A DNA stretch of 42,152 nucleotides from a virus: the IMG/VR virus record IMGVR_UViG_3300009082_000035, positions 1-42,152 of that record; one strand, given 5' to 3'. Positions within the stretch are counted from its first letter, which is position 1. The number at the start of each line of letters is the position of its first letter. The translations under genes were made by a program, and so were the position numbers. The notes under the pieces were generated by a model, which saw only the letters and a list, made by a program, of their open reading frames with translations, did no database searches and had not been told where the DNA came from. Positions 1 through 42,152 of the stretch are shown piece by piece.

Positions 1-944
1 AATTGATTTTCAATACTGTTAGCAATTTGTGAATAAGCACTAACATAGTCCTTGGAATCAATCATTGCCCTAAGATTTTTAGCTGTCTCTTTTTTTTGAT
101 AAACAGAAGATTCCATTCCAGCAACAAGGTCAATAGTATTTGCAAATTCTCCAGTACCTCCTCCAGCTGAACCAACGGAATCTCCGGATGGAGTTTTCTT
201 TAATTCCATGTCATACCCATGTTGTACAGCCATTTCTTTTAATTTATTTTTAGACTCAAGTTCTGATTTTGCAATGTTATCCAATCGAGTCTTTTCTGCT
301 GCATCTGCTTTTTGTTTCAAATCCAATTTCGTAAATACGTCATTGATAGCTGGATCGTAAACTCCAGCGTATGCTTTTTCAATAGCAGATAATTCTTGCG
401 GGGTATATTGGATGCCTGACTGAGATGCTACTTTATATGGGTCCGTAGTACCAGTAGCAATATCGTTTCTCGCGTTGTTTAGCCCCCTGGCCGTTGTTTT
501 TAGTTCCTCCTCTGTCTGGTTTGGATTTTGTATGGCATTTCCCGCATAGCTAGGAACAGCTCCACCAGTTACTCTCTTGGCCACCACATCAGAATATTCC
601 TGTGGAGTATACGGAACTCCTGTCACTGGATTAATGTACTTGCTGTAATCTAACGTAGTTTGAGGCGCAGTGCTACCGGGAGCTGGTGTATCGGTTGTTT
701 TTTTACCACTAAAAATAGGAGTTGTCGTTTTAGGAGAAACAACCGGAGAAGCTGTCTCAGGTTTTATAGTTGAAGCATTCACTGGACCAAGTGGCGCAAC
801 GCTCATGTTAGCAGGAGCAACACTCATATTTGGAGTTGGAGACTGATAAGTTCCACCTCCGTTTGGAAGCGTGTTTGTTTTGGCAACAAATCCGTTACCC
901 ATATTTTTGAAAAAATCTTTTAATGACATTGGTTGAGTTGGCAT
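1..944 (-). CDS. Partial disordered virion-associated protein (C-terminus beyond left edge)
   Basis: The reading frame is open from an ATG at 944 to the window edge (314 complete codons), with no stop seen. The start follows the previous stop by 5 bases and has the ATATATG leader typical here. The first 110 residues are low-complexity and rich in Pro, Thr, Ser and Val, with a short repeat (NMSVAPANMSVAP). Two similar segments follow, each with a YTPQE motif (near residues 118 and 175). After these come a charged, probably helical stretch around 200-240 and a Gly/Ser linker. I do not recognise the family. Its place at the end of the structural operon, next to a protein with a peptidoglycan-binding domain, suggests an internal or tail-associated virion protein. 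The missing C-terminus may carry an enzyme domain. Confidence 0.75.
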   Translation of the reverse strand, partial: MPTQPMSLKDFFKNMGNGFVAKTNTLPNGGGTYQSPTPNMSVAPANMSVAPLGPVNASTIKPETASPVVSPKTTTPIFSGKKTTDTPAPGSTAPQTTLDYSKYINPVTGVPYTPQEYSDVVAKRVTGGAVPSYAGNAIQNPNQTEEELKTTARGLNNARNDIATGTTDPYKVASQSGIQYTPQELSAIEKAYAGVYDPAINDVFTKLDLKQKADAAEKTRLDNIAKSELESKNKLKEMAVQHGYDMELKKTPSGDSVGSAGGGTGEFANTIDLVAGMESSVYQKKETAKNLRAMIDSKDYVSAYSQIANSIENQ

Positions 945-949
945 ATATT

Positions 950-2032
950 TTAAAATTGGTTAACATATCCGGTTGATAATATTTTGTTTCCCTTGTTTGC
1001 AAGCAAAGAAGCAGCTCGAGTACTGACCGCTGACCTGTTCGCATTGACTTTTTTGCCCTGGAAACCCAAATTCCCGGTGTTGTAAATACTTGAAAGTCCG
1101 TTTGAACCAACTCCATTCCTGGCCACATTCGCGTTGTAGGTATTACTGCCTAGCTGATAATATTTCGAAAGAGTTGGATTGTTGGCCGCCTCATCTCCGT
1201 AGTCATATTGAAATCCCCTGGCAATTCCACCAACAGTGTTGGCCATAGAATTTCTATTGTATTCCTGATTTGAAGAATAACTACTTTGTAATTTTTTTTC
1301 TTTCTCAGCTCTGCCCCCGGAAAACAATACTCCCTGATCCGCTGCGTTTTGGTCTAAGGTAGCTTTGTCCGCCTCAAAATTAGCAGCTTCGTCAGCTAAA
1401 TATTTATCGTAAGCAAGTTTTTTTGCTGCGAGTTCTTGTTCTGTTTTAGCTGTATCAAAAGTTTTGGTAGCCTCAAACCCAGGAGATAGAGCCTTCTCAG
1501 CCTCTGCCATAGCATTATTTTGGTCGAGATTGCTGAATGGTTGGCCATTCGAATCGTACAGCCTCGAGAAATCTCCGGTAGAAGCAGCATAGGCAAGATC
1601 ATCCGCAGTATTCCCGGCAAAAACTGGGTTAGATAAGGCTGAAGCATTGTAGTAGGTGTCCAGTTCCTCTTGTGTCTTAGGTACAAATTTTTCATTCAAT
1701 TTTCCAGTCGCAGTGTTGTACATAAAAGAAGCATCGTCTGGAGCCTTGCCAGTACCAGGTTCTCCTGATGGAACACTTGTGCCACCTAGTACTTTTGCTT
1801 TATTTAAGGAAAGTGGCCCAAAATCTCCATCTCCCTGCAGTCCATTATCTAATTGAAATTGTTTAACCGCAGCTTCGGTTACTGGACCAAAAACTCCATC
1901 TGCCTTCACCCCCGTATACCCGAGGCCTATCAAATACTGTTGAAGCGCTTTAACTTGTTCGCCAACAGAACCTCTGTTTAAGGTTGAAGTAATCGCATTG
2001 AGCCCAGTTAATTTTTGTTTATTTTGATCCAT
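950..2032 (-). CDS. Virion protein with N-terminal peptidoglycan-binding domain
   Basis: A 360-residue protein. Residues about 19-80 match a PG_binding_1-type repeat: GSVGEQVKALQQYL, then the DGVFGPVTEAAVKQFQ signature, then a second half with GDGDFGPLS. The rest is disordered or helical, with many Ala, Asn and Lys (about 180-260), and a Gly/Asn/Tyr-rich C-terminus. No catalytic domain is visible. In phages this domain docks proteins on the cell wall. Because the gene lies after tail genes rather than with the endolysin and holin, a virion-carried, wall-contacting role is more likely than lysis. This is inference. The endolysin in this genome carries its own copy of the same domain type. Confidence 0.7.
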   Translation of the reverse strand: MDQNKQKLTGLNAITSTLNRGSVGEQVKALQQYLIGLGYTGVKADGVFGPVTEAAVKQFQLDNGLQGDGDFGPLSLNKAKVLGGTSVPSGEPGTGKAPDDASFMYNTATGKLNEKFVPKTQEELDTYYNASALSNPVFAGNTADDLAYAASTGDFSRLYDSNGQPFSNLDQNNAMAEAEKALSPGFEATKTFDTAKTEQELAAKKLAYDKYLADEAANFEADKATLDQNAADQGVLFSGGRAEKEKKLQSSYSSNQEYNRNSMANTVGGIARGFQYDYGDEAANNPTLSKYYQLGSNTYNANVARNGVGSNGLSSIYNTGNLGFQGKKVNANRSAVSTRAASLLANKGNKILSTGYVNQF

Positions 2033-2063
2033 GTTTTTATATATTAATTATACGACTAAAAAA

Positions 2064-2126
2064 TTATTCTGGCAATTCTTCTTCTATTGGCTCATCTTCT
2101 TTTGGAATTATTATTATTTTTACCAT
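2064..2126 (-). CDS. Possible 20-residue acidic microprotein
   Basis: An ATG 4 bases after the stop of the fibre gene opens a 21-codon frame. The protein begins MVKIIIIPKE, ends in an acidic tail (EDEPIEEELPE) and stops with TAA. The spacing copies the stop/short gap/ATG pattern of the real genes here, and the frame fills most of the gap before the next gene. Nothing else supports it, and a frame this short could arise by chance. Confidence 0.35.
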   Translation of the reverse strand: MVKIIIIPKEDEPIEEELPE

Positions 2127-2130
2127 AAAA

Positions 2131-3531
2131 TTATACTTTAAAAATTACTTGACTAATAGAAGCAGATGGACTTCCAGAAGCGTTAACTATCTCAACATTA
2201 ATTAAATCTCCAGCTGAAACGCTAAAAGAATTTGTTGTGTCGGAATGAACGCTCCACGCGGTTGCGCTGGCCGGTATCGTCACAGTAAGAGCTTGATCTG
2301 TTCCAGCTTTTCTAAACGTAACAGTCAAGTCATCATCCGCAGGTTGAGCAGTTGCTATTAAAATATATAAATCACTGATTGTCCCATCTTTTGGACAAGG
2401 GATTTGTGTTTCCGACTCAGTTGCGCTGGCCAACATATTGCTTGCATATAGTGTTCCACCCGCGCCAACGGCAGATCCAACTCTCCAAAATACCGGAGAT
2501 GCAGACGAACCACCGATAATATTTCCAGAAATATATATATCTTTTATTCGAAAAGAAGCTGACCCAATATCATAAGCGGCATCAGAGTCAGGTAACATGG
2601 GATTCCCTAGTCGTACATTTAAAGCATTATCAGTGTACATTAGCAAAACATTGATATACTGACTTGAAGAAAATGCCCCAGTTCCACTTCCACCACCAGC
2701 GCCATTTGTAGTACATGCATTATCTGAGGTTGAAAAATTCACTCCATAGCTCGTGTGATTGATTGCAAAGTTTTTAGCATCGAATTTATATATTATTTTT
2801 CCAGTAGCACCTGTAATATTTCCAGTAATCGTATCACCTACCGCAAAAGATGTATTGCTTACGAAAGTCAAAAGTTCAGCCATTTGCCCCATCCCAACAA
2901 TTCCATCCTCTCCTTCGCTCATTAAAAGAGAGACAACACCATCTTTTGTAACATCTGATTTATTGTAATCAAAAGTAACAATACTTGGACGAGACTGATA
3001 TTCATGAACCCGATTTATCTCCGCGCGCACACTATTTACACCATGCAAAACAACAAAATCAGTATGATTCGTGCTCTCAGCAATTCCACTTCTCCCTATA
3101 AATATATAGTTGTTTTGCCCACCAGAAGCTGATTCGTCATAGAACATTTCAAATACATTCTCGGCATCGTTATTTTTTCCATGACGTTTCTGAATCACGA
3201 GGGCTCCAGGTAATCCATCTGCTCGAATAAATCTCATAGATGCACTATCCCCAGAAATAGATCCACCTCCACCCTTGGAATCATCATAGAATCTAGCATC
3301 ATTTCCAGATAATTCTACTCGGCTTGGAAGCGCACTCGTCATAATAAAACAAGACATAATCACTGTCCCCGTTAAAACATTCGGAGCTTTTTCTTCTTTT
3401 GACGGTTGATTATTATTTACCTGCCCTTTTGCACTATTTGAATTAGAAGAAACATACTGAGCGGTTTCCTCTGGAGTCATCTTGACCACTTTGTACCCAA
3501 ATCTATTCAAATTTAATTGGTCAAATTTCAT
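2131..3531 (-). CDS. Tail fibre / receptor-contact protein
   Basis: A 466-residue protein. Residues 1-50 are polar and disordered, possibly the particle-attachment end. The middle is beta-rich. Near residue 325 is the segment AAYDIGSASFRIKDIYISG, a motif common near the distal end of phage tail fibres and appendages. The last 110 residues look like a compact beta-sandwich, beginning near TLYASNMLASATESE. I see no catalytic residues. The gene follows the hub gene by 2 bases, consistent with a fibre attached to that hub. It would probably form trimers and decide host contact, but its receptor cannot be read from the sequence. Confidence 0.65.
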   Translation of the reverse strand: MKFDQLNLNRFGYKVVKMTPEETAQYVSSNSNSAKGQVNNNQPSKEEKAPNVLTGTVIMSCFIMTSALPSRVELSGNDARFYDDSKGGGGSISGDSASMRFIRADGLPGALVIQKRHGKNNDAENVFEMFYDESASGGQNNYIFIGRSGIAESTNHTDFVVLHGVNSVRAEINRVHEYQSRPSIVTFDYNKSDVTKDGVVSLLMSEGEDGIVGMGQMAELLTFVSNTSFAVGDTITGNITGATGKIIYKFDAKNFAINHTSYGVNFSTSDNACTTNGAGGGSGTGAFSSSQYINVLLMYTDNALNVRLGNPMLPDSDAAYDIGSASFRIKDIYISGNIIGGSSASPVFWRVGSAVGAGGTLYASNMLASATESETQIPCPKDGTISDLYILIATAQPADDDLTVTFRKAGTDQALTVTIPASATAWSVHSDTTNSFSVSAGDLINVEIVNASGSPSASISQVIFKV

Positions 3532-3533
3532 AA

Positions 3534-5519
3534 TTAATTTCTGTCAAATCCATCATCTTGAATTTTTAATATTTCAATACCATGAATTACAACCTGAGCG
3601 CCTTTCGTGGTCCCGGCAATTCTTAATCGCCCTACTTCGAAGTCTTCAGTGTTAGCATTTGGGAATAGCGACATATTATTTTCATCAACAGTATCAAGCG
3701 CATCCCATTTATTCGTAAGGTCTTTTTGCTTTTGGAAAAATAAATTAGCTCCAGCTGCGTTTTCAGAGTAGACATTTATCCCCATCAATCTTTTTGTTTT
3801 AGCATAAAGTTCCGTGAATGAACGCCATCGATCGATTAATTCATAGTAGAACAACTGCAAGAAGTCGGTATTTCCTGACCCCATTAATCCTAATTTTCCG
3901 CTTGCGTTGCCAACATAAGAATCAATTGTCGTGCCATTGTCATATCTAATCATCGCAGTAATTGCTCCACCCATGTAATCGTAGATTGTCCAAACTTGAG
4001 TTGAAATAGTGTAGCGCATGACACAATTGGAGTATGTCACTCCTTCAACCACCACTGATCCTACTGCCCATTCAATATTATCAAACCCGTCATACACACC
4101 GGTAATATTTTCATAATTTGTTCGAGAAATTGCACGAACAAAATCGATAACCCTTCGAGAAATTTCTACTGGCTCACTATCATAAGCAAATTTATAAAAC
4201 CCAGAAGAATGGTGAAAATAAACCCCGTCTTTTGTTTGAACTATTGATTCCTGAGAATATGTTCCAACATTGTAAGCTGGATATGCATCCACAGACGATG
4301 CTCCATAAACACGATAGATATGATTTTGCTTAAAAATCAATAGCGCTCTAGGAACCACAAACAGGCCAGTAATTGATTCTCCATTTTGTGGAGAAAAATT
4401 CTTAATAAAATTTGTAGCAGCATCAAAGGTCAGAACATAAGTAGATGGTGGTGTAAATTGCACAATGTCTGTATAGTAGACTATATCTTCCCCTTTGTTT
4501 GCAACCCAAACACGCCCCTCGAATCCAGCTTGAATATAGTCCCCCTTAGGAAATGATGCTGGCACTTGAGTTGTTCCAAAAGTAACCCCATCATAGGTTG
4601 CGACAGGATCCCCGTTAGCTCCATTAACCATCCAGGTAAGATTTAGAAATTGAGCAAAGCGTGCTTTGCTAGAGATGGCTTCTACTTGTCCATAAATGTA
4701 AAAACATAAATCAGTTCCTGATACCGCAGTCCATGTAAAACCAGAATCAAAATAAGAAACATTTCCAGTAAAAGTAGAGCTAGAAGCATCGTAACCAACC
4801 TCTAATTCATTCCCCGATGAACCACCAGAATAATTTACTGTGATTACATAGTCCGTTAAAGCGCTCAATAAAACTGGTAATGGAAAAGTAAATTCTTTCA
4901 AAGAAAAACTTCCAGTCAGAGTAGTTATGTCAATTGGATTAGATGTAGCTAACGCTGCACCGGTTGGTTTGGATGTTGTCCCCAAAGAGCCAGTTGCTAA
5001 ATATATACTTGCAGTTATATTTCCTGTTGGAGTGCCATCTTTTCTCAAGTAGAATTTACAACTGCTTAAATGAATGTCGGATGGATTTCGAAAAGACTGA
5101 CCATAAGAAGTAACATGCCCAGAGTAAGCCTCAAAATAATTATCTTGATAAGATTCACTGTAGCTTGTTATTAGATTGATTACAGAATTAGACAAGACTC
5201 TAACAAGAGTCCAATTTAATGTACCGTCCCAAGCAGAAACTAGCCCTCCGAGTACTCCCGCCTGAGCCAGCAAGCGATACTGAAAAGTCGAAAGGATTCC
5301 CAACTTCCCGAAAGATTTAATCGCTCCAGTTAGGTCGGAAGCATTTGTAGAAGCCAATCCTGGTCTTGTTTGAACAGCCCCGACTCTATCAAAATTCATA
5401 TTTACAGCCAGTTGGACGGAATCAGATGGAGCAACGGTATCATCTATTTGAGCAGTTCGAATAACTCCCTCCGTGGGATATGGAATTTTTACATTTTCAA
5501 AAGATTCTGAATTACTCAT
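3534..5519 (-). CDS. Tail hub / stabilisation protein, P22 gp10-like
   Basis: A 661-residue protein. The N-terminus has VGAVQTRPGL near residue 47, typical of podoviral tail-hub and stabilisation proteins. Residues about 290-520 hold repeated short beta units with GRVWVANKG, IFKQNHIYRVYG, TKDGVYFHHSSGFYK and VWTIYDYMGG, the look of a beta-propeller in this family. Between about 110 and 270 is a probable inserted carbohydrate-binding-like beta-sandwich (SSCKFYLRKDG to DLCFYIYG). The C-terminal 90 residues form another beta domain. By analogy the protein would close the head-tail channel and carry fibres. The assignment rests on motif resemblance only. Confidence 0.55.
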   Translation of the reverse strand: MSNSESFENVKIPYPTEGVIRTAQIDDTVAPSDSVQLAVNMNFDRVGAVQTRPGLASTNASDLTGAIKSFGKLGILSTFQYRLLAQAGVLGGLVSAWDGTLNWTLVRVLSNSVINLITSYSESYQDNYFEAYSGHVTSYGQSFRNPSDIHLSSCKFYLRKDGTPTGNITASIYLATGSLGTTSKPTGAALATSNPIDITTLTGSFSLKEFTFPLPVLLSALTDYVITVNYSGGSSGNELEVGYDASSSTFTGNVSYFDSGFTWTAVSGTDLCFYIYGQVEAISSKARFAQFLNLTWMVNGANGDPVATYDGVTFGTTQVPASFPKGDYIQAGFEGRVWVANKGEDIVYYTDIVQFTPPSTYVLTFDAATNFIKNFSPQNGESITGLFVVPRALLIFKQNHIYRVYGASSVDAYPAYNVGTYSQESIVQTKDGVYFHHSSGFYKFAYDSEPVEISRRVIDFVRAISRTNYENITGVYDGFDNIEWAVGSVVVEGVTYSNCVMRYTISTQVWTIYDYMGGAITAMIRYDNGTTIDSYVGNASGKLGLMGSGNTDFLQLFYYELIDRWRSFTELYAKTKRLMGINVYSENAAGANLFFQKQKDLTNKWDALDTVDENNMSLFPNANTEDFEVGRLRIAGTTKGAQVVIHGIEILKIQDDGFDRN

Positions 5520-5537
5520 ATATTTTTATTAATCTAC

Positions 5538-5568
5538 CCATTCCTACGGGTATAAACCCGCAGGATGG
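5538..5568 (-). terminator. Stem-loop after collagen-like gene
   Basis: An imperfect hairpin of about 13 base pairs with loop ATAA (arms 5538-5551 and 5556-5568). The inner CGGGT/ACCCG stem is perfect, with one mismatch and one bulged base outside it. It lies between the stop of the collagen-like gene (5574) and the start of the hub gene (5519). No run of T follows on the minus strand, so it may slow polymerase or protect an RNA end rather than terminate fully. Confidence 0.4.
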
Positions 5569-5573
5569 AAAGA

Positions 5574-5969
5574 CTAAGCCGTAGCACCCGTAGGGCCCGT
5601 AGGACCCTCTGCGCCAGTAGGACCCGTAGGACCAGTTGGACCAGTCACCTCTGCGCCAGTAGGACCCGTAGGACCTTCTGCTCCAGTAGGACCCGTAGGA
5701 CCTTCTGCTCCAGTAGGACCTTCTGCTCCCGTAACACCAACAACAGAAGCAGTCCAAACAGGGACTGCAGTAGTACCACTATTCACATAATTCCCCGCAG
5801 CCGTTCCTGCTACAATAATCAAACTTGCAAACGGTTCAAAGATTCCAGCATAAGTTGCTCCATCTGGAACAGCTGCTGCGGTATCAATTGAGGCCTGAAG
5901 AACAAGTTGTGTCACAGGATCAGCTTGAAGAATATTCATTCTCGCAATTCTAGGTTGTGTATATCCCAT
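5574..5969 (-). CDS. Short collagen-like virion protein
   Basis: A 131-residue protein. Residues 1-75 form a small globular domain with a hydrophobic core ([14 protein letters not shown]). From residue 81 to 129 it is a collagen-like Gly-X-Y array built from GPTGPTGAE units. The array is interrupted once at GAEVTG (about 106-110), which adds residues and shifts the triplet register. Phage collagen-like segments form trimeric rods in fibres. The position between neck and hub genes suggests a small tail or collar appendage. Unlike the 479-residue protein, no domain follows the repeats. The DNA repeats could expand or contract by slippage. Confidence 0.7.
5583..5729 (-). repeat. DNA repeats encoding Gly-X-Y collagen triplets
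   Basis: Tandem 9-27 base units such as GGACCCGTAGGACC recur through this stretch. They encode the GPTGPTGAE array in the 131-residue protein. The opposite strand has long proline/arginine-rich open frames here that are artefacts of the repeat. Confidence 0.8.
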
Positions 5970-5976
5970 AAAATTT

Positions 5977-7362
5977 TTAAGTTATAATTGTAGTCTCTTG
6001 GCCAGTATAAAGATTGTTGAAAAGAGCTTGAACCAAGTCCTTAAAATTCTTTAAGTCAGCATCATCGCTCCCTAAATCAGTATCCTTACGATACTTTATG
6101 GCATATTTTAAGTACCACTTATAAATTTCTCTATAGTTTTCAGGAAGCTCTTGATAGAGATCTACAACTTCATCTAATTTTTTATAATAATCAATGTAGA
6201 GATTATTTCCCTGCATTGAGTCTGGAATTATCCGATCAAAGTACAGCCTATTTTCGAACACAGTATATGAAATCGGCTGAGAGATTGTGGGGTTCGACCA
6301 TACCCGTGTTCCCGCTGGTATCGCTCTGGTAATTCCAGTAACTCCGGTTAATTGATTATTTATTAAATCTACTCCAGTATATGCTATTTGCATTATAGTC
6401 TGGTCATAATTGGTAGTTGCAACGTAAGCTACTCCGCTCGTTGTATTAGAGAAATCTCCAACACTATCAAGTGTCAGTGTAGTTGCTCCGATATTAGCAA
6501 GCGATTGATTCTCTCCACCCATAATTGAGTACGAAACTTGATTCCATGAACGCTTGTCGATATATCTTAAATTATATGGAGATAAAATTCCAGCCACCAT
6601 AAATCTTGCAGCCAACATTGATCTGTCTGTCTCGTTGAAATCAATATCATCAGGAAGGTCAATGTAATTACTTCCAGCTAAAACCTTAATAGGGTGCTCA
6701 AATTCCTGCAACCATGCATGCCTAACTCCGTAAAGTTTTGCGTGTGTAAATTTTCTTGCATCATCAACCGCGCTCAAACAAAACTCAGCATTGATTTTAG
6801 TGTCGTTGGGACTTACTCCCATAGAACTCAATACAGGGAATATGATTTTAGCGACTGAATTTACTGGATAGGTCAAAACACTTATCGGGTCCGAAAAACT
6901 AGACAACGCGCTTGTTTGAGAGTTTTTCCATTGAACTTTGTAGTAGTCAGTGGTAAGTCCTGTGGGGTCAAGAATGATTGAGTTCTGTTGGGTTGTTTGA
7001 AAACCTTGAGTAGCAAGAGTAGTATAAACACCACTCAATGTAGCAGACTTTGCGATTAAAATCTGATCAAAACTAATCTGTCGAACAATTTCTCCTCGAT
7101 TATGTGGCATCTTCGTTGCCCCAACAGTAAAGGTTTGGTCTGTGTGACTGGAAACGACAACTATCTCACAGTTTTCTGCTCCAATATTTCCAATCATAAG
7201 CAGAATTGTTCCAGCTGTAAAGTCGATAGCATTGTCAACATTCAATGTGGTAACACCTATCGCAAAATTGTTCGAAAGATAGGTAAAAGCCTTCGAATCA
7301 ATTTGATTGGGTATTTCAATAGTATTTCCTATTTGATGTTTTATTTTTATTTGTGGAAACAT
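5977..7362 (-). CDS. Virion neck / head-tail connector candidate
   Basis: A 461-residue, mostly beta-rich protein with a helical C-terminus. Residues about 170-260 have helices and a short beta element ([17 protein letters not shown]). The middle (about 270-380) is a beta domain ending in [11 protein letters not shown]. The last 80 residues ([22 protein letters not shown] onward in pieces) are charged helices, recalling phage proteins that bridge portal and tail. No enzyme motif is visible. It lies between the lysis genes and the hub, and its start uses the AATTAATATATG leader. 'Neck protein' comes from gene order and general composition. Confidence 0.45.
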
Positions 7363-7379
7363 ATATTAATTGTAGCACA

Positions 7380-7655
7380 TTAATTTTTGTCTGGAATGAC
7401 CGTAGCCACACCAAGGAAATTTCCCTTATCTGTCGTGAAAAGATTTTTTACGATGGACACCACCACAGAAAGAACGCTAAACGAAGCGATTACTCCTGAA
7501 TCAATAATTATTTTCCAATCTACCCCAAAGATACTGCCGTGCTTGATAACTCCTTCCACAACAGAAAGAATAAAGACCAGAACCATTGTAACTAAACCGT
7601 AAGCAATTGCACTTTTTACGTTAACCCAATCTAATTTAAAAATTCCACTATTCAT
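7380..7655 (-). CDS. Holin
   Basis: A 91-residue protein with two hydrophobic segments, about residues 15-35 (SAIAYGLVTMVLVFILSVVE) and 51-70 (IDSGVIASFSVLSVVVSIVK). A Trp-containing N-terminus precedes them, and the end reads LFTTDKGNFLGVA. That pattern, LDWV...VK...TTDKGNF, is typical of a small phage holin group found next to endolysins. It would form pores in the inner membrane so the endolysin can reach the wall. The endolysin gene lies 9 bases upstream in the same operon. Confidence 0.75.
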   Translation of the reverse strand: MNSGIFKLDWVNVKSAIAYGLVTMVLVFILSVVEGVIKHGSIFGVDWKIIIDSGVIASFSVLSVVVSIVKNLFTTDKGNFLGVATVIPDKN

Positions 7656-7664
7656 ATATTTTTA

Positions 7665-8657
7665 TTAATTAACTAATAAATTTAATACTGCTCGAGTTTT
7701 TGGACCGACAATTCCATCAGCTACAAGCAGATGATTTTTTTGGTAATTTATAACAGCACTCCTAGTTCTTTTCCCAAATTTTCCATCAACTACGAGTGTC
7801 TCAATTGCCATTCCTTCTTTATTTAATCGCTTTTGAAGTTCTTTTATTTCACTACTTATAAAACCTTCTTTCATAAATGTCTTAAATATATATTGAGGTG
7901 CATCAATCAACATGTATCCGGAACCAGAACACCTTTTCAGTAAAAAATCTTCTGTTAGGTATCTTGTCCCCTTTTTGTCAGCAGTAGTTGAATGTCCAGT
8001 TGAATCCTCAATTTTAATAACCTTAATATTATTTTTCAAAAAATACTGAACCCCACATATTCCATGCCCAAAATCAATCTCCAGTCCTTCATATTCTGGA
8101 ATTGGTTTTGTATACTCATCCTTATTTGCATGAATTAAAATAACACAATGGCCATATTTTTTGATTGCTTTTGCGATGTCATCAATATTGTTTTGCTTGT
8201 CTGGAAATCCATAACCACCTATTTTAAATGGAGTCTCACAAGTGATATCTCTATTCATTTCTGGCTCTCCAATGTTTTGTGAAATATCGATACTCTCGTA
8301 ATTAGTACCAATCTTTTTCATTATGTTAAATAAATCTTGCAACCACATTCCACCTCCGGGAAAGTTGCTCCTTGAACGATATGGAGGATGAGCTGAAAAC
8401 ACTTCAATAATAGAATTTTTAATATAATTTATAATTTCGAAACCCTTGCTGCCAGATTGAGCTAAGCAAGACAAAGAAGTCCATTGCTGTCTTGGTGTAT
8501 ACGAAATTTGTTCTACTTCTGATTCATCTTTCCATTCAATTTCATCATCAATAGCTCCAAATACAATATCTGAAGTTTTATAATCTCGGTCCTTGGCTTC
8601 GACAGAACGAGGGTCTTTTATTATGCTATTTAAGTCTGCAATAAAATCATTTTTCAT
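7665..8657 (-). CDS. Endolysin: papain-like cysteine peptidase with peptidoglycan-binding domain
   Basis: A 330-residue protein. Residues about 52-255 look like a papain-fold peptidase: RQQWTSLSCLAQS supplies the oxyanion Gln and Cys64, FGHGICGVQYF supplies His198, and KIEDSTGH supplies Asp218. Residues about 268-330 are a PG_binding_1 domain with VDGKFGKRTRSAVINYQ and DGIVGPKTRAVL. I infer that it cuts peptide bonds in host peptidoglycan at lysis. No signal peptide is visible, so export should depend on the adjacent holin. The catalytic triad is assigned by order and spacing only. Confidence 0.75.
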   Translation of the reverse strand: MKNDFIADLNSIIKDPRSVEAKDRDYKTSDIVFGAIDDEIEWKDESEVEQISYTPRQQWTSLSCLAQSGSKGFEIINYIKNSIIEVFSAHPPYRSRSNFPGGGMWLQDLFNIMKKIGTNYESIDISQNIGEPEMNRDITCETPFKIGGYGFPDKQNNIDDIAKAIKKYGHCVILIHANKDEYTKPIPEYEGLEIDFGHGICGVQYFLKNNIKVIKIEDSTGHSTTADKKGTRYLTEDFLLKRCSGSGYMLIDAPQYIFKTFMKEGFISSEIKELQKRLNKEGMAIETLVVDGKFGKRTRSAVINYQKNHLLVADGIVGPKTRAVLNLLVN

Positions 8658-8663
8658 ATATTT

Positions 8664-8894
8664 TTATTCTCCAAGATGTCTATCAAACCCTTGTTTTATG
8701 TAAGAAATATCTTTCTTAATTCCTTCAAGGGTAATATTAATAGAATTTATCTGCTCAACGACCTGAGACAGTTGCGCTATGTCATTTTCCGCTGCGACCA
8801 ATCGAGAATTTATATTCGTCCAGGAAACAATCAACGCCACAATGAAGCAAAGAATCACCCAGTTATCTTTAATTTGTTTCAGGAAGTGTTCCAT
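8664..8894 (-). CDS. Membrane-anchored coiled-coil protein of the lysis cassette
   Basis: A 76-residue protein with one transmembrane segment near the N-terminus (VILCFIVALIVSWTNI) followed by a heptad-like region (LAAVENDIAQLSQ-type spacing through KKDISYIK). The layout resembles small phage lysis accessories such as XhlA-like or spanin-like proteins, though neither is certain. I chose the ATG at 8894 because it has the TTTTTATTAAT leader used by neighbouring genes. A start at 8912 would overlap the fibre stop by one base and add six residues. The endolysin follows after 6 bases. Confidence 0.6.
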   Translation of the reverse strand: MEHFLKQIKDNWVILCFIVALIVSWTNINSRLVAAENDIAQLSQVVEQINSINITLEGIKKDISYIKQGFDRHLGE

Positions 8895-8911
8895 ATTAAT
8901 AAAAACCTGCA

Positions 8912-10351
8912 TTAAGAATTTGCATAAATATAAACTTGAACATTTTTAACAGCTAATGTGACTGAGGCATTTGCAGTAATTCCCCTTATAATCAAAGAAG
9001 TTATTGTTGCACTAGGGATAACAGCCGTCTTAGGACGAGGGTATGTACCAATACCCGAAGCGACCATAGTTCTATCAGGTTTCCAAGTAACCCAAGACCC
9101 AATGAAATTCATAGTATAATCTGTTTCCCCAACTTCAAATTCAAATTCAAAAGAACCTTGCTGTACTTCGTTGGTACTGGTAGTAGCTCCTATGCCATTT
9201 TGGGTATAGTCTGCTTCACTAACTACAGTAGCATTTATTTTTAAACCCAAAGCAGTTTCTGTGGCGGCCCCAGTAGTTTTTCTATATTTTCCTGTTACCC
9301 TGACTCTTGTCCCAGCAGGAATACTTAACCCAGAAATTGTCACTAGATCTGTGGCAGAAGTCGATGTTGTAGTTCTTTCTGTCGCATCTCCACCCACTCT
9401 AGTCAATCCAGAACTTTCAGCTCCACCAGTAGGACCTTGCGGACCAGTTGGTCCTTCAATCCCCTGCGGACCGGTTGGCCCTTCAATTCCCTGCGGACCG
9501 GTTGGACCTTCAGCTCCTTGTGGCCCAGTAGGACCCTCAATCCCTTGCGGCCCAGTAGGACCCTCAACCCCCTGCGGACCGGTTGGACCTTCTGCTCCAG
9601 TTGCTCCTTCTGGTCCAGTTATTCCTTCAGCCCCAGTAGGACCATCAGGCCCAGTTGCCCCGACATCTCCAGCTAAATTTATATTCCAGTCATTCTGGAT
9701 TCCAGCACCACCAATCCTATCTACATTTACAACTAAAGAACCACTACTGTAAGAAGTGACAACTCCTTCCATAAAATTAGATGAGTCAGCCTGAGATGAT
9801 ATTCTTACCCTAGCACCAGCAGAATAAGCTAATCCATTCTGAGTAGCAAAAGTTCTTGATGCCACTAAAATTTCAACTGCGCTTGTTGATGTAGCAAAAT
9901 ATCCAGGTCCGGTTGGGCCAGTGCTCCCCGTAGCTCCACCAGTAGGTCCTTGATTTCCAGTAGGTCCAGTCGCTCCTTCTGGCCCAGTTATTCCCTCTGG
10001 TCCTTGTGGCCCAGTAGGACCTTCTGGCCCAGTAGGACCTTCTGGCCCAGTAGGACCTTGATTTCCAGTTGGACCAGTGGAACCAGTATCACTTCCAGTT
10101 GCGCCTTGCGGTCCAGTAGGCCCCTCTGCTCCAGTTGGACCAGTGGGACCAGTTTCTCCGGTTTCCCCCGCAGCAGCTCCACTATCTACCCACGCCAAAG
10201 TTCCCTCATCCCAAACCCAAATAGTATCAGTAGAACCAACTATCGCAAAAGCTCCAGGAAAACCAGTAGGATAAGCCGTAGTAAGCGCTCCTGGGGTAGC
10301 AAAATATCCTAAGAAATTTGGATCGCCCATCATGCTGCTTAAATATGACAT
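8912..10351 (-). CDS. Large collagen-like fibre protein
   Basis: A 479-residue protein. Residues 1-60 hold a short beta unit with [16 protein letters not shown], seen in phage fibre and head-appendage proteins. Collagen-like Gly-X-Y arrays run at about 62-150 and 231-310. A globular beta domain (about 151-230) separates them. The final 165 residues form a C-terminal beta domain (from [13 protein letters not shown]) that probably trimerises and may bind a ligand. It would form a long trimeric rod. It lies between capsid and lysis genes, so head fibre and tail fibre are both possible. Confidence 0.75.
9422..9661 (-). repeat. Collagen-encoding DNA repeat, distal array
   Basis: Near-identical 18-27 base units, such as GGACCGGTTGGACCTTC with variants, encode [13 protein letters not shown] triplets. 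Several units are almost exact copies, so recent expansion or slippage is likely. Confidence 0.8.
9902..10168 (-). repeat. Collagen-encoding DNA repeat, proximal array
   Basis: Tandem units such as GGCCCAGTAGGACCTTCT encode [13 protein letters not shown] triplets near the N-terminus of the fibre. The array is less uniform than the distal one and includes imperfect triplets (GSDTGSTG). Confidence 0.75.
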
Positions 10352-10356
10352 AAAAT

Positions 10357-10992
10357 TTATTCTGGGATATTTCCCTTAGCTACTAATCTTTTTTTATTTA
10401 AAATCGGACGAATTATCCTTATTGGAGTCGTTACCTCTCTCAATATTTTTGGAACTCTCTGCACCATGATATTTGTTTCATCTATCACTTTTTTATTTCC
10501 ATCGACTATTTCTTGAACAGTTTTCTTCAGTTCTTCAAAAAATAATTTAAAATCAGAAATATTGGTACTCGTCATTCTGTTAACTAATTCTATCATCTTG
10601 TCCAGTCCGTTGATGCGTTCAAAAACATCAGAGTGTATTTTTTTCAAATTATTAATTACCTCAATTAATACATTTTTTTCTGATTTAAACCCCACCACTT
10701 CCTTCTGTAAACTAGAGACTTCTACCTGGAGAGTAGATTTTAATGTCTGTAGGTCAGCGATTTCCTTAGGAATTAATTTAGCTCTATCTTTTTCGTTTTC
10801 AGTGATTTCTGCTAGTCTACCTTTTCCTTGATTAATCCTAGTCTCTATTTCTGTATTAGACAACGAAAGCTCTGAGCTTTTTTTTCTTTTGTTTTCTAAC
10901 TCAGTAGACAGAACACCAATTTCGCCAAGGATGCTATCTCTCCTGGCACTCCATGTCTCTAATTCTTTTTTTTGACCTGGTGTTAGTTCCAT
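10357..10992 (-). CDS. Coiled-coil structural protein
   Basis: A 211-residue protein, almost wholly charged helix. Heptad-like patterns cover about residues 5-130 ([20 protein letters not shown], then [20 protein letters not shown]). The end is basic ([13 protein letters not shown]). No enzyme motif is visible and I do not recognise the family. The gene sits 5 bases after the 109-residue protein and just before the collagen-like fibre. It could be a fibre-anchoring rod or assembly factor. Confidence 0.6.
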
Positions 10993-10997
10993 AATTT

Positions 10998-11327
10998 TTA
11001 ATATCTTAAACTATAATGACACGAACCCTTAAATGTTCCACCAGTAACAGTCATCAGAAAACTTTCTCCTGGTAAACATTCAAAACGAGGACGGTTGTCC
11101 TCTCCTGGTTCATCTTGCAGGGTAATTCCCTGGCCATCAGCAAGAGCAAATTCACCTAGAACTCGTGAGCCAGCTTTTATTGTAATTTCTCCCGCAGCGG
11201 CCAAGTCTCCAATAAGCTCATGAATATAGAGCCACGTTCCGGGGACTGAAGCGACTATCACATTATTTGCTCCGACTGGAGCCTCTACTTCTATTGAAAC
11301 CTTTCTAGAATGGGCATCTTGTAACAT
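10998..11327 (-). CDS. Small beta-sheet virion protein, possible head decoration
   Basis: A 109-residue protein with alternating beta strands and little helix (KVSIEVEAPVGANNVIVAS, then GEITIKAGSRVLGEF, then SFLMTVTGGTFKG). It follows the major capsid gene after a hairpin-bearing gap, where small capsid-surface or head-completion proteins often lie. I do not recognise a family. Function is inferred from size, fold character and place. Confidence 0.5.
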   Translation of the reverse strand: MLQDAHSRKVSIEVEAPVGANNVIVASVPGTWLYIHELIGDLAAAGEITIKAGSRVLGEFALADGQGITLQDEPGEDNRPRFECLPGESFLMTVTGGTFKGSCHYSLRY

Positions 11328-11378
11328 AAATTTTTTAAAAAATTAAAACTAATAATCAAACTTTAATCTACCTAATGA

Positions 11379-11407
11379 GGGTCCTTGGACTCTGTACCCA
11401 AGGACCC
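11379..11407 (-). terminator. Strong hairpin downstream of major capsid gene
   Basis: Perfect 10-base arms GGGTCCTTGG and CCAAGGACCC enclose a 9-base loop, 12 bases after the capsid stop (11420). The minus strand continues TCATTAGG rather than with T residues, so full termination is doubtful. It could be a partial terminator or RNA-stabilising hairpin that keeps capsid mRNA more abundant than the downstream genes. The gap 11328-11419 holds no other feature I can support. Confidence 0.5.
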
Positions 11408-11419
11408 CGATAGATAGAT

Positions 11420-12457
11420 TTATCCAGCTGTGGCACCATCTCCGTCAGACCACATCCAACCTCGAAGGTCAGAAGCACCGACTGTTGCGAGACAGTTGAA
11501 GTTCATCACAAGATCCTGGTTACCTAGCGCATCTACTACAGCAGGCTCTGCTCTAGTTGGAAGCGATTCGATATACAAGAATCCGTAATCTGCATTCATC
11601 ATCTTAGAATCAAACATTCCCCACATCAATCCGTCCAAACCAAGATTTTCGTAAGCTGACAATTCGACAATTTTGAAGGTGTCGGTTGCCGGAGCGTTAT
11701 TGAAAAGATTGGTTTGCTGTGGAGCTAACCCTTTATCAATCGTAGCCTTAATTGTCTTTGCGTACTGAGCGGTCGTAGAACCAGCTCTACAAATAAGAGT
11801 ATCGAGTTGAGAAATTAAAGGATTTCCACGGCCGTCTTTCTTCAAGCTCTGTTGTCTGCGAGCAGCCAAGAGAGAAGAATAAGTAAACTGAGGAGAAGGA
11901 ACTACGTCAACGATAACATTGGACCATGCTGCACCACCATCTTCTCGAGGGTGAGTAGCATCCCAGTAGGCAGCCGCATCTGCACCTAAAGTGGAGATTG
12001 GGGTTGGAGTACCAACATTATTAATAGGTACCCAAGTGAAAGAAGTACCGAAACCCTGACTCAATAAACATTGACCAAGGTAATTTTTTGCATGTTCGAT
12101 AGCATTCTTTCCATCAAGAACCTTTGCCTTAACACTACCCTTAATTTTAGCAGCAGCGCTCTCAAACAAAAAGAAATTTGTTTGGAAAGTTAAACGAACT
12201 TTCTTCGTAAAGTGCATTTGCGTATAATTTTTAGAGTAGCCCTGGATAGGAGCATCAGAAGCCCCAACACCACCATCAGGAATAATTTCTCCCATACCTA
12301 GGCCAGTAACACCAACATCAGAATAAATTCTCTGGTTGTCGGTAATTTTAAACATGAAATCAAGGTATTCTGGCTTAACTGTTGGAGAAACTTTTGGTGA
12401 AACGTGTTTCAACACATTGTTCACTATAACTGCGTAATCATTTATTGTTCCGGTCAT
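11420..12457 (-). CDS. Major capsid protein
   Basis: A 345-residue protein, the usual size for an HK97-fold capsid subunit. It lies directly after scaffold and decoration-like genes. Features consistent with a capsid are a long N-terminal arm, an extended loop region (QMHFTKKVRLTFQTNFFLFE), a large helix (AIEHAKNYLGQCLLSQG) and a beta C-terminal half (FKIVELSAYENLGLDGLMWG). No protease or cleavage signature is visible. Assignment rests on gene order, size and general shape. A strong hairpin after its stop may raise its mRNA level. Confidence 0.65.
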   Translation of the reverse strand: MTGTINDYAVIVNNVLKHVSPKVSPTVKPEYLDFMFKITDNQRIYSDVGVTGLGMGEIIPDGGVGASDAPIQGYSKNYTQMHFTKKVRLTFQTNFFLFESAAAKIKGSVKAKVLDGKNAIEHAKNYLGQCLLSQGFGTSFTWVPINNVGTPTPISTLGADAAAYWDATHPREDGGAAWSNVIVDVVPSPQFTYSSLLAARRQQSLKKDGRGNPLISQLDTLICRAGSTTAQYAKTIKATIDKGLAPQQTNLFNNAPATDTFKIVELSAYENLGLDGLMWGMFDSKMMNADYGFLYIESLPTRAEPAVVDALGNQDLVMNFNCLATVGASDLRGWMWSDGDGATAG

Positions 12458-12479
12458 ATATATTAATTCAAAAGATTAA

Positions 12480-12899
12480 TTAGAGAACAAACTTGACGAT
12501 AATTTTCTTATCGGCAGCTAGTCCGTAAACGCCAACTTGTTCGACTATACCAGTGGCGCTAGTTGTATGTGTGTTGTTAACGTGTGTTGAGTCAGTCAAA
12601 ACCATTCTCTGCCCATTATCAGCAGCATCAGAATTGTTTGTACAATCAACAATCCAGAAATCACCCTCAAAAAGCTCAATAACAGGAACTTGAGTAAGTG
12701 CTTCCGCTGCTGCAATTGCCTGGTTACAAACCCCTGCGAGCAATGCGCTAGTGGTGCTAGAAGTAGCAGGGCCAACTTGTCCATCAGTAAGTTCGTAAGC
12801 TAAAAGCTCGCGCATTACTGTGACAGTTGCTGCCAACTTATTGACCATAGCGAGAGATCGGGTAGGATTTTTTATATTCGCTTGTATAAATCCGGTCAT
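12480..12899 (-). CDS. Capsid decoration / stabilisation protein candidate
   Basis: A 139-residue protein rich in Ala, Thr and Val. It begins MTGFIQANI, like the capsid start MTGTINDYA. The second half is beta-rich, with FWIVDCTNNSDAADNGQRMVL and a final strand set ending KKIIVKFVL. A small Ala/Val/Thr-rich protein between scaffold and capsid genes is usually a decoration or head-stabilising protein in tailed phages. I recognise no exact family. The gap to the capsid start is 22 bases. Confidence 0.5.
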   Translation of the reverse strand: MTGFIQANIKNPTRSLAMVNKLAATVTVMRELLAYELTDGQVGPATSSTTSALLAGVCNQAIAAAEALTQVPVIELFEGDFWIVDCTNNSDAADNGQRMVLTDSTHVNNTHTTSATGIVEQVGVYGLAADKKIIVKFVL

Positions 12900-12925
12900 A
12901 TATTAATTCAATTGTAGTATAGAAT

Positions 12926-13840
12926 CTAGTCGGACAAAAGTTCCATCGCTTTTTCCTCAGACATTCCAGTTGCTTTAAGTTCATCAATTGACTTACGCAT
13001 TTCTGGAGATATATCCGTTCTGCCTCCCGTTCCACCAGGGAACTGCATGGCATTGATTTTTTCCTGAACATTTGCACCTTTGAGAACTCGTTCTTGAATT
13101 GTCTCGTCCGGTTTAAACATGTTTTCTCTAGCCAGTTCCAGAACTGTCATAAGTTCCTTCCCTGTTTTTGTTGACCAATTATAATTGTTATCAACAAAAT
13201 CAAAGAAAACCTCTCGGACATCTTCATCCTTTAACTCAGGATGCCTTGTGACAAAATTTTCAAGTGTACTTTTTTGTTCTCCGACAAATCGTTCTTGACG
13301 AATTACCTCCTGAATATCCTCCTTGGTAGCACCTCCCAATTCTTTTAATCGGTTCCGGTCAGCCACTAAAGCTGGATCTTCCTCAACCTTAGGTTTTTCT
13401 ACTACATTATTAAGGTTATTAATTTTATCGGCACCATTAAGCGTTTTTAGTTGCCCTTTGGCCTTTGCAATCTGCTCCGATAATTGTTGCTTCTTTTCTG
13501 GAGTGTCGGCAGCTTTTCGCTGTTTGACTAGATCCAATAATTCAATACGTTTTTCGTATGACTCATCAGACTCAAACTTTCCCTTGTTAGGTATGCGAAA
13601 CTGATAACCTTCCTTGTCTTCCACAACTGGAGGTTTGCTGGGATCCTCCACCGGAGGAGTAGCTGGAGTGGGTGTTGCCGGTTCCCCGGGTTTTGCTCCA
13701 TCCTTCTTTTCCTCTGGCTTGACTGGCGCTTTTGGGGCCAATTCATTTCCAGCGCGAACTGAGTTGAGAGATTCCTCAAGCTCTTTATCAAGAGCTGACT
13801 CATCCTCAACCACTGGCACTTCTATTTTTTCTGGGTCCAT
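12926..13840 (-). CDS. Scaffolding protein
   Basis: A 304-residue, strongly charged protein. Residues 1-75 are disordered, with Pro, Glu and Lys (KAPVKPEEKKDGAKPGEPA). Residues about 85-140 and 160-240 are helical and coiled-coil-like. The C-terminus ends in a helix (IDELKATGMSEEKAMELL) that could contact capsid subunits, and a short Gly/Phe segment (FPGGTGGRT) precedes it. Composition, size and place just before the capsid genes match scaffolding proteins, which guide procapsid assembly and then leave. No protease domain is seen. Confidence 0.65.
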   Translation of the reverse strand: MDPEKIEVPVVEDESALDKELEESLNSVRAGNELAPKAPVKPEEKKDGAKPGEPATPTPATPPVEDPSKPPVVEDKEGYQFRIPNKGKFESDESYEKRIELLDLVKQRKAADTPEKKQQLSEQIAKAKGQLKTLNGADKINNLNNVVEKPKVEEDPALVADRNRLKELGGATKEDIQEVIRQERFVGEQKSTLENFVTRHPELKDEDVREVFFDFVDNNYNWSTKTGKELMTVLELARENMFKPDETIQERVLKGANVQEKINAMQFPGGTGGRTDISPEMRKSIDELKATGMSEEKAMELLSD

Positions 13841-13891
13841 ATAGTTATCCGTGCGATATCGTTCGCAGGGGACGATGGTATATTACTATTA

Positions 13892-13921
13892 ATTATAATA
13901 CTAACTGTGTAAATAATGCAA
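13892..13921 (-). promoter_or_regulatory. Sigma-70-like promoter for scaffold-capsid genes
   Basis: On the minus strand the -35 TTGCAT (13916-13921) and -10 TATAAT (13892-13897) are 18 bases apart. The scaffold start at 13840 lies 51 bases beyond the -10. Between them is TGCGAACGATATCGCA, which contains a CGATATCG palindrome and could be an operator or RNA hairpin. A promoter here would boost head-protein expression separately from packaging genes. Confidence 0.55.
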
Positions 13922-13925
13922 GTGT

Positions 13926-14501
13926 CTATGCATTAATCTTTATCGTTTTCAAAACTTTCTCCAATTTCATTCTCAGAGAATCTAAATTAACTGAGCCCTC
14001 ATTGATAAATGAAATGGCGTGTTTCTGGAAATCTCCAGGAGTTGAATCATTAAATGATCCAACAGTAGAAGAATGCTTGATCGGAACAATAATAATGTAG
14101 ACTTCCGTGTCTCTTGTTTTATAAAACAAAAAACCATATTCAGGTTTAAATATTCTGTTGAAAACAGTTATCAACTCCTCTCTGTCAACTGGAAATCCAC
14201 AAATCTTATTGAAATAAGATGGAGCTCCACCAACAACTTTTCCATCCTTGTCTTTTGATTTGTAAAAATAATCATCTTCGTTTACCTCTTTACCAGAAGT
14301 ATCTTTCAAAATTATTTTAGTTTTTTTTGCCTCATCTTCAGCCTTTTTTTCGTTCTCTTTCTTTATGCGATTTTCTTCGACAATCGCAGCTTTCTTTTCA
14401 CTAACCACCTTGGACAAATCCTCCAAGCTAACATCCTCACTGAACGGAATACCAAGTTTGGTTGCTTCCGTTTTCAACTTTTCTAATTCACTCTTTGCCA
14501 T
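13926..14501 (-). CDS. Unknown protein with charged N-terminal coiled coil
   Basis: A 191-residue protein. Residues 1-65 are a Lys/Glu-rich helix (RIKKENEKKAEDEAKKTK). A compact domain of about 125 residues follows, with YFNKICGFPVDREELITVFN and a beta pair (YGFLFYKTRDTEVYIIIVP). The end is helical and basic. I do not recognise it. It lies between portal-side genes and the scaffold, so a head-assembly role is plausible but unproven. The downstream promoter separates it from the scaffold gene. Confidence 0.55.
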   Translation of the reverse strand: MAKSELEKLKTEATKLGIPFSEDVSLEDLSKVVSEKKAAIVEENRIKKENEKKAEDEAKKTKIILKDTSGKEVNEDDYFYKSKDKDGKVVGGAPSYFNKICGFPVDREELITVFNRIFKPEYGFLFYKTRDTEVYIIIVPIKHSSTVGSFNDSTPGDFQKHAISFINEGSVNLDSLRMKLEKVLKTIKINA

Positions 14502-14534
14502 ACATTTTAGTGGCTATCCTGCCACCACGGGATC

Positions 14535-15011
14535 TTATTTTGATTTTAATAAATTCTTAAAGAATTCATAAAATCTGTTGATAAACTTTTTTTGTTCTGG
14601 AGTAATTTTGCTTCTTACTCCATCAATATACTCTTTGGTTAAAGTAGAAACAGGCACATCCATATTTATTTTTGCTATCTTCATTGCTTCTTCAATCAAA
14701 GCAAATTCGATAGGATAAGGATGCCTATACTCCATCCGGACAGTCTCTCCGGCTTTTATATCCCTCGTAACCTGAACCACTATTTGCCTAATAACTTCCA
14801 CGACATTTACTCTGTCAGATTCAACAAATGTGGCTGAAAGAACTTCTGAATTTACCTGGCTAACTAAAATACTGGCCATCTCCTCAGCGCTAATTTCAAA
14901 TTCATCTCCTGACTTGGAAATAAATTTCATCAACTTTTTTTCTACTGCTTCAGGAGAGTAATTCACCTGAATTGTATATTTTTCCTTCTTTAATTCTACC
15001 GGGTTTTTCAT
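14535..15011 (-). CDS. Unknown protein of the head module
   Basis: A 158-residue protein. The N-terminal 50 residues are beta then helix (YTIQVNYSPEAVEKKLMKFI). A central segment is hydrophobic and helical (VVEVIRQIVVQVTRDI), followed by GETVRMEYRHPYPIEFAL and a basic C-terminal helix (FINRFYEFFKNLLKSK). No known motif is visible. It starts 2 bases after the stop of the 77-residue gene. A small GTGGC/GCCAC stem lies in the 33-base gap after it. Confidence 0.5.
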   Translation of the reverse strand: MKNPVELKKEKYTIQVNYSPEAVEKKLMKFISKSGDEFEISAEEMASILVSQVNSEVLSATFVESDRVNVVEVIRQIVVQVTRDIKAGETVRMEYRHPYPIEFALIEEAMKIAKINMDVPVSTLTKEYIDGVRSKITPEQKKFINRFYEFFKNLLKSK

Positions 15012-15013
15012 TA

Positions 15014-15247
15014 TTATTTTGGTTCGTGCAATGAACCTTTCCTTATTTCTTCCAAGTAGTCGACCATCTTTCTTAACATCGTACTTTGGACTTCTAATGT
15101 AATCGCGTTAACAATTGTCTTCCATTCAGTGTCAGCAATAATAGGTGTTTGCTCCATGCAATCTTTCATCAATAAAATAATCGCAGGAGCATGCTCACTT
15201 GTGGCTAAGGAAATCTTTTTTTGGTTTTGTGTTTGTTCGTTTTCCAT
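15014..15247 (-). CDS. Unknown small protein after portal
   Basis: A 77-residue, probably helical protein (EHAPAIILLMKDCMEQ, then WKTIVNAITLEVQSTMLRKM) with an acidic start. It begins 3 bases after the portal stop, so it is probably translated from the same message. No family is recognised. Confidence 0.5.
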   Translation of the reverse strand: MENEQTQNQKKISLATSEHAPAIILLMKDCMEQTPIIADTEWKTIVNAITLEVQSTMLRKMVDYLEEIRKGSLHEPK

Positions 15248-15250
15248 AAA

Positions 15251-17449
15251 TTATGCTCCAGGGAAAAATGGTAAATTTGATGCTCTCCCTACACTAGCAT
15301 CTATCGCTGACCCCATTGGACTTTGTGGCCTTGGAACCTGATTTGCTCCCTTGGGTGCAATTTCTGTTCCACTAGATACTCCAGGTGTGTTGTTTTTTAC
15401 AGGAGGAACTGTCCCCGGTGTTTGAGATGGAGCTCCTGCCATCTCAGATGGCTTCAGCCCAGCTCTACTTTCAATCTCTCTTTGTACATCTGGAGGAGCA
15501 TCTTTGTAATTGAGTGTTTCTTCTGGTAATTTCTTAGGCCCTGATGGAGCAATGTTTTGAGGAGGCTCTAGCGCAATGATTGCATCGTATTGTTTCTTTG
15601 GAATATAGTCAAAAATATTTTGTTTTTGTATTGTGAGTAATTGTTCAAGTGCTTTAAGCTGGGTCGCAGCGGCCTCAGGGTCACTCATTCGCAATTGAAA
15701 GATAAGATTGAGTTGGTTTGTAATAATTGGGAATAGTGCCATGAATGTTTGTTTCTGAATTTCCAAAGATGGCAGTAACATTGAGTCTGGGTCAATAAGA
15801 AATTCTATATAATCAGACTGGTGTCCATGCGCCTTCATTTCATCAAATAATTTTTTAGATGATATTGTCCTTGTCGGCACATCCTCCATCATTTCTCCTT
15901 CAGAAGTAAAATCAAAATTTAAACGAAGATTCCTCGATGCCGCAACCGCATACCCTTTAGGAATTCCATCATCATCAATTATTTCCTGAGACTCAATAAA
16001 ATAATCAGGATTTTGTTTTGTAAACTCAGCCAGATTCTCATCTGAATCAATCATGAATATTTTGTCTACTGGGTATGTTTGCTTTATCCAGCTAGTTGAA
16101 ATATGGGCATCAGTCTGAAGTCCGTTCATTATGGAATTTTTTGGAGGAGTCAATCTCTGGTAAGCCGCCTCTTTCAATATCACAGTTGACCCTAGGGTAT
16201 TTTCAGAATTTTGTCCTGCAACGATATTATTTACTCCAGTATTTTCTTCGATGGCTATTTTCTGTTTATCAGCAAAAGCAATACCTTGCTGAACATTCCC
16301 GTTGGTCTTTACCACATCGATAGTTGACCCTGGATTTTTAGGATTTATTATATTTGGACTTCTCTTGTAAGTAGCTGTTCCATTTTGGACTTGAGGCCCG
16401 AAAAGGAGTGGAAAGATTTCCGCTTCAACTTGTTGCGCGTTCAAAGAATTTATATATGTAAATAGCGCAGTATTCCCCCTCATCATTTCATACAAACCAA
16501 CTCCATGTGGATCAAGAAGGTTTTTAACAAAACATCGCGCGACAACAACAGATCCATGGCTTTCATCATTTGGCATTTCTCCGTCATAGATAACCATTTT
16601 TCCACAAGCAACAATGTATCGATTCAATAAAACATTTTCATAGTAACCAATGGTCACACTGTCCTGTGCTTTTTCTTGATTCTCATCTTTTGCTTCTTCC
16701 GACACTGAGCAGTATTCTAGTTTCTTTTTATTATTTTTTGCTTCAGGGTATTTTTCAAAAAATTCATCTTTCAACATATCCTTCTCATAGTAAACCTCAA
16801 ATTGGGACCAATAGTCTCCATTATTAAAACCAACTCCAAGCCACGTCCTCTTGTGGTCCATCGGTTCTCGGTAAACATCATCGAAAAGAATTTTATCAAC
16901 TCCTTTTCTTTTTACTGAAATCCTCTTAGGATAAACTCTCCACGCAGACCATCCATAGGTGAATAATCCCTGGTAGGTCAAAGAAAGAGTATTTTCTCCG
17001 TTTGCTCCTTTTAAATACCAACTGCGCTTCCATAGTTCATAGATTGCCTTGGCATAAACCTTATCGTCTGCGACAACCTGACAATCTGGCAACTTCCCAG
17101 CCAAGACACTGGTTGCAATAAGAATTTTTGAAAAAGCAATTGGTTCCTGAGATACCGGAACTCCAGATTTGTTTTGTCCCTGCCCTACTGCCTTATTGGG
17201 ATAAACATTTATGTCGTAGGCACCATTAGACAGCTTGTTGTAAAAAACCATAGAACCCCATCCAGATGCCTCGTAGCGTTTTTCCCCGTAAGAAACATTT
17301 GTATTTATTATATTTTGATCAATTTCGGCACAAAGGGTATCGAATTTCTGTCGATACTGAGATCTTTTCATGCTTTTCTTTTTGTCTTCGATAAATTTTA
17401 TCGTTTCCTTGTTTTTGTCGAGAACTTCTTTGTCTTTAGGTTTTGCCAT
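15251..17449 (-). CDS. Portal protein
   Basis: A 732-residue protein, in the size range of podoviral portals. Supporting features are an N-terminal acidic/helical region, a central domain with LTYQGLFTYGWSAWRVYPKR, and AEIFPLLFGPQVQNGT. These are followed by GVNNIVAGQNSENTLGST and a long helix-rich stem region, then a Pro/Gly-rich tail (about 660-732). It lies after the large terminase and before the scaffold, the usual place. It should form the ring through which DNA enters and to which the neck attaches. A close -10/-35 pair lies immediately upstream. Confidence 0.75.
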   Translation of the reverse strand: MAKPKDKEVLDKNKETIKFIEDKKKSMKRSQYRQKFDTLCAEIDQNIINTNVSYGEKRYEASGWGSMVFYNKLSNGAYDINVYPNKAVGQGQNKSGVPVSQEPIAFSKILIATSVLAGKLPDCQVVADDKVYAKAIYELWKRSWYLKGANGENTLSLTYQGLFTYGWSAWRVYPKRISVKRKGVDKILFDDVYREPMDHKRTWLGVGFNNGDYWSQFEVYYEKDMLKDEFFEKYPEAKNNKKKLEYCSVSEEAKDENQEKAQDSVTIGYYENVLLNRYIVACGKMVIYDGEMPNDESHGSVVVARCFVKNLLDPHGVGLYEMMRGNTALFTYINSLNAQQVEAEIFPLLFGPQVQNGTATYKRSPNIINPKNPGSTIDVVKTNGNVQQGIAFADKQKIAIEENTGVNNIVAGQNSENTLGSTVILKEAAYQRLTPPKNSIMNGLQTDAHISTSWIKQTYPVDKIFMIDSDENLAEFTKQNPDYFIESQEIIDDDGIPKGYAVAASRNLRLNFDFTSEGEMMEDVPTRTISSKKLFDEMKAHGHQSDYIEFLIDPDSMLLPSLEIQKQTFMALFPIITNQLNLIFQLRMSDPEAAATQLKALEQLLTIQKQNIFDYIPKKQYDAIIALEPPQNIAPSGPKKLPEETLNYKDAPPDVQREIESRAGLKPSEMAGAPSQTPGTVPPVKNNTPGVSSGTEIAPKGANQVPRPQSPMGSAIDASVGRASNLPFFPGA

Positions 17450-17457
17450 ATACTAAA

Positions 17458-17486
17458 ATTGTAATCTTATTAAAAAAATAAGTCAA
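17458..17486 (-). promoter_or_regulatory. Near-leaderless promoter for portal
   Basis: On the minus strand, -35 TTGACT (17481-17486) and -10 TACAAT (17458-17463) are 17 bases apart, a close sigma-70 match. Only 8 bases separate the -10 from the portal ATG at 17449, so transcription should begin at or within a few bases of the start codon. The -35 overlaps the stop of the small gene before it. Confidence 0.6.
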
Positions 17487-17659
17487 ATATCAAAAAAATC
17501 TGCATCCTGACCATACTTTTTCTTCAACTTAGCCCTCAAAAAGAAAATACTTGTTTCTTTTTTGTGGATTCTTCCCTTTTTTGATCGATGTTCTCGGTGA
17601 AAAGGAATATTTTCCCCTTCTTTTAAATTAAAATGCAGACTTCGATATCTCCGCGACAT
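17483..17659 (-). CDS. 58-residue basic protein following the HNH gene
   Basis: An ATG 4 bases after the HNH stop opens a 59-codon frame ending TGA. The protein is very basic (MSRRYRSLHFNLKEGENIPF, then HREHRSKKGRIHKKETS) and ends with an acidic FFDI tail. The spacing matches other genes here. It fills the otherwise empty space between the HNH gene and portal. It could be a nucleic-acid-binding partner carried with the endonuclease or a displaced phage gene. No family is recognised. Confidence 0.5.
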   Translation of the reverse strand: MSRRYRSLHFNLKEGENIPFHREHRSKKGRIHKKETSIFFLRAKLKKKYGQDADFFDI

Positions 17660-17663
17660 AAAT

Positions 17664-18122
17664 TTATTGAGGTTTCTTTCGGTATTCTTTATTTTCGTGT
17701 CGTTTAATCCAATTACAGTTACAACATAAAATTTGATACCTTTTTTCCCCCTTTAAAAAACTTTTTAAAACGTTCGGATAATAACTTTTCCTGGATTGAA
17801 TTTTTCTTTCTTTTATTCCATCTCCATTGACATGATCTATCTGCAAAGCCCTATAGTCATTAAAACCACACTTAATACATTTTCCACCCATTCCGTCCAG
17901 TGTTTTCTTTCTTAATTCTATCCTTCTAATCCTGTTCCTGTCAATATGATTTTTTTCATAGCGGATTTCGTTTTCTCTGGCTTTTCCAGATTCTCTGTAT
18001 TGTTTTATGTATTTTTTTCTCTTATCTGACTTTTTAAATTTTTCAACACTTTTTCTCCATGCTTCTGTTTTCTTATAAGCTCTTTGATATTTTAAAATGT
18101 CTTGTGGGTTTTTATATGGCAT
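17664..18122 (-). CDS. HNH endonuclease (probable free-standing homing endonuclease)
   Basis: A 152-residue protein. Residues 1-75 are a very basic helical region. The HNH core follows: zinc pair C82/C85 (CIKCG), catalytic segment IDHVNGDG with Asp96-His97, then CCNCNWIKRHEN with C134, C136 and His142. It lies between large terminase and portal, a common landing place for mobile HNH genes. Alternatively, an HNH nuclease beside terminase can help packaging cleavage, as in some HK97-like phages. The 17-base gap after terminase contains ATAGTAT and ATACTAT around ACC, a small hairpin. Confidence 0.75.
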   Translation of the reverse strand: MPYKNPQDILKYQRAYKKTEAWRKSVEKFKKSDKRKKYIKQYRESGKARENEIRYEKNHIDRNRIRRIELRKKTLDGMGGKCIKCGFNDYRALQIDHVNGDGIKERKIQSRKSYYPNVLKSFLKGEKRYQILCCNCNWIKRHENKEYRKKPQ

Positions 18123-18139
18123 CTCTATAGTATACCATA

Positions 18140-19882
18140 CTATTGAGCTTCACCAAACATCGCTTTTCCTAAAGAGAACCCTTCTCGATCAGAAGAAGTG
18201 TCGACCCACTTCCCTTGCTCTTGAAGTATCGCATATCCAATAGCACCAGCCATAATGACATCGTCATTTTTGTTTGCGAGGGCCTCCGGGCGCCCCTTGG
18301 CGTTTCGAAGGAATGTAACCATCTCAGAAAGTATCGCAGTAGGGAATCCAGTATTTTTTCTCAGAAATACAGCTTTGAGCGCAGCCAGACAAAATGGTCT
18401 AGTTGAGCTGGTTGTCTTCCATCCAAAAAATTTAGTGACAGTTTTTGTAATATCATCGAATATTTTTCGATAATAAAGATTTAGGTACCCAAGCTTATCA
18501 AGCCCGTCATTTACCCAAAGACCATCCTTGTTACTTTCAATTCCTAGCAGTGCCCAATTAAAATATTTTCCAACATTAAATGCATCGGTGATAAATTCAT
18601 CGGGGGCAACTTGTGATTTATAGACTGCATCACATTCTTCTGTTTTGTGGTTAATGACATATAAAACTTGCGCATCTCCGTGAGCCAACCCTTCCGCGGT
18701 ATCTCCTCCAATAATATATTTTGTTCCAATTTCAGGTTTATTAAAAACCTCCAAGCGACCTGTTGATAACTCTTGAAAAACAAGTTCGCCTTTTTCGTTC
18801 GCAACCAGCTCACCTCTTGTTCCGTGCTTCGCAGTCTGTAACATAGAAAAAACTTTAGATGTTGGAAAGTAGGTTTGTCCGGTAGAAAGGAACGCTTCCT
18901 CTGGGGTGGTGGGGTACTCTTGGTGCAATCGATGAACTGAGTCAGTCGCACCCTTACCACCCATCTGAATAAATTTCATGTAATAATATGTTATTTCGCG
19001 GTCAGTCAAATTGTGTTCCTTCTGGTACTCAGCAAAATCAATTTCTCCAATTTCCATAGTTTCAACTGGAATATTCTCAGTAATTTTTTTCATTTCCATA
19101 TCGTCATACTGCCAGTTGTAAAAATGAGGCAGGAACATAACTCTCGATTTCATTGGAGTGATGGTGTCTCGAACCAGCCAGCTCTCTTGGAATATTTCGT
19201 AAAATCTTCCCGCCATACCTTCCGCAGTCGATTCAATAAAAATAAATCCATCAAAAGGAACAGCTGGGAAAGTATCTCCCTCTACCTGTGCAGCATTCTT
19301 TGGATATAGAACGCACATCTTAGCAAACTCAGAAATATGCACATAAAAATAAGTTCCAGATCTTCCGGATGCAGACACCTGGATGCTCGAGGTAGAACCA
19401 GCCTCGGGGCCATAATCAACCACCACCTGAATCTTTTTTGCTGAGTTTCGTTGTAATTTAAAAAATGCCCCCTTAATATCATCTGCCATGTTGCGGATAG
19501 CAAAATCAATCTTTCTGTCGAATATTTCTGTGGCATCCTGAACCCTGTGCGCGACAATCAATCCTTCTCTGTTTGTGTTAAAAAGAATTTCATCGAGAAT
19601 ATAAATATCAATAAAAGTAGTGAACCCAAGCTGACGAGATTTTAAAATGATATGCCTGTGAAATATGTGGGCAATCCCATCAACAACTTTCCCGATTAGA
19701 TAGTTTTCAAAAAAATGTTTCTGCGCCCGATTCATCTGAAATATCTCCTTGGTCCCATCCTTCGTAATAATCCAATAGAGATTGTCCATCCTCCAGCGCT
19801 TGTCTTTAATAAGATCAGGATTCTCCGTTAATTGAGCCACAATCTTTTCGTTATGTTGTTTTTGAAATTGAAAATTACTCAT
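18140..19882 (-). CDS. terL: Terminase large subunit (packaging ATPase/nuclease)
   Basis: A 580-residue protein. The ATPase part has a Walker A-like KSRQLGFT at residues 81-88, a Walker B-like segment YFYVHISEFA and the coupling motif ESTAEG. The nuclease part has GGDTAEG near residue 390, then GIESNKDG, then KNDDVIMAGAIGYAI, giving the spaced acidic residues of a RNase H-like fold. It cuts concatemeric DNA and pumps it through the portal. It overlaps the 43-residue gene before it by 8 bases, which suggests coupled translation. Confidence 0.85.
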   Translation of the reverse strand: MSNFQFQKQHNEKIVAQLTENPDLIKDKRWRMDNLYWIITKDGTKEIFQMNRAQKHFFENYLIGKVVDGIAHIFHRHIILKSRQLGFTTFIDIYILDEILFNTNREGLIVAHRVQDATEIFDRKIDFAIRNMADDIKGAFFKLQRNSAKKIQVVVDYGPEAGSTSSIQVSASGRSGTYFYVHISEFAKMCVLYPKNAAQVEGDTFPAVPFDGFIFIESTAEGMAGRFYEIFQESWLVRDTITPMKSRVMFLPHFYNWQYDDMEMKKITENIPVETMEIGEIDFAEYQKEHNLTDREITYYYMKFIQMGGKGATDSVHRLHQEYPTTPEEAFLSTGQTYFPTSKVFSMLQTAKHGTRGELVANEKGELVFQELSTGRLEVFNKPEIGTKYIIGGDTAEGLAHGDAQVLYVINHKTEECDAVYKSQVAPDEFITDAFNVGKYFNWALLGIESNKDGLWVNDGLDKLGYLNLYYRKIFDDITKTVTKFFGWKTTSSTRPFCLAALKAVFLRKNTGFPTAILSEMVTFLRNAKGRPEALANKNDDVIMAGAIGYAILQEQGKWVDTSSDREGFSLGKAMFGEAQ

Positions 19883-20006
19883 CGCATTTTTCCATAGCTT
19901 TTAATATTTCTCTAGTTTTTGTGTTGCCTGCCCCAAATCTTCTCCTCTGACCAGCGCAGATATGGCAATGCATTTTTGAGTATTTTCTTTTTCTTTTGAA
20001 ATTCAT
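19875..20006 (-). CDS. 43-residue Cys/Arg-rich protein between terminase subunits
   Basis: An ATG 2 bases after the small-terminase stop opens a 44-codon frame that ends 8 bases inside the large-terminase gene. The protein is basic and contains MHCHICAG and a further Cys near the end (MEKCDE), so a small zinc site is possible though incomplete. The tight packing on both sides argues for a real gene. It could aid packaging or be a remnant of a zinc-ribbon protein. Confidence 0.55.
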   Translation of the reverse strand: MNFKRKRKYSKMHCHICAGQRRRFGAGNTKTREILKAMEKCDE

Positions 20007-20008
20007 AG

Positions 20009-20479
20009 CTAAAAATCTAAGTCTGGGATACCCCCATCTTTGGATGTTTCACGAGTAACAACGGCCGGGGGGTTATTATTAATCGTCTGATTTTCAATTC
20101 GATTCATGATTACAGCCTTTAATTTATTCCCTTCTGGTGTCTGGTTTTTATTGGGAGCACGATGTTTTGCAAACTTATCCCAGGCTTGCGCTATCGCATT
20201 CATCGCCCCGTTTAAGTCTTTGTTTGAAAAATTCTTTAATCCACGAGCTTTGTACTCAGCCATCACTGCTAGGACCATGTTGTTTGATTCCGTAGCAAGC
20301 GCAATCACTGCATTCGAAAATCCTTCGGTGTTTTCTATTTTGTTTTCAACATTTGCTGCAATACTTGGAGCATATCCAACAGAAAGGGCAATGTCTTTCT
20401 TCGAGCGCCCTTGTCCATTCAAAAGTTTAGTAGCGTATGCGTATTGTTTGATAGTTGCCCCGTGCTTAGGTCTTTTCAT
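20009..20479 (-). CDS. terS: Terminase small subunit
   Basis: A 156-residue protein. The N-terminus looks like a DNA-binding helix-turn-helix (YAYATKLLNGQGRSKKDIAL, then SVGYAPSIAA). A central helical region (FSNAVIALATESNNMVLAVM) could be the oligomerisation domain, and the C-terminal 50 residues are disordered. Order, size and the HTH match small terminase, which recognises the packaging site and loads the large subunit. The match is by pattern. Confidence 0.7.
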   Translation of the reverse strand: MKRPKHGATIKQYAYATKLLNGQGRSKKDIALSVGYAPSIAANVENKIENTEGFSNAVIALATESNNMVLAVMAEYKARGLKNFSNKDLNGAMNAIAQAWDKFAKHRAPNKNQTPEGNKLKAVIMNRIENQTINNNPPAVVTRETSKDGGIPDLDF

Positions 20480-20488
20480 ATTAATTAA

Positions 20489-20518
20489 ATAGTATCATAC
20501 CTTATAGAAAAATGTAAA
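20489..20518 (-). promoter_or_regulatory. Possible promoter for packaging operon
   Basis: On the minus strand, TTTACA (20513-20518) and TACTAT (20489-20494) are 18 bases apart, and the small-terminase ATG lies 9 bases beyond. The spacing mirrors the portal promoter. The -10 is a weak match. The element overlaps the repeat TATCATACCTTATAG. Confidence 0.4.
20493..20507. repeat. 15-base repeat copy A (TATCATACCTTATAG)
   Basis: This exact 15-mer recurs in direct orientation at 21695-21709. The two copies flank the GC-rich Cys-protein cassette and most of the control region. It may be a regulator-binding site, since copy A lies within the probable small-terminase promoter, or a trace of an insertion. 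Confidence 0.6.
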
Positions 20519-20557
20519 GAAAAGAAGGGGGCGGACGAAATAATCGCCTCGCCCCCA
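20514..20557 (-). terminator. Intrinsic terminator after Cys-rich cassette
   Basis: On the minus strand GGGGGCG (rc of 20551-20557) pairs with CGCCCCC (rc of 20528-20534). Inside, GGCGA pairs with TCGTC around loop TTATT, with one bulged A and one G-T pair. TTCTTTTCTTT follows. It lies 10 bases after the stop of the 73-residue gene. It isolates the cassette from the packaging operon, so small terminase needs its own promoter. Confidence 0.75.
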
Positions 20558-20567
20558 CCACGCCAAT

Positions 20568-20789
20568 CTAGGCATGTTTCCTATCGAGATACGCACACAC
20601 GCAGACATAGTGCCACCGCTTGCCTTCGTACAGGCTCGGGGAGAACAACTCTCCTAGGGGCTTGTCGCATTCGGGGCAGATCAAGGTCGTGTCCCATTGC
20701 GGAGGATGTTGCAGTCGCTCGATGAGATGCCGTTCTTCAGTGCTCATCCCTTTGCCGGGGTCGTACGCCTTGCGTGGCTTGTAGCTCAT
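20568..20789 (-). CDS. 73-residue zinc-ribbon-like protein
   Basis: The first 35 residues are basic/helical (EERHLIERLQHPPQW). A probable zinc site follows: CPEC near residue 38 and CVC near 63, with an H beside the second pair. Its ATG overlaps the stop of the preceding 37-residue gene (ATGA), so translation is likely coupled. The gene is much richer in G and C than nearby phage genes and is followed by a strong terminator. A small transcription- or DNA-binding role is possible, but none is shown. Confidence 0.65.
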   Translation of the reverse strand: MSYKPRKAYDPGKGMSTEERHLIERLQHPPQWDTTLICPECDKPLGELFSPSLYEGKRWHYVCVCAYLDRKHA

Positions 20790-20899
20790 CTGTGTTTACC
20801 TCGTACTTGCATGAAGTGACGAAGGCAGTACCACGCCTTGCGGAACTTGTAGGCGAGGTGCTGGTTAACAGGAGCCTTGCAACAGCAACATCTTCTCAT
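20786..20899 (-). CDS. 37-residue Cys-rich microprotein
   Basis: A 38-codon frame whose start overlaps the preceding stop (ATGA) and whose stop overlaps the next start (ATGA). The protein begins MRRCCCCKAP and continues with YCLRHF, giving five Cys and three His. It could bind zinc. A GGAGGAG Shine-Dalgarno lies 6 bases before the ATG, unusual in this genome. Overlaps on both sides and the Cys pattern argue that it is real. No family is recognised. Confidence 0.6.
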   Translation of the reverse strand: MRRCCCCKAPVNQHLAYKFRKAWYCLRHFMQVRGKHR

Positions 20900-21018
20900 T
20901 TCTTCTCCTCCGAGTGGATGAGGTAGTCGCAGAAATCACAAAACCACACACGAAAAGTCGCAAGTGGTGTTGTGTACTCGAACGAAGCGACCAAGCGATG
21001 ACAACGTGGGCACTGCAT
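20896..21018 (-). CDS. 40-residue zinc-ribbon microprotein
   Basis: A 41-codon frame from ATG 21018 to TGA 20896. The protein has CPRC at residues 3-6 and CDFC at 27-30, a clear pair of zinc knuckles with a beta-like middle (LATFRVWFC). AAAGGA, a Shine-Dalgarno, lies a few bases before the ATG. It is the first of three genes joined by ATGA overlaps. A competing 60-residue frame over the same bases lacks any such pattern and is rejected. Confidence 0.65.
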   Translation of the reverse strand: MQCPRCHRLVASFEYTTPLATFRVWFCDFCDYLIHSEEKK

Positions 21019-21372
21019 TGCGTATTCCTTTCTACTGTGACGAACAAGGTTGTTCTATTAAATTGTGAACTTTAAAATAAAAAAAGTAAAGAAAAATTTT
21101 TTAATGGGAGTCACTTTTTATAGGAAAGAGGGGGGGGGTTAAAAATAGGTGGGGGTTATTTTTATAAAAAATATATCGGGGGCGGGGGTACTGAAATCAT
21201 TTTTTATTTTTACACCCCCGGTAAAGGGAAAGGGGTAGCCCCCCCTGCCCGCCTCCCCAGCCAGTAAAAAATTTCAATAATATATTATAAATAATCCCCA
21301 CACCTGGACCCCATATCCGGGGGCCTGCCAGCCACCCCAAGACAGTGCATGAGGTGGCAACAGTGACAGCGT

Positions 21373-21467
21373 AAACGGGGCAGGGGGCAGATAGTTTTGA
21401 GAACTTTTATTTATTTAAAAATTTTCTATATAAAGTATAGGAAAATATCTGCCCCTCTGCCCCGTTT
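21373..21467. repeat. Long inverted repeat with GGGGCAG arms
   Basis: Arms at 21373-21393 and 21446-21467 are complementary over about 21 bases with a single inserted base. Each arm contains AAACGGGGCAG followed by GGGGCAGATA. The 52-base centre is very AT-rich (TTTATTTATTTAAAAATTTT). The DNA or RNA could form a large hairpin, and the centre would melt easily. Confidence 0.75.
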
Positions 21468-21542
21468 CATTTTAAGCCTTATTCTATATGGTCGGGGCAA
21501 GGGGCAGATGAAGTGGGGCAGGAAACATCTGCCCCAAAATAT

Positions 21543-21557
21543 CCTTATGCCATAAGG
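21543..21557. other. Short hairpin CCTTAT-GCC-ATAAGG
   Basis: A perfect 6-base stem with a 3-base loop lies between the second and third GGGGCAGAT pairs. GGGGCTTTTTT follows shortly on the plus strand, so it may contribute to weak termination. Confidence 0.35.
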
Positions 21558-21589
21558 AGGGGCTTTTTTAGGGGTTTTTGCTCGGAGGG

Positions 21590-21611
21590 TAAAAAATGGG
21601 CCTTCGGGCCC
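21590..21611 (-). terminator. Possible leftward terminator (GGGCC hairpin with T-run)
   Basis: GGGCC and GGCCC surround TTCG at 21598-21611. On the plus strand this is a UUCG tetraloop hairpin; on the minus strand the stem is followed by ATTTTTTA. It could block transcripts entering the GGGGCAGAT region from the right. Confidence 0.45.
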
Positions 21612-21694
21612 GGTTTTGGGGTTTTCGGGGCAGATAAACGGCATCTGCCCCGCTATCTGCCCCGCCCCCAATACCCCAAAATATACACATCTCA

Positions 21695-21709
21695 TATCAT
21701 ACCTTATAG
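21695..21709. repeat. 15-base repeat copy B (TATCATACCTTATAG)
   Basis: An exact match, in the same orientation, to 20493-20507. No good -35 box accompanies this copy on the minus strand, so it is more likely an operator or a duplicated fragment than a second promoter. Confidence 0.6.
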
Positions 21710-21713
21710 GCCT

Positions 21714-21730
21714 CGATCACGAAGTGATCG
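21714..21730. other. Hairpin CGATCAC-GAA-GTGATCG
   Basis: A perfect 7-base stem with a GAA loop, 26 bases before the DnaA box. It occupies the place where promoter modules 2 and 3 carry the TTTCAGCTGAA palindrome, so it may be a protein-binding site. Confidence 0.45.
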
Positions 21731-21756
21731 CGTACTTATATTTTCACCCCCAAAAG

Positions 21757-21765
21757 TTATCCACA
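21757..21765 (+). promoter_or_regulatory. DnaA box (TTATCCACA)
   Basis: An exact match to the strong bacterial DnaA box, within AAAAGTTATCCACACCCAC and 9 bases before a -35 hexamer. DnaA could act here as replication initiator, transcription regulator or both. Similar elements at 27040 and 34645 lie in the same place relative to their promoters. Confidence 0.6.
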
Positions 21766-21774
21766 CCCACACTA

Positions 21775-21804
21775 TTGACAGTGACAGTGACAGTGGTATA
21801 TACT
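21775..21804 (+). promoter_or_regulatory. Early promoter P1
   Basis: The -35 TTGACA (21775-21780) is a perfect match. The -10 is TATATA after 16 bases or TATACT after 18. The spacer is made of GTGACA repeats (GTGACAGTGACAGTGG), unlike the other two promoters. It faces the early genes starting at 21868. Confidence 0.65.
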
Positions 21805-21867
21805 TTCAATGTAGCCCCGGCCAGTCCCCGGATCTACAAAAATTTATAAGCATTATAAAAAAATAAA

Positions 21868-22173
21868 ATGCGAAAAATCACAAGCGAGGCGTGTCATGCA
21901 TTACAAAGTGGGTATAGATATAAGTCCGGCAATACTGAAGTTATAGCAGGGCTCGAGAATACTACAATGTATTTGCACGGCCATGCAATAGCAAAGATCA
22001 GCACAATATCGAGAGTGCTGGAAGTACAGTCAGCCGGCTGGGAGACGGCCACCACCAAGGAGCGATTAAATGGCCTTATCGGTGTACATATAGTACAAAA
22101 AGCCGGTCAATGGTATTTGAACGGCAAGAAGTGGGAAGACACATGCGAGTGGACGAAGGTAGAAGCAAATTAA
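21868..22173 (+). CDS. First early protein, unknown
   Basis: A 101-residue protein and the first gene after promoter P1. Short beta strands around TTMYLHGHAIAKIS are followed by SAGWETATTKERLNGL and a final beta pair with a Trp-rich end (GQWYLNGKKWED). Proteins with this AGW...TTKERLNGL pattern are, to my recollection, common as small early proteins of phages and plasmids, with no assigned function. Its place suggests it acts soon after DNA entry. Codons are GC-richer than in genes beyond 27 kb. Confidence 0.65.
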   Translation: MRKITSEACHALQSGYRYKSGNTEVIAGLENTTMYLHGHAIAKISTISRVLEVQSAGWETATTKERLNGLIGVHIVQKAGQWYLNGKKWEDTCEWTKVEAN

Positions 22174-22204
22174 TATAAATTAATGAGCCACGGCCCGGGG
22201 CCTA

Positions 22205-22228
22205 ACTTCTTTATAGCTATAGAGAAGT
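22205..22228. other. 24-base palindrome in early operon
   Basis: ACTTCTTTATAG and CTATAGAGAAGT are complementary at 11 of 12 positions with no spacer. It lies 16 bases before the next gene and could be a protein-binding site or RNA processing hairpin. A 28-codon frame (22183-22269) also crosses this gap and is too weak to list. Confidence 0.4.
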
Positions 22229-22244
22229 ATACCGGGGCAATACA

Positions 22245-22523
22245 ATGCAAAAATATTATATCTACATAGGATCGAACAACGAAACGCACCAGCTAGAGAG
22301 CGAGCAAGCTATAAGGACAATATCAAAGTACTTTGACGGCTTCACGGCCTATGAGGTGGTAGGATATTGGAAAGGATCTCAGGAGAAAACCCTAAAAGTG
22401 GAAATAGTCAGCGAAGGCCAGGGGGACACTGTGATAGTACGCATGATCAAGGAGCTAAAAACAAAACTCAGGCAAGACGCGATTATGCTAGAGAAAATTA
22501 ATAGCAATAGTGTATTTATATAA
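22245..22523 (+). CDS. Unknown early protein, small alpha/beta
   Basis: A 92-residue protein. The pattern strand (KYYIYIG), helix (ESEQAIRTISKYF), strand (FTAYEVVGYWKG), strand (TLKVEIVSEG) and helix (VRMIKELKTKLRQDAIM) suggests a ferredoxin-like fold. I recognise no family and no catalytic residues. It belongs to the run of small early genes. Confidence 0.6.
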   Translation: MQKYYIYIGSNNETHQLESEQAIRTISKYFDGFTAYEVVGYWKGSQEKTLKVEIVSEGQGDTVIVRMIKELKTKLRQDAIMLEKINSNSVFI

Positions 22524-22531
22524 AAAAATAT

Positions 22532-22684
22532 ATGCAAAACATAGTAATGGAAAAAGGAGAATTTAGAAAGCAAGAGAAATATCACTACTGGAGAGGCTTC
22601 CGAGCTTGCATGATATTAGTAGTGGCTCCGGGAGTATTATTATTAATAGTACTGGCCCAACTATGGGTCAATGCGAATATATAG
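22532..22684 (+). CDS. 50-residue single-span membrane protein
   Basis: A 51-codon frame from an ATG after the leader AAAAATAT. The first 25 residues are basic and aromatic (KYHYWRGFRACM), then a long hydrophobic span (ILVVAPGVLLLIVLAQLWV). It overlaps nothing if the next gene starts at 22690. It is probably an early inner-membrane protein, a common type in phage early regions, of unknown role. Confidence 0.6.
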   Translation: MQNIVMEKGEFRKQEKYHYWRGFRACMILVVAPGVLLLIVLAQLWVNANI

Positions 22685-22689
22685 ACATT

Positions 22690-22962
22690 ATGGCCCAGCA
22701 CATGGAGGTTCGAAACGAAAAAGCCCCAAAGATATTACAGAATATCGGGGCCAGTATAGAAAAAGAAAAAGCAAAGTTACACCACCACACAACCGCGATG
22801 AAATGGGAGTGGTTATATAGAATCACCGGGAGGGAGGAGGACAAGGACATATACGTCACGGAGAGGTATATTGGCCCGGGGATAGTGTACGGAAGCAAGA
22901 GAGGATCTTTTGAGGTGCATATTAAAAATAATAAGATAGAGCATATCTATCTAGTAGCATAA
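22690..22962 (+). CDS. Unknown early protein
   Basis: A 90-residue protein with a helical N-terminal half (RNEKAPKILQNIGASIEKEK), a His-rich turn (LHHHTTAMKWEW) and a beta C-terminal half (SFEVHIKNNKIEHIYLV). I chose ATG 22690 because it follows the membrane-protein stop by 5 bases. A longer frame from 22606 would overlap that gene and begins with a low-complexity Ser/Gly segment. No family is recognised. Confidence 0.55.
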   Translation: MAQHMEVRNEKAPKILQNIGASIEKEKAKLHHHTTAMKWEWLYRITGREEDKDIYVTERYIGPGIVYGSKRGSFEVHIKNNKIEHIYLVA

Positions 22963-22969
22963 TAAATAT

Positions 22970-23740
22970 ATGAAAACAAAAAAATGGGAGGGAGAGAGTT
23001 TCGAGAGTTCGAGCGGTCTAACCCCGCAATTTGCGGAGTTCGCGAAGGACTGGAAGGCAGATCTAAAAAGTATCACGGGCCCAGACTTTGAGATTGTAAA
23101 TTTTAACCGTGGACATTTTTATTTATCCGGCTTCTTGAAACATGCCAGCGGTAAACTTGTTTATTTTTCGATATCCGATGTCCGACATTTCGGAGCGGAC
23201 ACCTGGAAGGATGACATATTGATCAGGACCGCAAAACACGATCGAGATTATACCGGGGGATCAAATAACCACACGATATTTAAAGATATCAAAAAAAATG
23301 CTTTACAATTGATCCATGAGAGGCCGGGGCAAGTTGTGGAAGTAAAAGCACCGGAAGCCAAAAAGACTATCACCGCGAAGACGGCCCGGGCTTTCATAGT
23401 GGCCCATGTTATTAATGCGGATGTATCCTATCGAGGCGGGAGCCTTAAGGTGGACGTGTCTGAGTTATTTAACACCGGGGACGAGCCGGCAATAATGGGA
23501 GCATATCAAAACTATCTAGGCGGAGGCATGGCCGGGAGCATACAGACGGGCCGTCAGTTCGATATATCCGGCTTCAGTAAAAAGGATTTAAAAACATACG
23601 AAACAATGTCCGAGGCATGCAAGCGGTATTTTTATGATCTAAACAACGGGCGCGGGGATGAGTATATGCAGGACGAGGTCACGGGGCCAGGTGCGGGGGG
23701 TTATGATCGATTGCAAAAATTACCAGCTAGTGGATATTAA
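22970..23740 (+). CDS. Unknown early protein, two-part
   Basis: A 256-residue protein. Residues about 15-120 form a domain with FAEFAKDWKADLKSI, YLSGFLKHASGKLVYFSISD and DDILIRTAKHDRDYTGGSN, a pattern I have seen in uncharacterised phage proteins. A second part (about 130-256) has helices and Gly-rich loops (YLGGGMAGSIQTGRQFDISG). No enzyme motif is clear. It is the largest gene of early block 1. Arg codons such as CGG and Ile ATA are frequent, unlike genes beyond 27 kb. Confidence 0.6.
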   Translation: MKTKKWEGESFESSSGLTPQFAEFAKDWKADLKSITGPDFEIVNFNRGHFYLSGFLKHASGKLVYFSISDVRHFGADTWKDDILIRTAKHDRDYTGGSNNHTIFKDIKKNALQLIHERPGQVVEVKAPEAKKTITAKTARAFIVAHVINADVSYRGGSLKVDVSELFNTGDEPAIMGAYQNYLGGGMAGSIQTGRQFDISGFSKKDLKTYETMSEACKRYFYDLNNGRGDEYMQDEVTGPGAGGYDRLQKLPASGY

Positions 23741-23744
23741 TTTT

Positions 23745-23906
23745 ATGTACATAAAAATAACATACAGTAAAAAATTAAAGGGTTACATGTTTTATCTACT
23801 GGATCAGGGAGTAAAAAGCCTTATCTCAGTGAAGAAGACACACCGGGAGGCGGTCGAGGCCGGGCTATCTAGATTATCATTTAAGCGAAGACAATTCTAT
23901 GCCTAG
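23745..23906 (+). CDS. Small basic early protein
   Basis: A 53-residue protein from ATG 23745, 4 bases after the previous stop. It is beta then helix (YIKITYSKKLKGYMFYL, then HREAVEAGLSRLSFKRR) and strongly basic. A longer frame from 23658 would overlap the preceding gene by 80 bases and is less likely. The design recalls small nucleic-acid-binding proteins, without a known motif. Confidence 0.5.
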   Translation: MYIKITYSKKLKGYMFYLLDQGVKSLISVKKTHREAVEAGLSRLSFKRRQFYA

Positions 23907-24078
23907 AGAAAAACGCTGGAGTGCAATAGTGTGGGTCACCGGCACCGGGCTGGTAGAATATCAGTTCAGTGCTATGAGTATCCACGATGCAATTAGTTAT
24001 GTCAAAGACAACGTCTTTGACGATTACGGATTACAAATAAATGGGTCGAGTATTAGAAAAATAGAAATATTAAAATAA
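23899..24078 (+). CDS. 59-residue early protein, unknown
   Basis: A 60-codon frame whose start overlaps the previous stop by 8 bases. Strand (WSAIVWVTGTGLVEYQF), helix (SIHDAISYVKDNVF) and strand (SSIRKIEILK) give a small alpha/beta fold. Not recognised. Confidence 0.55.
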   Translation: MPREKRWSAIVWVTGTGLVEYQFSAMSIHDAISYVKDNVFDDYGLQINGSSIRKIEILK

Positions 24079-24082
24079 CAAC

Positions 24083-24364
24083 ATGGAGCTAAAATATATT
24101 ATCGATGAGCGTGGAAACTTTGCAATATTTTCAAAACTTGCGACACACCAGAGCATGGCCCGGGGGTTCGATACTCATAATAAGATTGTAGGGGCGGGAT
24201 TTTGTAATATTGCTGTGGGGTATGTAGGAAAAATAAACCCGGACGGAAGCGAGGAGAGAAATATAAATATCCATTGCTATGGCTCGAGCAGTTCACTTAA
24301 TATAGAAAGCCGGGAGGAAGACGAAAAAATTATTAATCATAAATTAAATAACCAAGATTACTAA
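24083..24364 (+). CDS. Unknown early protein
   Basis: A 93-residue, mostly beta protein (FAIFSKLATHQSMARGFD, then IVGAGFCNIAVGYVGKI, then NINIHCYGSSSSLNIESR). The ending CYG.S..L.I.SR with an acidic tail resembles small proteins seen in other phage early regions, by recollection only. It lies 4 bases after the preceding gene. Confidence 0.55.
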   Translation: MELKYIIDERGNFAIFSKLATHQSMARGFDTHNKIVGAGFCNIAVGYVGKINPDGSEERNINIHCYGSSSSLNIESREEDEKIINHKLNNQDY

Positions 24365-24365
24365 T

Positions 24366-24815
24366 ATGGAAACATACACAATAAACAACAATTTGTATTT
24401 TGAAGCCTGGGGCTTTGAGACAAAGCACAACTGGGGGCACAAGGCACGAGCCGTATATCAAGGCCGGGAGGTTGCGGAGGTAAAAATAGTATACCAAAAC
24501 AGATCCTGGGAGAGTTACAAATACCAGTCTGTTATGGAAAAATTGATCGATGCCATGGACGAGTGCAAAACAATACCGCTGGCCGACAGATACCAGGCCA
24601 GCAAGGTGATCAAGGCCGGAGATGGCCGGGAGATGAAAGGCCTGGCGATGATGGGAGCCCTAGCAAAGCTAGGCGGGATTATCGGAGGCAATACTACAAA
24701 AGCCCGCATACTATCCACGATCCCGGGAGTGATAATGCCGGAAGGTTTTGAAAGCTTAAGCGAAGCCGAGAAGTCGAGCCGGCTCGATGGTGCTATTAAT
24801 ATTTTAACCAATTAA
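24366..24815 (+). CDS. Unknown early protein with Gly/Ala-rich segment
   Basis: A 149-residue protein. The first 65 residues are beta then helix (KARAVYQGREVAEVKIVYQN). The middle has a Gly/Ala/Met run (GLAMMGALAKLGGIIGG) of moderate hydrophobicity that may be an amphipathic or membrane-contacting helix. The end is helical. No family is recognised. Confidence 0.55.
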   Translation: METYTINNNLYFEAWGFETKHNWGHKARAVYQGREVAEVKIVYQNRSWESYKYQSVMEKLIDAMDECKTIPLADRYQASKVIKAGDGREMKGLAMMGALAKLGGIIGGNTTKARILSTIPGVIMPEGFESLSEAEKSSRLDGAINILTN

Positions 24816-24819
24816 TAAA

Positions 24820-24969
24820 ATGACTTTTGGAGTAAAAATATTAAAGAACGGAAAACGTAGAGGATACTTGCATTTTGATAGTGGAAAAATTGTAGTGCTA
24901 AACCCGCGGGACCTAGTCGATCTCGAAAACAAGATCCGGGAGTGGCAGATGTATAAAAAACTAAAATAA
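24820..24969 (+). CDS. 49-residue early protein
   Basis: A 50-codon frame starting 4 bases after the previous stop. Two strands (VKILKNGKRRGYLHFDSGKI) are followed by a helix (DLVDLENKIREWQMYKKL). Small and basic; function unknown. Confidence 0.55.
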   Translation: MTFGVKILKNGKRRGYLHFDSGKIVVLNPRDLVDLENKIREWQMYKKLK

Positions 24970-24973
24970 TATT

Positions 24974-25549
24974 ATGGAAACAAAAACCAAAAACATATCG
25001 ATCCCGTTTGTGGGATTCTATGAGAGCATAGCGAGTAACAAAGCCGAGGATATTGCTTTCAGGGATTACATAATAGAGAAAAATATCCAGGACAACCCCA
25101 TTACCGGATGGATGGACAAGCCAGAAGACATGACCGAAGACGAGCAGACACAATTTTGGGATAAATACTACCCGTCCAAGATTAAAAATATCCGGGAGCA
25201 AATTGCTAAAGATTACATCGAGCACCTGGGGAGCGAGCTAGGGCTAGACATGAAGTTCGAAAGCATAGACAGTCCAAAACAGTACAATTACACAACCGAC
25301 AGGCTTTTTGTGGATGTCCCGCTCGAGCAATTAATCAAGTTGTACAACCGCACGGACCAGACAACCCTGGCCGAGATGATAAAAGAAAGGCATACCAGTA
25401 GGCCCGGGTTCGATTCCTATTACGAAAACGATATCAATGATCCTAGCTGGCAGGACCCAGCAAATTACGATCACAATCAGTGGCAGACAGTGATCGAGGC
25501 GAAGGTAAAACAGGACCAGGTCGATCTAGACGAGCTGTACTACATATAA
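24974..25549 (+). CDS. Acidic early phage protein, possible DNA mimic
   Basis: A 191-residue, strongly acidic protein. It has ISIPFVGFYESIASNKAEDI at the start, then FESIDSPKQYNYTTDRLFVD and RHTSRPGFDSYYENDINDP. These patterns recall a widespread but unassigned phage and prophage protein, from memory. Acidic early proteins sometimes mimic DNA to block restriction or repair enzymes, as ArdA does; that is only a possibility here. No catalytic motif is seen. Confidence 0.6.
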   Translation: METKTKNISIPFVGFYESIASNKAEDIAFRDYIIEKNIQDNPITGWMDKPEDMTEDEQTQFWDKYYPSKIKNIREQIAKDYIEHLGSELGLDMKFESIDSPKQYNYTTDRLFVDVPLEQLIKLYNRTDQTTLAEMIKERHTSRPGFDSYYENDINDPSWQDPANYDHNQWQTVIEAKVKQDQVDLDELYYI

Positions 25550-25551
25550 CC

Positions 25552-25776
25552 ATGAAAGAAAAATTGGCAAAGCTAAAAGATTATGCTGTCAGTATTGGGA
25601 TATGCCGGTGTTGCTTACGCAAGCCTTGCAAGGCCGGCAGATCCAGGTGCATAAAATGCATAGAGGTCGGTAGAAAAACAGCGGAGAAAAACAGAAATAA
25701 GCCGGACCGATGCAGTCGATGCGGTCAAAAAAAGAAAGATTTATCATTTAAGTGTTGCGAAAAATGCAGGATTTAA
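25552..25776 (+). CDS. Cys-rich zinc-binding protein
   Basis: A 74-residue protein chosen from ATG 25552, 2 bases after the previous stop. It has 11 Cys in pairs (CRCCLRKPC, RCIKC, RCSRCGQ, KCCEKC) on a basic background, enough for two zinc sites. It probably binds nucleic acid or protein. A start at 25480 would overlap the acidic gene and is rejected. Confidence 0.6.
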   Translation: MKEKLAKLKDYAVSIGICRCCLRKPCKAGRSRCIKCIEVGRKTAEKNRNKPDRCSRCGQKKKDLSFKCCEKCRI

Positions 25777-25777
25777 T

Positions 25778-26056
25778 ATGTCAAAAAAAATACCGAAGCG
25801 TTTTGTTTTGTGTCAGGGTTATGCCGGAGGAGTGAAGGCGATGATAGTCATCGGAGAGGAGCACAACGGCATGAATGTTGGAGAGATTGAGAAGCTAAAA
25901 GCCAAGCCGGGCTATAAGCCGGCTGTGTCTTATGTGCTTGAGCTTAAGGACATAGAGGATATCATCATGGAGTTGGTCGAGAAAAACGGATATACAATAG
26001 AGAAAACGAAGCGACAGAAATATCCGAGGATTAAAATCAATACATCCGATAAATGA
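25778..26056 (+). CDS. Unknown early protein
   Basis: A 92-residue protein. A beta N-terminal half (KRFVLCQGYAGGVKAMIVIG) is followed by an acidic helix (LKDIEDIIMELVEKNGY) and a basic end. It overlaps the next gene by 4 bases (ATGA). Confidence 0.55.
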   Translation: MSKKIPKRFVLCQGYAGGVKAMIVIGEEHNGMNVGEIEKLKAKPGYKPAVSYVLELKDIEDIIMELVEKNGYTIEKTKRQKYPRIKINTSDK

Positions 26057-26496
26057 AAACAATATACAAAAATAGGCAGGGGCTCGAGCTTACTTGTAAA
26101 GTGTGCGGTAAAAATTTCAAACACCTAGGGTCGCACATTTTTCACAGACATGGCATGACGGCCCGGGAGTACAAAGAGGCTTACGGTTTGCCGTATAAAA
26201 TGGGGTTGATATCCGTAGAGATTTTCCAAAAAAAGTCCGACAAGTTCGGAGAAAATAGAGAAAAATATACAAAAAATCTTTTGAAGGGAGGAGAGGCCAG
26301 GAGGTTCAGAAAAGGTCACGCAAATTTCGGACATCGAATAAGCGAGTGGGAGAGGAAAAGACAGATCAAACAGATAACAGAGGTCAACGAAGAAAGAAAG
26401 GGCAAGATGGAGCCGTGCCCGGTGTGTAAAATGACATTTAACTCAGTCGAGAGTCATTTGTATAACAAGCATGGATTATTAATTAGTAAATTGTGA
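26053..26496 (+). CDS. MucR/Ros-type zinc-finger regulator
   Basis: A 147-residue protein. Residues about 13-53 give LTCKVCGKNFKHLGSHIFHR followed by HGMTAREYKEAYGLP, the C2H2 and helix pattern of MucR/Ros regulators. A second C2H2-like finger occurs at the C-terminus (CPVCKMTFNSVESHLYNKHG). Between them is a basic region. It probably binds DNA. Its place late in early block 1 suggests control of phage or host promoters; candidate targets are the palindromes at 27020 and 34623, but this is untested. Confidence 0.75.
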   Translation: MKTIYKNRQGLELTCKVCGKNFKHLGSHIFHRHGMTAREYKEAYGLPYKMGLISVEIFQKKSDKFGENREKYTKNLLKGGEARRFRKGHANFGHRISEWERKRQIKQITEVNEERKGKMEPCPVCKMTFNSVESHLYNKHGLLISKL

Positions 26497-26508
26497 TAGA
26501 ATAAATAT

Positions 26509-26796
26509 ATGAAAAAAATTACACTAGGTTTGGTACTTGGAATATGTATCGCTGTTGGAGGGTCAGTTTTTGGGGTCGGATTAATAACATCACCAAGTCA
26601 AGATGGAAAAACAAATTCTGTTGTGATTACTCCGGGCAAGCCGGCAATAGTGGGAGCACCGGATTCGAGGTCATTTGTAGACGAGGACCCAAAACCCACA
26701 ACACTTTCATTTCCGGTGAATCAACCTCAAGACAATGAGGCGCGTTTTCGCTCGATCGAGGCGAGACTTAGAGCATTAGAAGCTAAACAAAAATAA
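26509..26796 (+). CDS. Membrane-anchored or secreted small protein
   Basis: A 95-residue protein. Residues 1-27 are a signal peptide or N-terminal anchor (KKITLGLVLGICIAVGGSVF). Residues 30-70 are disordered and Pro-rich. The last 20 (EARFRSIEARLRALEAKQ) are a short coiled coil. An early envelope protein that alters superinfection is possible, without direct evidence. Confidence 0.6.
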   Translation: MKKITLGLVLGICIAVGGSVFGVGLITSPSQDGKTNSVVITPGKPAIVGAPDSRSFVDEDPKPTTLSFPVNQPQDNEARFRSIEARLRALEAKQK

Positions 26797-26798
26797 TT

Positions 26799-26957
26799 AT
26801 GGAAACAGACAAAGAAGGAGTAGAGACTGTTTACAAAGAAAACGAGCTCGTAGCCGTAGTGAAACGGGATCCGTACAGTAAAAAACATCTAGTGTACATT
26901 GTGCGTGAAGCCACGGCTGAAGATATTATTGCATTGATAAGTCGTAAAAAAATATGA
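26799..26957 (+). CDS. 52-residue early protein
   Basis: A 53-codon frame starting 2 bases after the previous stop. Strand (TVYKENELVAVVKRD), strand (KHLVYIVREA) and helix (AEDIIALISRKK) suggest a small alpha/beta protein. It overlaps the next frame by ATGA. Confidence 0.5.
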   Translation: METDKEGVETVYKENELVAVVKRDPYSKKHLVYIVREATAEDIIALISRKKI

Positions 26958-27016
26958 TACAAATAACCGAAGGCCTAGTAATATTTATCATTGTTTTGAT
27001 AGCTATTTGGGATTAA
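26954..27016 (+). CDS. 20-residue hydrophobic microprotein
   Basis: A 21-codon frame whose ATG overlaps the previous stop (ATGA). The product (GLVIFIIVLIAIW core) is nearly all hydrophobic and would be a single membrane span. The stop-start overlap supports translation. It is the last gene of block 1. Confidence 0.45.
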   Translation: MIQITEGLVIFIIVLIAIWD

Positions 27017-27019
27017 ACC

Positions 27020-27037
27020 TTATTTCAGCTGAAATAA
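27020..27037. promoter_or_regulatory. Operator-like palindrome TTATTTCAGCTGAAATAA
   Basis: A perfect 18-base palindrome with no spacer, 3 bases after the stop of the 20-residue gene. The core TTTCAGCTGAA recurs at 34628-34638 before promoter P3 with the same downstream AAGTTATC. It is probably a repressor site rather than a terminator, since no T-run follows. Confidence 0.6.
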
Positions 27038-27039
27038 AG

Positions 27040-27089
27040 TTATCAACACCCACCCCTAGTAGACAAGACATTGCTGTCGGGTGTATAAT
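27040..27089 (+). promoter_or_regulatory. Early promoter P2 with DnaA-box-like element
   Basis: TTATCAACA (27040-27048) resembles a DnaA box with one mismatch. The -35 TAGACA (27060-27065) has one mismatch to consensus, then 18 bases to a perfect -10 TATAAT (27084-27089). The start should fall near 27096, at the foot of a hairpin. It would drive the SSB-like to resolvase block. Confidence 0.6.
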
Positions 27090-27093
27090 CATA

Positions 27094-27172
27094 GCAAGTT
27101 TTTATCTCCCCGAAAGAGATCAAAATCTTGCCCGCATTAGTGGGCTTACAAATTAAGATGGCGGTAGTCCGC
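27094..27172 (+). ncRNA. Structured 5' leader of block 2
   Basis: A leader of about 90 bases with three successive stem-loops. Hairpin 1 (27094-27131) pairs GCAAG/CTTGC and ATCTC/GAGAT around CCCGAAA, with one bulge and one mismatch. Hairpin 2 (27130-27145) is GCCC/GGGC. Hairpin 3 (27161-27172) is GCGG-TAGT-CCGC. Hairpin 1 begins at the predicted 5' end, as in RNA-stabilising leaders. The leader may regulate the SSB-like gene at 27183. It matches no riboswitch class I can name. Confidence 0.5.
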
Positions 27173-27182
27173 TAATATTATT

Positions 27183-27803
27183 ATGGGATTAGAAAATAGA
27201 GAGGGAGGTAATTTTATAACAATCCTCAACGGCAAATTTTGTCAGCGTGTGGCTGAGAATACACCGGGGGCTGTTTCTCGAGTAAACAAGCTAGGTAAAA
27301 CAGTTTTTGAAAAGTTTTACGATAGCTTCACAGCTAAGTTGGTTAACATACGAACGCAAGACGGTGCGTATGGAAAAAATTGGTTGTTTGATTTTAAGGA
27401 TGGTGGAGAAGTCTATCATTTGCAATTAAGTTACAGCAACAGCTTTGCGACAGCACTTTTGAAAATGCTTCCAAACATTGACGTAACAAAAGAAATGAAG
27501 TTGTCTCCGAGCGTTAAAGAAGTTGATGGAAAAAACAAGTCATCCTTGTTTGTAAACCAGGATGGAGTTGCAGTTAAGCATGCATACACGAGAGAGAATC
27601 CAAACGGGATGCCTGAATTAAAATCCGTGAAGATAAAAGGGCAGGACATGTGGGATGACACAGACAGATTGGTTTTCTTACAAAATGTCGTGGACACTCA
27701 AATATTACCAAAGCTTCCAAAGGACGTAACACCGCCAGCTTCCGGGTCAGCCGATGAGCTTGCGAAGGAATTAGGTGCAGAGGGTGAGGATCAAGGGTTT
27801 TAA
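27183..27803 (+). CDS. Single-stranded DNA-binding-like protein
   Basis: A 206-residue protein and the first gene of the replication block. A beta-rich core spans about residues 10-100 (FEKFYDSFTAKLVNIR, then GKNWLFDFKDGGEVYHLQLS). The C-terminal 35 residues are disordered and acidic, ending GEDQGF. A beta core with an acidic tail ending in Phe is the design of phage and bacterial SSB proteins, whose tail recruits helicases and polymerases. It lies just ahead of nuclease, primase and helicase genes. No OB-fold alignment was done, so this is a structural guess. Confidence 0.5.
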   Translation: MGLENREGGNFITILNGKFCQRVAENTPGAVSRVNKLGKTVFEKFYDSFTAKLVNIRTQDGAYGKNWLFDFKDGGEVYHLQLSYSNSFATALLKMLPNIDVTKEMKLSPSVKEVDGKNKSSLFVNQDGVAVKHAYTRENPNGMPELKSVKIKGQDMWDDTDRLVFLQNVVDTQILPKLPKDVTPPASGSADELAKELGAEGEDQGF

Positions 27804-27842
27804 TATTATTAAATAAATGGCTAGCATCCTACTGCGAAAGAT

Positions 27843-28031
27843 ATGAGTACCTTACAATATGTTCAACCAACAGAGGAACAGAAGGCAGAAATGCAATCTT
27901 TCCGAGATAAGTTCGAAGCATTGTTTGTAGAGCTAAAGGCTCGTCCAGCAAGTCGTGGAATGAGTTTGTGTTTGACCAAGTTTGAGGAAAGTGCAATGTG
28001 GCTCAACAAGGCCATAACTGGGAATGATTAA
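27843..28031 (+). CDS. Acb2-like anti-CBASS cyclic-nucleotide sponge candidate
   Basis: A 62-residue helical protein. It has PTEEQKAEMQSFRDKFEALF, then PASRGMSLCLTKFEESAMWL, then NKAI. The pattern RxxSLxxTKxEESxMWxNKAI matches, from memory, small phage proteins related to Acb2, whose family binds cyclic di- and trinucleotide alarms and blocks CBASS defence. Acb2 forms hexamers from such two-helix units. The assignment rests on this segment and length. A 9-codon frame (27817-27846) overlaps its start and could couple translation. Confidence 0.55.
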   Translation: MSTLQYVQPTEEQKAEMQSFRDKFEALFVELKARPASRGMSLCLTKFEESAMWLNKAITGND

Positions 28032-28093
28032 TTTTTAAGCATCGTTTATATGGCCCAAAATACTACTAAAAACTTAATAGAATTATTAGCAAT

Positions 28094-28149
28094 AAGAACC
28101 ACTGATCGGTTGCGTTTAGTAGCGCAGGGCCATATCAGTGGTTCTTTTT
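28094..28149 (+). terminator. Long-stem terminator with possible alternative fold
   Basis: AAGAACCACTGAT (28094-28106) pairs perfectly with ATCAGTGGTTCTT (28134-28146) around a 27-base loop and is followed by TTT. ATATGGCCC (28048-28056) can also pair with GGGCCATAT (28127-28135), which touches the terminator's right arm, so the two pairings compete. A 35-codon frame (28050-28157) crosses the whole element and may be a leader peptide. This would let transcription into the nuclease and primase genes be adjusted. Confidence 0.65.
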
Positions 28150-28161
28150 GCTTGTAATTTT

Positions 28162-28305
28162 ATGTGGAAAACTAAGTGGATTGTGTGTAGAACTAAAAAG
28201 TGTGGAAAGAAGTTTCAAGCGAGGACGGATGAAAAGAGGATTTATTGTGAGAAGTGTCAACCTAGATTATTCGTAATAGAAAAACAAAATGAGAATCTGG
28301 CATGA
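28162..28305 (+). CDS. 47-residue zinc-ribbon-like protein
   Basis: A 48-codon frame after the terminator. It has CRTKKCGKKFQAR and CEKC (a C-x5-C then C-x2-C pattern) on a basic background, resembling a small zinc ribbon. It overlaps the next gene by 17 bases. Small nucleic-acid-binding role likely; family unknown. Confidence 0.55.
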   Translation: MWKTKWIVCRTKKCGKKFQARTDEKRIYCEKCQPRLFVIEKQNENLA

Positions 28306-28648
28306 AAAATTAATACCTAAGTTATGTCAAAAGCATCTATGTGGGTGTTGGCGTGAAGCGCTTGGTTGCTTCAAGATAATCACCGAAGGAAAGAAGGGGT
28401 ACAGCAAACATCCAGCAACAAAAGAATATATCCACGCTATCAAAAGACTGTATATTATGTTGTATATTATCCGCCAAGAAATGTTAAAGAGGGGATATCA
28501 CCCCAAGGAACTTCCGAGATTTACTTTTATAACATCAGAAAAAGAACGTAGAAAAACCTGGCAAAGTTTAAAAGAACAGATAGAAGTATTAAAAGAAAAA
28601 AAGAAAACTAAGAAGTGGTGTAAGTGTCAGCCAAATGAAAAACAATAA
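28289..28648 (+). CDS. Pyrimidine-dimer DNA glycosylase-like protein
   Basis: A 119-residue protein. The start MRIWHEKLIPKLCQKHLCGC followed by WREALGCF and HPATKEYIHAIKRLY matches the phage/bacterial family related to T4 endonuclease V (DenV). In that family an N-terminal amine and a Glu (here the WRE Glu) excise pyrimidine dimers from UV-damaged DNA, and the length near 120 fits. RQEMLKRGYHPKELPRF is also usual there. The basic tail is longer than necessary. It would protect phage DNA from UV damage. Confidence 0.65.
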   Translation: MRIWHEKLIPKLCQKHLCGCWREALGCFKIITEGKKGYSKHPATKEYIHAIKRLYIMLYIIRQEMLKRGYHPKELPRFTFITSEKERRKTWQSLKEQIEVLKEKKKTKKWCKCQPNEKQ

Positions 28649-29096
28649 TAAAAAAGCAAAAAGAAAATGGGTATTAAAAAATCCAAATTATCAAAAAGAA
28701 TGGAGGATTAAAAACCTTGACAAAGTAAAAGCTCAGCAAAAAATATATCGCTTAAAGAATAAAAAACAGATAGCTTTAAGAAATTCTATATGGCAAAAAG
28801 AGTATGAAAGTAAGAATCCTCATAAAAAACAGCGAAGATATTTTTTAACGAAGGTAGCAAACATTGGAGTAGTTTTATCTTTTGAGGAATATAAAAATAT
28901 GACTATTAATCAGAACGGACTATGTGCTATTTGCGGAAATACTGATAACGGCAGAGAATTGTCTATCGATCATTGTCATAAAACAAATAAAGTGAGAGGT
29001 CTTTTGTGCAAAAAATGTAACTCAGCGATTGGTTTCTTAAGTGACGATATTGGATTATTAGAAAAAGCTATTATGTATCTCAAGAAATATCAATGA
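28635..29096 (+). CDS. Recombination endonuclease VII (HNH-type resolvase)
   Basis: A 153-residue protein. Residues 1-70 are a very basic helix. The core has CAICG at 97-101, LSIDHCHKTNKVRGLLCKKC at about 109-128, and NSAIGFLSDD. The order Cys97-Cys100, Asp112-His113-His115, Cys125-Cys128-Asn129 is the endonuclease VII signature (T4 gp49 family), which cuts Holliday junctions and branched DNA before packaging. A mobile HNH gene of the same superfamily is the alternative. It overlaps both neighbours by a few bases. Confidence 0.75.
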   Translation: MKNNNKKAKRKWVLKNPNYQKEWRIKNLDKVKAQQKIYRLKNKKQIALRNSIWQKEYESKNPHKKQRRYFLTKVANIGVVLSFEEYKNMTINQNGLCAICGNTDNGRELSIDHCHKTNKVRGLLCKKCNSAIGFLSDDIGLLEKAIMYLKKYQ

Positions 29097-31456
29097 AAAA
29101 AGGAGAAGAAAAATTTTTAAATAGTTTCCCAAACGCAAAGTTTAGGTATTTAGATTTGGCTGGAAAAGGAAAGCCAGCTGTTTCGTCAGCTGTTTTGCGC
29201 CCAGATTTAAATAAGAATGGATATGACAGCTTTTTCTCAGTGAATGGTTTTGAGGGAGATGATGCAAAAAAAGATAAATGTATTAGTTTGAACTCTTTTT
29301 TTATCGATATAGATAAAAAATTAACAAAAGAAGAAATAGAAAAAATTAAAGGAATACTCGAACCTACTTTCATCATTGAAACTTTTCATGGATTCCATTT
29401 TTATTGGTTGTTGGACGAACCAATTTTGAAAGATGAGATTTTTGGAGAAGAAACATGGGAAGACTTAGTTGAGAGGTGGGAACGAATAGAGCAAAGTATC
29501 GTAAATACGATTCAAGATGCAGACAAGGTAGTAAAAGACTTAACTAGAATTTTAAGAGTCCCAGATACAATTTACTGGAAAAAAACAAATGGTGAATTTA
29601 AAATAAAAGGACTACATAAAAATCTTTCAGCAAATTATTCTATGAGCCAAATGGAGGAAGCTTTTCCTCCAGTACTTGAGCTTACTACCCCTGCTTTTTC
29701 GAAAACTCCACAAGGAGAAAATATGAAAAAGTTTGCAGAAGCTGAGAAGAAAGATTTTTTTGATAGAGTAAACGAGGAATATCCGGTAGACGAGAGGCCC
29801 AGCTTTCAAAAATTAATCTCCGGAACACCAGAAAGTTTACCTCCAAATAACAAGTCCCGCAACGAGGCGCTTCTTGTGACTGCCACATTGATGCGACAAG
29901 CTGGATGGAAAAAAGAAGAAGCTATCGAACAAATAAACAAAGTTGGCTGGCACGGCATCGAGAAAGAGGCTAGTGGCAAACAAGAAATTCTTAATACTAT
30001 AAACTCTGCTTATAATTCTGGATATACCTACTCATACAAAAACGAGATTATTGCTTGGAACATGACCCCTAAGGAGCAACAAGAAATATCGAAAGCCTAC
30101 ACTGCGGTCGCAAAACAGAGGAAGGAAGTAGACAAGACTCGCTTCTCAAATTACGAATACGAGATAGCCTCTCGATATCCATATCTTAAAAAGAATGAAG
30201 TGGGAATAATTTTTAACTATATTGACGGTGTTTACAAGATGCTTTCGGATCAGGAAATTTCTGATATTGTTTTGAATGCATTGTACGAGGATATGCTTTG
30301 GGGGTATCGTACTAAAAAAAATGTCAGCGACAAAGTGGCATGTTTGATTTCAATCATCCCAGATTTAGAGCTAACCGATGATCATGGATATATTTTTAAT
30401 GTAAAAAATGGGTTGTTAAATATTGTAAAAAAGGAACTACTTCCGCACACCCCAGACTTTGTTTCATTGGTCCAGTCTCCGGTAGAGTACAACCCTGGAG
30501 CTACATGCCCTACATGGGAGGCGTGTTTGGATGCATGGATGGATGGTCCGGAATCTGAGCAGAAGAAATTAATTCTCCAGGAGTTTGCTGGGTATCTTCT
30601 ATCATCATCGATGGTTTATGCGAAGGCCTTATTTTTAGTTGGTGACGGAGGAAACGGAAAATCTACCTTTGCGGACACTCTTGGAATGGTTATTGGCGAT
30701 GCCGGGACTTCGCGCATTGATCTCGAAGACTTATACTCGATGTTCGGGCTTAAGGGACTTATCGGAAAGAGACTTAATATCATCGAGGAGGTGTCTGGAA
30801 ACTACTACCAGTCCCACAAGCTCAAGAAATTAATCTCCGGGGAGGAGCTCACCATCAACATGAAGTACAAGGACCAATTTAAGTTTAAGCCACAGGCAAA
30901 ATTTATCTTTGCGGTTAACACAATGCCAAGGGTGGACGATAGCTCTACTGCGACAGAGAGAAGAATCGCGGTGGTCCAATTCAACAATAACTTTCGAGAC
31001 AATCCAAATACAATGCTTCGTTTCAGCAATGGTCTTCTTGCGCAAGAACTTTCAGGAATCCTTAATTGGATGGTAGATGGAGCTAATCTTTTGAGAAAAC
31101 AAAAAGCATTTACTATCACCCAAGAACAACAGTTATCACTACTTGAGTACCGGGAGGAAAATTCGTCAGTGGAAGGGTTTATCGGGGAGTGTTTAGATTT
31201 CGAAGAAGGAGTTGTCACCAGCGCTCGAGAGCTTTACGAAGAGTATAAACAATATTGTATTAAGGACGGAAGAAAGTTTAAAGGCAATATAGCCTTCGTT
31301 AAAGAGATGAAATCTTACGGAAAGCGACACAATAAATTTCAGCAAACAGTGAGGAAAAATGGTCACGAGCCTTCGAGTTTTGAGGGGGTTGTAATTAATA
31401 AAAGTTGGTCGAACTATTCTGATGTCGGACAGAATAGATTAAATAGAGAATTTTAA
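29093..31456 (+). CDS. Replicative primase-helicase (AEP/RepB-like primase plus D5-type SF3 helicase)
   Basis: A 787-residue protein. Residues about 60-170 are a primase-polymerase core: SFFIDID supplies the metal-binding acids, followed by GFHFYWLLDEP and LTRILRVPDT. Residues about 235-300 form a PriCT-like helical domain (KSRNEALLVTATLMRQAGW). The C-terminal half is a D5/P4-type SF3 helicase: Walker A GDGGNGKST near 517, Walker B-like NIIEEVSG, then KFIFAVNTMPRVDD with the sensor Asn and TERRIAVV. It should prime and unwind at the origin, so this phage probably starts its own replication. No DNA polymerase is visible in this window. Confidence 0.85.
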   Translation: MKKGEEKFLNSFPNAKFRYLDLAGKGKPAVSSAVLRPDLNKNGYDSFFSVNGFEGDDAKKDKCISLNSFFIDIDKKLTKEEIEKIKGILEPTFIIETFHGFHFYWLLDEPILKDEIFGEETWEDLVERWERIEQSIVNTIQDADKVVKDLTRILRVPDTIYWKKTNGEFKIKGLHKNLSANYSMSQMEEAFPPVLELTTPAFSKTPQGENMKKFAEAEKKDFFDRVNEEYPVDERPSFQKLISGTPESLPPNNKSRNEALLVTATLMRQAGWKKEEAIEQINKVGWHGIEKEASGKQEILNTINSAYNSGYTYSYKNEIIAWNMTPKEQQEISKAYTAVAKQRKEVDKTRFSNYEYEIASRYPYLKKNEVGIIFNYIDGVYKMLSDQEISDIVLNALYEDMLWGYRTKKNVSDKVACLISIIPDLELTDDHGYIFNVKNGLLNIVKKELLPHTPDFVSLVQSPVEYNPGATCPTWEACLDAWMDGPESEQKKLILQEFAGYLLSSSMVYAKALFLVGDGGNGKSTFADTLGMVIGDAGTSRIDLEDLYSMFGLKGLIGKRLNIIEEVSGNYYQSHKLKKLISGEELTINMKYKDQFKFKPQAKFIFAVNTMPRVDDSSTATERRIAVVQFNNNFRDNPNTMLRFSNGLLAQELSGILNWMVDGANLLRKQKAFTITQEQQLSLLEYREENSSVEGFIGECLDFEEGVVTSARELYEEYKQYCIKDGRKFKGNIAFVKEMKSYGKRHNKFQQTVRKNGHEPSSFEGVVINKSWSNYSDVGQNRLNREF

Positions 31457-31457
31457 A

Positions 31458-31685
31458 ATGAGTATCGAAATAACAAATTGGAAAGCGTTAAAAGACATGG
31501 AGTGTCCAAAGTGCGGATGCCGGTTGATTAAAAACCAGGTTGGCTATGGATGCTGTGCTTGTGATTTCAAAATCCGAGAGGAGAAATTCAACAACATCAT
31601 TAATAGTATGAGTTTAGTGAAGCCAAGAAGTAGAGTGGTCGAAGATGATTATGAGAGAAATTTATCAGACTTAAATAATTTATGA
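31458..31685 (+). CDS. Small zinc-ribbon protein
   Basis: A 75-residue protein. CPKCGCRLIKNQVGYGCCACD at about residues 16-36 is a zinc ribbon with two Cys pairs. The rest is helical and acidic. Its stop overlaps the next start (ATGA), and it follows the primase gene by 1 base, so a replication-linked role is possible. Confidence 0.65.
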   Translation: MSIEITNWKALKDMECPKCGCRLIKNQVGYGCCACDFKIREEKFNNIINSMSLVKPRSRVVEDDYERNLSDLNNL

Positions 31686-31924
31686 CCGAACCGCAAAAAC
31701 ATATTTATAACTTGACGATAGAGAATCAAAAGCAAAGGATTCATATACCTTACTATACCGGACCAAAGAAAGGTGAGCCGATGATGTTGAAACCCGACAC
31801 CATCATGGTGAGAAGTAAAAAAGAATGGGATATGGCACAAGAAATATTGAACAGTAAACCAGAGGATGCAATATGGAAAAGATTTGCAAAGACACTTAAT
31901 AAAATTTTATTTAGAAATTTATGA
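31682..31924 (+). CDS. Unknown small protein
   Basis: An 80-residue protein. The first half is beta-like (KQRIHIPYYTGPKKGEP) and the second half helical (KKEWDMAQEILNSKPEDAIW). It starts and ends with ATGA overlaps. No family is recognised. Confidence 0.5.
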   Translation: MTEPQKHIYNLTIENQKQRIHIPYYTGPKKGEPMMLKPDTIMVRSKKEWDMAQEILNSKPEDAIWKRFAKTLNKILFRNL

Positions 31925-32661
31925 AAGAAATTTGGAAAACAATCGAAGGTTGGCCATATCTCGTGAGTAATCACGGGAGGATTAAGAGAATTCTAGATCT
32001 TAAGGACATAAAGCCACAAGTACATTATAAGGGACACTTGTTTCTGCACCTATCAAGAGAAAAAGAATATAAAAAGTTTTTTGTTCACCGGCTCGTAGCA
32101 ATGGCCTTCATTCCAAATCCAGAAAATAAAGAATTCGTGGACCACATCGATGAAAACAAGCAAAATAATCATGTAAAAAATCTCCAATGGAAAACGCTTA
32201 AGGAAAATACCCAGTCATATCATGAAAATAAAAAAGCAAGAATAAAAAGTATGAATAAATTTTTTAAAAAAGCAATACATTTCAAAGGCAAACACTATTA
32301 CGGGTCACAGTTGCCGTCTGAGATACCTCGAGGAGCTGTAGGTGACTGCTTTGATCATTGTCTTGCTGTAGCCATGATGTTTCCAGAATATCAATATGTC
32401 GAAGGGTTGGCTTTTATAAATAAAAGATGGATATATCATGCATGGCTTGCAAAGGATGGAATTAGTGCCTTTGACCCCACATGGAGAGCGGTCGACAAGG
32501 ATGGAAAAGAAGTTGCTTTGAGTATGGTCCACTATATCGGAGTAAAAATGGATAAAAAATTAGTGATGGAATTTGTTCTAGCAACCGGTTATAAAGCTGT
32601 GCTTAAAAATTATTGGAGGAAAAAAGATTTAGCAGAAAAAATTTATGAAACCGCTTTATAA
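31921..32661 (+). CDS. NUMOD4-HNH homing nuclease fused to papain-like domain
   Basis: A 246-residue protein. Residues 1-25 match NUMOD4 (WKTIEGWPYLVSNHGRIKRI). Residues about 53-90 are an HNH nuclease: VHRLVAMAF with His56, EFVDHIDENKQNNHVKNLQW with Asp74, His75 and His84. Residues about 120-246 form a different domain with GDCFDHC (Cys143), IYHAWLA (His173) and AFDPTW (Asp185), in the order of a papain/transglutaminase-like triad. An internal ATG at 32251 (Met111) could start the second domain alone. One explanation is an HNH gene that landed in front of a cysteine-enzyme gene and stayed in frame. Confidence 0.65.
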   Translation: MKEIWKTIEGWPYLVSNHGRIKRILDLKDIKPQVHYKGHLFLHLSREKEYKKFFVHRLVAMAFIPNPENKEFVDHIDENKQNNHVKNLQWKTLKENTQSYHENKKARIKSMNKFFKKAIHFKGKHYYGSQLPSEIPRGAVGDCFDHCLAVAMMFPEYQYVEGLAFINKRWIYHAWLAKDGISAFDPTWRAVDKDGKEVALSMVHYIGVKMDKKLVMEFVLATGYKAVLKNYWRKKDLAEKIYETAL

Positions 32662-33913
32662 CCACCAAAAAGAAATAATTTCCGACAACAAACTACAACA
32701 TGGTATTTTTCAAGGTACCGGCTCTGGTAAAACTCGAACAGCGCTTGAGCTAGCAGAGGAGGAGATATTGATCATGATGCCGAAGCAACAATTCCTAGAT
32801 AAGACATGGGAAGCTAATGCAGAAAAATTTGAAATCAAAAAAGATTTTCAGACAATTTCGAAAGAAACTTTTAGACGTGATTGGGACACGTTGCCGGGGT
32901 GCAAGACTTTCATCATCGATGAGTGCCACAACAATCTTGGTGTACTTCCGGAGTACCGACAAAGGAACAAAGTCCAGATTCCAAAAACTTCTCAAATATT
33001 CGAAGCCACACTTTTATATATTAAAAAATGGAAACCAAAAAGAATTTATCTCTGTTCAGCTACTCCGGTGTCAAAACCAATGAACATGTGGGCCATCGCA
33101 AAGTTGTTTGGAGTGGACTGGAATTTCGAAAAATTTAGAGAAACATTCTATTTTGCCAGGGCTATAGGCCGAAGGCAGATATGGCTCCCCAAGAAGGACC
33201 AGGAAACGAAACAACGACTAGCCCTATTGGTCCAAAGATTTGGGTATACGGGGGCGCTTAATGACTTCGTGGATGTACCCGAGCAAACTCACAAAGAGGT
33301 GGAAATTGAGCTGACAGATGCCCAGAAAGAGGCTATAAAGGCATTAAAGGAGACAGAGGCTGATCCACTCGTTAGGAGGGCAAGACAGCGTACAATCGAA
33401 AATGGCGTGTTATACGGGCAAGATATCGAGGAGGTTGGGGTTGGGGAGGAGCGGATGGTCAAAAAGACTACTATATTCCCTTCCAGGAAGATAGACTACA
33501 TCCTCGAAAGAGCTATCGAATTTCCAAAACTTTTAATTTTTGCAAACTACACCGCGCAGATAAATGAGATTACCAGAGTCTTGAGAGAGGAGGGATACAC
33601 TGTTTCAACACTTACCGGAGCCACGAAGGATAGGACTTTCATTAAAAAAGTCGATGAGTCCGATGAGCCACACATAATTGTGGCCCAGAGCGGAGTATCC
33701 GCTGGGTACGAGTTGCCGAGTTTTCCATGCGTAATTTACGCATCGAAGTCGTGGCAATATGTGCATTACGAGCAATCCCTTGGTCGAGTATTGCGCATTA
33801 ATAAATTAAAAAAGAATCTCTACATTCACCTCGTTGTAAAAGGTTGCGATGGGGACTGCCATGAGGCGATCATGTCAGGTGTAGATTTTCAAGAGAAATT
33901 AAGTTTGTTGTAA
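32645..33913 (+). CDS. SF2 DEAD/DECH-type DNA helicase
   Basis: A 422-residue protein. Motif I GTGSGKT is at residues 24-30, motif II DECH at 92-95 and motif III SATPVSK near 140. In the C-terminal half are LLIFANYTAQINEI, an SGVSAGYELPSF segment and motif VI (QSLGRVLRINK). This is a complete SF2 core without extra nuclease domains, as in phage replication/recombination helicases. It overlaps the preceding gene by 17 bases. It probably unwinds or remodels recombination intermediates. Confidence 0.8.
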   Translation: MKPLYNHQKEIISDNKLQHGIFQGTGSGKTRTALELAEEEILIMMPKQQFLDKTWEANAEKFEIKKDFQTISKETFRRDWDTLPGCKTFIIDECHNNLGVLPEYRQRNKVQIPKTSQIFEATLLYIKKWKPKRIYLCSATPVSKPMNMWAIAKLFGVDWNFEKFRETFYFARAIGRRQIWLPKKDQETKQRLALLVQRFGYTGALNDFVDVPEQTHKEVEIELTDAQKEAIKALKETEADPLVRRARQRTIENGVLYGQDIEEVGVGEERMVKKTTIFPSRKIDYILERAIEFPKLLIFANYTAQINEITRVLREEGYTVSTLTGATKDRTFIKKVDESDEPHIIVAQSGVSAGYELPSFPCVIYASKSWQYVHYEQSLGRVLRINKLKKNLYIHLVVKGCDGDCHEAIMSGVDFQEKLSLL

Positions 33914-33917
33914 ATTT

Positions 33918-34115
33918 ATGGAAAAATTATATTTAGTTATTAGAACTTGGGAAGGTAATCCAGAGCCAAGCCTAGTAATCACAAAATTAAAAAATTTACC
34001 ATCCCACCTCACTGATTACAAAAGTAGTAAGGTTTCTGTGTATGAATTCAATCTTGAAAAAATTCAAAATGCATTAGAAGAAGTTGAATTTTCTATTTCT
34101 ATTAAGCAAAAATAA
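33918..34115 (+). CDS. Unknown small protein
   Basis: A 65-residue protein: strand (LYLVIRTWEGN), strand (PSLVITKL), then a mixed strand/helix end (SVYEFNLEKIQNALEEVEF). No motif recognised. It lies between the helicase and a zinc-ribbon gene. Confidence 0.5.
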   Translation: MEKLYLVIRTWEGNPEPSLVITKLKNLPSHLTDYKSSKVSVYEFNLEKIQNALEEVEFSISIKQK

Positions 34116-34116
34116 C

Positions 34117-34290
34117 ATGAGACGTTTATCAATCAAACCACCTAAAAATGATCATTCTGTTCGTTGCAAAGATTGTGCAGCGAGGTTGGTTCCTCTTGAG
34201 GGTGAAAAACCTATCTGGTGGATTCAAATAAGTCGGAATGTTTATTGTGAAAAATGTTATGAAAGAAAACAAAAGTCAAATAATATTTAA
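34117..34290 (+). CDS. Small zinc-ribbon protein
   Basis: A 57-residue protein chosen from ATG 34117, 1 base after the previous stop. CKDC near residue 17 and CEKC near 46 give two zinc pairs around a Trp-rich middle (KPIWWIQISR). The longer frame from 34084 would overlap the previous gene. It overlaps the resolvase-like gene by 32 bases. Confidence 0.55.
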   Translation: MRRLSIKPPKNDHSVRCKDCAARLVPLEGEKPIWWIQISRNVYCEKCYERKQKSNNI

Positions 34291-34627
34291 TCAGTATCTT
34301 CGACAGAAGCGCATGTATGGCTTTTTTGAGCTTAAGGTGGCCAAGGGTGGCACTTTTAATCTCAATGACATCGAAGACAATCAGTACGAAGGATTGCAGG
34401 CAACGGAGAAGAATGGTTTGGTGTGGAAATTAAGTGACGAGGATCGAAGGAAAAAACCATGTGACACTTTATGCATCCCCCCGCTCCCATCTTATCTCGT
34501 GATCCAGTTTGGAAAAGATTTTTATTTAATTAGGTTTCAGTCAGTTGTAAATTTCAAGGAATCCGGGGTGATAAGTATTAGCTTAAAGGTAGCCAAAGAG
34601 ATTGCGGAGATGGTTATACATACTTAA
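34259..34627 (+). CDS. PD-(D/E)XK nuclease, RecU/resolvase-like
   Basis: A 122-residue protein. YGFFELKVAKGGTFNLNDI is the central clue: Glu and Lys in FELK fit the ExK part of a PD-(D/E)XK nuclease, and the following FNLNDIEDNQYEGLQ resembles the downstream region of RecU-like resolvases. Strands with LVIQFGKDFYLIRF follow. The upstream Asp is not clear, since the N-terminus is short. I chose ATG 34259; an ATG at 34238 lies deeper in the zinc-ribbon gene. It is the last gene of block 2. Confidence 0.55.
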   Translation: MKENKSQIIFNQYLRQKRMYGFFELKVAKGGTFNLNDIEDNQYEGLQATEKNGLVWKLSDEDRRKKPCDTLCIPPLPSYLVIQFGKDFYLIRFQSVVNFKESGVISISLKVAKEIAEMVIHT

Positions 34628-34644
34628 TTTCAGCTGAAGTTAAG
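34623..34644. promoter_or_regulatory. Operator-like palindrome before P3
   Basis: A 22-base inverted repeat, complementary at all but one base pair, centred on CAGCTG. It overlaps the resolvase stop codon (34625-34627). It shares TTTCAGCTGAA with the palindrome at 27020 and is followed by AAGTTATC as there. It is likely a site for a shared regulator. Confidence 0.6.
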
Positions 34645-34688
34645 TTATCCCCACTTAACATTGACAGCGACATAGGATTTGCTAAAAT
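34645..34688 (+). promoter_or_regulatory. Early promoter P3 with DnaA-box-like element
   Basis: TTATCCCCA (34645-34653) is one base from a DnaA box. The -35 TTGACA (34661-34666) is perfect, then 16 bases to -10 TAAAAT (34683-34688). A 6-codon frame (34713-34730, MRYKK) ends immediately before the ATG of the ribbon-helix-helix gene and may be a leader peptide. It drives block 3. Confidence 0.65.
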
Positions 34689-34730
34689 AGGTGGGTCGAA
34701 CAATTATTAATTATGAGATATAAAAAATAG

Positions 34731-34883
34731 ATGAAAGAAACATTAGTTAGGATAAATTCAAGAATCACTCCGGAACAACATAAGTTTACAAAAGCGGAGG
34801 CGAAGAAATTAAAAATCAGCGAGGGGCAAATGCACCGGGTCGTATTTGATTTTTATATTAAAAACCATAACAAAAATAAATAA
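34731..34883 (+). CDS. 50-residue ribbon-helix-helix-like DNA-binding protein
   Basis: A 51-codon frame right after the possible leader peptide. The strand TLVRINSRITPEQ followed by helices KFTKAEAKKLKISEGQMHRV and VFDFYIKNH is typical of RHH/CopG proteins, which bind DNA as dimers through the strand. It is the first gene after promoter P3, so autoregulation is plausible. It is one of two candidate regulators for the TTTCAGCTGAA palindromes, with the MucR-like protein. Confidence 0.6.
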   Translation: MKETLVRINSRITPEQHKFTKAEAKKLKISEGQMHRVVFDFYIKNHNKNK

Positions 34884-34885
34884 CC

Positions 34886-35179
34886 ATGGGAAATTTATAC
34901 GAGGAATATGCATTATTGGAGAGCCAAGAAAAAGACATCAAGCTCAAGAAAGAACAGCTTCGCCCTCTCATAATGCAACAGATGATAGCTAATGGACAAA
35001 AAAAGGTCGATACCGGAGTTGGAAGTTTTAGTGTGAACAAATTGAAGAAATGGACCTATCCAGAACGCATTACGAAAATGGAGGAAGATTTCAAAGCAGA
35101 GAAAGCAAAGACACAAAGCACCGGAGAGGCCACTTATGTCGAGGAGGACTCACTACGATTTACAATAGTAAAACTATAA
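34886..35179 (+). CDS. Unknown coiled-coil protein
   Basis: A 97-residue protein. The N-terminal 35 residues form a charged helix (ALLESQEKDIKLKKEQLRPL). A beta part (VDTGVGSFSVNKLKKWTYPE) and an acidic helix follow, and the end is beta (YVEEDSLRFTIVKL). The layout recalls small phage DNA-metabolism accessory proteins, but no name can be given. It starts 2 bases after the ribbon-helix-helix gene. Confidence 0.55.
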   Translation: MGNLYEEYALLESQEKDIKLKKEQLRPLIMQQMIANGQKKVDTGVGSFSVNKLKKWTYPERITKMEEDFKAEKAKTQSTGEATYVEEDSLRFTIVKL

Positions 35180-35183
35180 TCGC

Positions 35184-35460
35184 ATGACACAAGTAACAAA
35201 CCTGAAGATGCACCGAAAGTATGAAGGAAGAAACAGAGATGGTAGTTTAATTCTTAGAAAAAAAACCGCTAGAGTTTCCTCCGACAGATTACGAGTTAGA
35301 TTGTGGAGTTCAAAAATTCAACATAAAAGTAAGTCCAGGCCAGTTGATTAATAAAATAAAAATGTGTAAAAAATTATTAAAAGCTAACTTTAACAAAAAC
35401 AATGAACAAGAAAAAAATAGATTCGTCAGTAAAGGTTTTAAAGGTCAAAACCCCTACTAA
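35184..35460 (+). pseudogene. Small gene with probable frameshift at an A-run
   Basis: ATG 35184 opens a frame of 55 residues ending at 35351. After residue 27 that frame becomes Arg/Ser-rich and loses protein-like character. The +1 frame from the A8 run (35258-35265) continues instead with PLEFPPTDYELDCGVQKFNI and then KVSPGQLINKIKMCKKLLK, to a stop at 35460. Removing one A joins the halves. The join would overlap the next gene by 59 bases. The cause may be a sequencing or assembly indel, programmed slippage, or a decayed gene. Function unknown. Confidence 0.45.
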
Positions 35461-36019
35461 GCCAAAGAAAGAAAACTTGGTTCCCAAGGTGGTCGCACCT
35501 AAATACACTTTAGTAACTTTTTCAGTCAAGGCAACAATCCCTACGCAGATGTATGGGAATATCATGCCAGAGATAGTGGTAACAGCAAAAACAATTGAAG
35601 ATGCAAAAGCGATAGTCATGCCGGCTATCGAGGGGCTTTATGTCGCGTATGCTGAAAAGAATCGTGATGGAAGCGCTGTATCTTTTATGAGCAAAGCAAA
35701 CGTAACTGTGACTGAAAAAATTGTTCCACAACATGTCCCAGCTCCAGCCGTTGTAAACACCCCAGCTCCAACCGTTATGGGTGCTCCAGCGCCAGCAAAG
35801 GTACAGACACCAGCACAGGCAAGTGTTGAGGCTCTAGCAAATGACCTTGCAAAGTCAGTAGCATACACCAAGGCAGAAAATGCAATTAAAAATTCCACAA
35901 GTCTTGAGGCTATCAACATGATCGAAGACCAGATTCAAAAGTCGGTAAAACTCACTGCCGATGAGAAGCCGATGCTATTAACAGAGGTTCTTAAAAAGCG
36001 AAAAGAATTCGCATTGTAA
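35402..36019 (+). CDS. Unknown protein with Pro/Ala linker
   Basis: A 205-residue protein. A basic start (1-30) precedes a small alpha/beta domain (about 33-105; YTLVTFSVKATIPTQMYGNI, then IEDAKAIVMPAIEGLYVAYA). A Pro/Ala-rich linker follows (about 110-145), then a helical C-terminal domain. No family is recognised. The linker suggests two independent domains joined flexibly. Confidence 0.55.
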   Translation: MNKKKIDSSVKVLKVKTPTKPKKENLVPKVVAPKYTLVTFSVKATIPTQMYGNIMPEIVVTAKTIEDAKAIVMPAIEGLYVAYAEKNRDGSAVSFMSKANVTVTEKIVPQHVPAPAVVNTPAPTVMGAPAPAKVQTPAQASVEALANDLAKSVAYTKAENAIKNSTSLEAINMIEDQIQKSVKLTADEKPMLLTEVLKKRKEFAL

Positions 36020-36023
36020 TTTT

Positions 36024-36824
36024 ATGAAATTCTCATTATTTGGAAAAAATGTATTTGAATTTTCTTCTCGTGGGCAATCAGAACCAATGGTTTATAATGC
36101 CTTACAGTCTATTGAGAAATCAAAATTTCTTCCAGACTTTCATACGATGCGTGAGTATCGTAATGATAATGATGTAGCCTGGATAGCCGTGCCTGATATT
36201 GGTAGTTCAACTTCAGCTTCAGTGTCAACTGGAACCAGGATGATTGCTGTTCAAAAAGAAGAAAAAGCATTGAAAGAAAAATTCAAACTTACTCCTAAAA
36301 AAGTATTTGAATTAAAATTCCTAAACAAAGAAAATTTCAAAATTAATGTTGATAAAGATTATGTTTTAACACAGATATCTGTATTCAAAGACAAGCTAAA
36401 TCTCATTAAGGCATCAGAATTCGACATGAGTAGAGGCACAAATGAAATTGCAAGCATCTTAATGCGATTAGAAAATCGAAAGAAATACGAAAGCGTAAAA
36501 ACCTTCTTTGAAGATTTTGCTTATACTACTACTGATCGTATTGAAAAAGTTATCAAAAATCACTCTCATTTACAGTTGGGAAAAATTGAAGAATTTATTG
36601 CTGATATGCCAAAGGAAGCTACTGATGCAATGAAGGCATACAATTCAAAATGTGAAGATATTTGTGGAAAGCGCGCAGTGTTCTATATCATTGCTGACAA
36701 GAAAGATTTCAAAAAAACCCAGCAAAGACGAGATCCAATATTATTAGCACAATCCCCATTCTCACATACTTGGCAGATACTGGGTGCTTGGGATGAGGAG
36801 ATGATGTTCTTAGAAGAATTATAA
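36024..36824 (+). CDS. Unknown large protein of block 3
   Basis: A 266-residue protein with a mixed N-terminus (MKFSLFGKNVFEFSSRG, then AWIAVPDIGSSTS) and a long helical middle (VKTFFEDFAYTTTDRIEKVI). A C-terminal part has CEDICGKRAVFYIIADKKDF and ends EEMMFLEEL. No catalytic motif is visible. It precedes three small genes with short gaps, so they are probably co-expressed. Function unknown. Confidence 0.55.
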   Translation: MKFSLFGKNVFEFSSRGQSEPMVYNALQSIEKSKFLPDFHTMREYRNDNDVAWIAVPDIGSSTSASVSTGTRMIAVQKEEKALKEKFKLTPKKVFELKFLNKENFKINVDKDYVLTQISVFKDKLNLIKASEFDMSRGTNEIASILMRLENRKKYESVKTFFEDFAYTTTDRIEKVIKNHSHLQLGKIEEFIADMPKEATDAMKAYNSKCEDICGKRAVFYIIADKKDFKKTQQRRDPILLAQSPFSHTWQILGAWDEEMMFLEEL

Positions 36825-36826
36825 TT

Positions 36827-37006
36827 ATGAAAAACAAACAAAAATTAACTCCAAAAGAATCAGTAATCAAAGGTCTTGAAACTCGAAAGAAAAATCTTGA
36901 GAAAAAGCAGACTGCATTGGTTACTAAATTCTACTCAGACAAAAAAGAAATTCTCGCGGATCTTCAAGTCGTGAATATCCAATTACAAGCCTTAAGGAAA
37001 AAATAA
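36827..37006 (+). CDS. 59-residue coiled-coil protein
   Basis: A 60-codon frame 2 bases after the previous stop. It is nearly all charged helix (VIKGLETRKKNLEKKQTALV). The next ATG follows its stop directly. Probably a small assembly or binding protein; family unknown. Confidence 0.5.
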   Translation: MKNKQKLTPKESVIKGLETRKKNLEKKQTALVTKFYSDKKEILADLQVVNIQLQALRKK

Positions 37007-37285
37007 ATGAGACAAAGAATATACTTAAGAGTTGCGAGAAAAGGGGCATACGGACGAGTGAAAGTTAATGCCTCAACTAAGTCTAGCGAAGATCCAATAT
37101 ACCAACAAGGCTATGGTTCGAAAGAGGCGCTTCCTACTGTTGGCTTTGCAGTCGACTTTGAAATTCCAGATCAGTTATTCTCCAAGGCCTCTGTTGTTGT
37201 CGCTACAATTAATATCCAAACTAAAGATGCAGTTATTCTAACAGGAATGCCTGTACCTGCTAAGAAACAAAAAAATGCAAAGTAA
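37007..37285 (+). CDS. Unknown beta-rich small protein
   Basis: A 92-residue protein with strands RIYLRVARKGAYGRVKVNAS, then VGFAVDFEIPD, then SVVVATINIQTKDAVIL, and a basic tail (AKKQKNAK). No family is recognised. It overlaps or abuts the next gene depending on the start used. Confidence 0.5.
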   Translation: MRQRIYLRVARKGAYGRVKVNASTKSSEDPIYQQGYGSKEALPTVGFAVDFEIPDQLFSKASVVVATINIQTKDAVILTGMPVPAKKQKNAK

Positions 37286-37286
37286 A

Positions 37287-37703
37287 ATGATTAAAACTGA
37301 AAGTGCGGATGCATATAAAGACAAAGACGGATGTTTTGTTTTTCCATTCGATGTACTCGATAAAACTCCCGGTGGGTCCAACCTAGGAAGAATACAGGTT
37401 CAGTTGGAATTTATCCGAGGACCAAAAACAAAAGAAGGTAGATATATGATTGAAAAAATTCTTCTTTTATTTAGGCAAACGAGAGACCCTCGATATGTTG
37501 GAAAGACATTTGAGATTCCTTGTTATAGCGATGCTGTCCTTGGGGACTCACTTGAAAGACAGTCATACTTGAATTACGTTTGGAGAGTGATGTTCTGTGA
37601 AATTCACAAAGAAATGTTTTTCGATGCATATCCTGCAAATCATCACAAGGCATTAAAAATTAATGTTGGTTCCTCTATGGGAATTGACGTAGACTTTATC
37701 TAA
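37287..37703 (+). CDS. Unknown protein before nitroreductase-like gene
   Basis: A 138-residue protein chosen from ATG 37287, 1 base after the previous stop. A start at 37275 adds 4 residues and overlaps the previous gene by 11 bases. Strands (GCFVFPFDVL, then RIQVQLEFIRGPK) precede a helical, aromatic C-terminal half (SYLNYVWRVMFCEIHKEMFF). No motif recognised. Its stop overlaps the next start by one base. Confidence 0.5.
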   Translation: MIKTESADAYKDKDGCFVFPFDVLDKTPGGSNLGRIQVQLEFIRGPKTKEGRYMIEKILLLFRQTRDPRYVGKTFEIPCYSDAVLGDSLERQSYLNYVWRVMFCEIHKEMFFDAYPANHHKALKINVGSSMGIDVDFI

Positions 37704-38308
37704 TGGAAAATTTATCAGACAAATACCAAGAGAGATATTTATCCCACCAAAGGCGCAAGGCTGAGATGTTTACCTCTACCTATGGTACTGATAAATTCAA
37801 GGTCTACAACAAGAAAGAGCAGGGAGTTTTTATTGAGGTCCTTAAAAGTAGGCGTAGTCAGCGAGCTTTCAATAGGGTTCCAGTCGACATAAAACCGATA
37901 TTGGAGCTCGCTGAGTACAGGCCTAGTTCGTGTGATCGAAGGAGCGTGCAAATTAAAGTTGTCGAGAGCAGAGACGAGAAAGATTTACTGGGGGGCCTAC
38001 TTGTCGGAGGTACCGGATGGGTCCACCGCGCTGATAAAATACTTTTATTTCTTGCGTGGAAGGATGCCTACAAATCACCGACTGAAAAAGAATTTATGAG
38101 CTACATCGATGCCGGAGTCTTGGCGCAGACACTGTATCTTATATGCGAAGCCATGAATGTCGGAGCTTGTTATATTAACCCAAATGTCAGGGAATCCAAT
38201 AAAACATTTTTTCACGAAAAATTTATTCCTGAAGGCTACCAATATGTCGGTTGCATGGCACTAGGGCACTACGATCTAAAACACACTAAACAAAATGACA
38301 CAAAATAA
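37703..38308 (+). CDS. Nitroreductase-family flavoprotein-like
   Basis: A 201-residue protein. RRSQRAFN near residue 50 and YRPSSCDRRSVQIKVV near 72 match the FMN-phosphate and flavin-contact region of nitroreductases. DAGVLAQTLYLICEAMNVGA near 137 and a final ALGHYD match the later family segments. Such enzymes use FMN and NAD(P)H to reduce small molecules, and relatives include BluB-like and dehalogenase enzymes. In a phage it would be an unusual auxiliary gene, perhaps altering nucleotides, glycans or redox state. Substrate unknown. Confidence 0.65.
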   Translation: MENLSDKYQERYLSHQRRKAEMFTSTYGTDKFKVYNKKEQGVFIEVLKSRRSQRAFNRVPVDIKPILELAEYRPSSCDRRSVQIKVVESRDEKDLLGGLLVGGTGWVHRADKILLFLAWKDAYKSPTEKEFMSYIDAGVLAQTLYLICEAMNVGACYINPNVRESNKTFFHEKFIPEGYQYVGCMALGHYDLKHTKQNDTK

Positions 38309-39566
38309 AGCAATAGAAATTTTAAAATCAGGAGCAAATGTATTTCTTACTGGACAGCCAGGGTGTGGAAAAACATACACCATCAATAAATTTGTTGAAG
38401 AAAGGGAGAGACGATACGGAGTGGCTATCACTGCATCAACCGGGATTGCAGCCACCCACATCGGAGGTGTAACAATCCACTCATGGGCTGGGCTAGGAGA
38501 TCTTCTTTACGATATAGAGCAAGGTAAGGAAATTTCAGACTCTAAGATTAGAGAGATTGCCAATCGAAGATGGATCTTGTGGAAAATCAGAAAAACATCA
38601 GTACTTGTTATTGATGAAGTTTCAATGCTCCCTGGGGTATTGCTTGATATTGTGGACCGTATTTGCAGAGAAGCGAAAGGCAAAGAGGATGAACCGTTCG
38701 GAGGACTTCAGGTAATTCTTGTTGGGGATATGTTTCAACTTCCACCAGTAACAAAAAAAGGGAGAGAAGTAGACTTTGTTTATAAATCTAAAGCGTGGAA
38801 AGAATTAAATTTAAAAATTTGTAACATCACCGAACGACACAGACAAGAAGATGATAACTATTTCGAAGTTCTTACTGCCATGAGGAATGGGCAACTCGAA
38901 CAAAAACATTTAGACATTTTAAAACAGCGCACAAAAATAGAAAAAGATGAAGCAATCACTAAATTATTCACACACAATGGTGATGTCGATTATCTAAATT
39001 ATACTGAACTTGAGAAGCTCGAAGGTAAGCCAAAAGAATACAAAATGACAGAAGGGGGGAATCCTAATCTGGTAAAAATCTTAAAAAAAAGCTGTCTGTC
39101 TCCGGAGTTTTTAGAATTAAAAGAGGGAGCGCTTGTGATGTTTACTAGGAATAATCCAGACGAAGGATTTGTGAATGGGACACTTGGAAAAGTATCTGGG
39201 TTTAACCAACACGGAGAACCAATTATTTCTATTAAAATAGATGGTGAATACACTTCGCAAATTACTCCGACTAGAATGGAATGGGTCATAAAAGTAGATG
39301 GACAAGTGGAGGCGTGGATAGAACAGATGCCATTACGCCTTGCCTGGGCCATTACAGTTCACAAGAGCCAGGGAATGTCCCTGGATAGCGCCATAATTGA
39401 CCTTTCCAGCTCTTTTGAGTACGGCCAGGGGTATGTTGCCCTATCGAGAGTAAAATCTCTAGCAGGGCTTTTTCTTGAAGGATTGAACGACAAGGCCCTA
39501 CTTATGCACCCTGAAATAGTCGAAAAAGATAAAGAATTTATGTTAAAATCTAAATCAAACGAATAA
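38295..39566 (+). CDS. SF1B DNA helicase (Pif1/Dda/RecD2-like)
   Basis: A 423-residue protein. Walker A GQPGCGKT is at residues 20-27, then ITASTGIAATHIGGVTIHSW (Pif1/Dda motif Ia), VLVIDEVSMLPG (motif II) and VGDMFQLPPV (motif III). Late motifs are WAITVHKSQGMSLDSAIIDL and YVALSRV. These are the marks of a 5'-3' SF1B helicase as in T4 Dda, which helps start replication and remove bound proteins. It overlaps the nitroreductase-like gene by 14 bases. Confidence 0.85.
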   Translation: MTQNKAIEILKSGANVFLTGQPGCGKTYTINKFVEERERRYGVAITASTGIAATHIGGVTIHSWAGLGDLLYDIEQGKEISDSKIREIANRRWILWKIRKTSVLVIDEVSMLPGVLLDIVDRICREAKGKEDEPFGGLQVILVGDMFQLPPVTKKGREVDFVYKSKAWKELNLKICNITERHRQEDDNYFEVLTAMRNGQLEQKHLDILKQRTKIEKDEAITKLFTHNGDVDYLNYTELEKLEGKPKEYKMTEGGNPNLVKILKKSCLSPEFLELKEGALVMFTRNNPDEGFVNGTLGKVSGFNQHGEPIISIKIDGEYTSQITPTRMEWVIKVDGQVEAWIEQMPLRLAWAITVHKSQGMSLDSAIIDLSSSFEYGQGYVALSRVKSLAGLFLEGLNDKALLMHPEIVEKDKEFMLKSKSNE

Positions 39567-39574
39567 ATAATATT

Positions 39575-40249
39575 ATGTTTAAAGAAACAAAAGACGGACA
39601 AACACATAGCATGAATGATGGGTGTGGAGATCCACATCACAATATTCCAAAGATTATCCATCAGATTTGGGTTGGGCCTAGGCCAAGACCTGATCACTGG
39701 ATGCAGACATGGAAAGACAAGCACCCTGACTGGGAATATATTCTCTGGAACGAAGAAAATATTAAAGGTTTTGAGAATCAAAAACTCATTGATTATTGTA
39801 TGGAGCACAAGCTCTACCATGGGGTTTCAGACATAGTTCGGTACGAAATTTTGTATCGACATGGAGGATTTGTGGCACCGGCTGATAGTGAATGCGTTAA
39901 CCCAATAGATGAACTCATTGACATCGAAGAAGATTGTTTCGCTTGTTATCAAGGGGGTACTAGGCACCCAAAACTTATTTCTCCTCACCTTGCCACAACC
40001 AAAGAAAACATCTTAATGAGGGCGATGATTAATGCCTTGAGTGAGAAAAGAATTGTGGAAATACCATGGGTAGAAACTGGAAATTTATTATTAACCAGCA
40101 TGATAAAAAAGCTTAATTATCATCTCAAGATTTACCCATACTATTTTTTTATCCCCGAATACAATGATGGGACAAAATACACCGGAGATGGTAAAATTTA
40201 TGCAATACATAAGTGGTACACCACTAAAAAATTATGGAAATCGGAATAA
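39575..40249 (+). CDS. Glycosyltransferase, Och1/capsular-sugar type
   Basis: A 224-residue protein. IPKIIHQIWVGPRPRP near residue 24, then SDIVRYEILYRHGGFVAPAD with the DSE triad (Asp104-Glu106) in place of DXD, match the DXD-containing sugar transferases (Och1/Gly_transf_sug). The expected loop before the DXD is present. It should transfer a sugar from a nucleotide donor. Possible acceptors are host surface glycans, phage DNA or a virion protein. It begins a run of three such genes. Confidence 0.7.
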   Translation: MFKETKDGQTHSMNDGCGDPHHNIPKIIHQIWVGPRPRPDHWMQTWKDKHPDWEYILWNEENIKGFENQKLIDYCMEHKLYHGVSDIVRYEILYRHGGFVAPADSECVNPIDELIDIEEDCFACYQGGTRHPKLISPHLATTKENILMRAMINALSEKRIVEIPWVETGNLLLTSMIKKLNYHLKIYPYYFFIPEYNDGTKYTGDGKIYAIHKWYTTKKLWKSE

Positions 40250-40908
40250 CTACAATTGTTTATAATGGCTACGGAAAATTTCTAAAGCAATGGCTTGACG
40301 GAATTTCAAGATTGAAACATCAACCAAAATATATCACAGTAGTTCTTGGAAAAGATCACGGGGTCCCAATGTTTGGAGTTCCTAATGAAATAAATTGTAT
40401 TGAAAGTAATTCAGACAACATGGGGACATTACGAAATCTTGCTGTTGAAAATACTCCAACCGAATGGATAATGAATTTAGATGTAGATGACGAGGTACTT
40501 CCTTGGGCCATTGCTGAGTTTGAAAAATACCAAGAGGCAGACATTATCGTTTCTTCTTATATAAATCTTGGAAAAAATAATTTCATTGTTTCTCCTAAAA
40601 TAAACAAAGAAGTTTTGCTATCAAAGGAGTATTACATAAGGGGAAATAATTTCATGCATGGTGGAATCCCCTTCAAAAGAAAACTTTGGGAGAAATCAAA
40701 ATATCACGAAAATGAATGCTCTAATTCTTTATTTTGGATAGACTGTGCTGTTCAGAATCCAGTCTTTGCGCAAACTCAACTTCCATGTTTAACTTACAAC
40801 AGGAGAGAGCAAAGTCATTCTGATGTTGATCAAACAAAAAGGAACAAAAGATTTAATATTATTAATAATTATAGATTAAAGAAAATCAATGAAACTATCA
40901 ATTTATAG
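40234..40908 (+). CDS. Glycosyltransferase-A-fold protein (family-2-like)
   Basis: A 224-residue protein. A Rossmann-like start (EIGITTIVYNGYGKFLKQWL) and the metal-binding segment WIMNLDVDDEVLP (Asp83, Asp85) indicate a GT-A fold. A mid segment (YIRGNNFMHGGIPFKRKLWE) resembles the acceptor-side region of family-2 enzymes. It overlaps both neighbours by 16-20 bases, so the three genes were probably acquired or kept as one unit. Donor and acceptor unknown. Confidence 0.65.
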   Translation: MEIGITTIVYNGYGKFLKQWLDGISRLKHQPKYITVVLGKDHGVPMFGVPNEINCIESNSDNMGTLRNLAVENTPTEWIMNLDVDDEVLPWAIAEFEKYQEADIIVSSYINLGKNNFIVSPKINKEVLLSKEYYIRGNNFMHGGIPFKRKLWEKSKYHENECSNSLFWIDCAVQNPVFAQTQLPCLTYNRREQSHSDVDQTKRNKRFNIINNYRLKKINETINL

Positions 40909-41767
40909 CATCATAAAAAACGAAGAAGCAGAAATCAGGCAAATGCTTGAGACAGTTAAAGATGCTGACGAATTGGTTGTTTGCATCGATGATACAACTA
41001 CAGACAAATCAGAAGAAATTGCTCGAGAATATACTGATAAAGTTTTTAAATTCAAATGGGACGATGATTTTGCTAAAGCTAAAAATGAAGCTGCCTCCCA
41101 CTGTACCGGAGACTGGGTGATGTCAATTGATGGAGATTGCCGTCTCGAAGAAGGTGGAATTGCTAAGATAAAGGCAATGATTGAGACTACGAAGCAGGAT
41201 GTTTTGAATGTCACACTAAGCTCAATCCAGTGGAAAAACAATACTCATCGAAGGGGGAAAATTTACAGGAATAATGGTAAGATTTTTTATCAAGGAATGG
41301 CCCACGAAGACTTGAATGCTTTTGGCCACGATCACGAATCAGGGATATTGCCAGTGATTTATTACGGATATTCAATTAATCACAAGATAGACCCTGATCG
41401 ATATCTTCGAATTTTAACCAAACAAGTTGATGCCAACCCTACCAGTCCACGCCCTCAATTCTACCTGGCCAGAGAATACATGTATAAAAAAGACTATGGC
41501 ACAGCAATAGCTTTGTTCCGGGAATACCTCAAAATATCAAAGTATGACAAAGAAAGAACTGAGGCACTTTTGCACATGGCTCAATGCTATTGGTGGACCA
41601 AACAAGGAGGCAAAGCTAGGGAGACATGTATCCAGGCAGTATTAAGCAACCCAGACCACAGAGGAGTTCTGAATTTTATGTCGACAATTTATAATGAACC
41701 TTGGAAGTCGAAATGGAAGCGCATAGCTGACAATGCTACCAATAAGGATGTAATGTTTTGTAAATAA
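40889..41767 (+). CDS. Family-2 glycosyltransferase with TPR-like tail
   Basis: A 292-residue protein. YSIIKNEEAEIRQMLETVKD and VVCIDDTTTD give the nucleotide-sugar half. FKWDDDFAKAKNEAASHCTG and VMSIDGDCRLEEGG give the DXD region (Asp81-Asp83). The family commonly reads K.....W.DDF..A.N....A..GDW...LD.D. Residues about 185-270 look like TPR helices (QFYLAREYMYKKDYGTAIAL). Similar enzymes glycosylate surface polymers or peptides. The TPR part may bind its target. Confidence 0.75.
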   Translation: MKLSIYSIIKNEEAEIRQMLETVKDADELVVCIDDTTTDKSEEIAREYTDKVFKFKWDDDFAKAKNEAASHCTGDWVMSIDGDCRLEEGGIAKIKAMIETTKQDVLNVTLSSIQWKNNTHRRGKIYRNNGKIFYQGMAHEDLNAFGHDHESGILPVIYYGYSINHKIDPDRYLRILTKQVDANPTSPRPQFYLAREYMYKKDYGTAIALFREYLKISKYDKERTEALLHMAQCYWWTKQGGKARETCIQAVLSNPDHRGVLNFMSTIYNEPWKSKWKRIADNATNKDVMFCK

Positions 41768-41771
41768 AAAT

Positions 41772-42152
41772 ATGGAAACACAAAATAAAAAATTAATACT
41801 TCCCAAACCTCATATTTCTTGGTCCCAACTATCCTGTTGGTTATCAAACCCAACTCGATATCGTAAGGAGTACTTTGACAATGGAGCGAAACTAAATTCA
41901 AAATATCTAAGTTTTGGGAAAGATATCGCCACCTTAATCGAGAATGGACAGCATAAAACTCTACTCCCTGACCTACAATGCTATGATACCCCTGAGTTCA
42001 AGATTGAGTGTCTCGTGCAAGGTGTTCCAATTCTTTCCTTCCTTGATAGTTACAACAAAGTAGAAACAATCGATGTTCCGGCCAATGTTTTCAGGGAATA
42101 CAAAACTGGCAAAGTGCCCTGGGACAAGGCTAGGGTCCAGAAGCACGACCAA
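41772..42152 (+). CDS. RecB/Cas4-like PD-(D/E)XK nuclease, truncated by right edge
   Basis: The open frame covers 127 codons to the window end. ISWSQLSCWLSNPTRYRKEY at about residues 15-34 matches the start of RecB-like exonucleases. ILSFLDSYN (Asp92) and VFREYKTGKVPWDK (Glu109, Lys111) give the PD-(D/E)XK core, and VQKHDQ begins the Q motif. Such phage enzymes degrade DNA ends in recombination and replication. Many homologues have 250-300 residues, so over half is probably missing. Confidence 0.75.
   Translation, partial: METQNKKLILPKPHISWSQLSCWLSNPTRYRKEYFDNGAKLNSKYLSFGKDIATLIENGQHKTLLPDLQCYDTPEFKIECLVQGVPILSFLDSYNKVETIDVPANVFREYKTGKVPWDKARVQKHDQ

Follow-up and report, generated by a model that had tools for sequence, protein, structure and literature searches.

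A mirror-symmetric array of short boxes as the probable replication origin of a group of uncultured phages

In this work we have investigated a cluster of short repeated boxes in the genome of an uncultured virus and asked which protein might read them, and to what end. The window, by which we mean the whole 42,152-bp record analysed, has no terminal repeats, and the cluster sits in the non-coding gap which separates its divergent late and early operons. A first-pass annotation had described seven exact copies of GGGGCAGAT in this gap and had offered three explanations for them: an origin with initiator-binding iterons, a packaging site read by terminase, or a hairpin-based RNA switch. Is the array the place where replication begins, the place where packaging begins, or a control element of the operons that it separates?

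The box array and its setting

All seven exact copies were found where the annotation had placed them, on the plus strand at 21384, 21501 and 21627 and on the minus strand at 21447, 21527, 21643 and 21655. The whole window holds eight copies, a number reached in none of 100 dinucleotide shuffles, in which 0.28 are expected, and 5000 shuffles of the intergenic region never gave more than one copy against the seven observed. A count of the motif beyond the array had been proposed earlier; within the window it gave a single exact copy outside, at 20673, within a 73-aa open reading frame for which no relative was found among the 17 related records compared. Four variant boxes had been overlooked, GGGGCAGGG (21377+), GGGGCAGAG (21455-), GGGGCAAGG (21494+) and GGGGCAGGA (21515+), and once they are added the complete array comprises 11 boxes on both strands between 21377 and 21663. 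Their order is + + and - - flanking an AT-rich core, next + + + -, and last + - -. In module A the left arm (21373–21393, plus strand) is formed by the overlapping boxes GGGGCAGGG (21377) and GGGGCAGAT (21384), and the right arm (21447–21467, minus strand) by ATCTGCCCC (21447–21455) and the second box GGGGCAGAG (21455–21463). The core between them (21394–21445), a candidate melting element, is 85% AT, in accord with the very AT-rich centre noted before. The two arms had also been noted, but they are offset by one base, their boxes being 7 bp apart on the left and 8 bp apart on the right. The second module (21494–21535) consists of GGGGCAAGG at 21494, GGGGCAGAT at 21501 and GGGGCAGGA at 21515, all on the plus strand, and the minus-strand box at 21527; the third (21627–21663) has a plus-strand box at 21627 and minus-strand boxes at 21643 and 21655, a '+ - -' layout which is seen again in most relatives. 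The spacers of the inverted pairs are indeed 54, 17 and 7 bp, but the pairs, thought to be nested, actually lie side by side.

The array region also contains a palindrome, CCTTATGCCATAAGG (21543–21557), which includes CCTTATGCC, the reverse complement of the GGCATAAGG-type box of relatives; it is possibly a relic of an older box type. Between the box modules there is a terminator-like hairpin, GGGCCTTCGGGCCC (21598–21611), whose T run is on the minus strand and which may keep late-strand transcription off the origin.

About 100 bp from the array is a consensus early promoter, TTGACA-N18-TATACT, preceded at a distance of 18 bp by a perfect DnaA box, TTATCCACA, with GACAGT repeats in the spacer (21757–21809, plus strand). 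For 14 of 33 arrays, where 0.3 would be expected, the same DnaA box is found on the early strand, either inside the array or at most 700 bp to its right, and in relatives a TTGACA...TATAAT promoter often comes after it. Where the window has GACAGT repeats, GACACC repeats are seen in many relatives. A role of the neighbouring DnaA box in the origin is conceivable.

The late genes run leftward (TerL, 18140–19882; the TerS candidate, 20009–20479 on the minus strand; portal; capsid) and the window phage has a full set of structural genes. The early genes run rightward from 21868 and include an SSB-like protein (27183–27803, plus strand), a primase-helicase of 787 aa with D5_N, DUF5906/SF3 and Pox_D5 matches (29093–31456, plus strand), an SF2 helicase (32645–33913) and a resolvase-like protein (34238–34627). 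The SSB-like protein, found in 18 of 18 records compared, has an acidic tail ending in F and, judged from this C-terminal tail, is likely to be part of the replicon. GC skew flips sign at the array, but it is confounded by gene orientation and was therefore dropped as evidence for an origin. The long contigs of relatives are circular permutations of one gene order, relative to which the window is short of a few kb between its two ends.

Several other genes caught our attention. HNH-like endonuclease frames, recognised by eye from translations (17664–18122, 28635–29096 and 31921–32661), are likely homing endonucleases; one is directly beside TerL and another directly before the primase gene. 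The first early genes (21868–22173, 22245–22523 and 26053–26496) gave a Kyano_Gp96-like protein, an S-adenosylmethionine lyase match, which is weak and below the cut-off, and a Ros/MucR zinc-finger regulator. The structural region encodes collagen-like proteins with GPTGPTG repeats (5574–5969 and 8912–10351), probably virion fibres. When bacterial and archaeal genomes were searched with TerL, only one contig was found, 5.7 kb long and binned as Dehalococcoidia (JAUUZT010000063.1, with a TerL relative at 68%, no other GTDB contig having a close one); this is a weak lead, too little to name a host.

Conserved geometry in related phages

About 100 contigs were gathered through TerL, primase and SSB searches, and in around 35 relatives an array is present at the same place, most relatives with enough sequence having 6–16 boxes there. 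The box type differs between phages and agrees within one: GGGGCATAAG, GGGACATAA, GTGGCAGGA, AGTGACATAAC, ACCAACATAAG, ACGGCACAAG and others were found, with a common [AG]C core usually followed by A. The boxes of one genome thus change their sequence together at a fixed geometry, and the arrays pass the test proposed at the outset, that pair geometry should be kept while sequence changes. Over 35 records the spacings peak at 7–8 and 10–12 bp for boxes on the same strand, at 19–20 and 29–30 bp for convergent boxes and at 44–46 bp for divergent ones. A typical layout, that of L034, is 0+ 11+ 30-, then 74+ 82+ 167- 175-, then 221+ 240- 251- and finally 296+; those of L083, L166, L026 and L056 are nearly the same. 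The window and its closest relatives also have the central module and the '+ - -' module, but arranged in another order. The spacer between facing box pairs is more AT-rich than the surrounding ±500 bp in every one of 25 phages, with a mean of 82% against 64%. An assembly error as the cause of the array is excluded, because the same geometry occurs in dozens of independent contigs.

Our initial box finder overlooked the arrays of L161, L057 and L247, and a geometry-guided finder recovered all three. With the latter, a clear array was not found in some primase-bearing phages, such as L169 and L025. Three phages (L032, L033 and L044) have no inverted boxes and carry 10–13 tandem 12-bp direct repeats, GTGTGGTAAAGC-like, about 1.4–1.55 kb upstream of TerL together with two DnaA boxes; perhaps these are a swapped, plasmid-like origin. 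When all viral contigs were searched for closely spaced pairs of boxes, 35 hits were obtained, about the rough chance estimate, and these were set aside.

The primase-helicase as candidate reader of the boxes

Which protein follows the boxes as they change? In the records compared, the core early genes include no dedicated initiator besides the primase-helicase, and the most likely reader is this AEP/SF3 protein of the phage itself. Its sole sequence match in the PDB is 7OLA/7OM0, of which we take 7OLA to be SaPI5 Rep. The C-terminal domain (residues 664–787; 31082–31453, plus strand) was modelled in isolation with AlphaFold (pLDDT 84), and the model places residue 736 in a recognition helix (732–746) and residues 756–758 at the tip of a beta-hairpin, the wing. 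The best solved match of the domain is the P4 origin-binding domain 1KA8 (Z 9.4, rmsd 2.6 Å over 87 residues), so that the model has the winged-helix fold of P4 origin binding; RFX5 and RFX1 are level with 1KA8 as structural matches, all of this being similarity of fold only. In RFX1 the base contacts are made by the wing, which fits a box code borne by the wing. The title of a paper cited in PMC10516667 presents RFX1 as a new mode of DNA binding by a winged helix.

We then compared the box bases with 482 variable columns of the primase-helicase in the 23 phages which have both an array and a full primase. A plain mutual-information scan of all proteins was dominated by lineage-specific columns; box-class tests, together with a tree and permutations, took its place. 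For box bases 2–4, residue 756 ranks first of the 482 columns, 757 third and 758 fifth; residue 758 ranks first for base 2, and the helix residue 736 first for base 7. The wing SGH goes with GGGAC boxes in five of five cases, the wing N[GN][HK] with GGGGC boxes in six of six, and S at residue 757 with T at box base 2 in five of five. Natural examples are L018 (wing SGH, box GGGAC), L011 (NGH, GGGGC) and L056 (HSN, GTGAC). A max-statistic permutation gave a family-wise p of 0.004 for residue 756; this permutation ignores relatedness, which is acceptable because the box classes cluster little on the primase tree. Indeed, on a tree built without the winged-helix domain the classes are distributed almost at random, and kinship therefore does not explain the match of wing and box. 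GGGAC needs at least four independent origins on that tree, each time with the wing SGH. The wing of L161, RTSGH, had been tabulated before any array was recognised in this phage, and the array found later carries GGGACATA boxes. When 12 proteins were scanned, with n of at least 18 for each of 2033 columns, primase residue 756 again came first for bases 2–4 and 758 first for base 2; a low-complexity protein (35402–36019) scores higher than the primase columns, with small samples (n = 13–15). The link of residue 736 with base 7 was matched or exceeded by other proteins in this cross-protein scan, base 7 being confounded by clade, and that part may therefore be kinship. The wing NGK goes with two different boxes (L012 and L125).

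We are inclined, with modest confidence, to see here a simple code which has evolved repeatedly: three residues at the wing tip, in a winged helix of RFX/P4 type, would set the box of a mirror-symmetric origin (SGH for GGGAC, NGH for GGGGC, a middle S for T at base 2). The replicons of sister phages would thereby be orthogonal, and the wing and all of the roughly ten boxes would have to switch together.

Alternative readings, known origins and significance

Could the array instead be an operator, at which some regulator of the phage, perhaps the primase-helicase itself, governs transcription from the divergent early and late promoters, while replication starts elsewhere? Its position between divergent operons, so near a consensus early promoter (about 100 bp), would suit such a role, and initiators often autoregulate from their own iterons. 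However, no separate regulator gene is common to all relatives compared, and three traits are those of an origin: the likely reader is a replicative helicase, the core is AT-rich and the boxes show mirror symmetry. We consider an operator in place of an origin unlikely; a dual role as operator and origin is possible, and box binding may also tune the early promoter.

It is very unlikely that headful packaging starts at the array, with the boxes as a pac site read by the neighbouring TerS. Some pac sites, for example that of phage P1, are arrays of short elements, the TerS gene is only about 0.9 kb away, and the circularly permuted contigs of relatives are compatible with headful packaging. However, the helix-turn-helix of TerS is near-identical in phages with quite different boxes (L049 vs L056), TerS columns are weakly coupled with the boxes, the best ranking 52nd (bases 2–4) and 55th of 2301, and the contig breakpoints of relatives do not cluster at the array. 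Natural swaps point the same way. The contig G017 combines an array of standard geometry with a primase 62% identical over residues 5–663; neither TerL nor TerS of the window phage's family was found in it, its portal is a distant one, and beside the array lies a different terminase; the missing piece of its primase wing was not found in the contig, the other contig end included. Conversely, G018 has TerL (54%), portal (62%) and TerS (38%) of this family, but no array above background and no primase of the window phage's type. In the usual place of the D5 primase-helicase, beside the same SF2 helicase, G018 has a VapE-like helicase with PriCT_1 (L266:18403–19971), an initiator swap within one phage lineage. 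From this double dissociation it follows that the array goes with the primase-helicase and not with the terminase, which together with the constant TerS helix-turn-helix disfavours a packaging site. Neither the co-occurrence with terminase nor the covariation with TerS that would mark a pac or cos site was found, and the earlier suggestion of a site read by terminase is contradicted. In several phages an additional several hundred bases interrupt the TerL match or lengthen it (L069, L081, L086 and G030, the contig of L127, at 34794–37370, where it is one open frame of 882 aa); these are possibly inteins or homing inserts in the terminase.

The convergent pairs are complementary and remain so as the sequence changes, as would be expected of transcript stem-loops serving in attenuation, antitermination or RNA stability. 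Yet same-strand and divergent pairs are spaced as precisely as convergent ones, the spacings step by about one helical turn, the bases of the boxes vary with the wing of a DNA-binding domain, and an Rfam scan of the window gave no match at gathering thresholds. That direct, convergent and divergent pairs are all in helical phase points to a protein on duplex DNA; an RNA switch is not needed, and we consider it extremely improbable. GC-rich inverted repeats within an AT-rich region might also recall a mobile palindromic element, REP or MITE-like, which came to lie here by chance, but there is a single exact copy elsewhere in the window, and dozens of phages share place and geometry despite changed sequence, so that the conserved position already refutes this practically negligible alternative.

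The array, its fixed geometry, the concerted drift of its boxes, the AT-rich core, the covariation of wing and box and the linkage to primase rather than terminase are established here, and an origin with initiator-binding iterons, as one of the first suggestions had it, is strongly supported by the geometry, core, covariation and primase linkage. We conclude that the array is very probably the phage's origin of replication, its boxes of about 11 bp being half-sites for the winged-helix domain of its own primase-helicase, of which paired hexamers would melt the AT-rich core. Physical binding, double-hexamer loading, melting and bidirectional firing are proposed from work on P4 and on SaPI/PICI elements (PMC4234260, PMC7581432, PMC6092414). 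We hypothesize that each box (CGGGGCAGATA in the window) would be bound by one C-terminal domain, the wing tip (756–758) reading its 5' half and recognition-helix residue 736 its 3' half. With boxes set whole helical turns apart and grouped as mirror images to either side of the core, the primase-helicase would be gathered into two oppositely facing SF3 hexamers, and these would melt the core, move apart and prime both forks. The forks would travel outward, each in the same direction as the early or late operon on its side.

To say that no such named element exists, as the first-pass annotation did, is too strong, because the P4 and PICI origins are of the same kind. Like the protein studied here, P4 alpha is a primase-helicase with a C-terminal winged helix, which in P4 binds the origin repeats (PMC4234260) and here is predicted to do so. 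However, P4 alpha has a bacterial TOPRIM-type primase (PMC4234260), whereas the nearest solved relative here, the SaPI5-type Rep, is of AEP type, and the P4 box sequence differs from that of the window phage. The Reps of PICI and SaPI elements, including SaPI5 (7OLA), and SCCmec Cch2 have a self-loading SF3 helicase of the D5 class, as here. In the PICI/SaPI Rep family the C-terminal domain recognises the origin iterons, apparently as two hexamers (PMC7581432), and two iteron sets flank an AT-rich region (PMC7581432, PMC6092414), a layout stated to occur in no other known bacterial replicon (PMC6092414). Origins of PICIs lie directly 3' of rep, whereas here the array, between divergent operons, precedes the primase gene by about 7.4 kb; nor is the window phage a satellite lacking capsid and packaging genes, and it is thus no PICI. 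Several marks of the origin of a self-loading SF3 initiator are present: box sets flanking an AT-rich region, an encoded SF3/D5 helicase with a putative C-terminal origin-binding domain, and initiator and boxes which change together as a cognate pair. The replication proteins of pRN1 and Bordetella phage BPP-1 likewise combine AEP, SF3 and winged helix, but there a long stem-loop 3' of the gene is the proposed origin (PMC4234260), in contrast to a box array. Iteron plasmids share initiator boxes, an AT-rich region and a DnaA box near the repeats (found for 14 of 33 arrays here), but have an unrelated initiator and tandem direct iterons, which we found only in L032, L033 and L044, in place of inverted, mirror-arranged boxes. 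In the origins of SV40 large T and papillomavirus E1, short boxes in inverted arrays load SF3 double hexamers; their origin-binding domain is N-terminal and not a winged helix, and the likeness is one of analogy only.

The kind of origin is therefore known already from P4 and the PICIs. New are its occurrence in complete phages at a distance from the rep gene, the geometry of several box groups in mirror symmetry and the covarying wing–box code; in a search of the open-licence literature we found no paper describing the array, this geometry or this covariation. For a whole group of uncultured phages, the origin can be placed and the initiator named purely from sequence. Moreover, these phages offer a natural series of matched initiator–origin pairs in which few wing residues seem to set DNA specificity, a readable protein-to-DNA code of box and helicase changing together. 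The series shows how box geometry may place SF3 double hexamers, and it makes testable a long-standing puzzle of origins, namely how an initiator and about ten dispersed boxes switch specificity together.
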